Positions 1-64,000 of a DNA stretch of 64,000 nt are shown one piece after another. The position numbers and the translations under genes were made by a program. The number at the start of each line of letters is the position of its first letter. Position 1 is the first letter of the stretch. Under the pieces are notes generated by a model. It saw only the letters and a program-made list of their open reading frames with translations. It made no database searches and was not told the DNA's origin. This stretch comes from Terebella lapidaria. Lineage: Eukaryota; Annelida; Polychaeta; Terebellida; Terebellidae. The DNA lies in contig OX424555.1 of the NCBI GenBank assembly GCA_949152475.1, positions 12,418,868 through 12,482,867 on the forward strand, given 5' to 3'.

Positions 1-67
1 TTTATAAGTCCCATACATAAACGGTATCGCTTCGAAACAGTGCTCAAGCGACCAACAGGCCATCGCT
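1..67. repeat. Dispersed flank repeat, copy 1
   Basis: The first 67 bases recur almost unchanged at 4363-4430. In both places this sequence leads, directly or after an insertion, into ggccatcgct, then AACACCT, then the start of a foldback element. The window therefore opens inside a larger repeat family whose two copies share the same insertion site. No coding potential is seen. Confidence 0.85.
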
Positions 68-514
68 CGTTTTCACGAAAGGCGGCGCTCCAGCACCCGT
101 CTTTCACACAATTCGTCCTTTGCATTCTGGGATACCGAAAATAGTTCCAACATGGATGCCTCTATGAATCGAAATAAATTTGAATGTTTGGGATATTTTG
201 TTACTGACAGGACATATTGTCGAAAACTATACAATTTTTTAAGAGATTGTGATAGAATAACTCCAGTAGCGGTGTCCGTGGCAATCTTTAGTGCCTCTGA
301 AAAATCCATGGCTGAGTCATGACTGTCGGGTCGACCCCTGGCCAGCCCTGGGTCGACCCATGCAAAACAAGAAAGCACGTGCTCGTGTTTACAAAACGCG
401 CATTAATACGGACTATTTTGTTACCGCGCATTGACACTGTCCCCTGATTCAGGGGACCAGAGAATCGGTTATTACAAAGACGGGTGCTTCAGATTGCCGT
501 CTGGTGGACAAAAC
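68..514. mobile_element. 447-bp TIR insertion with 10-bp target duplication
   Basis: The 10-mer ggccatcgct occurs at 58-67 and again at 515-524, exactly bracketing this segment. The sister copy at 4363-4440 lacks the segment, so it is an insertion. Its ends form an imperfect inverted repeat: gttttcac followed by agcacccgtcttt on the left, and the reverse complement of aaagacgggtgct and caaaac on the right. A 9-10 bp duplication fits Mutator-like (MULE) non-autonomous elements (family knowledge); the class is inferred. The segment carries an unexplained 78-codon minus-strand ORF. Confidence 0.75.
73..309 (-). CDS. Unrecognised 78-aa ORF inside the MULE-like insertion
   Basis: I do not recognise this ORF. 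An ATG at 309 opens MDFSEALKIATDTATGV and runs to a stop at 73-75. The product would be helical, with leucines, lysines and two cysteines, without a signal peptide or zinc-finger spacing. It lies entirely within a 447-bp insertion, so it could be a captured host exon carried by a Pack-MULE-like element, or chance. No splice signals clearly frame it. Treat it as hypothetical. Confidence 0.2.
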   Translation of the reverse strand: MDFSEALKIATDTATGVILSQSLKKLYSFRQYVLSVTKYPKHSNLFRFIEASMLELFSVSQNAKDELCERRVLERRLS

Positions 515-744
515 GGCCATCGCTTGAACACCTGTTGAACCCACAAATGTGGAACGCCCACAAATGTTAAAACGAATTTTGTAGATCACCCACAATTGTG
601 AAAAGGTCTTCACCCACAAATGTGAAAAAAGCTCTACCCACAAATGTAAAAAAAAATTCCAACCACAAATGGGAAAACGGTTTTGTCATTCGCCCACCAA
701 TGTGAAAATGTAATACAACATTGGGTTTAATATGAGAAATGTAT

Positions 745-1600
745 TTTTTACGTTACCGTCCCTATGGTCTGATAACCTATTGTCCTGGCATTGCGTCTAT
801 CGTCTGTCAGTCGTCCGTCCACATTTTTAGGTTACCGGCCCTATGGCCATTGCCGCTTCATTGCGTCAATCAGCGTCGTCCATTGTCGTCATCCGTTACA
901 TTTTAGGTTACCGGGCCATTGGTCTGATAACCTATTGCCGTGGCATTGCGTCTGTTGTCCGCGGTTGTCCATCATCGTCCGCGGTCGTCTGTCTACATTT
1001 TTATCTTTAAAGTTCACGGGCGAATCTTTCTAAAATTTTGCACAAAAATGCCTAAAAATATTTCAAGAGGGAGGTTTTTCTTTTTCGCATTTTTGCCAAA
1101 CTGGCGGCCATTTTTGTCGAAAAACAGTCAAATTTTTCTGGCCATTTTCTAAAAACAGTCTGTCCAGATTTTAGATTTTTGTTTGAAAAGATTCCCCTTG
1201 TATATCGTTGCCCTTGAATTGCCAGTATGCGTGTGGCGGCCATTCGATTTTTTCGACATGTCCCATATTGCACTTTTTCGTGCTTTACAAATTTTCCTGT
1301 GCTTTATAATGGTACACATTATTCTTAATATCTCACATAATATTGAAATTAGAGATTAGGAATTAATTGTGGAGATATAGGAAATGATATATGCCAAATA
1401 TCCTTATGACATTGAACTTGAACTTTGAACATATTTTAAGGTCACAGCACAAAATGGTTAATATCTCGCTTATTATCGACTTTTCAGCTTAGAAATCATT
1501 GTGAATAAATAGGAATTGATGTATGCCGAACATTTTTGATGACCTTGAATTTGACCTTTGAACTCATTTTCAAGGTCAATGCACAAAATGGGTAATATAA
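745..1600 (+). repeat. GTTACCGTCCCTATGG-family repeat fragment
   Basis: Several successive copies of the word ttaggttaccg..ctatgg..ctgataacctattg occur here, followed by a stretch with tggcggccatttttg and then blocks containing tgaccttgaa and aatatctcgcttattatcgac. The same order recurs at 4660-4745, 5592-6540 and 8494-9125, and inverted at 53220-54600. It is non-coding; short ORFs across it are broken differently in each copy. Confidence 0.8.
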
Positions 1601-1681
1601 TAACGGAGGTGTCAACAACAAATGAAAGTACCACGCAAAAGAATATCATTATGTTAGTCTATCTGCTAAGTCCCTTTGCTG

Positions 1682-2446
1682 GCACTGTGGTGATACTGGA
1701 TGCACTAACGATCGTTAGTGCATCCCGCAATGGCCGACAGTAAACACGATCAGTTTGGTTTTTAACCGTATTCTATCAAATGACAGGTCCATTTGTGATA
1801 AATGGACACTCTGAAGGTAGCTTAGTGTTTTGGTCAAAGACATGCGTAGTTATTTCAAGCAGATCACGCTTCTTTGTTTAGATATGTTGAGGAAAAGAAT
1901 TAGCGATAAGGTTCACCAACGACAAAAGTGAGATTCCCTAACGATATAGGCCTAATACGTGTATATTGTAATACGTCAATATCATACACCATTGTGAATT
2001 CGTTGATTGATGCGACATAAATTAGCGAATGTCACATCAAAAATAGGAAATCTGTATCAGAAGATCATCTATACACATCAATACATGTCAATTGGTACTT
2101 TATTTCACGTTTAACATTTAAATAACGTAGATTTTATTTAATAAAGAAAAGGTCGTTAGGGAATCTTCACATGTTCGTTAGGGAATCTTCGATTTTACAA
2201 AAACAATCGTTAGGGAATCTTTGGGCTTTTTTTCATACGAGTTTCTCATGCTCAAACCAACATAAATCGCCATGTATTTGCAACGAACGGTTGTTTCGTG
2301 CGCATAAGAATCAGCAGATGTGTGTATCGATCACAATCGTAATTATCGGGAAAATGAAGAAAATTCAAACGAACCGCGAGTGGGTGGGATGCACTAACGA
2401 TCGTAATTCACAACGATCGTTAGTGCATCCAGTCTCACTACAGTGG
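1682..2446. mobile_element. Nested insert with palindromic 42-bp ends
   Basis: The left end reads gcactgtggtgatactgg and continues into a perfect 28-bp palindrome at 1698-1725 (half site GGATGCACTAACGA). The right end, reverse-complemented, reads ccactgtagtgagactgg and continues into the same sequence as an 18-bp-arm hairpin at 2387-2430 with an 8-nt loop. The interior has repeated cgttagggaatctt words near 2155-2220 and the inverse near 1930. No transposase or clear target duplication was found. Confidence 0.65.
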
Positions 2447-2939
2447 TTGGAACCTCGTTTGGGATGTGTTTCCAACCAAAATAATCACCTACCATAAATT
2501 TTCTCAGATTATGTTGTTGCTTTTTGCAGGCTTCCTGTAACTCCGCTACAGGAATACTGTGCGCACGTTGATGACTGTGAAACTTAAAACAGCAATCAGC
2601 CTTCATTTACCGGTGATACTTACTAGAGGCATACATTACATGACATTTCTCATATTAGATCTTATACCATTATGTTACGTTATTTTCACATATGTGGGCA
2701 GTTGACAAAAACTGTTTTCACATTGGTGGTTGAAATTTTTTTCACATTTGTGGGTGGATTTTTATTCATATTTGTGGGTGAAGTGTCTTCACATTTGTGG
2801 GTAATTGACGAAAACCGTTTTCAGATTTGTGGGTAATTATTTTTACATTTGTGGGTGATTTACAAAATTTGTTTTCACATTTGTGGGTTTTCACAATTGT
2901 GGGCGTTTTCATTTTGTGGGTTCAACAACACCTCATACG

Positions 2940-3290
2940 AACTAAGGAAAAATATTTTTTAGGAATTGCTCCATTTTTTATACTCAAGTTCAGCACAAAA
3001 CCTCATATGGTTTTGGCCATAACTTCATTTAGGATGGTCGGATCAATTTGAAACTTTATATATTTCCATTTGGCACAAAATCATATTTTTTTTCACCAAA
3101 TTTATAGCTGCGGAATCAAATGTAGGCTTATATAGGAAATGATATATGCAGAATATTCTCATGGCCTTGAACTTGACCTTTGACCGTAAGTTCGAGGTCA
3201 GAGCAACAAATGGCAGGCCTCTGATACACGACATTTTGTCGGAAAGTGTTGCGAGCTGTCGAGCAATTTGACACATATTTTGTCTATGGT
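2940..3290. repeat. DR1-containing repeat fragment
   Basis: This stretch follows element A and contains ggccataacttcatttagg and then gaacttgacctttgaccgta followed by gttcgaggtcagagcaac. The same order recurs at about 8935-9020. It is a fragment of the family seen at 6090-6540. No gene is seen. Confidence 0.6.
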
Positions 3291-4362
3291 TAATATGATA
3301 TGAAACCGAAACCTGGGATTTCCACAGCTCCCGATTTAGGAAACTGGCCCAGAGCCAGACGCAATTTCGGTGTTATTGATTTTCACAATGACTAGTGTTG
3401 AAAATAAATCGCAGCACTGTGAGTGTATATCAACATGCATGATCATTTGCCTTGGGAAATGCATGCCGGTGGATATATATCATTGATCTATCAGACCGAG
3501 GCTGAATCTATAGCCAGTATTAGCCATGCAACGACAGTATAGGCTACAACCAGATAGACTGTCTAGCCCTAAAATAACCTTTGAATGTCTTCATTGATGA
3601 CACTGTATTTATAGATGTCAACAGAGGAAACTTTCATCTGTTGACGTTTATGAATAGATTCTCTCATCAATAAAAAAACAATCAGGTGTCATTTTTACGT
3701 AAATTATATCCGTGACTGATAGAGTCCGGCAGACTTCCAACTAAAACTTACCAATATCATCCAACATCAGAGCAACTAGAATTTTAGGCCTTTCTAAACG
3801 AATAAGGCCCTAATCACTGCTGATGTTACTCCTCCAGTAACCAATGTATGAATGGCACATTTCCTCGCTAGTCTCGGGTAATATTATCCAGGAAACCGAG
3901 CGAATGGTTTCACTTCCTGGAATTGACATGAACTTGCACTGCTGACAGATGTTACGATAGAAAGTGTTTTGTGACGCACAGGGATACATACTTTGCTTTA
4001 TAATCGATTGTTAGGATTTTTCAATTTATTTACACGTACTGTGCTTGACTGTTTAAGAGATGATGATTCTAAATCTACACTCCGTGATGAATATGTATAC
4101 AAAATGGCAATTAGTTCCAGGAACACCACACGTATGGAAAGATGCGACTTAGTACGTATCGAAACCGGTCGACACGTGAGTGTCTGATGCATCGGGAAAT
4201 GTACCTAAAGGAGTCAATCGTCATTAAAACTGGTACTAATCTTCGCCTGGTCAGAAGTCATTCCACAAAAGTGATACTTTTTTTTTATATATGAAAAAAC
4301 ACTCTCAAAAACGTTCATGTCATACGAAGTCCAACATCTCAAATGGTCGGCAAATTATTAAG
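3291..4362. other. No gene seen
   Basis: About 1.07 kb of unremarkable sequence. A 64-codon open frame exists on both strands over 3993-4192 because few stops occur there; neither reading resembles a known protein, and there is no splice or promoter context. Confidence 0.6.
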
Positions 4363-4430
4363 TTTATAAGTCCCATACATAAACGGTATCGCTTCGAAAC
4401 AGTGCTCAAGCGACGAACAGGCCATCGCTT
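4363..4430. repeat. Dispersed flank repeat, copy 2 (uninterrupted)
   Basis: Matches bases 1-67 with one or two differences and runs directly into the foldback element at 4439. It shows what the locus at the window start looked like before the 447-bp insertion. Confidence 0.85.
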
Positions 4431-5591
4431 GAACACCTATTGAACCCACAAATGTGGAACGCCCACAAATGTGAAGACCCACAAATGTTAAAACAAATTT
4501 TGTAGATCACCCATAATTGTGAAAAGGTCTTCACCCACAAATGTGAAAAAGTTTTACCCACAAATGTAAAAAAAAATTCCAACCACAAATGTGAAAACGG
4601 TTTTGTCAATCGCCCACAAATGTGAAAATGTAATACAACATTGGGTTTAATATGAGAAATGTATTTTTTACGTTACCGTCCCTATGGTCTGATAACCTAT
4701 TGTCCTGGCATTGCGTCTATCGTCTGTCAGTCGTCCGTCCACACTTTTGACATTAGAGCGTTGGGGGCGAAGCCCCCAACCCTCTACATGTCTATGTGCG
4801 GACTTTTTTATGGAGGTTTCATGCCAACCTATCGACGCCCGTTTTGGCATATAAACCTTTGTTCACCTACTTCAAATGAGGATTTTCTTCGTCCTTGACA
4901 TAAAATCTCTCGATTTGATGGCAACCTTTGAATATTCCACAGATATATAATGCATAAATCGATGTGTTAGGTTTGAGAAAATTACGCAAAACGGTCAGCT
5001 CGTCTGAAAAACGTCAAAATGGCGGAGCCGATGGAAATTCACGTTCCCAAATTTTACCGCAATGACGCGTACTTTGGAACACACAATTTTCTGTGCAGCA
5101 TTTTGTGCATGCATGTACATGTAACTTTGCGTGTGGCCTTCTTTGGCGTTATGAAGTAAACACAACGATTCGTCTGCGATACCACGACTACATTTACCGT
5201 AATCTGACAATTTTAAACTGGTCTTTTAATTTGCTCAGTATGTATGAGTTATTTATATCATGATATCAGATGCAGATATTCATCATAGTATCCAATATTT
5301 TAAGGATATTCTATTGAGGTTCAATATCATTTTATCAGGCGTATCTGTTTCATTGAGTTCAAAATAAATGTTTACTCATTAGGAATATGATTGAAGTACA
5401 CCTATGTGTTTCATCATAATATAGGGAATGAATTGGAATCATATGGGGGCATGATGTGGTTCAATTTTCTTTCTTTTTTTGCAGAAGGGGGGGGGGGGGG
5501 GGGGGTAACGTTGTGTAAGAAACATTCAGCTGTCGTGGTGCTGATGACTTGCTCGAGCTCTAATGTCGTCTCCCGCAGTTAGCTGCATTTT

Positions 5592-6540
5592 CTTGTTAGG
5601 TTACCGTCCCTATGGCCATTACCACTTCATTCCGTCAGTCAGCGTCGTCCATTGTCGTCATCCGTTACATTTTAGGTTACCGGGCCATTGGTCTGATAAC
5701 CTATTGCCGTGACATTGCGTCTGTTGTCCGCGGTTGTCCATCATCGTCCGCGGTCGTCTGTCTACATTTTTATCTTTAAAGTTCACGGGCGAATCTTTCT
5801 AAAATTTTGCACAAAAATGCCTAAAAATATTTCAAGAGGGAGGGTTTTTTTCGCATTTTTGCCAAAATGGCGGCCATTTTTGTCGAAAAACAGTCAAATT
5901 TGTATATCACTGTGATGTTTATAAGTTTCGTTGCCCTTGAATTGCCAGTATGCGTGTGGCGGCCATTCGATTTTTTCGACATGTCCCATATTGCACTTTT
6001 TCGTGCTTTACAAATTTTCCTATGCTTTATAATGGTACACATTATTCTTAATATCTCACATAATATTGATATTAGAGATTAGGGATTAATTGTGGAGATA
6101 TAGGAAATGATATATGCCAAATATCCTTATGACCTTGAACTTGAACTTTGAACATGTTTTAAGGTCACAGCACAAAATGGTTAATATCTCGCTTATTATC
6201 GACTTTTCAGCTTCGAAATCATTGTGAATAAATAGGAATTGATGTATGCCGAACATTTCTGATGACCTTGAATTTGACATTTGAACTCATTTTCAAGGTC
6301 AATGCACAAAATGGGTAATATCTCGCTTATTATCGACTTTAGAGATTAGGAATCCATTGTGCACATATAATGGTTCTCATGACTTTGAACTTGGCCTTGA
6401 CCTTATTTTCAAGGTCAGAACGCAAAATGGCTAATATCTCGCTTACTATCCACTTTACAGCTTGGGATGAATTGTGGACATTCAGGAAATGATGTATGCC
6501 GAATATTTTTATGACCTTGAATTTGACCTTTGACCGCATT
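5592..6540 (+). repeat. GTTACCGT-family copy with tandem DR1-bearing units
   Basis: The first part parallels 835-1330 closely. It then passes into a degenerate tandem repeat, period about 115-137 bp, in which each unit has caaaatgg, taatatctcgctta, aggaa-tgat-tatgcc and ttgaacttgaactttg words. The last unit has the intact ttgacctttgacc (reverse DR1). Only some units keep the intact nuclear-receptor-like word. Non-coding. Confidence 0.75.
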
Positions 6541-7683
6541 CTTCCTTCATAATGGGAGCTGTATGGAGTAAACTCCTAGAACACTTCAAGATAGAGCTTA
6601 AATATTGACAGTATTAAATGGGATATCATATATTGTAGTTTCAATTTCGACCTTGAAAGGTCAATGTACGGCAATCTTATTTTCGCATTTTTAGATTACT
6701 GTATCTAAGATCTGATAACCTATTGGCATGGCGTGAGAGGTGTGACCTCTAGATTTAGCTTTCAAAGTCATCTAAAGGTCAAGTTCAAGTTCCCCAAATG
6801 GTGTGCAATGTACGACTACCTACATTTGTATAATACAAACCTAAACTACAACATTAACTATATCATTATGATTTCCTATATGCCGACAGTACAAACATAA
6901 GCTATGTCTACAAGCATTTTGTCTGTATATGCAAACTTCGACATTTCCGGTCAGGCATGACCTTGAGATTCAGCCTTAAGGTAATCTGGGGTCAAGGTCA
7001 CTGAAAGATGCATCATAAATGACTTCCTATAAGCTTACAATACAAACATAAGCTCTCTGTACAAGTGTTTTGGCCCCAGAAGCCAATTTGTGCATACCAG
7101 GCGACCTTCATGAGCGTTTCGGGCCTACATATCAGGCCTTATGAGCAATTTAAGGCTCCCCATTCTTACATTCAACACCAAGGACCCTAATTGGCACGTT
7201 CTGAATGGCAAACTTCGAAACAGATGAGATAGTTTTTGAGACGAGATAAACAAAATTCAAAATTAGGCAATTTTTAATAAAAAATGTTCGTTTTGGCCTT
7301 TCAAGGTCATCGAATATCAAATCCAAGGTCACCACACAAATCGCCGTATACGACTTTCCATTTGAAAATGCTAATATCTCAGCTCTATCTTCGAGCGTTC
7401 TAGGTGAATAGTAGCTTCAGTTCTCATTATGGAGGAAAAAGTCCAAAAACAATTTCGGTGGGGCAGTTTTTTTTACCTGGAAATGCCAATAGGTTATCTG
7501 ACCATAGGTTCAGTAGCCTAAAAATACTCCCCTATTGAGTTTTTTTGTTCAGTATTTGTGGGCATAAATACAGGAAACTCCTACCATGAACTTTGAGATA
7601 AAAATGTAGACGATGACGTAGATGACGGCGACAATGAAAAATACCTCCTGATGAATTTCCTCCATGCAAAACTCACAGTCGCC

Positions 7684-7870
7684 AACGTGCGCACAGTATT
7701 CCTGTAGCGGAGTTACAGGAAGCCTGCAAAAAAACAACAACATAATCTGAGAAAATTGATGGTAGGTGGGTATTTTTGGTTGGAAACGCATCCCAAACGA
7801 GGTTTGGGATTATGTTGTTGCTTTTTGCAGGCTTCCTGTAACTCCGCTACAGGAATACTGCGCGCACGTT
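7684..7870. repeat. Long hairpin, about 62-bp arms
   Basis: The left arm 7684-7745 (aacgtgcgcacagtattcct onward) is the near-perfect reverse complement of 7809-7870, differing only by a small homopolymer indel and a couple of substitutions. The loop itself ends in a second perfect hairpin, atcccaaac-gag-gtttgggat (7790-7810). Element A has only one arm of this sequence (about 2510-2575), so the inverted duplication is specific to element B. Confidence 0.85.
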
Positions 7871-8493
7871 GATGACTGTGAAACTCAAAACAGCAATCAG
7901 CCTTCATTTACCGGTGATACTTGCTAAAGGCATACATTACATGACATTTCTCATATTAGATCTTATACCATTATGTTACGTTATTTTATATGCGGGCAGT
8001 TGACAAAAACCGTTTTCACATTGGTGGTTGAATTTTTTTTTCACATTTTTGGGTGGATTTTGTTTTCATATTTGTGGGTGGAGGTATTTACATTTGTGGG
8101 TAATTGACAAAAACCGTTTTTTCACCAAATTTTAGACTATCTTGAAAACTGAAAAAGTTGGCAATCTACCCTAATGTTAACTGTTGGGACACAAATGAGA
8201 TCACAGGAATTCAAGCGAATTCAGGGAAAGTATTTGAGGAAAGTTTCTGAGCAGGAAAAATCATAGAAGTGTATTCTAATAAACATGCCAAATTCGGTTC
8301 AGACCCGCAAATTTCATGTTTGATGTGAAATTTAACATTGGAGTAGATGGCCAACTTTTTCAATTTTCAAGATGGAAGTCTGAAAAAATACGGGTTTATG
8401 CCATATAGAAACAAACAAAATTTCAAATTGATCCGACCATCCTAAACGAAGTTATGGCTAAAAATCATATGAGTTTTGTGTTCAACTTGACTT

Positions 8494-9125
8494 TAGGTTA
8501 CCGTCCTTATGGTCCGATAACATATTGGCATGGCGTTGCGTCCGTCGTCTACATTTTTATCTTTCAAGTTTACGATCGGATTTCGGTGATATTTTGCACA
8601 AAAATACCTAAAAAATATTTCAAGAGGGAAGTATTTTTTACTTCTTTTATTTCCGCATTTTTTCCTCAATAATGGTTCAAACAGTTTTGAGGTTTTTACT
8701 CCAAAGGATTCCCCTCATATACCCATGTGATATGTTTTGCTGCTCTTGAATCGCCGGTCTGCGTGTGGCGGCCATTTTGATTTTTTTTCGACGGGTTCTA
8801 AATTTGACCTTTCCATGTTAAATTCTCCTATGCTTTATAATGGGGAACATTATCCTTAGTATCTCACTTATTTTTGAGATGGTTAATATCTCGCTTATTA
8901 TTGACTTTATAGCTGCGGAATCAATTGTAGGTTTATATAGGAAATGATATATGCAGAATATTCTCATGGCCTTGAACTTGACCTTTGACCGTATGTTCGA
9001 GGTCAGAGCAACAAATGGCTAACATTTATATATGATATATGCCCAATATTCCCGTGACCTTGAATTTGATCAGTGACCTTATTTTCGAGTCCACGGGGCA
9101 AAATAGCTATTTTATATTGTCTGGT
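8494..9125 (+). repeat. GTTACCGT-family fragment with DR1 word
   Basis: Contains taggttaccgtccttatggtc, then gtgtggcggccattttg, then ctcgcttattattgacttt and gaacttgacctttgaccgt (about 8978-8997). Same order as 5592-6540 but shorter. Non-coding. Confidence 0.75.
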
Positions 9126-9459
9126 AAGCTATCTTAGTCCTTGGGCTAATTTCTTAAAATAAATATTGCGCCGTAAATTAACATGACCGGACTTGTTCAT
9201 TGCCCCGCATATATCGTGTGGCGTTTGTGTGTGTTGAAACTATTGGTCGTTTGTTTTTATCTACCCAAATACTCTTCTTTCAGATCGTACAGAATTCCGT
9301 AACTCCCGCTCGTTGTGATTCGAGAGCCGCCACAAAAGGTGTTCCCCTATTTTCGGTTCATCACTCAGTAGCTCACCGGCTTGCTCAAGCAATGATCAAC
9401 TCGAACGGAAATAAATGAAGATTTATATTCATGAGATCATCAACTTGCAATGGAATTGT

Positions 9460-9950
9460 CGGTCACCGACGTGACGTACATATGAATAGGTCAGACATGA
9501 AGCACTGTACAATCACATGGAAAATAATACTGCACGCGGGCTCAACTTAAAAAGTTCTTCGCCGAAGGAAACGTCCCCCCCCCCCTCCATAGCGTCGCCC
9601 AGTTCTTCAGGTAAGTGGTCGAATCCCAGTGACCTAAGGTCCTGAAGAAGGACTCAGCCGCGCAGAGGTCGTCTGGCCCTTGGTCGTGGTGGTGACGATC
9701 TCCCCACGGTCGATGTTGCTGTTGCAGTGCTCTCAGACTGGCTGTCTGTTCGGCTTTATATAGCCAGGGTGGCTGCGCACGCATCTTCGTCCGCGAATGG
9801 TTCTTCCGCGAATGGGACCAAGTGGTGAAGAGTTCTTCCATGTACAATTCTTGCGCGAACGGTTCTTCCGCGAAGATTCTTCTGTGGACAATTCTTCCGC
9901 GAACAGTTGAACTTTATTGGCACAGGAGTAGTTGTATTGGTTTTGTTACA
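9460..9950 (-). repeat. 3' LTR of the gypsy-like element
   Basis: Begins TGTAACAAAACCAAT at 9950, directly after the polypurine tract. It contains short direct repeats of ttcttccgcgaa (about 9800, 9862, 9893) and a TATATAAAG box. The first about 62 bases match the truncated 5' LTR at 11882-11943. The 3' boundary at 9460 rests on the candidate ACAAT duplication and is uncertain, because the LTR would not end in the usual CA. Confidence 0.7.
9754..9762 (-). promoter_or_regulatory. LTR TATA box
   Basis: TATATAAAG on the minus strand, within ggcTATATAAAGccg. It sits about 190 bases into the LTR and is followed about 25-30 bases later by agtctgagagcactgc, a plausible start region. Its position suits the U3/R boundary of an LTR promoter. 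Confidence 0.65.
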
Positions 9951-9966
9951 ACTCCACCCTTTCTGG
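9951..9966 (-). promoter_or_regulatory. Polypurine tract (plus-strand primer)
   Basis: The minus strand reads ccagaaagggtggagt immediately before the LTR's TGTAACA. A purine run abutting the 3' LTR is the standard plus-strand primer site of LTR retrotransposons. This adjacency is the best evidence for the LTR boundary at 9950. Confidence 0.75.
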
Positions 9967-9984
9967 AGATCAACGTCCCCATTG

Positions 9985-10135
9985 ATCCTCTCTCTTTCTT
10001 CTTCCGGCCTTAATCCTCCTTCTTCATTTCTTCCTTCCCTGGTATTTTCTTCTCTTCCTTCTTTTATGATCTTCTCTTCTCTCTTCATTTCCTTCTTCTC
10101 TTCTTTCTTCTCTTCTTTTCTTCATCGTGATCACT
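9985..10135 (-). repeat. Polypyrimidine/polypurine tract
   Basis: About 150 bases almost purely C and T on the plus strand (ctctctttcttcttccgg onward), hence A and G on the element's coding strand. Read as protein it gives a low-complexity Glu/Lys/Arg run. It lies between the protease ORF and the primer tract and may be an expanded microsatellite. Confidence 0.7.
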
Positions 10136-10261
10136 TGTCGTCCGGACTAGGGTGGTCGTCCAGGCGTTAGTTTCCGGGGTAAATAAACACCATGTTCTAA
10201 GTTGTAATTATGGACGTCTTCTCCTCCCATCAGTCTTTAGCGGGCCACCCTTTCTAGCGTA

Positions 10262-11239
10262 TCACCCATCGGTGAATCTGGTCGTGGCTTCCTGCGACGG
10301 GTCGGTGGGTTGCGTCCTCCCGTGGCCTTGGATGGAGTGATGACCACCACCTGTCCCTCTGGGGGTTGGGGTGCTCCTCCTGAGTTCGACAGGCCTCTTC
10401 TCCATCAGGTCAGGCTGCTCTAGTGTCCAGTTCCTCCACTGGGTGGAATTTTGTGTAATTGGCTCCAGCTCCTTCAGTCGCCCCTTCCAGTACCATCTTT
10501 CCCTCTCAGGCTCGTCCTTGGTTGTTTTCCCGCCATCGGGACGGATTCCTAGGTCAATCACGGCCTCGATTCCGTGAAGCTGTGCTAGGATGGTCCCCAT
10601 CAGCACGGTGCGGACTCCAGCTCCGGCGTTCATTAGTACCACTGGCACCAGGCGTCCTCGGGGTCGAACCAGGGCTCGTCCCACTACGAAGGGGTAATCC
10701 TCCTTAGGTCCTCCTGCTGGCTGCATGAGGCCCGCCATTGGAATCTCTCCCTCGTCCTTCATCAGCTTGGGGTCCACCACTATCTCAGAAAAGGGTGGCA
10801 GGACAACCGTCTCCTCCGTCACCAGTGTGTAGACAATGTCCTCGTGGCCCGAGCTCAGCGCTACGGTAGTGTCGCCCACCTGCCACTCGTCCCTCCGCAG
10901 ATCTAGTCGTCCCCCAATCTTCTGAAGTACGTTGAGCACCAGCACGCCCGAGATTCCCAACTTGGCCACCAGTACGTCCGCCGACATGAGTTGTGTGCCC
11001 AGTAAAAGTTGTACCGTCATTTCACCTCGAACCTGTACGTAGTCTACGGTTGCTGCCCGTAACCTTATTCCCGTCTGCATCATCATTGCCTCATGTTCGT
11101 CATCCAGTTGGTTGAAGAGGCACTCGTCCAGAACGGTGGAGGAGGCTCCCGTATCCACAAGCATACGAGTAACCTTCCCCATAACCTGGCACGCCGCATA
11201 CCACACCAATGTGCTTCGGGAACCGGCTGACAACGACAC
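10262..11239 (-). pseudogene. Retroelement aspartic protease ORF (gag-pol remnant)
   Basis: A 325-codon open frame. Residues about 20-45 contain LVDTGASSTVLDE, the catalytic D-T-G-A motif of retropepsins, followed by a hydrophobic flap-like segment (RAATVDYVQVRGEMTVQ) and ILVL-type strands (LGISGVLVLNVLQKIGGRL). Retropepsins cut Gag-Pol (family knowledge). The frame opens after a TGA without an ATG, consistent with translation as part of a polyprotein. The last about 150 residues are Arg/Glu/Pro rich, without recognisable RT motifs, then a stop. Length and motif are good; function is unlikely because the rest of pol is missing. Confidence 0.75.
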
Positions 11240-11787
11240 AACCTGGCCATTTATGTCAATCTGCCACTCCCGTCAGGGCTGCCGGCCTGGATAAGTACTG
11301 AGTAGTCCACCCACAGTGGTGCACCACCCTGGTCATTTCTGTCAATCTCAAGAGATGTGCTCCCCTCGGAACCATCGCTCCGGATAAGTACTGAGTCGTC
11401 CACCAGCAATGGCACCTGCGCTGTCTACATTCCGCTCATCCAGCCCTCCGTTTCCTCTCTCACGGCCGCCTTCAGTTCAGTTGAATGGGGGGAGGAGGAT
11501 GATCCCTGCTGTTCTGCAGTCTCTAGCCTCAAGGTTGTAACTTGTCTGGTCTGGTCTCTCTAGCTGACTGCTTGATGAACTACCAACTAATTGAGTAAAA
11601 GTCATTGGTAATTCCCCCCTGGTATTGTGTTCTTCACGTCTTCGTCGTTCCTCCCTCTTGCGAAATCGTGCATACACTTGCCACTGGCCCATACGGTTGG
11701 GGTCGGGTATGAGCCCTACTGGTTTTCCGACTCCTCGTCTGTGGAACTGTTCCCCTCACAGAGCTCCTCCAGCAAGCGACACAAGCA

Positions 11788-11882
11788 CTACTCCCTGGTC
11801 TGAGGTGTCGGCCGGACTGGACACTGGAACTTCCGATGTCCCGGTTTCCCGCAGTGCCAGCAGTCATCATTTAGTCGTTTGT
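11788..11882 (-). pseudogene. Gag nucleocapsid zinc knuckle remnant
   Basis: Encodes CWHCGKPGHRKFQC, a CX2CX4HX4C knuckle typical of retroelement nucleocapsid, followed by PVRPTPQ. It is joined directly to the truncated 5' LTR, so matrix/capsid coding sequence is gone. It is out of frame with the protease ORF downstream, with stops in between. Confidence 0.75.
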
Positions 11883-11948
11883 GGTTCTTCCGTGAACAGT
11901 TGAACGTTATTGGCGCAGGAGTAGTTGAATTGGTTTTGTTACAATTGT

Positions 11949-13627
11949 ATTTGAATGGAGACGACAATGGGGTGACAATTCCGGAAATTTTCACCAAAGC
12001 AAATAGGCCTAAATACCAAAATAGTAGGAGAAAATAATCTGTTCTCTTCGACGTTGTTTGACATTCATTTATAAAATTTCTAAATTCCTGAAAGTCTTGT
12101 TCCAATAACAAGGTACAACTTTTGAGTGAAATTCATTAATAAACTGATCAAAAAAACTTTTATTGGCCTTAGGCTACAGAATCACTTTTGTCTGTTGGAA
12201 TGGAAATGTATGTATCATTACTCCTAGAATGCATCTAAATAGAGATAAGTTACTGGCACATTCAAAATGGAAGCCATATATGGCAATATTGAATTTGACC
12301 TTCGAAGAAAATTGGAACTTCAAAATAGCCATTTTTGTTTTCTCAATGAATGTTTCTTAAGTTAAATGGATTCCCAATGGGTACCTGTGTTCCGTGTGTA
12401 TTTGTCTTTGTTTGGGCTTGGCCTTGAGATATACGATTTCTTGTATACTGTTAATGTATCATTGTATTGTTCTCCGATGTCAATTATATTTAATAAAGGC
12501 CTTCTCGTTAATAGTCAACTGAGGGGGAAGGGGAGGGACATCAAATAGTGTTCGCTTCGCCTCTTGTTTCTTATTATTGCCAAAGACCTACGCCTTTTAC
12601 CTTATCCAATAAGACCAATATACGATAAATACTCAAATTTTGTCTACAAACGTTTTGTCTCCAATGGTCGATAATGTACTTCGACATTTTTGTCCTCTAT
12701 AGAGTGGCTATGTACAAATTGATGGACGATTTATCATTTTGTTTACATTATACTTTTTGTTTATTGCAAGTAAAGTATTCTGTAGGACTGAATATGTATC
12801 TTCATTTTCACTTATTCTGTCTGAAGGTATTTGCCCATTAATTACACGTTTCTTAATTCAGTTGTACACAAGCCAATCTTTCCTGTTAAATGGTGTAGTG
12901 GTCTTACAGTAAGGATGGGGATAAACAAGACGGTGTTATGTCACCTTTGCTGTTTCCCATGTTGATATTCTTTTCAGCAGGTTGCGATATTCTGGGTTTG
13001 GGTGTCATATTGGTAATGTATTCTGTGGAGCTCTGGGGAATGCTAATCATATTGTACACGTACTCCCTCTGTCACAAGTATTAAGTAAACTAAATATATT
13101 ATCAAGGCAGCAAGTATAAATATAATATCAATCATTCTACTTCCATCATGAGCAAGTCCATTGATGTTGTTCCTACTTCCATCATGAGCAAGTCCATTGA
13201 TGTTGTTCCTTATCATTTCCATGTTAGTATAGCCATTGCTAATGTTAAATCTGACCATATTATCTCACAGTCCTGTTGGTTTGATGTGTAGAGTAAATAT
13301 GGTAAGTCTGTTTTAGACACTTATATCCAGACATTATGTATCATATTTTAAAATCATTTTCCATGCCTTTGTATGGCTGCCCACTGTGGGACTTTGACAG
13401 CAAGGGTATTAACAAGTTTTAAGTCGCATGGCGGAAAGCTATTCAGTTTATCCTTAATCTCCCGAAAAAGACACACACTCCTTTGTCTGTAGAGCTGGTA
13501 ATGGCAATGACGAAGGACCAATCAGCATATAGTGAAGTTCACAACAATGATATGAAGGCTGCAGCAGTTCCGAATCTGTCAATGACAAACATGCAGAAAC
13601 TATAGACTGATGACCCATGCTTCTCTA
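11949..13627. other. No supported gene
   Basis: AT-rich sequence without recognisable protein similarity. The only item of note is a small minus-strand ORF at 13043-13258 with a duplicated 12-residue block, listed separately. Confidence 0.5.
13043..13258 (-). CDS. Hypothetical 71-aa ORF with one TM segment and 12-aa repeat
   Basis: I do not recognise it. It has a true ATG start (MVRFNISNGYTNMEMI), two exact copies of the block RNNINGLAHDGS, then a hydrophobic stretch IDIIFILAALIIYLVYLILV that could span a membrane, and a short tail. The block duplication corresponds to a perfect 36-bp tandem repeat (13137-13172 and 13173-13208), a multiple of three, so the frame survives. No promoter, splice site or homology supports expression; it may be chance. 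Confidence 0.2.
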   Translation of the reverse strand: MVRFNISNGYTNMEMIRNNINGLAHDGSRNNINGLAHDGSRMIDIIFILAALIIYLVYLILVTEGVRVQYD

Positions 13628-14650
13628 GCGTGAGAAACTGCTTGACTGCCGGCAAGAAACCTCCACGCCCAGAAGTCCCAGAAATTTTCCAAACCAGCCA
13701 AAATGCTTATTTCAAAGTGGAATCAGCTGCAATTGAAAAAACCGTTTTAGTTCTGCCACAGGTCCTCAGATCAGTGGTGCTGAAGCAACTACATCATTAT
13801 GCAGGTCATCAAGGGTTGGATGAACAACAAAACTGATTCAAACAAGATGTTATTGGCCAAACACTGTCACCGATGTCACAGACTATTGTACAAAGTGTTA
13901 CGTTGTCAAGTTGCAAAGGAGCCACAACCCAAATTCAAGGCTACCATGTCACACGTGATAGCTCAAGGTCATAGATTTCACTGTTCTGGACAAGTCTTCA
14001 TCCGGCACTGAAAATGTTCTTTTGTTATCAGAGGTATCACCAAGTACACAGTCGCCATTGCCACAATAGACCAAACAGCCAAGACAGTCGCAAAAGCAAT
14101 CACACGAGAATTGATTCAACGACTTGGGAGTTCCTGAACGTCTGCATAGTGACAGGGCCGATCGTTTGAGAATAACATCACACAACATATATACTCCATT
14201 TATGGTGTGAAGAAGTCGGGAGCGAATCCCTACAATCCCCAGGGTAATTCACAAGTCAAGAGGTTCGATCGTACTATGCATAATATGCTTCAAACTCTGA
14301 TGCAGGAGCAGAGAAGAAATGGCCAGAATATCTGCAAGAGTTAGTGTTCTCTTACAACTGTGCGCCTCATTCAAGCACAGGATTTACGTCGTATTATCTG
14401 CTCTTTGGTCGTGAGCCAAGACTACCTATAGACAACATACTGTCACCCTCCTCAAATAGATGTCCTAATATGGACATGTGGGTAGAGATGCATCATCACA
14501 GAATGCAGGAAGCCATTCGTCGCGCCAAACAAAACATTACACAGAAGGCAAAGTAGCAGAAACAAAGGCATGATAAGAAAGCTTCTACACAGACACTTAG
14601 TAGGAATTGGAATCAGGGTGTTACTGAGGAATAGATTTGTTGGGCAAAAC
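13628..14650 (+). pseudogene. Ty3/gypsy integrase, multiply frameshifted
   Basis: Translating across frames gives the order of a gypsy integrase. A region near 13630-13800 leads into the zinc-binding domain (QLHHYAGHQGLDE, then KHCHRCHRL). The core follows with HSDR near 14150, then LVFSYNCAPHSSTGFTSYYL and LLFGREPRLPIDNIL (14344-14440), and a C-terminal part with NRFVGQNKIQDVW (about 14630-14680). At least five stops or frame changes interrupt it (for example 13834, 14010, 14556). No LTRs were found nearby. Its strand is opposite to the 9.5-11.9 kb element, so it is a separate insertion. Confidence 0.8.
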
Positions 14651-14879
14651 AAAATCCAAGATGTGTGGAATGAGACGCCACATCCAAGTTGTTGGACAAC
14701 TACCGAACGACAGCAGTGCCATCATCGTCACTCGTTTAACAGATGACAAGACCAAAGTCGTGAATTGAATAGATGTACTACTGTTCCAAGGAGAAGACAG
14801 GGAAACCTCATAAACACATTCCTCTGTGCATAGTGAACCCAGTGGCCCCAGTTCTGAGTCCAGTAATTGTGACAAAACA

Positions 14880-15931
14880 GTAACAGTTCATCATTTGAAT
14901 GCACCAACAACAACATAAGTACCCAAACTGAGGAAGTCACAACAGAAACAAAACCAACTGGACAACATTCCAACCCGCATAATTTCCCCAAATTAGTACT
15001 GAAGGAGACGAGCTATTCATCGTTCACTCCCTTCATGGAATACCACGGAGCAATTGTTCAATTTGAATAATAACTACAAGAAATTTTTGACAAAACTTCA
15101 CATTAATGTATATGTCTATGTAGTATCTTATCGAAATAAAGGAAGTTGAAATTGTGTTTGTATGTTTGTTGTCTGTATGTGAATGTGTATGAACTTCATT
15201 TTACAATACATGCTGCCATATCCCTCATCATAGATTTATGTATGGTAATGTTAAACATAAGAAATGTTGTTTAATTTATTCTCATTCCTTAGCTGATTTA
15301 TTGTATTTTCTGTAGATATGTGCACCTTTGTGACTTGCATAGATGTATTTCTGTATGTCAAGAAATAAACATCTTTTTATCCCAATAGACTTGAATGATT
15401 CACGGGTGAACAGTCTTTCACACGAAGCAATACACATCTGATTGAGATATACGGAACACGGTACATAATTATGTATGTGACAAATATTTAATGACAAGAG
15501 TTGAGCACAGAACTTCTTTATTAAAATAGCGATATGATGTGAACGTCGAAATATAGTTTAGTATAGTGGGCATATTAATAGGTTTTTTCTATACTCCATA
15601 AATAGTACCAGCAAGATACATTACCGTTACTCAGCCGCTGCAAACAGTCGAATTTTGATGTTCATTTACAAGACCTCATCTCTTGCAAGGAATTTAAAGT
15701 CGTTTTTAAAAAGAAATCTTATTTCACATGTTCAAACACATTGATTTGATATTTGGGGAATGCAAAGAAATCTTATATAGACAGGGGAGTCTTATTTCGA
15801 AGGGTCTTGTCCTACACGGACAGATGAACATGGACATCTGAACATTCGAAAATGGGAACCACACTGGATATTTTCCGTATTTTTATTTGTACACGTGTGC
15901 AGGGGGGTTGGGGGTCGTATCCACTAACAGT
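14880..15931. other. Receptor 3' flank; no gene seen
   Basis: Low-GC sequence downstream of the receptor's stop codon. It probably includes the receptor's 3' UTR and a polyadenylation site (several tttatt words on the plus strand), but I cannot place the cleavage site. No other coding potential is seen. Confidence 0.45.
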
Positions 15932-18900
15932 TCACAAATGTATGTCTAAATTAATCTTCGCTAGTGCACGTTTGAAATTTGTTGTAAACAAGGTGTGAAG
16001 ACATACATTTGTTATGCTGAACAAACAAACACATAAAACTTCACTCAAGTGCCAAATATTGCGAGAGTATGCACTCAGTGATCCCCAGGATTCTAAAATA
16101 TCCAAACAAGTGATAACAGCAACAAAAATATTGAAATTCATCAACTGACATATGATTTTTGTCTTCACGCTTCGAGCATAATGCATTTTCTTGGCCACCC
16201 TTTTCGCAGATTCTGCCATAGAACGCACGATTACCTTCTGACAAAATCCTGAAATCCCTAATGAAGTCCAAATAACAGCACGTGTCAGAATAGTGGAATA
16301 GTATAGCCATCTACCAACATTGTTTCGGATGTCAAAATAGAAACACGTAGCAAAAGTTGTTTGACCATACAGATTTTCTTCCGACTGGATAACTGGAAAG
16401 ACTGTAATAGAAGACACAACGGCCCACCCAAGAACAAGCAATAACCATAATCGTTTACCATGGGCCTTTTCGAATGGAGACGCCATAGCCTTTGCACGAA
16501 TTACAGAGAGAACAGTTAGGAAATATGAAGCAGTGCCCAGCCCGAGACCAACGATTCCAGATGACACCTTACACAAGGAGCTCCACTGCCAGTCATTGAT
16601 GACCCACACCCTTTCGTCCTTTCCCAAAGTACCGACACAACCGAGTAACACGACAAATAAACCGACGATGAACTCGGAAATGCATTGATGCACGAGAACG
16701 ACAGATGTTGGTGAATGTCTACGTCTGAAGTGCCAGTAACCAGTGATAAAAGACAATGAACTGATGATCAAACCGAGCAATAACATGGACATGCGCACGA
16801 GGCTCGAGGTCAGGTCGATTTCGCAACTGACTCGTTCTCCAGAGCGACAGTTTTTGATTCTCAGTAGGCAGCATAATGCAGGATGATCAGTGAACAAATA
16901 ATCCAAACGCGACAGCATGTCTAATAAAGCAACGTCGCTAGAAATATGCAGTAACTTGTTGTTTCGTATATCTAGCATTGATAAATTTCTTATTTCACAA
17001 CACAAAGCTTTTGCATTGAAATCAGTCAGATGGTTCCTGGATATATTCAGAGAAATCAGCGAGTGCATGCCATGCAATGCAAAATTTCCTATCACAGATA
17101 TTTCAAGATTGCTTAGATTTAAACTAACAACATTATCCAATCCAGTTAATGCAAACGCGTCAACGACTCGTATTGGGTTCCCTTCCAAATTAAGTGTCTG
17201 TAAATTCGCGAGACCATTGAACATTTCTTTCCGCAGACTGTTGATAAGATTATGTTCTAAATTTAGGATATGAAGATTGTTGAGATTTGCGAAACTGCGA
17301 CGAGGAATTCTATTCAATCCACAAAATCCTACATCTAGAATCATTAACTTATTGGTTTTCTCGTGAAACGAACTTTGGTCCAATTCTAAATGCGACACCT
17401 TAAATACTAACTGGTGCACAAACTTAAAAACAGATTGAAATACGTCGGCTACCTGTGTAGAATTACAAAACACATGAACTCCAACGCATCTACATCCTTC
17501 AGGACACTGGCCAATATCACAGTAGAGTTCATCGTCTCCACCTAGTGTGCAGTCATTTTTGCCATCACATACTTGATTTCTGTGAACACAAACTGGCTCG
17601 TACGGACATTTAAATTGCCCCGGACATTTGTGGTTGTCACAGTTTTCTTCATCCTCTCCCATCTCGCACTGGCGCTCACCATCACACACATAATTCAGTG
17701 GCAGGCAATACGAGTTGTGACATTTGAATTGACCAGAACACTGCGAGTGCGTACAGTTGCGCAGATGTGCACCATTACGACATGGCACCAACATGCCATA
17801 CTTGTCAGTGGTGTATAAGCATGTGTCCCATGTCTGGTAACACATACTAGACAACTGGGGATCACACGGCACACCTCCACCTTGACAGTCATTAAGAGTA
17901 TAACGTGGAAAGAAGTCTGTTTCCCAGGACATCGCTTCATCACTACCATCTGAGCAATCGGGAACTAAATCTCGCACGTGAGCTAATGGAATACGCTCAT
18001 CATTGTTACACAAAAAGATATTTCGAGTGTCAGATGTGCAGTTGCTTTCGTCAGAACCATCCAAGCAGTCGGGAAATAAATCACATTGATCACGTGCGAA
18101 AACGATGTCACCATTGAGACAGAGGATATTTTCATTGTTTGTGTCTCTAAATGAACAGAATAACTCATCATGTTTGCTTTCGCAGTCGGTGTGCCGATCG
18201 CACACTTTCGAGAGACTGATACAATGACCATCACACTGGTAGTAACCAGCCGAACACTCGCATCCTGGTGACGAACAGTCGGAGAAGCAAGAGCTGATCC
18301 CAGGAAGAGAAGATGAACTTCCAAGATCTGATTGTGAATTCGAATTTGAACATACATGAGAACAATACTTCTCGTCGCTCCCGTCCGAACAGTTGATTTC
18401 ACCATCACACCAACGCATCTGCGACAGACAACTACCATCGTCGCATGACGACCACATAAATGTATCATTACAGTGTTGTGATTGGTACTGTAAAGTCTGC
18501 GAACATAATACATGGGTGTATGGTAACTGGTCATCATTAGCAAATGTGATTGTTACAGGAGAAAATGAGTCCTCGATGTTTGGAATAACTTTGGAAAATT
18601 TGGACTGTTCAGTGGAAACAATATTAATTCTAATAATGATGTCAAGTGCTGTGTGATACCATCGGTTCAACAGGATGCCAAGGTCGACATTGTTCATAGT
18701 AGCAAGATTGGCGTCGAATCTCGAGCATGTTATTTCTGCCCATGATGAAGCATATTGTTCAGCTGAACAATCAACGCACTGGAACAAGCGGTAGCAGTGA
18801 ACCCCAAGTGGTGTCCAAGTTTCTGGACAGAAACCCTGTGAATGGGTCGAAACTGACTGGCGTTTGGTCCTGTTTGATACGGCACATATTGGTACAACAT

Positions 18901-21845
18901 TTGGCAAAGACATATCACAAGGGACAGGCAACCACTTGAAATACAATGCTGGTGACAGGATTGTTGAAACTACACAATTCCTTGTAGTATTGAAAGATGG
19001 TTGCAATTCAGATAACCAGCCGCCCAATGTGTCGGGGAATACATCTCTTGGCGTCTCCCCACTCGACGTTGTACCATTCACCTTGATCTTGTACTGAGGC
19101 ATGAACTCTTGGTAATTAGGAATGTTCCATGAGGAGAGGCCAAGTCGTTCTCCTGATATCCAATTAAAGTTTCGTCCATTCCCCTTTAAAGTGTGAAACA
19201 AAGGTTACAAATTAATTTTCTTCAACTTGATATAGGAATTGAAATTGGAGCAGAAACGGCATTTCTAACAGACTTATAGTGATAGCGTGTCACCTTTTCG
19301 TCTCGATGTAGTCCAAGATAGAACAACGGCAGACCCTCTGTGAGTGACGCCTCATGGCGATAGTTCTGGAATAGCACATCACGAAGTATGTTAGTTTGTA
19401 CAACATCCTTCAACGAAACTAGTTGTGAGCCTTTCCTCTCACATAGTGTTGACATCCCTCCCCAATGAATGTTGCGTTTTTTCGTAGACTCGAAGAAGAA
19501 ACAATTGTCAGCATGGCAATATTGTGAGTCATAAAAGCAGGCATTCTGTTGAGTCCGGTATGTGTTGTTGTGTTGAACAGCTTCTATTTCAATAACACAT
19601 TGAGTAGCATTATTGTGCTTTTTAATACTGAAACTGACGTCTTCTGATAACCCTGAATATAACGTGAAGCTCTTATGTGGCATTCTCGACCATATTAATC
19701 GTGATCTGTCCTCGAAATACTGTATCAGGGTATAATGTTCTGAATGACAAGAACCGATTGGTTGTACTCGCAGAATCAACTGTTGGGCACAAAATGTATT
19801 TCTCCTTGTGAAGAATCGACCTGGATACCTGCGATTCTCTTTTCCGGTGATTACAAACTTATACAAAGCTGCAACACTTGGAATTCGTATCCTGCCACAT
19901 GTTGTATAAATTATGGACGGAGTGTTTGCCCTCAGTTGAATATTTGGGCATTTCATATATTCAATAACTGCTAGCAAATGTGTTTCTGATCTCAGGTTTG
20001 TCATGTAGTATTCGAGATCAAACTGTCCTTGTATCTCCATGGAGATGTTCCCTTGTCTGATCACTGATTGGTTGAAGAACATGAAGAACTCCTCGCACGA
20101 GGCGCAGCTCCTTCTCGGGGTCATCGAGACGTTTATTTTTGTGATGATTGGATAAAATGTTTCTGCATATCTGTGGTAGTCATGAGGACTCATGTGAATG
20201 GAACATACCGCATAAGGCATGCGGTACATATTCGGAGTGAACTGTAGCCTCAGACATGAATGCTGCCTGATGTTGTCAAAGAAGATGTATTTCCGACCAG
20301 TGTTGCCTGTAATCAACTGTTCTTCAGTAGTGTACGCATTTAATGGTTCGATGTCAACCAGGTCGGACCAACCGTACTCTTGGGGTTTGGTGTAGCAGGG
20401 TTGAAGAACCCCAATGCAATCCAGATTTGATATAACACGAGCCCTCAAATAAGCTTTCTTCAATCCTGACACGTAGAACATAAGCGACAAACCTTCATTG
20501 GTGAATGTTGTTATTTCTTTACTCGTGTAATTGTTGACCCAATCGGTAAGAAGCTCCCCACACAAAGGTCCAATCTCCTGGTTAGAAATAGATGCAATGG
20601 GATTGTGCCGTTCAAGCCGTTCATCAATTATGTACAGTCCGCCATTGCTGCAGTCGGTATTCGCAACTGTGTTCAGAGTCGCCTCCTCCAATATCACACT
20701 TATGGATGTTCGATTAGCAGCCATCACCCAAGTGCAGTATAGGTAAGGTGTGATAAATTCGCCATTGTCGTTCATGTTACTTGTAGATATCATGATATGA
20801 GATTCTTCTAATGTAATATTGCAGTATTCGTCAGTGGCTGATTGATAGTTTCGTAGTACTTGATAAGCCGCTGACATGAGATTGACAACGTGCTCTTTTC
20901 CTGTTCCTGAAATTTTGACGAACAGTTGAAAGCCGACTGCGAGGAAAAAAGGATAGTATCCGTCATCAGGATTATTATCTGGTATCTCTTTGAGTAATGT
21001 ATTTGGATCTGCACTAGGTCCATTGTGTACATCAATATCGACCATTGATTTATATTGTTGATCGAATGTCAGTGTGATAGTGTTCCTCCACTCGGTTCTT
21101 ATCCACCAGGTGAAGTAATAGGAGAAATCATTGGTCTCGGGTATGTCAGCTAAATCTAGAAGTAACCCCGCGATCACTCCTGCGTAGTACGTTTCCGGCC
21201 AAAATTGCTGTGCAAAGCGAAGATATGTGTAAAAGAGCTCGAAACGATTATGCTTTTCCGACTTGATTTCAGCTGAGATTATAACATTGGTCGTTGAATA
21301 CAAAGTCCAAGGTGTTCTGATGCCACAATACCTCTTACTGATGTTCGTTTCCTGTGATCCAGCTTTATATAACTGTACATGGTCCGCGACGCAATCTTTT
21401 CCGGAATCCTCTAAGTTGAAGACTGTGAATGTCAAATTAATAGACGTATTTGGGGGAATGATTAGGTGCCATCTGTAGCTTGTATCATGATGTTGAGGTG
21501 AACTGATTTCCCCTTTGACAACCACATGACCGACAGGAGAACCTGGCTTGGTGTAGTTGGATGTTGCTGTTGTATCTGGGCCATACTTTGCTTCGTGGAA
21601 GGACATGTGTATGATATAATAGATACATTTCACATGGACGACAACGTATCGGATAAGTGATGTACTGCTGCTTGGATGTGCTGCATTTTCCAGGCACACA
21701 GCTGCCAGAGAGTCGACGTAGATGAATTCCGCAAAGTCGCTATCTTCCTGGTAGAACGACACGACATCGTGTTGGACTTCTCTTGTGTTTTCTGACCCAT
21801 GTATTATAGTCGCCATCATATTCGGCTCGGAACCGATTCTGACGC
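15932..21845 (-). CDS. GRL101-like receptor: CUB, C-type lectin, LDLa, LRR, 7TM
   Basis: Two visible exons: 21845-19270 and 19183-15932, with a predicted 86-nt intron 19269-19184. A good acceptor (cttttttgcacag) before 21845 implies upstream exons. The first exon has a CUB domain near residues 98-200 (counted from the ATG at 21819) with CVADHVQLY and YCG, further CUB-like stretches, and a C-type lectin domain from about 773. The second exon completes that lectin domain (FNWISGERL..W), has a second one (about 125-233, starting CPETWTPLGVHCYRLF), about six LDLa repeats (244-561; CSDGSDEKYC is typical), an LRR N-cap CPEGCRC, LRRs (615-770) and seven hydrophobic helices (800-1075). The family senses extracellular ligands through a relaxin-receptor-like 7TM. 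DRY is replaced by IRA and NPxxY by TNVCLH, so signalling may be atypical. No stop or frameshift is seen within the exons. Confidence 0.88.
19184..19269 (-). other. Predicted 86-nt intron within the C-type lectin domain
   Basis: The donor GTTAGA follows AAG TCT at 19270, and the acceptor ctttaaag precedes GGG at 19183. Joining keeps the frame and places HYKS before GNGRNFNW, where C-type lectin domains have their YxW-type strand. Each open frame runs only into intron here: the upstream one stops at 19222 and the downstream one has no ATG. Confidence 0.75.
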
Positions 21846-21902
21846 CTGTGCAAAAAAGAGCTGTTATGATGATTCACGGTTTTATATGATAACCATCCAT
21901 AT

Positions 21903-22787
21903 AGTGCCTGATTTATGCCAGAAAAAGAAAGAATTTAATTGTTGCGACCAAAACGCGATAACATTCTCGCCGCGACCAAAACATTCTCGCCACAGCGAAA
22001 ATCGTTGTTGCCGCGACCAATACATTTCTGCTGCAGCGAGAATAATTACCACCGGGGCGATAATTGCACTTAACTGTAAATTTTCACTGTGGCGAATAGT
22101 AAGATAATAAATAATTTGTTCTCTGAGGTGATGAAAGAAAAACGTTCTAACCAGTATGGCCATTCTCGCCGCGGTGATAATCATTTTAGCTGGTCGCGGC
22201 GAGAACAATTTCGCTGCAGCGAAAATGATTTTGGTCGCGACGATAATGTTTTTGCCGCAGCTAAAAGTATTTAATTCGCAGCGAGAATATTTTCGCTGCA
22301 ACGAAAACGTTTTGATCGCGATTTAAATTGTTTCAGTCGTCACCATTAAATTCGCGACAAAAACTTTTCAGGAAAAACGCATTATGGCATGAATGAGCCA
22401 CCGTACAAAATAGTTGATATCAAAAGTGAAGTATTTGGCTCGCAACGAAAATCATTGTTGCCGCGACCAAAACATTTTTTTCTCTTTCAGGTGATGTAGC
22501 AAAAGTGTTCGGACAAGTATGGCCTTTCTCGCGGTGGCGATAATCATTTTCGATGCAGCAAAAATGTTTCGGTAGCGACCTAAATATTAATTCCGCAACA
22601 TAAATCATTTTCGCTGCAGCGAAAATATTCTCGCCGCGACTTTAATATTAATTCTGTGGCGATAACTAGGCCCTATTTTCACTGCAGCCAAAATATTTTG
22701 GTCGCGACCGAAATGATTTCTGTCGTCGCAATTAAATTAGAAAACTCTTCAGGAAAAACTAATTATGGCATAAATCAGCCACCGTAC
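21903..22787. mobile_element. 885-bp palindrome-rich element with 8-bp target duplication
   Basis: ATCCATAT at 21895-21902 and 22788-22795 is a perfect 8-bp direct repeat. Inside it, the ends share inverted ctgatttatgcca (left 21909 onward; right tggcataaatcag ending near 22778). The body is filled with palindromic words: attttcgctgcagcgaaaat near 22608 is a perfect 20-bp palindrome, and variants of tcgccgcgacc and ctgcagcgaaaa recur every 10-25 bases. The right terminus is tandemly duplicated at about 22361-22406. No ORF fits a transposase. An 8-bp duplication fits hAT- or P-like non-autonomous elements, but I do not recognise the family. Confidence 0.85.
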
Positions 22788-22792
22788 ATCCA

Positions 22793-23055
22793 TATCTCGA
22801 TCTGACAAATCTGGGAAGACTGATGCAGATTGATTTTGTTCACCGGAGAAGGTTTGTGCTGTTGGCTAATGTCGAGTAAGTCCAACAATACATTCGAGAC
22901 GTTTGAGCTCTTCACGATAGAGCATCGTTGTTGGAGAAAAATTTGAAACTCAATAATGGTCACTTGCGTATTTTGAAACTGATGATCCAAACACATGAGA
23001 TGTGACTGATCTATGATGGATACATCGATCGAACACGTCGAATAGACACGAAAGC
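22793..23055 (-). CDS. Probable upstream exon of the receptor gene
   Basis: A minus-strand frame without stops runs from an acceptor-like site (gaaaccctctag before 23055) to the edge of the TE. It encodes FRVYSTCSIDVSIIDQ, then QVTIIEFQIFLQQRCSIV and SQICQIEIW, with spaced cysteines and beta-strand-like hydrophobic patterns as in CUB-type sequence. It lies just upstream of the receptor in the same orientation. Without the TE, ATG followed by GTTATC would give a phase-0 donor about 50 bases before the receptor's phase-0 acceptor. The TE separates them, and the donors it offers (GTACGG, GTGGCT) are in other phases. Exon status is inferred. Confidence 0.5.
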
Positions 23056-23226
23056 CTAGAGGGTTTCGTACAATAGTGGGATATTCAGATATGAATGATC
23101 AGCGTATCTAGCTAGTACATCAAGTTGAAATACTGACGGATATCACGAACTCAACATGCAATATTCTGGCGACAAAGAAAATATAATTTCAAAGTATATA
23201 TATACAATAAGAACATGCCACTAGCA

Positions 23227-23529
23227 TTACGCACATGTTGGTATGCGACACTCCCGACCCCTCAGGACACAGTCTCCATAACGATAGCCCAGATCGGCAC
23301 AGCGAAATGTTGTACGGGTGCTTTCTCCGCATGTGTTCTCACAGTCAGTCACAGTCTCGACTGTTTCTATAAACACAAAAACGTAAATCAGAAAAAAGTA
23401 AATCAGAACGGAATCATATTCCTTCAATTAATAGATATAATCACCCATATTACCTCGTGCTGCAAAAGCCGTGTGGCAGAATGCCACAAGGAGCAAGACT
23501 AAAATTTGAACGCATTGGGAACACGCCAT
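23227..23529 (-). CDS. Two-exon small secreted six-cysteine protein (TSP1-like)
   Basis: Exon 1 (23529-23454) starts at ATG and encodes a signal peptide, MACSQCVQILVLLLVAF then CHTAFAA. The donor is GAG followed by GTAATA; an 87-nt intron (23453-23367) ends tttatag; exon 2 (23366-23227) continues in frame to a stop. The predicted product is 70 residues. The mature part has six cysteines, with DCENTCGES, RCADLG, DCVLRG and ECRIPTC, resembling the TCG..C..C..C core of a thrombospondin type 1 repeat without its tryptophans. Exon 2 could alternatively splice at GC followed by GTAATG and be part of the receptor's N-terminus, since that gene lies 0.2 kb downstream on the same strand and lacks a signal peptide. 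Which model holds is open. Confidence 0.6.
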
Positions 23530-24612
23530 GGCCGCATATATAGCATGCTGTCATCGGTGTACTGTATGTTCAGTCCTATTATCTACTTAAATCCATAAAG
23601 TTTTTACTCCTTAAATCTGCTTGCTATCTGACGGCAATATTGACTTTTTCTTCTTTTAAACATCTATATGTCAATTAAAACTAAGCACACGACATTGAAC
23701 CAAGGTTCATTCACATGCAACCATATCAATTCTGGACGCGAGGGAATTCGATCCTCGTCGTTATCACTCTGAAATAAATTATAACCTATTCACTTCTGTA
23801 ATTGTTTGTAACATGAGCAAGCAGCTTGCATTCTTCAATTTATTGCACACACATCTAACTTCCTTGACCGTTTGTGCATTTGAGGAGCACGATAGGTTGG
23901 AGCTAATAAAGCAACGAGAGAACTAAGGCTCAGACTATTAGGTGTATTGTGAATCAGACGTGTAATCATTATTTTGCAGAAGTTTTTTCGCTTTTCAAAT
24001 AGACGCTCTAAATAACAATAAGGTTACTGGCAAAAATCAGTCGAGGTTTTTGTGTCGAACTTGACTCTAATTTCAACGTAATAATGATCTTCGTGAATAC
24101 ATATATATGTCGTATTTTTGTGCTTTTGGGGGCATGCTCTTATAATTGAAATAATGTTTTCTTTTTATTCGTCGAAACTCAAGGCTTGATCAGGCATTCC
24201 CTAATACTATAAGAGCGCGATCACTCCTTTTCCATAAATGAGATAAAAGAAATTAAAAGTTCATAGACTTGTACTGCTCTCGAAGCTCAGTCATGAGTGA
24301 TCACTATCAGAAATACATTTCTGGTGACATGTAACCTGAATCAGGTATCCTGCAGTCTGTAACCCCTCTCAAGTCAAGATTTTCGAAGGAGTTCTCTCAG
24401 GAAGTCACAGAGTTACATGTGAATATTAGAGTTGCCAAGTTTTCGATAGATTATTACCATGGGAGTCTTAATTGATCACCCACTCAATTACATATTTTTT
24501 CACCGCCTGTCGTGTTTAGTACCACAATAAGACGTGTTGTCATGGTAAAACCCTATGTCATTACACATCTTTCTGAAAATGAACCGTAATGTGCACGGTT
24601 CAACAGATTCGA
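23530..24612. other. No gene seen
   Basis: AT-rich sequence upstream of the small secreted gene. A tatata run lies only about 10-20 bases before its ATG, too close to be a normal TATA box for that start. Nothing else is recognisable. Confidence 0.5.
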
Positions 24613-24690
24613 TATTCACGGTGTAAGTGCGATCTTCACTCTTACGGAGGTTTTAAGCACTCTTTCGGTGATAACGCGCTCTTGTGGTGA
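24613..24690 (+). repeat. Left arm of a 5.3-kb-spaced inverted repeat
   Basis: Contains cacggtgtaagtgcgatctt, cactcttacggag, aagcactctttcgg and ctcttgtggtg. Its reverse complement lies at about 29961-30037 with six mismatches over the 73 bases I aligned. Shorter related words (ctcttgtggcg near 25090; ctccgaaagagtg near 28408) lie between or beside the arms. Confidence 0.85.
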
Positions 24691-25404
24691 AAACATGTGA
24701 GCATAGGGGCACAGAAACGCCAGCAAGGAGAGAATTGAACAAAAATGGCAAGAAGACCGTAAAAAGGAGATAAGCAAGTGTGTGCATTGAGTGTCTGTAT
24801 AACCCCAGTAGGATCTGGTATGATTTTAGTTTTTGAATATGATATTGAAAGCTGTATTTATTGCATTCCCGTGACGGTCCTGGGATCGCTGTTGTTGAAA
24901 CGCGTGTACTATTCAGTGTATATCTAGGAAAATATTAAGTTTATTCTTCGCAGAAGGGCTTTGTTATCAACTACAAAGTGCTCTGAGCCAAAAGATATAT
25001 ATGGAATGCAAATGGTGTCGTTAAATTTGAAGGAAAAGGGAAATACATAATTAATTTTGATTTGTTGACAACACACTCTTGTGCTGTAAAGAACTCTTGT
25101 GGCGAACATTCCTTACAAAGAACTCCTCCGGATCACTTCTTGAATAGATTAATTGTGATCCCTTCACACTTTGTATTAGATATTCTTCACCAAAACCATG
25201 TTCTACGCAGAATAGATACCGCTTGTCATTAAATAGATACGAGCAGATAACCCTAAGTAATACTGGTAAATGTAGCTTTACGGACAGTACAACGGATCAT
25301 AAATGTATGCATGAAATAATTTGTCTATAGACACCAAAATTTGTAGGGTGCTACAGTTAAATGCTGACACAACCATGAATTTCAGCATGCCTAATATTAT
25401 ATGT

Positions 25405-25480
25405 AGGCAGGGTTCAGTTGCAGGGTTCAGTAGGCAGGATTCAGTTGCAAGGTTCTGTTCAGTTGCAGGGTTCAGTAGGT
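25405..25480 (+). repeat. GGTTCAGTTGCAG minisatellite, block 1
   Basis: Degenerate tandem copies of ggttcagttgcagggttcag with aggcag spacers. The same minisatellite recurs at 27590-27705, beyond the second copy of a 450-bp duplication. Confidence 0.8.
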
Positions 25481-25932
25481 TATGGACCTGTATTGATTTC
25501 CTTATATGGTCAAAATGAGGCATCAAAGTACTATATTATTTAAAAACTCCCAGTTTCTCCTCCAAATGCACATGTATCACTTTAAAATGTCTCTGTTTTG
25601 GTTTGTATAGTGGTATTATGGGTATTCCTCTATGTACATGTGAATTTTCATGTTGATTGGAGCTGTTACTGTGCGCATGAATACATATAAACAAACCGGC
25701 CCTTTCTGGGAGTTTGCTTTCTGAGGAATTCGCCAGGTGTCAGCAGCTAACAGTCAAATGCTTGTAGCGTTTGATCTATTCCAACATGTGCTGATTTTTT
25801 AATATTTTGTAAGTTATATATATTGCTTCAACATACTAAAATTTTATGAAAATTGAAACATTTTGAAAGTGATTTCTCTCATAAAACGTTATAATGGAGT
25901 TAAATGGCAATCCTATATGTGTTCGTATACCT
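25480..25932 (+). repeat. 450-bp duplication, copy 1
   Basis: From ggttatggacctgtattg to gtgttcgtatacc, nearly identical to 27137-27590; the only clear difference is a 3-base indel (aacatgtg versus aacaacatgtg). A third, much more diverged copy lies at about 31935-32335. Non-coding. Confidence 0.9.
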
Positions 25933-27136
25933 AAACCGAGGACATGGAATTTTGTGTATTATAGATTTTTAGCAGGTTTTGTGGCATTTCTTTAATTTGT
26001 GTGTGGATAGTGTGCGGTATTCATGAATTTTTCACCATTGCAACCATAGTTTTCGTTCACGTGGATTTTTATTACATATGTAGGATTATATCTACATGCT
26101 AATAGCGGCGGTGTTTATCCCCCCCCCCCTTGAATGCTAAAGACATGGAGTTAGTGCCTTTTTATTTTCTTTATTTTCATATAGTAACCAATATTTCAAA
26201 TCACTGTAAAATATTATACACTTTCACTGAGGACTACTGGACTCAGACACAGCCTAACCGAAAAAGGTGTCGAAATGGCCACCAAAAATTGAACGGTGGA
26301 TAATACTAGGTGTCTCTGAAATTCATCACCACAACCTATATAGTCGATCATAAATAAGCTAGGTTAGGCATTGCAGAATGCATTTGGTATATTATTTGCA
26401 ATTTTGGCACCATATCTGGTCAAGTACGCACTTTTCCGATTTTTTTACCATATTTTTTTTTTCGATATTGCCGTAGAACCACATTTTTGACCCTATATGT
26501 GTCTCTTGCCGTTTGATCGATTGCAGTCCATCATATAAATGTGTTTTATAAATAAATTTCATACAGCACATAAATTAGTCCCCTGTACAAGGCACCTATG
26601 TGACCTAATGTCGGTGATCTCTGGCTTACAGAAACCATATTTTCAACAAATTGTCTACGTTTTTGTGTTTTGTCAAGATTAAAACCTTGGAATTTTTGCT
26701 TAATTTAGAAATATACTATATTGAGAGTGTGGTGGTAGCATTTTGCGACATTTGAATACTATTGGTGTAGACAGCAGTATGGTAGAAAGTGTTTGGTGCT
26801 AAGCAGCGGGGTAGGACTACCAACTCTTTTAAAATTTTGACATATTTAGTCCAAGGGGAATCAAACTGATGGTAATATATGGGTGAATAATACATTTATC
26901 TGAAACAAACCCCAAATTGTCCTTGAGCATGTTTGATCGGGCGTCAAATCAAAATTTCCAAAGAAAATCTCACTTTTTTGTTCAAAATATTTCCTTTCTT
27001 AAGTGCAAAAATCACTGTTTTATTTCTTCTCTACAAGTCTTCCCTTTTCACATAAGAGCTCAATAATTGGGGATTATCACCTCTGTATGTGGGGTGTTAT
27101 AATTGTAAAATGTGAAGAAAATTGCCATTATTTAGG
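25933..27136. other. No gene seen between the duplicate copies
   Basis: AT-rich. Includes cccccccccc near 26120 and homopolymer T runs near 26450. Open frames are short and unrecognised. Confidence 0.5.
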
Positions 27137-27705
27137 TTATGGACCTGTATTGATTTCCTTATATGGTCAAAATGAGGCATCAAAGTACTATATTATTTAA
27201 AAACTCCCAGTTTCTCCTCCAAATGCACATGTATCACTTTAAAATGTCTCTGTTTTGGTTTGTATAGTGGTATTATGGGTATTCCTCTATGTACATGTGA
27301 ATTTTCATGTTGATTGGAGCTGTTACTGTGCGCATGAATACATATAAACAAACCGGCCCTTTCTGGGAGTTTGCTTTCTGAGGAATTCGCCAGGTGTCAG
27401 CAGCTAACAGTCAAATGCTTGTAGCGTTTGATCTATTCCAACAACATGTGCTGATTTTTTAATATTTTGTAAGTTATATATATTGCTTCAACATACTAAA
27501 ATTTTATGAAAATTGAAACATTTTGAAAGTGATTTCTCTCATAAAACGTTATAATGGAGTTAAATGGCAATCCTATATGTGTTCGTATACCAGTAGGCAG
27601 CGTTCAGTTGCAAGGTTCTGTTCAGTTGCATGGTTCAGTAGGTAGGGTTCAGTTGCAGGATCCTGTTTGGTGCAGGGTTCAGTAGGCAGGGTTCAGTTGT
27701 CAACA
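27137..27705 (+). repeat. 450-bp duplication copy 2 plus minisatellite block 2
   Basis: 27137-27590 repeats 25480-25932. It is followed directly by the GGTTCAGTTGCAG minisatellite (27590-27705), so the two minisatellite blocks lie outside the two copies. This suggests unequal exchange or duplication mediated by the minisatellite. Confidence 0.85.
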
Positions 27706-28685
27706 TACGCTTCCTCACCCTCGAACAGTGTCTTGTAAAAAGAATTATTTCTTTTTGATGTATTACATGTATTTGAAAATAGCAAAGTCATAAGGCTATG
27801 GATTCATTATGGCTTCTATGAACTAATTATCTGTATTCCATGTATTCCCTATCTATATTCAACATATATAATATTAATTGAATATATTCAATTACATAGC
27901 AATGTGGCGTTTGATATTGAGATGAATTGATTGATAAAAATAAACATCAATAAATTGATATGAAGCCAGTACTAATGACCTCTCCAGCGTATCTCACGCC
28001 CAGATGACTGTCCAGGAATTCCTCCTATAGTTGAATTAGAAAAAAATAACGTCAACATGTTTAAAAACGAATTTCTCAGCTGTATCGGACTTGAATGTGC
28101 TGTTACAAGAGGCCCACATTGTCTTCATAGCCACTTTAGCATGTTTAGCCAAAACGCCACTCTTCCAGCAAAGGCCTCCAAAACAGTTCTTTGTATCAAA
28201 CAGAAGAGTGCGTTGTTTCAAACTGATCATGCCGAACGGCTTATTTCTTGATTTATATAACTATATAATTGAAGCAAACATATCATATGCAATCCATATG
28301 CTTACACTAATGGTTGCTGCGAATGAAATATGGAAATTGTGCATTTATTGAAGATATTACCAATATGTGTTTTTCACTACAATATTTTCTCAGAGTTCTT
28401 TGTAACACTCCGAAAGAGTGCTATATCATGTAGTATATAGAAATTACTAGCATACCTTCCAATTCTATCGAAAATGATAGTATAAATATTTTTGAATTAT
28501 CAAAAACAACTTCATCTATCATAATATATGAATAAATTTAATTAGCAATCGCCGTATAATATGTAAAACACTCCACGATACCACCCCTCTGGCTCGCGGT
28601 ACGTGCGGGCAGCTGGCTGGAATCGCGTTCTTGTTAAGAATTAAGCCTTTATATCGAACTACGCGTCTTGCGCGTATCCGATATA

Positions 28686-29843
28686 CAGTCAAACCTGTCT
28701 ATGTGAGACACGCTGGGGACTTTGACAAAATGTCTCGCTTATGGGGGTGGCTCTGTTATCCAGGGTGAGATAGCCGGGCGCCAAGTGAAATTTTAACATA
28801 TATGTATCAACACAATATGTCCGTATCAATCATTCATTCTCATCATAACGATCACCCAATGTCACGTGGACAAGTAAATGTACAAATCTAAAAATCTAAA
28901 ACAGAATGGATAGACATACAGTACTTTTTACGACTTGGTGCCTTTGTCTGAAAAAAATATTTTAAAAACAATTAAATAAAAATGAAATAAAATTAAATGT
29001 TTTTTTCTTCTTGTTTTTCACTTGTTTCTATTACGAGTTGCACATTTTAGATTTTTTATTGTCATCATCATAATCTCATCATAATCTTGCCAAAAGGCAT
29101 CGACAACTTTGCGCGACCTTTGTAGTTTATCATACAGTTCAATCGCCTTCACCTTGTCGGCGAGTGAGAGCGTTACAGGTTGAGATTTTGTTTTTGGTTT
29201 AGACATGGTTGTTGATTTGCCAGTAAGTACTGATATGAAATAAAGCAACATCGCACTGGTATTTATAGTGAATTTCTTGAATTGTATTAATCTACTCGGC
29301 AGTCAGCTACTCGATTTGTTATTACGTGTCAACAAAAAGTAAGCGGTGCGTGGAGTCACTATGTCTGCGACTTGAAATCACATCAGGGAACACAACCAGC
29401 AGTGTGACCAGGCTTCATTTGGTCACAATCTATTACAGTGTTTATTTTAATTGAAAATTGGTCATGTGTGCGATATTGATAATGTACGTGCTATAACGGC
29501 AATCAATGAAACGTGACAGCGATGCCCCGCCCATAATTAACCCCAGTGATGGAATCCGCTACAGCCATTGGTTAACAGCATGTGACGACACCGATCAATA
29601 ACGGGAATCACCGTGCATAATTGGCGTTGAACAATCGACCGGTGACATCGCTCATGTGACTGGCGCTCATACATAGGGTTATCGTAGATTGCGGACTGCA
29701 AATCACTGGCGCTCGGCGCCGTTGAGCAGGTGTATCGCTTTCACAGTACATTTAACATGGCAGAGTGATCGGGACTTTGAGAAAACGTCTCGCTTGGGCA
29801 GGTGTCGCCCATATAGAGGTGTATTGCTTACCAGGTTTGACTG
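28686..29843 (-). mobile_element. Pogo/Tigger-like DNA transposon, internally deleted
   Basis: The left end TA-CAGTCAAACCTG (28684 onward) and right end CAGGTTTGACTG-TA (ending 29843) form a perfect terminal inverted repeat flanked by TA, the Tc1/mariner/pogo target. Direct subterminal words gggactttgacaaaatgtct and gggactttgagaaaacgtct occur near each end. It contains the start of a CENP-B-type DNA-binding domain and then stops, so only the first coding segment remains. Confidence 0.85.
29018..29206 (-). pseudogene. N-terminal CENP-B/Tigger helix-turn-helix fragment
   Basis: ATG at 29206 opens MSKPKTKSQPVTLSLADKVK, then AIELYDKLQRSRKVVDAF, matching the N-terminal helix-turn-helix of Tigger/CENP-B proteins (basic start, T-L-x-x-K-x-x-x-I, S-x-x-x-x-A-x-x-F). 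Afterwards the sequence (WQDYDEIMMMTIKNLK) no longer resembles the family and stops at 29018. The domain would bind the element's own ends (family knowledge); here it is a truncated relic. Confidence 0.7.
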
Positions 29844-29960
29844 TATATTCATCCGATATATAATACATGGTTATTCCGTATCAAGCTATTAAAATGGTTA
29901 GAAATTCAACATTACTCACGTTTCCAGCCATGCTCATTCACCACAAGAGTGCCTCCATAC

Positions 29961-30037
29961 ACCACAAGAGTGCGTCATCGCTGAAAGAGTGCTTATAAAC
30001 TCCGTAAGAGTGAAGATCGCACTTACACCGTGATATT
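29961..30037 (-). repeat. Right arm of the 5.3-kb-spaced inverted repeat
   Basis: Reverse complement of 24613-24690 (accacaagagtgcg, gctgaaagagtgc, gtaagagtgaagatcgcact). The adjacent sequence has another partial copy of caccacaagagtgc at 29938. Confidence 0.85.
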
Positions 30038-30354
30038 GCCGTGTGTCAACAAACAATATCACCTCACGTCCCCAACCGGTCTGATATATGAGTGGACAAT
30101 GGCTCTTCTATAATAAGCCGAATAACAAACAGACCAATGGCAGGTTATAGCCTCGGAGCATGCAGAGTAACTTCAGTGACCAATGCCCAAAGTAGAATAT
30201 TTTTCGCGAACAAATGACTGATAGATTAAATGACATATTGGAACAAATTTCCCAAATGATTAATATAAACCCCAATATACTTCAGGGGGAATATCTGGTG
30301 TAGGTCATGTTGATTATCTAAATCAAAGAATAACGCACGACTGGGTTTATATGA

Positions 30355-30820
30355 AATAGGACATCGAATCAATATCCAGTATTAAGTATTCCGAGCGAAC
30401 AAAACAGGGTGCGTTATCTAATCTCATAGTCCGGGGACAGAAAGTCATATCAGGCATACGAAGTGAGACAAAAATGACAGGGAATAATGACAGGGAAACT
30501 AAAACCCTCCCAAAATGGCCATTAGGAGGTGAAATCAGGTGCTCCGAAAGAGTGAACATTTCCTGCCTCACCAGTGGCACCGGTCATGAATTCCCCCAAA
30601 ATTAACATGAAAATAGATCTAGTTGCATGGCAGACATGGATTTGGTGTATTTATCAACCCGATCATGATGACGTCCATAGAATTTCTTCAAGGCAGCTAT
30701 AAGCCTTGGTAAAACATATCCTTGTCGCAGCAGTTTAGAGCTGGGCACTTCGATAAACAAAGTCCTCATATATGCAACTAGCTCTGGAATAGCGTATAAG
30801 TTGAGAAACAAACACACCAT
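30355..30820 (-). mobile_element. 5'-truncated retrotransposon: RT C-terminus and 3' tail
   Basis: The minus strand encodes LLRQGYVLPRLIAALKKFYG, then RHHDRVDKYTKSMSAMQLDL and a stop. This is the C-terminal end of a reverse-transcriptase-type protein found in many mollusc, coral and amphioxus repeats (recollection). The 3' tail (gaattcatgaccggtgccac, ggaaatgttcactctttcgg) ends at atactggatattgattc, the same 3' end as the copies at 39314-39986 and 51186-51905. A shared 3' end with variable 5' ends is the mark of target-primed, 5'-truncated insertion. Confidence 0.75.
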
Positions 30821-30839
30821 ATGCTGGTGACATAGGAAT

Positions 30840-31934
30840 GTTGCTGATTAGAAAAGGGAAATTGACCTTGTAAAAAAATAATATGCAAACAAGCCTTGCT
30901 GCATATTTGTTATAGCTAGACTTGATATTTTTAGGCCACTCATCAACCAGATCGTGATGACGTTCGTAGCATTTCTGAACCTAGGCCGTATGAGATTAAT
31001 TTGGGAATTCTCAGATATCTGTGAGTTAAGCATTTTCTACAAGAAAGCCTTTCTGATCCATAATGATGATTTATGTTGTGTATGAATCAGAATGTTCTCT
31101 TCTTTCTGCCACTGTATAATAATTGGAAGTACTGCAAATATTGGCGAAGATGTGATCAGTGCAATGCATGTCAAATACACGCATGTCGAAAACACGACAA
31201 AAGACAACTTTAGATGGCCAGAGGTAGTAACAAAACCCAACTCTAGGTGGCACAGGGATATATTAAAGGCAGCGATTGGTTTCAGTAACATATCCTTGTC
31301 GCGGCAGTTTTTGGACTAGCTGGGCACGTCGGTGAACAGTTCTGCTAATGCGATAAGGCGTGAAACAAATTATACGTCGTACGCCGGGAGAATCATATTA
31401 ACTTAAATCATCATGTTTGTCATATAATCTAGTGGACTGGTCGGTTCCTTACCCGCAATCACTAGCTTATAGAGAAATATGTAGCGTCTTTAATTTTAAG
31501 TTCCTTGGAAAATATCAACCAAACTACGCCACGGAAAGTGGACCAGAATTTACTTGTTGGTACAGATATAACACTGTTCCAGGGCTATTTAGTCCTCCGC
31601 GTGGGAAGAAATATATTTCGGCTATGTTTCCAGAGTTAGTACAGATGTTGCATGAGTTTATCACAGTTAGTACAGATGTTGTCTGAGTTTATCATTGAAA
31701 CTTTGATACAGTTTGAATGTTTGGATTCCGCGGAGCTATAGTTTTCAAGGAACTGAAGGATAAATTAAAGAACAAGAATCGTAGCTGGTGCTAGTGCGGA
31801 CCAAAAGCATCACAAGGACTAGTGGGTACATGTATCACAATATTATGGTGTTTCGGAAAGATGATACGACCGCATGCTTCACGGGGTCCATTGGTCAGTG
31901 AGTACTTTTCATTTCCTTGTGGTCGGAATGAAGG
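30840..31934. other. No supported gene; repeat debris
   Basis: 30880-30990 resembles 49540-49640 (gcaaacaag, ttgttatagctagacttgat, actcatcaaccaga). A short tandem duplication of ttagtacagatgttg..tgagtttatca lies at 31633-31694. An 89-codon plus-strand frame at 31417-31686 is unrecognised. Confidence 0.5.
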
Positions 31935-32335
31935 TACTATATTATTTAAAAACTCAAAATTTCTCCTCCAAATGCATTCACATGTATTGCTTTAAAATGT
32001 CTCTCTTTTAGAGTGTATTGTTATATGAGAGGCATTTTTTCATGTACATGTGGGTTTTCGTGTTAATAGCTGCTATCATGCGCATGAATACATATAAACA
32101 TACCGGTCCTTTTTGGGAGTTTGCCTTCCGAGGAATTTGCCAGGTTTCAGCAGCTTACGGTCGAATGCTTATAGCGCTTGATTTATTCTTATAACGTGTG
32201 CTGATTTTCACAAATATTTTTAAGTTATATATGTTGCTTAAAAATATGGATTGTTTTTAAAAATTGAAGCATTTGAAAGCGATTTTTCTCATAAAACTCT
32301 ATAATTGAGTTGAATTACATTTCTAAATGTATCTA
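31935..32335 (+). repeat. Diverged third copy of the 450-bp duplicated unit
   Basis: Parallels 25530-25930 (tatattatttaaaaactc, atttctcctccaaatgca, gaatacatataaac, tttgggagtttgc) but with many substitutions and small indels, so it is older than the other two copies. Confidence 0.8.
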
Positions 32336-33289
32336 GTAACCTATTCACTGAAGAACGTCGTGTTCGACTTAGCTACACGAACTATCAAACAGGAAACTCT
32401 TGTGAAAGTTCACGCACAAAAAAAAACGATCTGGGAGAAATGTTACGTTCGTCCATGGAACGCTTTCTATCTAATTGTGTTGTGGCCGACACATCATCAA
32501 CAACTTCTCAAAAAAAAGTTTACAGTTTATTGAAATGAAGATACATTTTGGACATGATAGATCGAATATGTTCATGTACAATATAGACCTGCTCGGAAAC
32601 TTTTTCACGAAGAGACAGTTCAAAATAAAAAGTGTACAACAATACAGATCAATTTAGTATAGTTTATTTTACATTGCATATATCAAACTGCACACATACT
32701 CACAAAGTAGTATCACTTTATACAATTTACAAGCTTCAATGCTTTTGTGCGATAAATAGATTGTGTAACACAAACCAATACCAATGATAAAAACATAAGA
32801 TTGTGAGGCATATGTGGCGAAAAATAGTACAATAATAATAAACAATTATACATGCACATGGTTAATTTCAGAAGAATTCGGATTTAATACGTCTTAGATC
32901 GGCATTCAATCGAGGCAGTACAAAGCAACGCTCTCTACATGGAAATATTCACTATAATATAATAATATAATAATTATCCGAAATAAATAAACATAAGACC
33001 GTAAAATGCCGTCAGAAATAATCAGACTCGAGAAAATAACTTCGAGAGTATTTTTCCTATGGATTTCTCAATTTCTCAGATTTCTCTTTGATTGAACTCA
33101 TTTGATCTCCTTTGGGACCAAATTTAACATTGGGATAGACTGCCAACTTTTTCAGTTTTGGAGGTAGGAGTCGAAAATTGCCAAATCAAAACCCATAAAA
33201 TGTCAACTTGATCCGACGCTTCTGAAGAAAGTGATCGACAGAAATCATTTTAGGCTTTGTGTTGAGCTTGATTATACTGCATTTTACAG
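32336..33289. other. No gene seen
   Basis: AT-rich sequence with a 60-68 codon open frame at 32327-32657 that I do not recognise. From about 33110 it contains a repeat fragment (aacattgggatagactgcca) also seen near 53590 and 53700, at the edge of the segmental duplication. Confidence 0.5.
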
Positions 33290-33372
33290 AAGTAGTTATA
33301 TTAGTTTTGATGATTTTTCTTGTGCTACTTTTGTTGTTGTTGTTTGTTGCTGTCGTTATCGTATGGCAATAG

Positions 33373-35306
33373 TTAACGCGTTTCAAATGTGACCCAAGTT
33401 GGGTATTTTCTGAAGTGCCACTCATAGCCCGGTTCTCCGCTGGCTAGAGCACATGTTCTCGTGCTGTTGTCGTAGCCTGCCATCAGACAGGCCGTGTTCT
33501 TCAAGCACAATGTTCCACACTCCACGCTACTCGAGACTCGAGGAACCTCCGACATGATCTTAGGGTAACAGTAAAAATCATTCAAGTCCGATATCTTCTG
33601 GAAATACGCAGTGTCTCCTGCAAAAAAGATCACAAAAAAGAAAGATAATAGTAATATATAATTCAAGGGTTAAAAGGTCCTAGAATCCCTAGCGCCTATT
33701 TAGTGATAGGAGATAAATTGAGGTAGGCCTTGAACATAAGGAAATGAGCGTTTGGTTTAAACTAAAGTTGTATTGTTATTACTCAGATCTATTCAGTTTT
33801 ATTACTCAAACTCGGAAAACGTCACACTATGTTTCTGGGCGAATGACACTGAACCAGCTGCCGAACGTGACCCACATTGTATCGGGATCAAGTCATGTTG
33901 TTAGTTTACCCCAGATTCAAACGGGAACCTCAACGAACTTTTGAGTCGATTACGCGTCGATTCTATATCCCGAATACCATATCAGTGTATAGAGTAGCCC
34001 TGTTCTTTTGGTTCGTCCTACATGGCGTATGGATACGTTGGTTTGAGATGGCAAAGAATGAAATCCATTGTGGCCAATCTCCACACATCAGTGAAACTCC
34101 AACCCGAGAAGTATAATGGATAATATCACAATACATGTATATTGGACAGATGTGACAATATTGGACAAATAAAATCAACATTTCATGCCTCAAATGCCGT
34201 AAGCTACTATCCATCCATGGGTAAATAATGATCTTGATGGACTCCAGCTCTGACACACATCCATACACTCACTGCACACATTTTAGTCACACTCACGGAC
34301 ATGGGAAAGTTATACGAACTACATACTTGATTCATGACTTCAAGTGAAAATTCTACGAGAAAAAATCTTCAAGAAAAATTCTACTATTCATGACTTTTGG
34401 ACGCACCAGAACCCCAACCTGACTATGACCTGACCCCAACCATGGAAATGTTGGCGGCTAGTTGGAGGATACTCGCTTGTGGCTTGTACTGATGACATTT
34501 ACATAGGTGAATATATGTGGAACTCACCTCTCTGGATGAGGTCTGTGATGTTCACTGACGCCATTTCGTACCGGACCGTCTCCGACATGTTGCAAGCGAA
34601 CGCCCACGTCGCATGGAATGTGACATTTGCGATCATTGACGACAGTTTGGCCCACATGAAATCCTGACTACAAGGTTGTGTGAACAGCTGGGTGCCTATC
34701 TGCAGCTTTCTGTCGCTCGTGTCCATCCGGCACATGTTCGGTAGTCCCACAGCCATGAACTTGAAATTAATGTAGTAGATGTGACGGAGGGCGGCCAAAG
34801 CTTCTACATTAATCGTTTCAATGTATGGGCTAGATATGACGATCTTCGTGATATGTTGTCCCATGTTTGTGAGCACGGGAAACTCTGTTAGCTCAATATC
34901 CCCCATGTTGATGTACCAAAGGTCCGGTGTACCAGACACGTCCGGGAAAGAAACGATAGGGTTCTGCTGGATGTACAGCTTCCTCAAGGCTACGAGTCTG
35001 CCGAGAATGATTGCGGGAACAATGGGGATCAAATTGTCGCTAACGTTCAGGGTCCTCAGGGTCGAAGACACGTTTTCCAGGTCGGGAAATTCTGTTATTT
35101 TGTTGCCCGAGACGTCGAAGACGAGGAGCTTCGGGTACGGTTCTAGATAGTCTACGACCGAGAGGTTATTGTTCATGACGAAAAAGTTTCTAATGCCGTT
35201 AGGTATGCCAGTATGAGGAAATTGCGTCAGTCCCAAAAGCATTGAAAGCAATTCCGTTTGCGATGTTGATGATTGCACATCCCACGACAGCAACTTTCCC
35301 AATCAT
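33373..35306 (-). pseudogene. LRR-PAN secreted protein gene, copy A (signal-peptide frameshift)
   Basis: Exon 1 (35306-34528) encodes leucine-rich repeats (NNLSVVDYLEPYPKLLVFDV, LRTLNVSDNLIPIVPAIILG, LRKLYIQQNPIVSFPDV). Its donor GAGAG followed by GTGAGT starts a 910-nt intron; the acceptor ttttttgcag leads to exon 2 (33617-33373). Phases match (1/1). Exon 2 encodes a PAN/apple-like domain (SSVECGTLCLKNTACLMAGY, then TCALASGEPGYEWHF). Compared with copy B, copy A has one extra T in the run near 35240, between the ATG at 35306 and the LRRs. The signal peptide is therefore out of frame with the rest. An internal ATG would restore the LRR frame without a signal peptide. Either this copy is a young pseudogene or the base is a homopolymer sequencing error. 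Confidence 0.75.
33618..34527 (-). other. Intron of LRR-PAN copy A
   Basis: 910 nt from GTGAGT to ttttttgcag. The matching copy B intron (56874-55908, 967 nt) has the same ends. The pyrimidine tract before the acceptor happens to read as a hydrophobic peptide in copy A, mimicking a signal peptide for exon 2. Copy B has no such reading, so it is intronic. Confidence 0.75.
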
Positions 35307-35379
35307 ATTTGGTTAGTTGGAAAAGTTGTTTGCTTATAACTTATCTGTTGAAATGGTGGCTAGAACACCATGGCTTCAA

Positions 35380-35388
35380 ATTTATAGC
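35380..35388 (-). promoter_or_regulatory. TATA box of LRR-PAN copy A
   Basis: The minus strand reads ggCTATAAATttg about 75-80 bases upstream of the ATG at 35306. The matching position in copy B (57741-57750) reads ggctatatattcgg, so a TATA-like element is kept in both copies. Confidence 0.55.
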
Positions 35389-35399
35389 CGGGACATCTC

Positions 35400-37989
35400 C
35401 TAGAAACAGTCCCCAGTCTCCACGCACTAGGCTCCCCCTACATCTTGTAATCATCGATGTTCCTTCACCCTCCAGTGCCTCGATAGCGATGACGTCCCCT
35501 ATTAACATGTTGGCTTCTCTGTTTTCTTGGTCTGCACTACATTGTCGTGATGTGAATACCAAGACAAGTCGGAAAGCAGTTAACAGAAAAATTATATATA
35601 TACCTGCGATAAGATTATATTCTACAAATGAATCGTGGCTAGCGGATTTTAAAAGTCTAAAATGACTTCACCATAATAATTGTCGCGCACCTAATCGGTA
35701 CTAAATGTTTGCTTAAAAACTGTCCTGCAGCTTGTTTGGTTTCTATCATGAGAGTATTATTGGTGTATTTGAAAGTGCCATAGAAGTTTTGGCTTTCAGG
35801 CCCTGATTTGAGAACTTGATACAATGTAATAACATGACTTCAAGAGCTCGAACGCAGCCTTATGTCCACCACTGAATGTAAAATATTGGTGCCCGTCTCG
35901 ATAATCTCGTAATTGACTAAGGATATGCCCACAATAAATGGTCTTTGGAAACAACATTTTATCAAACAGTTTGAGTTTGTTTTATGTGAATACAGGAAGT
36001 AATATGACCATGGTATATTTATCGCTTCTATAGGATCCAACAGCTTGATCGAGGTTACCTGGTGAAAGACAATAATACAGTATGCGTGTCTCAAAGTGTG
36101 CGAGTTGATCTTCGGAAACATAGCTCTTGAACATGAACTTCTATATGAGCATATATGAAGTGTGCCAGTTGGTTTATGTGAAAATTTAATTGGCAATGTA
36201 AAAATGGTGAAGGCAATGGTCAAAATAAATAGATACACTTTGATACAAGGATTAGAAATCATTTCAAGCATACCTGTGTATTTCACAGGAGCCTTTCTGC
36301 ATACCATACCACTGATTGCGAATTTTAGCCGTTATATGTCACGGATTTCAAACACCATAGATACATAAGAGATGTGGAAGTTAGCCATCAATTTCAAAGT
36401 TCATAATAAGGTATGGTGCTTGGGAACTCGTCCCGTGCGCATTCAACGAGAAACATGTTTGTCTACGTGAAAAAAAAATACAAGGATAAAGACGCACAGC
36501 GTTTGCTCAACTGACGTATCGATCAAATTTTCTGTGAAGAATCCAGAAGATGTTTTGTCAGAATGTTAAGTGGCGGACACAACGTGACTGTACGCTGAGA
36601 CCATTGCCCTCAACAGTCACGCCTGGAATAGGTTGAAAGCTCTCTCGTGTGACAGTTCATGATTAAGTTATGTATTTTTAACGTGTGCATGCACATTAAA
36701 TATATATGGGCGAAGACAACAATGGAAAAGGAATGACTGAATAAATTACGTATAGTTGGGATCTTGGTTGTGATGCCATGTCAACAAGTTTTACATGGCT
36801 TTGTACTTCATGAGCGTAATTGACCCACGGAAATGTAGTTTGCAGAGGACACTTTCTATGGAGAGCAACAAATTTTAGTTCTATGGAGAGCAACAAAAGT
36901 TACTATTAACCATTATCATCTGGAGAGCCTGACTATTTACACTTAGTGGTTCATAGACAGGTGGTTGTACTTTTGTATACACAGTAGATTTCCACCTAAT
37001 AATATTAGATAAAACTAAGATATAGTGGAGTGGTGTAATCTCTTGTAAGAAACGACCAGGATGTTCAGCTGTTGGTTTGACCATCTTCTGGAATAAAATG
37101 TGCGTTGCCATCTTGTGAAAATTTATGCTGTTTTCGTTACTTTCCTCGCAATGAAGAATTTTTAGATCTCAGTATAAATACATTCTTGATATTGTAGACT
37201 CTACCAGCTTTCAGTCCCCGAACACCTACTGCTCTTACACTACATATACATGCAGACTTCTACAGCGCCACACTACACTTTTGACAAGCATTATACATCC
37301 TCAGCCGCACACACTTACACCTCCTTAGCAACACTTGCATATATCACAACTCCACCAATCAGGACTCGACAAATACATAATACATCTTGTAAAGACGCAT
37401 GGTTCCAAGACAGACAAAGTTAGTAAGATAGTGTAAAAGTCTAACTGAAGATGAGCTACTAATTATGAATATAAATGCTACATTGTGAACTCGACTACCA
37501 TATTATAATATTGTGGCACCGGACTGTCCACAAATAAGATAGTACTTGATCATATGAAAGAGACATTGAAATTCATCGCTTGGTTGGACAATAAACGCTT
37601 GGAAAGTCACATTCGCTCTGACTTTGTACAAAGCTTAAAGACTCTATGCGATCCGTAAAAAGGTTGTGTATTCAGTCTTGATGGAGAAAACGCTACAATT
37701 GGTGCCGTGACAAGGATTCAAAGGCCATTCTTGGCTGCGACTCGACACTTATTTTTCAACTAGATGTCTGACTACAGGCCTGGGAAGACAGGAACGGTTT
37801 TGCCCTGATTCCTAATCGTAGCATCATCGGATGGAGTGGTGACGTTTCTACGAGTTGCTGATGAGGTTCAAAATCCCGATCCCCAAGCGCCCCACACCTC
37901 GAGTGTTACGCCCTGCAGGTCCTTCAAATCAAACATTCAAGCCCTAACACTCGTTCGTAGTTTTCGACGAACGATCCCCTCGAATTATC
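35400..37989. other. Duplicated non-coding upstream region (copy A)
   Basis: Collinear with about 57755-62160 in copy B minus the insertion there. A minus-strand frame at 35840-36307 is open in copy A but has a stop in copy B, so I do not call it a gene. Nothing else resembles coding sequence. Confidence 0.5.
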
Positions 37990-40948
37990 ATGACAGACAC
38001 ATCACATGACGAACGAAAAGCACTCAAAATCTTATGTGATAATTACGCCAGTACAGAAAACACCAGAAAAATTGACAACAATCAGAATGTCGCCAGATGA
38101 AGATGTCACCGACTACTCGATCCGTGCAGAACGAGCATCTACAGAGTTCAACGCTATGTGAGAAAATATCACAGACAGCCTGGTCTACGCAATACTCCGG
38201 CAGGCTTTACCAGACGACTACAAAACATTCGTCGTCACAAATACAGATGAATGAGACGAAAACCATGCAAGTAAGGAAGCACCACGGACATCAACGCACA
38301 GTACAGCTACAGCAATGGCGATGAAAAAGAACCCACAGTCTGATCGTAAACAGACACGATGCCTGTCGTGTGGAAAAAATGGCCACAAGTCCCGTAACTG
38401 TCGTGAAAAAAAAAACTGGTGTGCCAGTACTGTCAAAAACAGGGACATGTTAAAGCAGAACAAAAAAAAAAAAACGACACGAACATCAGTCAATAAACAC
38501 TCCATCTCCTACGATGATACGTACTACCCCAAACGCCATTACATAGGACTGGCAGACGGTGGATGTAGCAATGAGCTAGCAGTAGCAAAGGATGACGCGA
38601 AGTACACCATATTGGACTCACGTGGGAACATATATGACATCACACTGAAAAACGCGCTTTTAGCACCTATATTCCTGACAAGTCTGTTCTCAGTCTGAGC
38701 GGCCACAGAAGCTGGTAAAGAGGTCACTTTCAGCAAGGGATCTTGTTCTTTATACTCTGGCTCTACTTCCTACAAACACTTGCCATGTCACACGCGTGGG
38801 ATGAGGACACTCGATGAGTGACACAAAACCCTTGGACAATGACATTCTGCGACTACAGTATGTAATACCAGGGATAACAATGTCAACAACAGCAACAAGG
38901 AGGCACGTGTACAAGGTGCTCGGAGAACGAGCAGAAATGTACGCCAAAAAGCGTTTTCCATTCCATTTCCTCCATTCCAAAATGGAAAGTCCGAATGTGT
39001 AATGATGAAATCTACTGGACATTTTGCACTGTTTGCTTGCTGAGGCTGGACCTCTTAAGTCATTCTGGCAGTATGCAGTGAGACATGCACAGTACTTGCA
39101 GAACCAGAGCTACCAACGCCAGGAAAAATGACTGCCTACGAGATGTTCATTACACAGAAACCTAAGATGAGGCACATCCACCCATTTGGCGCACCATGTA
39201 CAGTCTTTGTAGAAGGACCAAAACGCACGCTTGATCGATGTAAGTATCAATCTACTACCACCAATACAACCAAACTTTGATGATGCCAACAACAAACGTA
39301 TAATACAATATTGTCGCTAAATAATCCCAAGTTTGGTGATTATTTGGATTTCATATATCCTAAGGAACTTGAAATTAAAGATACTACAGACTCCGCTAAT
39401 TTTTCCAACTATCTAGACCTGAGGTTGGAGATTGATAATGATTCTAACCTGTCAACTAGATTATATGACAAACGTGATGATTTCAATTTTTCCATAGTCA
39501 ATTTCCCTTTTCTAAGCAGCAACATTCCTATGTCACCGGCATATGGTGTGTTTGTTTCTTAACTTATATGCTATTCCAGAGCTAGTTGCAAATATGAGGA
39601 CTTTGTCTATCGATCTAAACTGCAGCGACAAGGATATGTTTTACCAAGACTTATAGCTGCGTTTAAGAAATTCCATGGACGTCATCATGATCTGGTGGAT
39701 AAATACAGCAAATCCATGTCTGCCATGCAACTAGATCTATTTTCATGTTAATTTTGGGGAATTCATGACGGGTGCCACTAGTGGGGCAGGAAATGCTCAC
39801 TCTTTCCGGAACACCTGATTCCACCTCCTAATGGCCATTTGGGGGGGTTCATGAGTTTCCCTGTCATTTTTGTTTTCTCTCACTTCGTATGCCTGATATG
39901 ACTTTCTGTCCCCGGACTATGAGATTGGATAACGGACCCTGTTTTGTTTGCTCGGAATACTTAGTACTGGGTATTGATTCCACGTCTATTGAACCAAGCC
40001 CGACCAAATAGTTTATCCAAAAACACACTGGCGTCATCAGGGGCAGACAGTGTGGTAAATGTAGTTGTTTCTACTGTAAACCTGATGGAATTAGTATACA
40101 ACTGCCCAGCAACCTATAAAAATAATTTAGAATCCGAAACAAACCCCATGGACTAGATATATGACAAGTACATAAGTACCTAATCACAAGCCAAAAGGAT
40201 AAACTTCCACGTGCGTTTCTGGCCATAACCAAAATGAATCAGGGTTGCTATGTCCTCAACCAGCCAAAAATCACTGTGACGACTTCACGAGATGTCCGTG
40301 TTCATGATCCACCAGCTTATGCAGACAGCTGAGAACCCCAACTCACATCAAGTGACAAGGCTAGTGATAACACAACAGAACCATGAGGCCAGGGTGACGA
40401 CACCTCGGGTGCTGACGAAGCACAACACCCTGGAGCCTCTCGTGAACAGGAGGAGCACATGAAGGCTGAGACTGACTCGAAGAAATACACATTGCGTACA
40501 CAGACAGAAGCCAGCATATCTACAATATTACCAATATGCAAGCAGTGTGAACTATGCGTATGCAGTAGTGTATGCCATGCATACACAATAGTGCCTATCA
40601 TGCCCAAGACAAGCAGTCCAATCTGAACAAGCTGAACAGTGGGCAGCTATAATGGATGCTGAAATGTCTGCACTCACTGCAAACGACACAGGTGATGATG
40701 TGAAATTCAAGGTTGAAATGTCACAAAAGGATATTCACAAGCTATGGACTGTGACGAAACAGTCTCACCTACAACTCGTTTCACAACCATTCACACTTTC
40801 TCCTATTAATGGCAGTGAATGGCACCAGATGGACGTGAAGTTGGTGTTCCTTAATGCACCTATTAACAAGAATATATCCACGTCCAGCAACTTCTTGGAT
40901 ATGAGTGTAAAGTTTGGTGACTCCACGATAAAGAAGTATACCCCATGA
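37990..40948 (+). pseudogene. Ty1/copia-like element, copy A: gag, zinc knuckle, integrase, RT fragments
   Basis: An ATG at 37990 begins MTDTSHDERKALKILCDNYA. After a frame change follows UBN2-type gag (DYSIRAERASTEFNAM, LRQALPDDYKTFV), zinc knuckle CLSCGKNGHKSRNC (38360-38401), a protease-like region (YIGLADGGCSNEL, DITLKNALLAPIFLTSLFSV) without the catalytic DSGA, a GAG-pre-integrase piece (RTLDE-HKTLG), an integrase C-terminal piece (SFWQYAVRHAQYLQNQSYQ, KMTAYEMF, KMRHIHPFGAPCTVF) and a start of RT (AIMDAEMSALTANDT, HQMDVKLVFLNAPI). Many stops interrupt it and most of the integrase core is deleted. A 673-bp RT fragment is inserted at 39314. No LTRs were identified. Confidence 0.8.
39314..39986 (+). 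mobile_element. RT-retrotransposon fragment inserted in copia copy A (TSD TATTG)
   Basis: TATTG at 39309-39313 is repeated at 39987-39991, and copy B has a single uninterrupted site (near 63478). The insert encodes YPKELEIKDTTDSANFSNYL, TRLYDKRDDFNFSIVNFPFL and SPAYGV. Then comes an in-frame TAA (39560-39562), then CKYEDFVYRSKLQRQGYVL and a stop at 39751, then the shared 3' tail ending tactgggtattgattccacg. It is 5'-truncated and dead. Confidence 0.85.
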
Positions 40949-41905
40949 CAGGAGTGTCACCGAATGTCCTATACATCTGCCTGCACATGTGCACCATAAC
41001 CGTAGTATTACTACTCGTGTAGTACCCCACCACGTCATAATGCTAGGGTGCTTCTCTATCTCGGAAAACCTCTTCCCTGGTCAATTAATCACCCCTATGG
41101 GTACCCCCAGACAAGTGCTATAGTTGTCTGTGGTCAGGGAGCAGAAACCCGATATTTGCATTTGATGTGAGTCAACAGTGGGAGCCGACACAGGACTAAT
41201 GCCAAGACAAACCATAGTGGTTCGGAGGTACGGCACTAAGGTAAAATTTGGTGACCCCATGGTAAAGAGGTATATCCCATTACCGGAGTGTTACCGAATG
41301 TCTTATAAACCTGCCTGCACCTGTGCACCATAACCGTGATGTTACTACTCGCGTAGCCCCACCATGTCATAATGCTACATGAGCTTACAGACAAGAATGG
41401 TCCCAAGCTCACATGTCACATGAAGAAGTCCTGGTACGGATGTATCAAATACAATCAAATACATGGAAGGTATTTTTTGTGGCATAACTCCTCTTCTCTT
41501 GTGTATATACGTATATTACATCCAATGATAAGGATCTGAATGGGAGGTTTAGGACAGGGTAAAAAAGCCAACTGGATGCCAAGTTGTCCATTTTGTTTGT
41601 GTGTACAATAAAACAGGGATCACAGGCCTTTTCGTGGTCCAGAATTTATGATCCCCGATAGAAAGACAAAGTTTGGTTAGTGCTCTCTGTGATAACATGG
41701 AAAGGGTGGGGTTAATTATTAGTACACAGATCAGTAAAAAAGCCAACTGGATGCCAAGTTGTCCATTTTGTTTGTGTGTACAATAAAACAAAAGGATCAT
41801 GGGCCTTGTTGTGGTCCAGAATTTATTATCCCCGATAGAAAGACAAAGTTTGGTTAGTGCTCCCTGTGATAACATGGAAAGGGTTGGGTAAATTAGTACA
41901 CAGAT
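40949..41905 (+). repeat. Two sets of local tandem duplications
   Basis: First set: ggagtgt-accgaatgtc, gcctgcac-tgtgcaccataa, ttactactcg and accatgtcataatgct occur at about 40947-41042 and again at 41270-41383. Second set: a unit of about 175 bp starting aaaaaagccaactggatgcc occurs at about 41560 and 41738 in direct orientation, both with caagttgtccattttgtttg and gatagaaagacaaagtttgg. No gene is seen. Confidence 0.75.
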
Positions 41906-42195
41906 CAGGAAGGCTCCCAGTCCCTGTAACTTGTGTAATAACAACAGGGTTGGTGCAAGAGGAAGGGTGGAGTGGGGGATGGGGGGCGCGAGTGGAGGGA
42001 GTGGGAAGGAGGAATAATTAACCTGTATTGATAGAGACAGTTGTAGAAACGGTTTACTGTATAGGCCATTGTCTGGTCCTGGCCTTTTTGGGGATTACAT
42101 CATGGCTGATTACACACACAATAAATACAACCGGATCAGACTATTGCCTCATTCTGGAACCAGCCTAGCTGATGATCACATCGCAAGACACAAAG

Positions 42196-44321
42196 ATGTC
42201 CAGCAACGTTTTCAACAGTTTTGGCCCTATACAGCCAGGAAAAAATCCTAATCAGTATATAGTGGAATGCAAACACTGCAATAAACCTGTGGCTGGGAGT
42301 ACAAAGAGCACGACTAACTTATGGACACATCTTAAGGTCAGTTGGTATGCGCTATCCTGAACAAGTATGTAGGACATACCAAGTATGCTTGCATTTGAAT
42401 ACAATATTATTGTGATTTTTTTTCCAAATAGCAGACCCTCAGATTTCTATCTTCAAAACTACGCTTTAGTCTAGTAACAAAATAAATGATACCAAACCTT
42501 AATACTCTAGATAGTAGATGTACCTAGATGTAGTACATTTTGGGCATCGCTCTGTTAATTGATATTTAGATTGTTACAACATGATTATCATGATCATGAA
42601 CATAAGGTCTTGTAGTGAAACTTATTTTGCTTTATACAGAGATGACATGCAGCAATTCACTCTCAAGTGAAACAACAAACACCTGACAAGAATGAGCAAC
42701 CTTCATTGGATCGGTTTGCCACTCCAGTTACAACCAAATGGCAACACAACAATCCACGTCAGAGAGAAGCTTCACGCAAACTGGTCTCCTTCGTCGCTGG
42801 CAACCTTGAAGCTCTGTCCGTGGTGGAATGTAGCTATTTCCGTAGCTTCATCGAGTGCCTGAACCCCAGCTATGTGATGCCCAGCCACAAATATCTGAGT
42901 TCCCGTCTCCTACCAGATGTATCCACAGATCTGAAAACAACCCTGAGAGGCAAGCTCAAGTCTGCGAAGTCGGTCAGCTTGACCATTGATATCTGGTCAA
43001 GTCGTGATATGCGGTCATACATTGGCATCACTTGTCACTTTGTCATCAACTACAAGCTTCAATCAGCTATGCTTGCCTGCACCCGTTTCCGTGGAACCCA
43101 CTCAGCTGAACACATCCAGCAAAAGTATTAGGAGATCATCGCTGCTTTCGATCTGGAGACCAAAGTCGGGTCGATTGTGACAGACAACGCCTCCAACATG
43201 GTGAAAGCCTTCGTTACGCTTCCTGGGATGGAAGCTCAAACTGTCGGCATGGACATGGATCCAGACTTCGGTCTTCAACAGCTGGATGAACTCGCAGACA
43301 CTGACCCTGAGCTGTTAGAATACATCCCCGAGCGTTATCCATGCTTTGCCCATACGCTGCAGTTGTGTGTGAAGGATGGTTTGAAGGAAACGGGGCAAGG
43401 GCTGACTAAGATTATCAGCAAGGTCAGCAAACTTGTAACACACGTGAGACACAGCACAGTGGCAACAGAGCTCTTCGAAAATGAACTGAAATTGGAGCAG
43501 TACACTGCAGTACGCTGGAACAGTCAGCTGAGGATGATAAAGAAATTCCGTCTTGTCAGCAATGCTACCATGCAGAAACTGGATTATCCAGGAAAACTCT
43601 CACCATACGAAAACAAACTGCTGGACGAGCTCATTGAGATTTTGACCCCATTTGAGCTACACTCTTCTCCCAGGTACAGAACGGGGTTAGCTGCAGTGTT
43701 GTCTTGCCCTGTATTCGAGGCCTTCGCTCTCAGTTAGCTGAATTACAAGGGAAGTACGCCTCCAAGCTGGTCCGCACTTTGGCGTCATCCGTTGACAAGC
43801 GTTTGTCCCAATATGAGAGCATTGAGACCTGCACTCTCTCAGCCGCCCTCGACCCCCGCTGGAAACTGTTGTGGGCTTCTCCACAAGAAGTAGCCGACCT
43901 TCGCCAGTGTTTGGTGGATAAAGTTATCTCCATCATGCCAGAGGTACCTCCAACGTCTACATCTTCTGGTCAGCCCCCTCCTGCTAAACGTTCCAAGTTC
44001 TTCAGCTTCCTGGGGGAATGCCCAGCAGCTACAAGACGCCAAACTGTAACTGCAGATGTCCAAGTGGACAAGTACTTGGCCGAACAATGTGAGCCAGAGG
44101 AGATGGACCCCTTGGAGTTTTGGGTCCAGAACGCCACACATTATCCCCAGCTGGCTCAGTTGGCCTCACAATACTTCATGACACCAGCGTCGTCTGCCCC
44201 TGTCGAGCGGCTATTCAGCGTGGCTGGCAAGGTGTTCCGACCGGACAGGTGCAATCTAAGCGACAGCCGATTCAAAGAACTCATGTTCGTGAAGTGCAAC
44301 CAGGATGGACTCGCATGTTAA
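42196..44321 (+). pseudogene. hAT-superfamily transposase with BED zinc finger, inactivated
   Basis: Exon 1 from ATG 42196 encodes a BED finger start (ECKHCNKPV, NLWTHLK); the donor AAG followed by GTCAGT at 42336 begins a 303-nt intron ending ttatacag at 42639. The next exon opens with a TGA (42643-42645), probably a decayed CpG arginine codon, followed by HAAIHSQVK. Catalytic-domain motifs follow: SVSLTIDIWSSRDMRSYIGI, then a TAG at 43129, SIVTDNASNMVKAF, CFAHTLQLCVKDGL and YTAVRWNSQLRM. A frameshift near 43650 separates these from the C-terminal part, ending with the dimerisation region (MDPLEFWVQNATHYPQLAQL, SSAPVERLFSVAGKVF). At least two stops and one frameshift inactivate this copy. 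Confidence 0.88.
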
Positions 44322-44451
44322 ATACTAGTAAAACTAACAAACCATGTTTCAACCTTGAGAATAGGTTGAATAATCCTTCGCATGCCTAACATGATGTATA
44401 CTTAATCACATGTTAATCACCATGAACATTATGAATAAATGACTCCCAAAA

Positions 44452-44591
44452 TGTATTTGCCTTTGTATTTGTATTTGAAGAAATGTATTTGTATTTGTAT
44501 TTGGTGGTCTCTGGGAGTGTGCATTTGTATTTGTATTTGGCTGTGAGTATTTGTATTTGTATTTGACCATCTGTATTTGACCCCATCCCTG
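44452..44591. repeat. hAT right end: TIR and clustered GTATTTG subterminal repeats
   Basis: Ends in ccccatccctg (reverse complement CAGGGATGGGG, a typical hAT terminus) at 44591. The preceding 140 bases hold four clusters of tandem tttgta/gtatttg hexamers separated by about 20-40 bases. Such subterminal arrays are transposase-binding sites in hAT elements (family knowledge). A possible decayed left counterpart (ggatgtatcaaatacaatca) lies at about 41439-41470; no matching 8-bp target duplication was found. Confidence 0.7.
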
Positions 44592-44700
44592 CATAGGAGA
44601 TAATAAATCATACGTAGGATATACTGTACTAAGTCATACGTATGAGGTACTAGGTCATAAATATGGAATACTAGTCATACGTAGGAGATACTAATTTTAC
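44592..44700 (+). repeat. Left arm of TCATACGTAGGAGATACTA repeats
   Basis: Four to five copies of tcatacgta-gagatacta with 5-10 base spacers. The same word occurs inverted at about 49125-49230 (tctcctacatatg, tagtacctca, agtatctcataagtatgac). The arms enclose 4.4 kb that includes the satellite and LINE fragment. Confidence 0.7.
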
Positions 44701-45559
44701 AATAGGGCCTATACCCAATACCGTGGTGGAAATACAAAACAATGTGCTCGCCATCCATGTTTTCCATCTAACTTTTTTTCTTCGACGAGCTTCATAAAAA
44801 TGACACGTCATGTATAATGAAAAGATTTGGTCTTTTTATGTTGTATTTAGTCAGTACATGTGTTCGTGTATTCATACACATCATCGGGGATTGTTATATT
44901 TCACTTGTATTCAACAGTCGGCAAACGTAGCTCGCATTGTTGTCATTAGCAGTTCACGATTACGAAGCGCCCGCGCTCAAACTGTCACGAGTTTTGCCCT
45001 TTCGAGGCATATTTTGGGGCCATCAGGGAATGTCTACAGTCCTATACTACTGTATTAGACTAACTATGCCTTAATCTGTTACCTACACCACTTTGTTTTG
45101 TAGTAATACAACTCAAATCATTGTTTATTGCATAAAATAGTGCGTTAATCTGGCCAAACGGTAAACTTGTCGGCCATGTTTCCAGATCGTTTGTACTCGG
45201 CAATCTCCATACCGGGGTGTATTTCTCTGTATATTCTTGCTCATTTGTACTATTTATTACTTTAACTGGTATTATTGTGTTAATTTACCCCTACGAGTAT
45301 AATTCTACATGAAGGAACATGTATTTCACATTAATATGCAAATAAGCTGCCGTTTCCCGTGATGCTTTGCGCGCACACTATGAAAGACTCGTCATACGGC
45401 GGGATATGCAGAGTGCTCACCGGAGACCACTCTGTTCACCAGAGATTCTGACAGATCAAAGCCACTTGTAATCGATTGCTGTATCAATCACGGTACGACG
45501 AGTACCTACCCCAAACTTCCATCATGAACTGGAAATAAATTTAGTTTATCATGCACTAA

Positions 45560-46020
45560 CCTATAGTACATGTAAGATCCTGATGTTTTGAGGGTTTGAC
45601 GCCATCCCCGCAATATTGTGGGGGCAAGCCTGATGATGATGTATTCGACGGGTCCTGATGATAGAACCTTCCACCCAACTTATTTGACGGGTCATATAGG
45701 ATAAATATGACCACCCCATAGAATGTAGTTTATTGGCCTTGTACATGGATCTACCCCATTAATTTATTGGGTCACAATAGATGCAGATGATGATGCACCC
45801 CAAATTATTTCCGGGTCATATAGGATAAATATGACCACCCAGCTGGGTTATAGATGACTACCCCATAGATCTAACGGGTCTGCTGATTTTCTTTTGGGTC
45901 AAGTGCATGATATAGATCCTTTTCTGTCAATAAGGATTATCATCTGATGTCCAAGTAATATTAATGAGCAACCCCATGAAGTTACCGGGTGCTACTCTGA
46001 TGTGTTGATGAACCATTGAT
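45560..46020. repeat. GGGTCATAT...ATATGACC hairpin-bearing repeat region
   Basis: Two copies of gggtcatataggataaatat followed by gaccaccc (about 45688-45716 and 45813-45841) can form an 8-bp-stem hairpin. They are embedded in degenerate cccat..gggtc words. No gene is seen here or in the flanks 44700-45560 and 46020-46490. Confidence 0.6.
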
Positions 46021-46495
46021 GAACTGATTACTTATTTGCATACTGTATAGAACTGACCACCGCGTTTAAACCTAGTATTCAATACCTGAATATTTAATAT
46101 AATTTACTGGTGATAAATCTGACGCGTTATGATGTCCACTGCATGCAACTGTAAATACATGATGATGTCTTATGCCTGAAAACCTGATGATTGATGCATT
46201 TTGATTGGTACCGGTACATGATGATTGATGTGTGACTGTTTGATATGAATTTGGGAGTTCAATAAAATATTAAATTGACATATTGCTTTTCTCTGACTTT
46301 CCCGGTTTTTTTTAATAAACAATATTTATTTGGATTGATCAACAAGACATGCCTATATAAAGATCTTTCCGGTGAGAGGGACAAAATTAGTGCATCAAAT
46401 ATACAACAACAACAAAATTAAAAAATGAATCCACCACCACCATACAGCTGCAAGTACAATAATTACACGAACACTAACAAAACCCATTTAGTAGA

Positions 46496-48010
46496 ACATG
46501 AACTGGTTCATCAGAACAACATTCTGTATTTACAAATTCATCAATCAAAATTGTAATTGACCAGTAAGCAGTACGTGATGTCAAATATAAGAGTATTAAC
46601 AATAATAACAGTAACTGATTATAGCTAGCGATAACAAAATATTTTTGAAGACTAGGAATATACTGGCAGCCCAGAGGTCAGCCGCGGTATGCTGCCTACC
46701 CAAGGACTACCAGAAACATCCCCAATCATACACCAATAAAACCCAGACAGCTGAATATGTACTGGCTCATTATAACAACATTCTGTATTTACAAATTCAT
46801 CAATCAAAATTGTAATTGACCAGTAAGCAGGACGTGATGTCAAATATAATAGTATTAACAATAATAACAGTAACTGATTATAACTAGCGATAACAAAATA
46901 TTATTGAAGACTAGGAATATGCTGGCAGCCCAGAGGTCAGCCGCGGTATGCTGCCTACCCAAGGACTACCAGAAACATCCCCAATCATACACCAATAAAA
47001 CCCAGACAGCTGAATATGTACTGGCTCATTATAACAACATTTTGTATTTACAAATTTCATCAATCAAAATTGTAATTGACCAGTAAACAGGACGTGAGTC
47101 AAATATAATAGTATTAACAATAATAACAGTAACTGATTATAACTAGCGATAACCAAATATTGTTGATGACTAGGAACATACTGGCAGTCCAAAGGTCAGC
47201 CGCGGTATGCTGCCTACCCAAGGACTACCAGAAACATCCCCAATCATACACCAATAAAACCCAGACAGCTGAATATGTACTGGCTAATCATAACAACATT
47301 TTGTATTTACAAATTTCATCAATCAAAATTGTAATTGACCAGTAAACAGGACGTGAGTCAAATATAATAGTATTAACAATAATAACAGTACCTGATTATA
47401 ACTAGCGATAACCAAATATTGTTGATGACTAGGAACATACTGGCAGTCCAAAGGTCAGCCGCGGTATGCTGCCTACCCAAGGACTACCAGAAACATCCCC
47501 AATCATAAACCAATAAAACCCAGACAGCTGAATATGTACTGGCTCATCATAACAACATTCTGTATCTACAAATTCATCAATCAAAATTGTAATTGACCAG
47601 TAAGCAGGACGTGAGTCAAATATAATAGTATTAACAATAATAACAGTAACTGATTATAACTAGCGATAACAAAATATTGTTGATGACTAGGAACATACTG
47701 GCAGTCCAAAGGTCAGTCGCGGTATGCTGCCTACCCAAGGACTACCAGAAACATCCCCAATCATACACCAATAAAATCCAGACAGCTGAATATGTACTGG
47801 CTCATCAGAAAAAAATTCTATATTCACAAATTCATCAACCAAAATTGTTATTAACCAGTAAACAGGACGTGAGTCAAATATAATAATAATAACAATAAAT
47901 AACAGTAAATGATTATAATTAATGCTAACAAAATGTGATTAATGACTAGGAACATACTGGCAGTCCAAAGGTCAGCCGCGGCATGCTGCCAACCCAAGGA
48001 CTACCAGAAA
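46496..48010. repeat. About 258-bp satellite array, about six units
   Basis: The landmark ctggcag-cc-aggtcagcc begins at 46673, 46922, 47181, 47440, 47698 and 47957, giving spacings of 249, 259, 259, 258 and 259. Units are highly similar. Each contains a fortuitous about 60-codon open frame on the plus strand. The right edge runs straight into the end of a LINE fragment on the minus strand. Confidence 0.92.
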
Positions 48011-48020
48011 AGATTCCGAA

Positions 48021-48950
48021 TCAGACTTTTTTGTAGTCAGTCTCGAAGCGATGGGTTTCCTTCATATAGCTTTGTACGGCTAGGGATATTTTGATATTTT
48101 CGTTCAAGGACATATTTTCATCACCAAATAACAATACATCAACGTTTAAGGGACAAAAATCATTTAACACGTTGAAAAGCGTTTGGCGAAAATCACTATA
48201 TAAAATACAATCAAAAAGGTAGTGTTTGGGGTCCTCACATGACCAACCACACTTACAATCAGGTCTATCAATGACATGTAAATTGTAGCATAAATGACCA
48301 ATGCGCAATCTTGCATAATGAATATTAGTGAAGCGCTCCCCAACCATGTACCATGCCTTTTTATTTCCATACAAGTCACTTTTTAATCTGTTTTGAAATG
48401 CACCGCATGTCGGCAGATCTCTAATGTCAATTGGTAAAGAGTTCCATGTAGATATAGTGGACAGAAAGAAGGATTTTCGAAAAGATTCCACTCGCGTTCG
48501 GAAGTTGGATACATTATGACGAGATCTTAGCCGATAATTCGTCCGTGCCTCAACAGACGACGGCGTGATATCAGTTAAATACGCTTGTGCCATGTTATTT
48601 TCGATCTTGTAGAAATAGCATAGTTTGTGCATGTTACGTCTATCGCCCAATAATGGCCACGCCATGTCCAAATATAGATTGCTAATGTTAGACCTTTCGG
48701 TGGCTCCCGTGACAATTCTTAAAGCACGGACTTTATCTATTTTTTGGAGATTATACTCATGAGCTCCTGCCCATACAAAATCTCCATATTCCAAAATCGG
48801 TCGCACGAAAGAGAGATAAAATCTCTCAAGTGCTGATCGGTCGAGCTTAAACTTGAAGACATTGAATATATCAAGACGTTTCATAGCTTTGGTGTAAATG
48901 CTATTGATATGTGAATTTCCCGATTGAGAGAATATTCTTTGGAGAAAACT
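48021..48950 (-). pseudogene. 5'-truncated LINE ORF2 C-terminal fragment
   Basis: From about 48950 the minus strand encodes GNSHINSIYTKAMKRLDIF, then LERFYLSFVRPILEYGDFVW (end of the RT domain and thumb), SISTWNSLPIDI-type sequence (STISTWNSLPIDIRDLP), RLRIGHLCYNLHVIDRPDC and a C-terminal zinc motif CKCGWSCEDPKHYLFDC. It ends with a stop at 48021. This is the usual C-terminus of Jockey/CR1-like non-LTR retrotransposons. The 5' part is missing, but the 287 codons from 48884 carry no stop, so the copy is relatively young. Confidence 0.85.
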
Positions 48951-49124
48951 GATGATGAGAATTAGGGATATTTCACAGTGATAGATAAAACTTCAAAAGT
49001 CAATTTGATGGCTGAGTGAGCCTTATTGATGCCGCTTCATCCTGACAAATGAAGAGAGTCGAGTTATCACAGTCGCTTGGTCATTACAATATGCTTCTAT
49101 ACGTAGTGAAATATCTCCTACATA

Positions 49125-49230
49125 TGTGTTAGGATCTCCTACATATGAGTATGACATAGTATCGCCTATGTTTGAGTTAGTACCTCAAACGCATTTGTTA
49201 GTATCTCATAAGTATGACTAAGTATATCAT
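49125..49230 (-). repeat. Right arm of TCATACGTAGGAGATACTA repeats (inverted)
   Basis: Contains atctcctacatatg, cctcaaacgcatttgttagt and atctcataagtatgactaag. This is the reverse complement of the 44592-44700 motif set. Confidence 0.65.
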
Positions 49231-49763
49231 TAAAAAATTTACTTCACTTTTTTTGGCACGAGCGGGGCTCCATAGAATAGGCCTATTCATTAATCATCTA
49301 TTTATTTACATATTTTCCCACTGTTCTCGATCACGTCACGTATAAAGTATAACGTATTTTAAGTGATAGAATCCGAGTTCGTTTTCTTATCTCCAATCCC
49401 AGTGATAGACAAAATTGGAAATCTTGATGAATTTCATGGACCTCTGTTCATGGCTATAAGGAGGTAGATTCAAATATTCCGGAAACAGTGAGCATTTCCT
49501 GTCCCGCTTGTGGCTACCGTCATAAAATCCGAATACTTGCAAACAAGTTTTGCTGCCCATTTGTTATTGTAGCTAGACTTGATATACTCATCAACCAGAT
49601 AGTGATTATGCTCATAGCATTTCTTAAGAGCAGTTATTGGTCTTCGTAAACATATTTTTTGTTGGATCAGCTGGGAGGCTATCTGGGCATACTATAATGT
49701 GTAAGTTGTGAAACAAACACACCATGTGCTCGCAACATAGGGGTATTGCTAACGCGAAATCGA

Positions 49764-50171
49764 CTATGGGAAAACTAACATTAGGTCTAAATAGCTCGAA
49801 TTGTAGACCAGTTTAGCATCTTCAACTGTGAGGTCCTTGGGATACAAAGTATATAACATCCAAATATTCGCCAAACTTGGGAATACCCAGCGACTTGTCA
49901 TCCATGTAACGGAAAGTGTAATTTTATAATTGTTCGTTTCTTGCAATTTCCTCACACAGATGTTTGTAAGAAACCTGATTTTGCCACTGACACTTTGATT
50001 CTGTGTTGATATTCCGTGAAGCCCGTAATCGGAGTAGTGAATGAGGACAACTAATGCACCTACTTCAGCATGATTAACATGTAGCAGACACACGGCATCA
50101 TGAATTGACGCTGACGCCAAATGCGCTGAAAACTGTGTCGCATCGTGTGAAACGGACACTCGATCTGTGTA
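49764..50171 (-). CDS. Uncertain exon-like open frame
   Basis: I do not recognise the product. A good acceptor (gtttcttcccaaatatacacag) precedes a 131-codon stop-free frame containing SASIHDAVCLLHVNHAEVGA, LVVLIHYSDYGLHG and LTNICVRKLQETNNYKITLS, ending at a stop at 49764. Alternating hydrophobic strands with spaced cysteines resemble the CUB-type sequence of the receptor gene. There is no start codon and no neighbouring exon that I can find. Could be an isolated exon of a decayed paralogue, or chance. Confidence 0.25.
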   Translation of the reverse strand, partial: YTDRVSVSHDATQFSAHLASASIHDAVCLLHVNHAEVGALVVLIHYSDYGLHGISTQNQSVSGKIRFLTNICVRKLQETNNYKITLSVTWMTSRWVFPSLANIWMLYTLYPKDLTVEDAKLVYNSSYLDLMLVFP

Positions 50172-51185
50172 TATTTGGGAAGAAACAACTTCACAATAAT
50201 GTTGTAAAATCTTTGTTTTTCATAATACTATCATCATTGTTATCATGAATTGAGCCGGTCTCATGGATAAAAGTATATACATTTTCACATTTTCCTACGT
50301 TAGGACGGGAAAGTCATGTTCGGATACGGTATGATTTTGGATGCAAACAATTATTCACACATACATGTATACCGGTATTTAATGTTATTGATTCCATTAA
50401 TTTCGAGTTGTTTGAAGTGGACTACATCAATCCATGTAATATTGTTATTTGCATCCGCCTCAGCGGCTGTATAGCAAACGCTCCAGGAAAATGCTTTGGC
50501 CGCTGCCATTTTGTTAGCCGTTCAATATGCTGGAAGTTAAGAATACTATTTTATAGTATGAAACAAGTTAAGTGAAACAAGTTAAGTCTCAGCTTAAAAA
50601 ACTAATCAATAATTCATTTTCTCCAAAAAGGGACAGCGTCGGTACTACTATATTGTAGTTAAAGCAGCTGCCTTTGAAACCATTCAATATTTTTTTAAAA
50701 CTATATTTCATATTAAACATGCTACACTAACTGAATGAAACATACTGACATCAAAAGTAATGAAAATAACCAGTCCTCGGGGAAATTTTGCTCATCTGAA
50801 CAGGCGGTTCTCGCGTAAATACAGGAACTGTATCCATCACACGCAGATATAAACAAAGCATAGAAATGCGGGATAGACTGACGATTCCACGCGCATCATG
50901 GTATATCACTGATTATTTTCTCATAACTACACTATATATGCACATACGAACTGGAAAATATACTCGATGTGGACTTTTAAACGCGATTTGAGCATTTCTT
51001 TACATTCGGGTTTGATGGATACACTTCGTTTGTTTATTTACAAAACCGGTACAAAATGGGCACTAAAACGGATGAAAAAAGACAACTCGGACAGATTGTA
51101 ATCGTCAAAATCATTGAGCACACCTTTTGTTATATTGCATTAGATGCAAACATTGGTTTTGAAAAAAATATTGCATACATTCGAT
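50172..51185. other. No gene seen
   Basis: AT-rich sequence without recognisable coding or repeat structure. Confidence 0.5.
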
Positions 51186-51905
51186 GGCAGCAGCTTTAAG
51201 AAATTCTATGGACGTCATCATGATCTGGTTGATACACCAAATCCATGTCTGCCATGCAACTAGATCTATTTTCATGTTGATTTTGGAATTCATGACGGGT
51301 GCCACTAGTGGGGCAGGAAGTGCTCACTCTTTCCGGAACACCTGACATCACCTCCTAATGGCCATTTTTGGGGGTTCATGAGTTTCCCTGTCATTTTTGT
51401 TTACTCTCACTTCGTATGCCTGATATGACTTTCTGTCCCCGGACTATGAGATTGGATAACGGACCCTGTTTTGTTTGCTCGGAATACTTAATAGAGCATA
51501 GGCGTATCTAGGAGGGGGGGGGGGGCACAGGGGGCACGTGCCCCCCTTTTCAGACAAAATGATGTCTTTATGCCCCCTCTTCAGAGAGACTGTGTCCCTG
51601 TTCCTCCCTGCACCGAGAGTAATATGTACCCAAAACAGGGCTAGAATGCACCAGCAAACGCCAGAGAGCGTTTAGCTTCTGGGGACCTTGATGGGCCCCA
51701 GACCCCCGGCCCCTTGGGACTCGCTGCGCTTGCGCCTCGCCAATGGTTATGTGTACCCAGAATAGGGCTAGAAAGCACCAGCAAACGCCATAAAGCGTTG
51801 GGCTTCTGGGGCCCTTAAGTGGGCCCCAGACCCCCGTCCGCTTGGGACTCGGTGCACTCGTGCCTCGCTTCTGTCGGACCCTGTACTGGGTATTGATTCC
51901 ACGCC
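51186..51905 (+). mobile_element. RT-retrotransposon 3' fragment, itself interrupted
   Basis: 51186-51491 matches the RT C-terminus (AAAL-KFYGRHHDLV region) and 3' tail of the 39314-39986 element up to cggaatactta. The last 20 bases of the tail (tactgggtattgattccacg) reappear at 51882. The segment between (51492-51881) is a later insertion. The coding part has a short deletion after gttgata. Confidence 0.75.
51492..51881. mobile_element. 390-bp insertion beginning with poly-G and GGGGGCACGTGCCCCCC
   Basis: Starts ataggcgtatctagg, then a G run and the near-palindrome ggggcacgtgcccc. It contains two imperfect tandem units (about 51635-51740 and 51755-51865) with ggctagaa-gcaccagcaaa, gcttctggggcc and cttgggactcg. 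It interrupts the RT tail between aatactta and tactggg. Class unknown. Confidence 0.65.
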
Positions 51906-51959
51906 TCCCTAGGTCAACGGACCAATGAACCCTGGCTTATGGAAGTGGTGAATTTGAGG

Positions 51960-52270
51960 AAAGTTTGACGATCGTGTATGGGTGTAAGTTAACGGTCGAA
52001 TCTTTCTAAAATTCTCACACAAAAATACCTAGAAATATTTCAAGAGCGAGGTATTTTTCAGTTCTTTTATTTTCAATTTTTTTTTTCAAAATGGCGGTCA
52101 TTTTTGTTGAAAAATGGTCAATTTTGGACTTTGGCGGCCATATTCTCAAAAACTGTCTGACCACTTTTAATTTGAGATTATTTGTTTCAAAAGATTCCCC
52201 TCATATACTAGTACCTCTGTGACGTGTATAAGTGTCATTGCTCTTGAATCGCCGGTTTGAATAAGAAAAC
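51960..52270 (+). repeat. GTTACCGT-family fragment
   Basis: Contains taacggtcgaatctttct, caagagcgaggtatttttc, caaaatggcggtcatttttg and ttgaatcgccggtt. Matches the middle section of the copies at 985-1240 and 5775-5960. Confidence 0.7.
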
Positions 52271-52799
52271 AATTCTTCTGTAATAGTTTGCCTGGATATC
52301 AAATACGCCACTAAAGGAGGAGGGTAATGTATTATGTGAATAATTGTCTATGAAAACTTCTACTTCTTAATTAAATTGATGTTCAAGTTTCAGTATTTTC
52401 TGTTTTAGATTAATATGTGGTTCTATGGATATTTCTGTTTGCTATATCACGATCATGATCACACGAATAAGCTCACATAAAATGAATAGGAGAAAACACG
52501 TCAATCCATTTATTTCTATCGATATAGTTTTCACACAGGGTTTTTTTTTACAGTTTTTGCACATCATCTTTCATTTCTCCTGAATGCATGTCAGTGTACA
52601 TAAATACATGTATGTCCGATCTCAAGAGGAAGTAGTAATTATGTAAATACACTGTTCGCAATGTGATGCTACTGGTGGATCAGCACCTTCGGCCCAATTG
52701 CCTTGCGATGCTCCGTACTACTACTCGTTCATTGGAAACACACCATTTATTCCGTATCGCAACTTTTTAGTCCTGGTCGAATTTAGAGGTCCAAGAAGC
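52271..52799. other. No gene seen
   Basis: AT-rich; nothing recognisable. Confidence 0.5.
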
Positions 52800-52814
52800 A
52801 CAATTTACTTGGAC

Positions 52815-52915
52815 CGCACGAGCCACCCTGCTCGAGGTCTCATTGGCGCTGGTCTGTTGTTGCTTAGGCGTCCCATAACGTCGAATTCAGCCACTACGCT
52901 ATGTCCTCAACGGCA
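52815..52915 (-). repeat. Possible tRNA-derived SINE head
   Basis: The minus strand has catagcgtagtggctgaattc, whose TAGCGTAGTGG fits an RNA polymerase III A box. A weak B-box-like gacctcgagcagg lies about 45 bases downstream. It cannot fold as an intact tRNA. Weakly supported. Confidence 0.3.
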
Positions 52916-53219
52916 CGGTTATATCAAAACCTGAGTATGGAATGCGACTATGTGTTTCGAAATCTACACTACGAAATTTTGACATAGTGCATATTATTTT
53001 ACCTAAGGACGAAGCCTTCCCAAGAAGGTAACCCGATGTAGCACTTTCGACATTGGGTCAATGAAGTGATATTTGCCAAGACATTTCCAAGGTAATATGT
53101 GGGCTAAATTATTGAAAGTATTGCTTCGTGGGTGCTTCACTCACACAAAAAGTAAAGCTTCAAATAAATTGTGTTTTTTTCACTTCCACATGAGATAAGA
53201 AAGGTAAAGTCAAGTTCTA

Positions 53220-54600
53220 CACAAAACCTCAAACGATGTTCGCCGTATATTTGTTTGCGATTGTCGGATCAAGTTGACATTTGACATTATTTCCATTTGG
53301 CATGAAACCATTTTCACCGAATTTCAGACGTCTATCTTGAAAAGTAGGTAATCTACTACAATGTTGGATTTCACCTCAAACATGAAATTTGCGAGTCTGA
53401 ACACAATTTGGCATGTGATTCGATATTTGAATTGCAGAAGGCTCCAGAAAGAAATTTCTTCAAAACACACTCTCATGTGTCTTCTGAGTAAAAAACATCA
53501 CAACTGTAGCTTTTCTCATCGGAATAAAGATCACGAAATGCCAAAATTTGCTTGAATTCGTGTGATCTCATTTGGGACCATATTTGTCATTGGGGTAGAT
53601 TGCCATTCTTTTCAGTTTTGGGGCAGGAGTCTACAAATGCCAAATAAACACGTACAATTTCGAATTGATCTTATTTGGAACCAAATTTAGCATTACAGTA
53701 GATTGCCAACATTTTCAGTTTTGGGGGTATAAGTCTAAAAATGGTTACTTGACAATATATGTTTTATATTTTATTATTAGCCATATTTCCGATATGCCCA
53801 ACATTGATTGCTAAGTTGTAAATTCGATAATAAGAGAGATATGAACAATTTTATCCTGAGACTTTGGAAATGAGGTAACCATTTTGTGCTCTGGTCTTGC
53901 AAATAAGATCAAATTCAAGATCACGAAAATGTTCAGCATACATCGTTTACTATATGTACACAATTGATACCTAAAGTGTAAATTCTATATTAAGCGAGAT
54001 ATTAGCCATTCTGTGACAATAAGATCAAAGTTCAAATTCAAGGTCAGGAAAGTATTCAGCACATATCATTTCCTATATGTCCACAATTGATTCCTAAGCT
54101 GTGAAGTCGATAATAAGCGAGATATTAGCCATTTTGTTCTCTGACCTGGGAGAGGGGGTCAAAGGTCAAATTCAAAGTCCTGAGATTATTCCATGAATAT
54201 CATTCCCTATATGTTCACTATGGATTCATAAGCTGTAATAATATGAGAGATATTAGCCATTTCGTACTCTGACATTGAAAATAAACTCCAATGTCAATGT
54301 CATGAGCATATTCAGCATATATCATTTCCTATCTGTCCACAATTGATTCTCAAGCTGTAAAGTTGATAGTAAGAGAGGTATTAGCCATTTTGTTATCTGA
54401 CCTTGAAAATGAGCTCAAAGGTAAAATTCAAGGTCATGAGGATATTCAGCATATATCATTTTCTATACGTCCATAATTGATTCGTAATCTCTGATACCAA
54501 TTTAAAGTTAGATACTAGCAATAATATGTCCCATTATAAAGCATAGGAAAATTAAGTTTGGGTCAAAATGGCCTACTTCAAGGGCAACGATACTCTTTTG
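53220..54600 (-). repeat. Inverted GTTACCGT/DR1-family copy with tandem units
   Basis: Several units of about 120-130 bp, reverse orientation to 6090-6540, each with cgagatattagccatttt, tgacct-gaaaatgagctca, cagcatatatcatttccta and cacaattgattc. One unit keeps ggtcaaaggtcaaattc (about 54156-54172), a perfect DR1. Non-coding. Confidence 0.8.
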
Positions 54601-55324
54601 CGTCATTTAAGGTGTGATTGCACGTAACTTACCGGTGACTGCACTGAGGCACTTTTCCATTGACTTATAATGCGAATGTAAAGGTAACAAAATCACCAAA
54701 ACAATACAATCCCCTGACCTAAAACTTGGCTAGCACACACACAATTACGCATGGATGATGAACCGAGACATGGTTTCATAAATGATATCACGAAAGCTGT
54801 GCAATTTGATGATTGAATAAATCATTTTATACGTTTCACCAAAACGAAGATTCGAGTGTTCTGCTTGACAAGCACTGGCTGTTGCATATATTTATTCCTT
54901 GTTGTCGTCAAAATAATGAGAATATCTAGGGCTATACTTTCTGTGAGATGAATACAATGAGCTGAACATTCATAATCCCAAACACCTCGGTGCACCCGAG
55001 TGCATATCACCTATGAGTTTTACTGGCCTCACTAGCTATTTGCTGCACAGCATAATCCTTTCGCTCGCATTGTTGTGAGTGTATTTTGTAGACTGAGAAA
55101 TAGGTCGGAAAATGACATATGAAAACGATGAATTTAACAAATTTAACATTGCTTAGTAAGAAACAGAGTCTCGGTTAGTAATCCTTGATGGCTAACAATC
55201 AGAAAGGCAAAGTTTCACGTTGATTGGAAGTGTGTAAATTCATGAATTTGTTACCTTTATATTTACATTATAAGTAAATGGACAGCTGGTCACTGCCAGG
55301 TTCATGACGATCACATGCAATCAA
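54601..55324. other. No gene seen
   Basis: AT-rich; open frames under 65 codons with no recognisable similarity. Confidence 0.5.
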
Positions 55325-55614
55325 TCCTTAAAAAAAAAAATACCCGTCAATGTAAAACATTGGTCACCTCTCTCTTCAAATATTTTTCAATATTTCTGTG
55401 AAAATTTTCAAACATGATTCGACCGTAAACTTTAGAGATAAAAGTGTAGATAGACGACGTCGTCGATGACGACGACGGATGATGGACGCACCACCACGGT
55501 AATAAAAATGCCAAAAAAGAGCACATAAAATTTCGATTTGATCTGACGATTCTGAACAAAACTGTGGACAAATATCATTTGTGATTTTGTGTTGACTATA
55601 TCACATTTTACAGT
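55325..55614 (-). repeat. GTTACCGT-family fragment at the duplication edge
   Basis: Contains the reverse complement of the tttatctctaaagtttac and gaaaatttt words of this family, then aaatttcgatttgatctgac. A related fragment sits at the matching edge of copy A (about 33110-33290), so the duplication boundary lies in repeat sequence. Confidence 0.55.
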
Positions 55615-55662
55615 AGAAGCTATAGTAGTAGTGTTGGCTGTTGTTGTTGTTGCTGTTTATGG

Positions 55663-57652
55663 TTAGCGCGTTTCAAATGTGACCCAAGTTGGGTATTTTC
55701 TGAAGTGCCACTCATAGCCCGGTTCCCCGTTGGCTAGAGCACATGTTCTCGTGCTGTTGTCGTAGCCTGCCATCAGACATTCCATGTCCTTCAAGCACAA
55801 TGTTCCACACTCCACGGCACTCGAGACTCGAGGAACCTCCAACATGATCTTAGGGTAACAGTAAAAATCATTCAAGTCCGATATCTTCTGGAAATACGCT
55901 GTGTCTCCTGCAAAAAGGGAACGATAAGTAGTAATACATTTCAGGGGTTAAGAGGCCTAATCTTAGAGCCTTCTCAAATCTTTATAGTAATAGGCGACCG
56001 CTAAATATCTTATGTGCTTTATGATAAGTTCAACGGATAAATTAGAACGTAAAACATAGAAAATGAGCGATTGGTTTAAGCTAAAGTTGTACTGTTATTC
56101 CTCAGATCTACTCAAACACATATTCAAGGAAACGTCACAATATGTTTCTGGGCGAATGAATTTCACACCCCGCGCACTGAGCCAGCTGCCGAGGGTGACC
56201 CATTTTGTATCGGGGTCAAGTCATGTTGCTCATTTGCTCCAGATTCAAGCGGGAACCTAAACATTGGTGACAAACGTTTGTACCGAGTCGATCTACACGT
56301 CGATTCGATGCCATATCAATGTATAAGGTAGCCCTGTTCAGTCTCGTTGACGGTTCGTTATACATATATGTGCGGAAAAATAAACCTGAAAGCCATGAAA
56401 ACTCAATGGATACGTTGGTTTGAGATGGCAAAGAAGGAAATCCATAGTGGTCAATCTCCACACAGCTGTGAAAATCCAACCCGAGAAGTATAATGTATAA
56501 TAATATCACAATACATGTATAGTGGACAGATATGACAATATTAGACATATAAAAACATATTTCACGCCTCAAATGCGGCAAGCTACTATCCATCCATGGG
56601 TAAATAATGATCTTGATTGACTCCAGCTCTGACACACATGCAATCACTACACACATTTTAGTCACACTCACGGACATGGGAAGGTTATAAGAACTACATA
56701 CTTGATTCATGACTTCGAGTAAAATTACTACTATTCATGACTTTCGGACGCACCAGAATCTCAACCTGACCATGACCTGACCCCAACCATGGAAATGTTG
56801 GCGGCTAGCAGGAGGATGCTCGCTTGTGGCTTGTACTGGTGACATTTACATAGGTGAATATATGTGGAACTCACCTCTCTGGATGAGGTCTGTGATGTTC
56901 ACTGACGCCATTTCGTACCGGACCGTCTCCGACATGTTGCAAGCGAACGCCCACGTCGCATGGAATGTGACATTTGCGATCATTGACGACAGTTTGGCCC
57001 ACATGAAATCCTGACTACAAGGTTGTGTGAACAGCTGGGTGCCTATCTGCAGCTTTCTGACGCTCGTGTCCATCCGGCACATGTTCGGTAGTCCGACGGC
57101 CATGAACTTGAAGTTGATGTAGTAGATGTGACGGAGGGCGGCCAAAGCTTCGACGGTAATCCTTTCAATGTATGGGCTAGATAGAACGATCTTCGTGATA
57201 TACTGCCCCATGTTTGTGAGCACGGGAAACTCTGTTAGCTCAGTATCCCCCAAGTTCATGTACCAAAGGTTCGGTGTACCAGTCACGTCCGGGAAATAGA
57301 CGATAGGGTTCTGCTGGATGTACAGCTTCATCAAAGCTACCATTCTGCCGAGTATGACTGCGGGAACACTGGGGATCAAATTGTAGCTAACGTTCAGGGT
57401 CCTCAGGGTCGAAGACACGTTTAGCAGGTCAGGAAATTGATTTATTTTGTTGATCGAGGCGTCGAAGATGCGAAGATTCGGGTACGGTTCTAGATAGTCT
57501 ACGACCGAGAGGTTATTGTTCTTGACGAAAAGTGATAAAATGTTGTTAGCTATGCCACTGTGTGGAAATTGAGTCAGTCCCATAGAATTGAAAGCAATTC
57601 CGTTTGCGATGCTGATGATTGCACAGCTCACGACGGCAACTTTCCCGATCAT
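55663..57652 (-). CDS. LRR-PAN secreted protein gene, copy B (intact)
   Basis: Exon 1 (57652-56875) starts MIGKVAVVSCAIISIANGIA, a signal peptide, followed by LRRs (NNLSVVDYLEPYPNLRIFDA, STLRTLNVSYNLIPSVPAVI, LMKLYIQQNPIVYFPDV) and a region with MCRMDTS, PCSQDFMW and FACNMSETVRYEM. The donor is GAGAG followed by GTGAGT, the intron is 967 nt, the acceptor is ccctttttgcag, and exon 2 runs 55907-55663. Exon 2 encodes a cysteine-bearing PAN/apple-like domain (DLNDFYCYPKI, VECGTLCLKDMECLMAGY, CALANGEPGYEW). The predicted product is about 340 residues, secreted, without a membrane helix. LRR and PAN domains both bind proteins or glycans; I know of no named family with this pairing. All frames and phases fit. 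Confidence 0.78.
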
Positions 57653-57740
57653 ATTTGGTTAATTGCAAAAGTTCTGCGATTCAGCGATGTTTGCTTATAA
57701 CTTATCTGTTGGAAATGGTGGTAGAACACCGTGGCTCCGA

Positions 57741-57750
57741 ATATATAGCC
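57741..57750 (-). promoter_or_regulatory. TATA box of LRR-PAN copy B
   Basis: The minus strand reads ggctatatat about 90 bases upstream of the ATG at 57652, matching the position of ctataaat in copy A. Confidence 0.5.
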
Positions 57751-57759
57751 GGGACACCT

Positions 57760-60363
57760 CCTAGGAACAACCCCCAGTCTCCGGACACCAGGCTCCCCCT
57801 ACATCTTGTAATATTCGATCTTCCTTCACTGTTCAATGCCACGATAGCGATGACGTCACCTTGTGACATGTTGGCTTCTCTGTTTTTTTGGTCTGTGCTA
57901 CCTTGTCGTGATGTGAATACCAAGACAAGTCGGAAAGCAGTTAACAGAGAAGTTAGAATATATACCTGCGATAAGATTATATTCTACAAATGAATCGCGG
58001 CTAGCGGATTTTAAAAGTGACAGCAGCGATAGTCTAAAACGACTTCACCATAATAATTCTCGCGCACCTAATCAGTACTAAATGTTTGCTTAAAAACTGT
58101 CCTGCAGCTTGTATGGTTTCTATCTTGAGAGTATTATGGGTGTATTTGAAAGTGCCATAGAAGTTTTGGCTTTCAGGCCCTAATAATGTAATAACATGAC
58201 TTCAATAGCTCGAACGCAGCCTTATGTCCACCACTGATTGTGTAATGTTGGTGCCCCTCTCGATAGTCTCGTGATTGACTAAGGATATGCCCACAATAAA
58301 TGGTCTTTGGAGACAACATTTTATCAAACAGTTTGAGTTTGTTTTATGTGAATACAGGAAGTAATTTAACCATGATATATTTATCGCTTCTATAGGATCC
58401 AACCGCTTGATCGAGGTTACCTGGTGAAAGACAATAATACAGTATGCGTGTCTCAAAGTGTGCGAGTTGATCTTTGGAAATATAGCTCTTGAACATTAAC
58501 TTCTATATATATAGCCTACAGGAAGTGTGCCAGTTGGTTCACGTGAAATTTTAATTGGCAATGTAAAAATGGTGAAGACAGCGGTCAAAATAAATATATA
58601 CACTTTGATACAAGGATTAGAAATCATTTCCAACATACCTGTGTATTTCACAGGAGCCTTTCTGCATACCATACCATTGATGGCGAACTTTAGCCTTTAT
58701 ATGTCGCGGATTTCATACACCATAGATACATGAGAGATGTGGAAGTTATCCATCAGTTTCAAAGTTCATAATAAGGAATGGTGCTTGGAAACTCGTCGCG
58801 TGCGCATTGAACGAGAAACATGTTTGTCTACGTGAAAAAAACTACAAGGATACACACGTACAGCGTTTGCTCAACTGACGTATCGATCAAAATTTCTGTG
58901 AAGAATCCAGAAGCTGTTTTGTCAGAATGTTAAGTGGCGGACACAACGTGACTGTACGCTGAGACCATTGCCCTCATCACTCACGCCTGGAATAGGTTGA
59001 AAGCTCTCTCGTGTGACAGTTCATGATTAAGTTATGTATTTTCAACGTGTGCATGCACATTAAATATATATGGGCGAAGACAACAATGGAAAAGGAATGA
59101 CTGAATAAACTACGCATAGTTGGGACCTTGGTTGTGATGCCATGTCAACAAGTTTTACATGGCTTTGTACTTTTCTTCATGAGCATAATTCACCCACGGC
59201 AATGTAGTTTGCAGTTTCTATGGACACTTTTTAAGGAACTTTTTCTAAGGACACTTTCTATGGAGAGATTAACAAACTTTAGTTCTATGGAGAGCAACAA
59301 AAGTTATTCTTAACTATTTTCATCTGGAGAGCCTGATTATTCACGCTTGGTGGTTTATGACAGGTACTTCTAAACACAGTAGACTTCCATCTAACAATCT
59401 TAGACAAAACTAAGATATAGTGGAGTGGCGTAATCTCTTGTAAAAAACGACAAGGATGATCAACTGATGGTTTGACCATCACGAAGTGGAAATAGTTCCT
59501 TATTTAACGAGTCCTCTCATATTCATATTTCGATAGTCGATCAATACTTCGAGAACAATCTTCTGGAATAAACTACTAGTATACATTGCCAGCTTGTGAA
59601 TTTGTTCTACTGTTTTCGTTACTTTTCTCGCAATGAAGAATTTTTAGATCTCAGTATAAATACATTCTTGATATTGTTGTCTTTACCAGCTTTCAGTCCC
59701 CCAACACCTACTACATGTGTATGTATCTTACACTACATACACATGCAGACTTCTACAGCGCCACTCTACACTTTCGACAAGCATTGTACATCCTCAACCG
59801 CACACACTTGCACCTCCTTAGCAACACTTGCATATATCACAACTCCACCAATCAGGACTCTACAAATACATAATACATCTTGTAAAGACGCATGGTTCCA
59901 AGACAGACAAAGTTAGTGAGCTAGTATGGAAGTCTAACTGCAGATGAGCTACTACTTAAGGATATAAAGGGTACATTGTGAACTGGAATACCACGTTATA
60001 ATATTGTGGAACCGGACTGTTCACAAGTTAACGAGTAATTGCTGAAACAGAAATTGAAATTTATCGTTTGGTTGGACAATAAACGCTTGGAAAATCACAT
60101 TCGCTCTGACTTTGTACAAAGCTTAAAGACTCTATGTGATCCGTAAAAAGGTTGTGTATTCAGTGTTGATGGAGAAACCGCTTCAATTGGTGCCGTGACG
60201 AAGATTCAAAGACCTTGGCTTCGACTCAACACTTTTTTTTAACTAGATGTCTGACTACACGCCTGGGAAAACAGGTACGGATTTCACTGCCCCCCCCCCC
60301 CCCCCCCGATTCCTATTCGTAGCATCATCGGATGGAGCCTGACTCTTCGCCCCACACCTCGAG
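57760..60363. other. Duplicated non-coding upstream region (copy B)
   Basis: Collinear with 35400-37915. Includes an 18-base C run (60290-60307) not present in copy A. Short frames conserved between copies (for example plus-strand 58527-58733 versus 36162-36368) show no coding-type bias that I can see. Confidence 0.5.
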
Positions 60364-62065
60364 TGTAAAGCTACAGTCCCATATAGGTGCCGGTGGAGCA
60401 AGGTGCATCCCGGAGGAATACCAGGGTTGAACGGCCTCTGCACCGTGTTGACGTCGGGACGAGTCACGATGTGACGAGATGCTCCGGGATTGAAAATGAT
60501 GCACCGCAGGTGACCGTCAGTCGAGCCCGGAGGTTTTGGACTGTCAAAAACATCCGGGATGCACAGGCTCTTTGACTCTCCGGCATGCACCGTGTGAACG
60601 CCGTGTTGGCGACGTGATGGAACGTAGCGGCGCCGGTGAGTTACGGTTGATGCCGTGGTGAACCTGGGTCCCATAGATATTATCAGAAACCCATATGGGT
60701 TTCTGATATTACATTACCAATATATTGGGTAGTCAAACTAAAAACAATATAGAGTGAATAAAGGGTGAATCGTGTGAACTAATGTTTTTTTTCACTGCAT
60801 TTTATTATCTGCATTCGTTCCAAAGTTATGATGATTTATTCTAATTATTTCCAACCAAATTTAACACTATCATCCATGACATCACACCAGTGTAACTATT
60901 TTATTTACTTATATTTGGATGCTAAATCTGGATTTGATATTATATCACAAAATATATTGTTTTGTGGCGTCGCAATGAAAAATATACCGTGAATACGTGG
61001 AGTTGAACATCACCAGAGCAACCATCCCTTAGAAACTGCCCATAGCAATGCCGTTGCTAGGGACCTTTACTCAAAACTAAAAAAATAAATTTTCTAAATT
61101 ATCTAAGAAGATAAAATTATTTCATCTTTTACATGAACGACATACACGCTATTGCTTGTTTGAACCAAAATTTATCATATTCATGAAGTTTGGGCTCTGG
61201 TGTGACGCCATGAACACTCATCATAATGCTTAAATAGGTGTCAATTTTGGCGGGAAAATTCTACACAAATGTCGCCATACATATGTAGGCACTAATACCG
61301 AGAGGAAAAAAGTCCGCAGTTTTCTTTCACGGGAATATAATGTTGGGATTTTGTAAGTACCACCGAGTGCGATAATAAATCCTCTAAAATAACATCAGTG
61401 CATAATTTTAAATCAGTTGCTGTATATACCTTCATATTGACATTCTTGTATTTCTAATTATTTCGCAATACTTTCTTCCAATTTGTAATATCATTTATTG
61501 CAGTGAAACAAATTTAATTTCCAAATGAAGAAAAAAAAATTATCAGGCGTTCAAATATTTATAATGAAGATAACTAAAAGTATCTCTGTATTTAATATAA
61601 TTACAACACAAAATCAAGTACATGAAACGCCGGGGCTCTACCGGGGCTCAGTCGTGATACAACGGCATTCACCGTGTGGACATCTTTTTACTGCTGGCTA
61701 CAACCGTGTTGCTCCGGCATTGGCCATCATACGCCGGGGTACAACGTGCTTGTCACCGTGAAGTGCCGTGTTGACGCCGGCATGGTCCGGGATACTAAAT
61801 GGTGCTCCGGGATGACCTCCGGGGTACATCGGCATTCGCCGTGTTGACATCGTGTTGGTGCCGGCTACCACTGGGGCTCCACCTTGATCCGCCGTGATGT
61901 GCTGTCATACCGCCGGCTTCAATACACACCAGGGTGAAACGGGATGATTTTTGTGAAAAACAGATGCCGGTTAATGCTGTACCACCCCGATCTTGGAGGC
62001 CAATCTGCCGTGCTTCACCGTGTATTGTCGCAGTGCACCGGCCTCATATGGGACTGGGGCTTTAC
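60364..62065. mobile_element. 1.7-kb TIR element with GC-rich subterminal repeats
   Basis: The ends are inverted: gtaaagctacagtcccatat then ggtgccggtg (60364-60394), and caccggcctcatatgggact then ggggctttac (62036-62065). About 300 bases at the left end and 450 at the right are crowded with ccggg, accgtg, gtgttgac and ctccggg words, while the middle 0.95 kb is AT-rich. Copy A lacks the whole segment, so it is a recent insertion. A 28-bp perfect palindrome lies at 60681-60708. No transposase. The target duplication is not resolved; the structure recalls CACTA-like elements. Confidence 0.75.
60681..60708. repeat. 28-bp perfect palindrome
   Basis: Half site TATCAGAAACCCAT followed by its exact reverse complement. 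It marks the border between the GC-rich left subterminal block and the AT-rich core of the TIR element. Confidence 0.9.
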
Positions 62066-62164
62066 GCTTCCGTTATCGTGCAACACTCGGCAGGTTCTTC
62101 ACATCAAACCTTCAAGCCCTAACACTCGTTCGTAGTTTTCGACGAACGATCCCCTCAAATTATC

Positions 62165-64000
62165 GTGACAGACACATCACATGACGAACGAAAAGCACTC
62201 AAAATCTTATGTGATAATTACGCCAGTACAGAAAACACCAGAAAAATTGACAACAATCAGAATGTCGCCAGATGAAGATGTCACCGACTACTCGATCCGT
62301 GCAGAACGAGCATCTACAGAATTCAACGCTATGTGAGAAAATATCACAGACAGCCTGGTCTACGCAATACTCCGGCAGGCTTTACCAGACGACTACAAAA
62401 CATTCGTCGTCACAAATACAGATGGATGAGACGAAAACCATGCAAGTAAGGAAGCACCACGGTCATCAACGCACAGTACAGCTACAGCAATGGCGATGAA
62501 AAAGAAGCCACAGTCTGATTTTAAACAGACACAATGCCTGTCGTGTGGAAAAAATGGCCACAAGTCCCGTAACTGTCGTGAAAAAAAAACTGGTGTGCCA
62601 ATACTGTCAAAAACAGGGACATGTTAAAGCAGAACAAAAAAAACCCGACACGAAAACCAGTCAATAAACACTTCATCTCCTACGATGATACGTACAACCC
62701 GAAACGCCATTACATAGGACTGGCAGACGGTGGATGTAGCAACGAGCTAGCAGTGGCAAAGGCCGACGCGAAGTACACCATATTGGACTCACGTGGGAAC
62801 ATATATGACATCACACTGAAAAACGCGCTTTTAGCACCTATATTCCTGACAAGTCTGTTCTCAGTCTGAGCGGCAACAGAAGCTGGTAAAGAGGTCACTT
62901 TCAGCAAGGGATCTTGCTCTATATACTCTGGCTCTACTTCTTACAAACACTTGCCATGTCACACGCGTGGGACGAGGACACTCGATGAGTGACACAAAAC
63001 CCTCGGACAATGACATTCTGCGACTACAGTATGTAATGCAAGGGATGTCAACGTCACAATAGCAACAAGGAGGCACGTGTACAAGATGCTCGGAGAACGA
63101 GCAGACATGTACGCCAAAAATGTTTTCCATTCCATTTCCTCCATTCCAAAATGGAAAGTCCGAATGTGTATGATGAAATCTACTGGACATTTCACACTGT
63201 TTGCTTTCTGAGGCCGGACCTCTCAAGTCACTCAGGCAGTATGCAGTGAGACATGCACAGTACTTGCAGAACCAGAGCTACCAACGCCAGAAAAAAAATG
63301 ACTGCCTACGAGATGTTCATTACAGAGAAACCTAAGATGAGGCACATCCACCCATTTGGCGCACCATGTACAGTCTTTGTAGAAGGACCAAAACGCACGC
63401 TTGATCGATGTAAGTATCAATCTATTACCACCAATACAACCAAATTTTGATGATGACAACAACAAACGTAAAATACAATATTGAACCCAGTACGACCAAA
63501 TAGTTTACCCAAAGACACATAGCGTCATCAGGGGTAGACAGTGTGTTAAATGTAGTTGTTTCTATTGTACACCTGATGGAATTAATATACAACTGCCCAA
63601 CAACCTATGAAAATAATTTAGAAATCCGAAACCAACCCTATGGAATAGATATATGACAAGTACATAAGTACCTGATCACAAGTCAAAAGGATAAACTTCC
63701 ACGTGTGTTTCTGGGCATAACCCAAATGAATCAGGGTTGCTAAGTCCGCAACCAGCCAAACATCACTGTGACAACTTCACGAAATGTCCTTGTTCATGAT
63801 CCAGCAGCCGATGCAGACAGCTGGGAACCCCAACTCACATCAAGTCACAAAGCTAGTGATAACACAACAGAACCATGAGGCCAGGGTGACGACACCTCAG
63901 GTGCTGACGAAGCACAACACCCTGGAGCCTCTCATGAACAGAAGGAGCACACGAAGGCTGAGACTGACTCGAAGAAATACACATTGCGTACACAGACAGA
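62165..64000 (+). pseudogene. Ty1/copia-like element, copy B
   Basis: Same order as copy A: gag (initiator ATG changed to GTG at 62165), zinc knuckle CLSCGKNGHKSRNC (62536-62577), protease-like ADGGCSNELAVAKADAKY, an integrase C-terminal piece (MTAYEMFITEKPKMRHIHPF) and the integrase-RT linker (TTSRNVLVHDPAADADSW). It lacks the RT-fragment insert of copy A. Stops after NAM (62334) and before DENHASK (62427) are at the same positions as in copy A (38160, 38252). Confidence 0.8.

Follow-up and report, generated by a model that had tools for sequence, protein, structure and literature searches.

Results

A candidate GRL101-like receptor gene on the minus strand

The window, by which we mean the whole 64-kb stretch of DNA that was analysed, holds on its minus strand what looks like a gene for a GRL101-like receptor, judging by the predicted domains and relatives of its product. 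Two long minus-strand frames, 21873-19222 and 19201-15932, carry the receptor domains, for which Pfam reports a CUB domain (4.2e-10), three LDL-receptor class A stretches (4e-26) and leucine-rich repeats (1.1e-19). The second of these frames (19201-15932) has 416 related proteins; among the best 120 of the 416, most of the top ones are unnamed. GRL101-like receptors from Mytilus edulis and Gigantopelta aegis are among those with names, and so are many LDL-receptor-related proteins. Of the three elements of the GRL101-like set, LDL-receptor class A, leucine-rich repeats and seven helices, the first two were found in the receptor; the seven-helix model PF00001 is unreported for it at E 0.001 and is present in many of the relatives among those listed.

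Five exons are predicted for this gene, all read on the minus strand. Exon 1 (23454-23529), signal-peptide-like by eye, is an open frame with GT/AG borders, and exon 2 (23235-23366), which is cysteine-rich, is an open frame whose GT/AG borders are compatible in phase. Exon 3 (22783-23055) is open and of phase 1 at both ends, and would end 4-5 nt inside the insertion described below if the donor ACG/GTGGCT is used (here and below a slash in a motif marks the exon-intron border). The predicted intron 3 (21846-22782, 937 nt) would then hold nearly the whole insertion. Exon 4 (19270-21845) begins at a phase-1 acceptor and encodes the CUB domain, and exon 5 (15932-19183) encodes the LDL-receptor class A stretches and leucine-rich repeats, has GRL101-like relatives and shows what appears by eye to be a hydrophobic C-terminal region. 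Joined through ACG/GTGGCT, the five pieces read as a single open frame 2,102 residues long, and the introns between them measure 87, 179, 937 and 86 nt. The phases and the open spliced model are shown here, and the exons and the choice of donor are predictions.

Leucine-rich-repeat frames are also found at 34499-35302 and 56846-57652, where they lie within a long duplication (33174-40508 and 55504-64000) that aligns in four pieces at 84-96% identity. The first duplicated copy contains a 673-bp insert (39314-39986) flanked by TATTG at 39309-39313 and 39987-39991, and the matching site in the other copy has a single TATTG (63479-63483); repeats related to this insert occur at 30355-30876 and 51195-51493. 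A further minus-strand frame, 10262-11239, has weak matches to aspartyl proteases, the retroviral gag type included, both of them under the Pfam cut-offs.

Borders and ends of the insertion

Between predicted exons 3 and 4 lies a segment of 885 bp (21903-22787) bounded on each side by ATCCATAT, at 21895-21902 and 22788-22795. The first-pass annotation had described a perfect 8-bp duplication here; the flanking copies of ATCCATAT are indeed present, and it is the length that needs amending, since the exact direct repeat extends to 9 bp, CATCCATAT, at 21894-21902 (left copy) and 22787-22795 (right copy), with the tenth base mismatched on either side. The first C of the right copy (22787) may belong to the element itself: CCGTACA is also what an internal copy of this end reads when aligned with it. 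With this one base shared, the duplication is either 8 bp, flanking an element of 885 bp, or 9 bp, flanking one of 884 bp.

The ends of the segment are inverted, as had been noted previously: GTGCCTGATTTATGCCAGAA on the plus strand at the left (21904-21923) pairs with GTGGCTGATTTATGCCATAA on the minus strand at the right (22763-22782) at 18 of 20 positions (90%). The right repeat, read in the sense of the gene, starts with GTGGCT, the candidate donor. A pattern derived from the ends, allowed up to three mismatches, occurs three times in the 64-kb window, always within the 885-bp element, against 0.03 in shuffled sequence. How often would such an arrangement come about by chance? Among 200,000 random pairs, 177 had a direct repeat of 8 bp lying 0-5 nt from both ends. 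In a scan of the window itself, which excluded 8-mers of fewer than three letters, inverted ends matching at 15 or more of 18 positions accompanied 11 of 7,575 direct 8-mer pairs spaced 200-3000 bp apart; two of the 11 are the element's own duplication, seven fall in its internal lattice, and two lie elsewhere (49477/51331 and 28676/29851). The pair at 49477 and 51331, a direct repeat of TTCCGGAA, ties the element's own duplication on the inverted-end score and may mark another insertion, some 1.85 kb long. We take the repeat flanking the 885-bp element to be a genuine target duplication, and the earlier view of a transposon with a perfect target duplication in a receptor gene is well supported.

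A palindromic and internally duplicated body

The body of the element is a lattice of palindromic TCGC..GCGA cores (21966-22710), much as the first-pass annotation had pictured it. We count 19 cores in the element, where 300 shuffles gave a mean of 3.0 and a maximum of 11, and the 70 other 885-bp tiles of the window hold at most 4. Eight of the 18 core-to-core spacings measure 16-22 bp and four measure 36-43 bp, and tandem periods of 20, 21 and 41 bp run through the lattice. Local palindromes number 15 (shuffles, mean 4.4 and maximum 10; other tiles, mean 3.6 and maximum 11), and a stricter definition requiring 10 of 12 arm pairs retains three centres, against a mean of 0.165 and a maximum of 2 in 200 shuffles. 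Folded as single-stranded DNA, the element reaches -167 kcal/mol, compared with a mean of -112 over 20 shuffles (z -10.4).

Superimposed on the lattice is a direct duplication on the plus strand, in which 22109-22407 repeats 22470-22788 at about 68% identity and so repeats the element's right end; a third, internal copy of the right inverted repeat lies at 22382-22401 on the minus strand, with two mismatches to the pattern. Aligned as halves, the element is identical at 211 of 403 positions. It thereby resembles a tandem dimer, a unit of about 505 bp followed by a shortened second copy. This dimer would be older than the present insertion, because its two copies differ at roughly one position in three and the target duplication is still perfect.

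Tandem repetition occurs in other parts of the window: a 259-bp unit in 5.9 copies at 95% matches (46494-48010), a 177-bp unit in two copies at 92% matches (41559-41908), and several arrays between 587 and 8082 built on a 22-25 bp unit in which CACAAATGTGAAAA or its complement occurs.

Coding capacity and copies

Thirteen stop-to-stop frames of at least 40 residues overlap the element, among them one that is mostly exon 3 and one mostly in the exon 4 region, and Pfam matches none of the 13 at E up to 1. A 146-residue frame of the element, the only one used for a protein search, drew 12 candidates, none of them at E up to 10. Within the 64-kb window there is no second copy of the element, the best match outside it being 15 nt long, and no separate empty site, the joined flanks matching only their own two halves and stretches of 10-23 nt. 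Exact pattern matches were zero for three patterns in viral contigs and for one in prokaryotic contigs, a result of little weight.

With inverted ends, a flanking repeat, a repetitive body and no Pfam match, the element is a DNA transposon of the non-autonomous sort, and its anatomy is foldback-like. Its mobility and the class of its transposase are matters that we infer.

Splice phases at the insertion

The frame of exon 4 opens at 21873, which puts base 21845 at the second codon position, so the acceptor there is of phase 1. The first-pass annotation had called it phase 0. It had held that removing the element restores a fitting donor, ATG/GTTATC; that donor is of phase 0 and out of frame, and splicing the reconstructed 48-nt intron (ATG/GTTATC...CACAG/GCG) shifts the frame to give ...IWM-ASESVPSRI and then a stop, within 10 codons. 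Nor do all donors supplied by the element fall in the wrong phase, as it had maintained. At the element's edge two GTs precede the first in-frame stop, GAT/GTACGG in phase 2 and ACG/GTGGCT in phase 1, and the latter is in frame with the acceptor. Two GTs of random phase would be expected to yield at least one in-phase donor about 5/9 of the time, so the in-phase donor of the element carries modest weight. The conclusion that the insertion breaks the gene depended on the phase error and is reversed, since the out-of-frame donor is the reconstructed one and the element itself offers an in-frame donor; possibly, a few element bases are exonised.

Support for exon 3

An open frame and matching phases are what argue for exon 3 as predicted. 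Pfam at E up to 5 reports nothing in it, and the joined piece gave the CUB domain only (residues 280-350); the two matches among solved structures, at E 0.51 and 1.7, we take as chance. A protein search with residues 1-480 returned 36 matches from 4,271 candidates, each covering between 13 and 36% of the query and lending no support to exon 3: the CUB domain is present in 36/36, and 30/36 are cubilin or CUBN by name. The motif ICQIEIW we suspected to be an F5/8-type end, an assumption that the tools did not support. Folded as a single sequence, exon 3 has a pLDDT of 61, and the rest of the window holds no other copy of it or of its flank.

Codon use separates coding from noncoding DNA poorly here. 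Exon 3 scores about 0 per codon, compared with -0.171 to 0.049 for 21 held-out receptor windows and a mean of -0.078 (maximum 0.014) for the 32 open runs of at least 75 codons in control stretches assumed to be noncoding, and the chosen frame of exon 3 is outscored by another that contains two stops.

Comparison with known elements

Elements of the hAT superfamily bear a terminal YANNG motif, and duplications in the Mutator superfamily run to about 9-11 bp. The left end of the element reads TAGTG only if one base of the duplication is counted, and its right end reads GTACG or TACGG; its duplication of 8 or 9 bp may be set beside both the 8 bp of hAT and the longer Mutator range. For maize Mu, 9 bp is reported (PMC2774946). 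Among hAT-type MITEs, the BuT2-related ones have 8-bp duplications, inverted ends of 10-25 bp and short copies of 532-927 bp (PMC3942097). The element shares with these its short inverted ends and a size within that range, and also the duplication length if its own is the 8-bp one; it differs in that its ends are not flush, the inverted repeat stopping 1 nt short of the left end and 4-5 nt short of the right one, and in its repetitive, palindromic body (PMC3942097).

Foldback-type elements appear closest to it in build. Tetris of Drosophila virilis, a foldback-type element, is described as having target duplications of 8-10 bp and no conserved ORFs, with inverted repeats of up to 1,735 bp and internal repeats of about 220 bp (PMC4079207). 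Tetris and the element are alike in being non-autonomous, internally repetitive and self-complementary and in lacking conserved ORFs, and the 8-9 bp duplication fits the Tetris range; unlike Tetris, the element has ends that are well conserved over 20 bp only, its halves being as divergent as noted above (PMC4079207). Galileo, of the P superfamily, comes near it in another respect. Galileo is reported to carry internal tandem repeats, which in one subfamily or more contain secondary binding sites, and to make 7- to 8-bp duplications with the target consensus GTATTAC or GTANTAC (PMC4168063, PMC3573991), and the tandem repeats inside its ends have been proposed to hold additional transposase-binding sites (PMC3573991). 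Internal repeats are common to both, and so is the duplication length if that of the element is 8 bp; the element's target, in contrast to the published consensus, is CATCCATAT, and no transposase link is seen (PMC4168063, PMC3573991). By analogy, the palindromic array of the element may provide extra transposase-binding sites. The CMITE elements of corals are MITEs of about 100 bp that can form tandem copies and duplicate TTAA (PMC2872659); the tandem copies are a likeness, and the TTAA duplication and the small size are differences (PMC2872659).

Introners are a further point of comparison. Many of them are DNA-transposon-like, with duplications and inverted ends, and can supply a splice site, and in some described cases the transcript gained bases (PMC9860276). 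Whereas introners, in that account, create introns in many genes, the element is seen as a single copy in the window and represents one insertion, which seems to have entered an existing intron or landed next to it, supplying a donor at most (PMC9860276). An introner inserted into continuous coding sequence is rejected in the present gene model, in which the exon 4 frame is interrupted by a stop between the element and 21845, so that, given this model, the intron was already there. On a word-based comparison with the literature, the element is best filed, for now, as an unnamed member of the broad kind of non-autonomous DNA transposons, with no superfamily assigned.

Discussion

The reading that we prefer, with a probability of about 0.7 for its two splicing variants jointly, is that an element of about 885 bp was inserted by cut-and-paste transposition into a receptor gene that can still be spliced. 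A transposase encoded elsewhere would have recognised the element's ends and inserted it, with a stagger of 8-9 bp, between exons 3 and 4 of the minus-strand GRL101-like receptor, duplicating 8-9 bp of the target, and the element would now make up most of intron 3. In one variant, splicing would use the donor ACG/GTGGCT in the element's end, and a few element-derived bases would join exon 3; in the other it would use the upstream donor TTT/GTCAGA (22807/22806), leaving the whole element intronic. Removal through either in-phase donor is the likely reason why the insertion was tolerated, and it is probably an ordinary insertion, not a gene-breaking one.

The second variant has a stricter form, in which the element lies within an older intron of 68 nt (a length given by arithmetic on the empty site) that begins at TTT/GTCAGA, and splicing ignores it. 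We regard this, taken alone, as a tentative possibility, less likely than not. This donor is of phase 1, as is the acceptor at 21845, and of the 17 GTs listed for the reconstructed empty site only three are of phase 1, TTT/GTCAGA being the nearest to the insertion; it scores low, however, at -3.9 against -0.4 for ACG/GTGGCT, on general consensus frequencies, and its use would shift the segment that translates as QIEIWM into the intron.

It is also conceivable, and in our judgement unlikely, that exons 1-3 as drawn are foreign to the receptor and that the DNA around the element is intergenic or belongs to an unrelated intron. Such a reading would account for the want of a homologue or domain for exon 3 in Pfam, solved structures and the protein search, for its near-zero score in codon use, a poor discriminator, and for the failure of exon 3 and its flank to recur in the window. 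It fits less well with the signal-peptide-like (by eye) and cysteine-rich exons upstream, whose phases match, and with the single open frame given by all five pieces.

Could the insertion be two events instead of one? Two nested or tandem elements, a 505-bp unit (21903-22407) and a truncated one (22408-22788), would be compatible with the other readings, and the right end is repeated at 22382-22407 and both units align. We consider this doubtful, because the target duplication brackets the entire 885 bp and because the duplicated parts share no more than about 68% identity, which suggests a dimer that probably predates the insertion and moved as one piece. That the receptor lost its donor to the insertion and the allele is now broken, the case preferred by the first-pass annotation, is improbable: a GT does immediately follow the duplicated target in the reconstructed empty site, and the exon 3 frame does meet a stop shortly past the element's edge, but the supposed donor is of phase 0 and the acceptor of phase 1, for which reason donor loss is ruled out as the leading reading, the spliced product stops within 10 codons, and in-phase donors are still present alongside the element.

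Under the preferred reading of a tolerated insertion, what might such an element mean for its host and its family? Non-autonomous transposons that carry internal repeats are common, and the palindrome lattice could be interpreted as a putative array of transposase-binding or hairpin-forming sites. A clean duplication at a predicted exon-intron border offers a setting for asking whether the end of a transposon can replace a splice donor. More speculatively, and with a low probability, the element's end may have captured the receptor's 5' splice site, with the cut falling 4-5 nt inside the transposon, the intron border moved and codons added. If so, every insertion of the family in this orientation would bring the same end and its latent donor with it, and the family would be an animal one that is introner-like and donor-carrying and has a foldback-like body.
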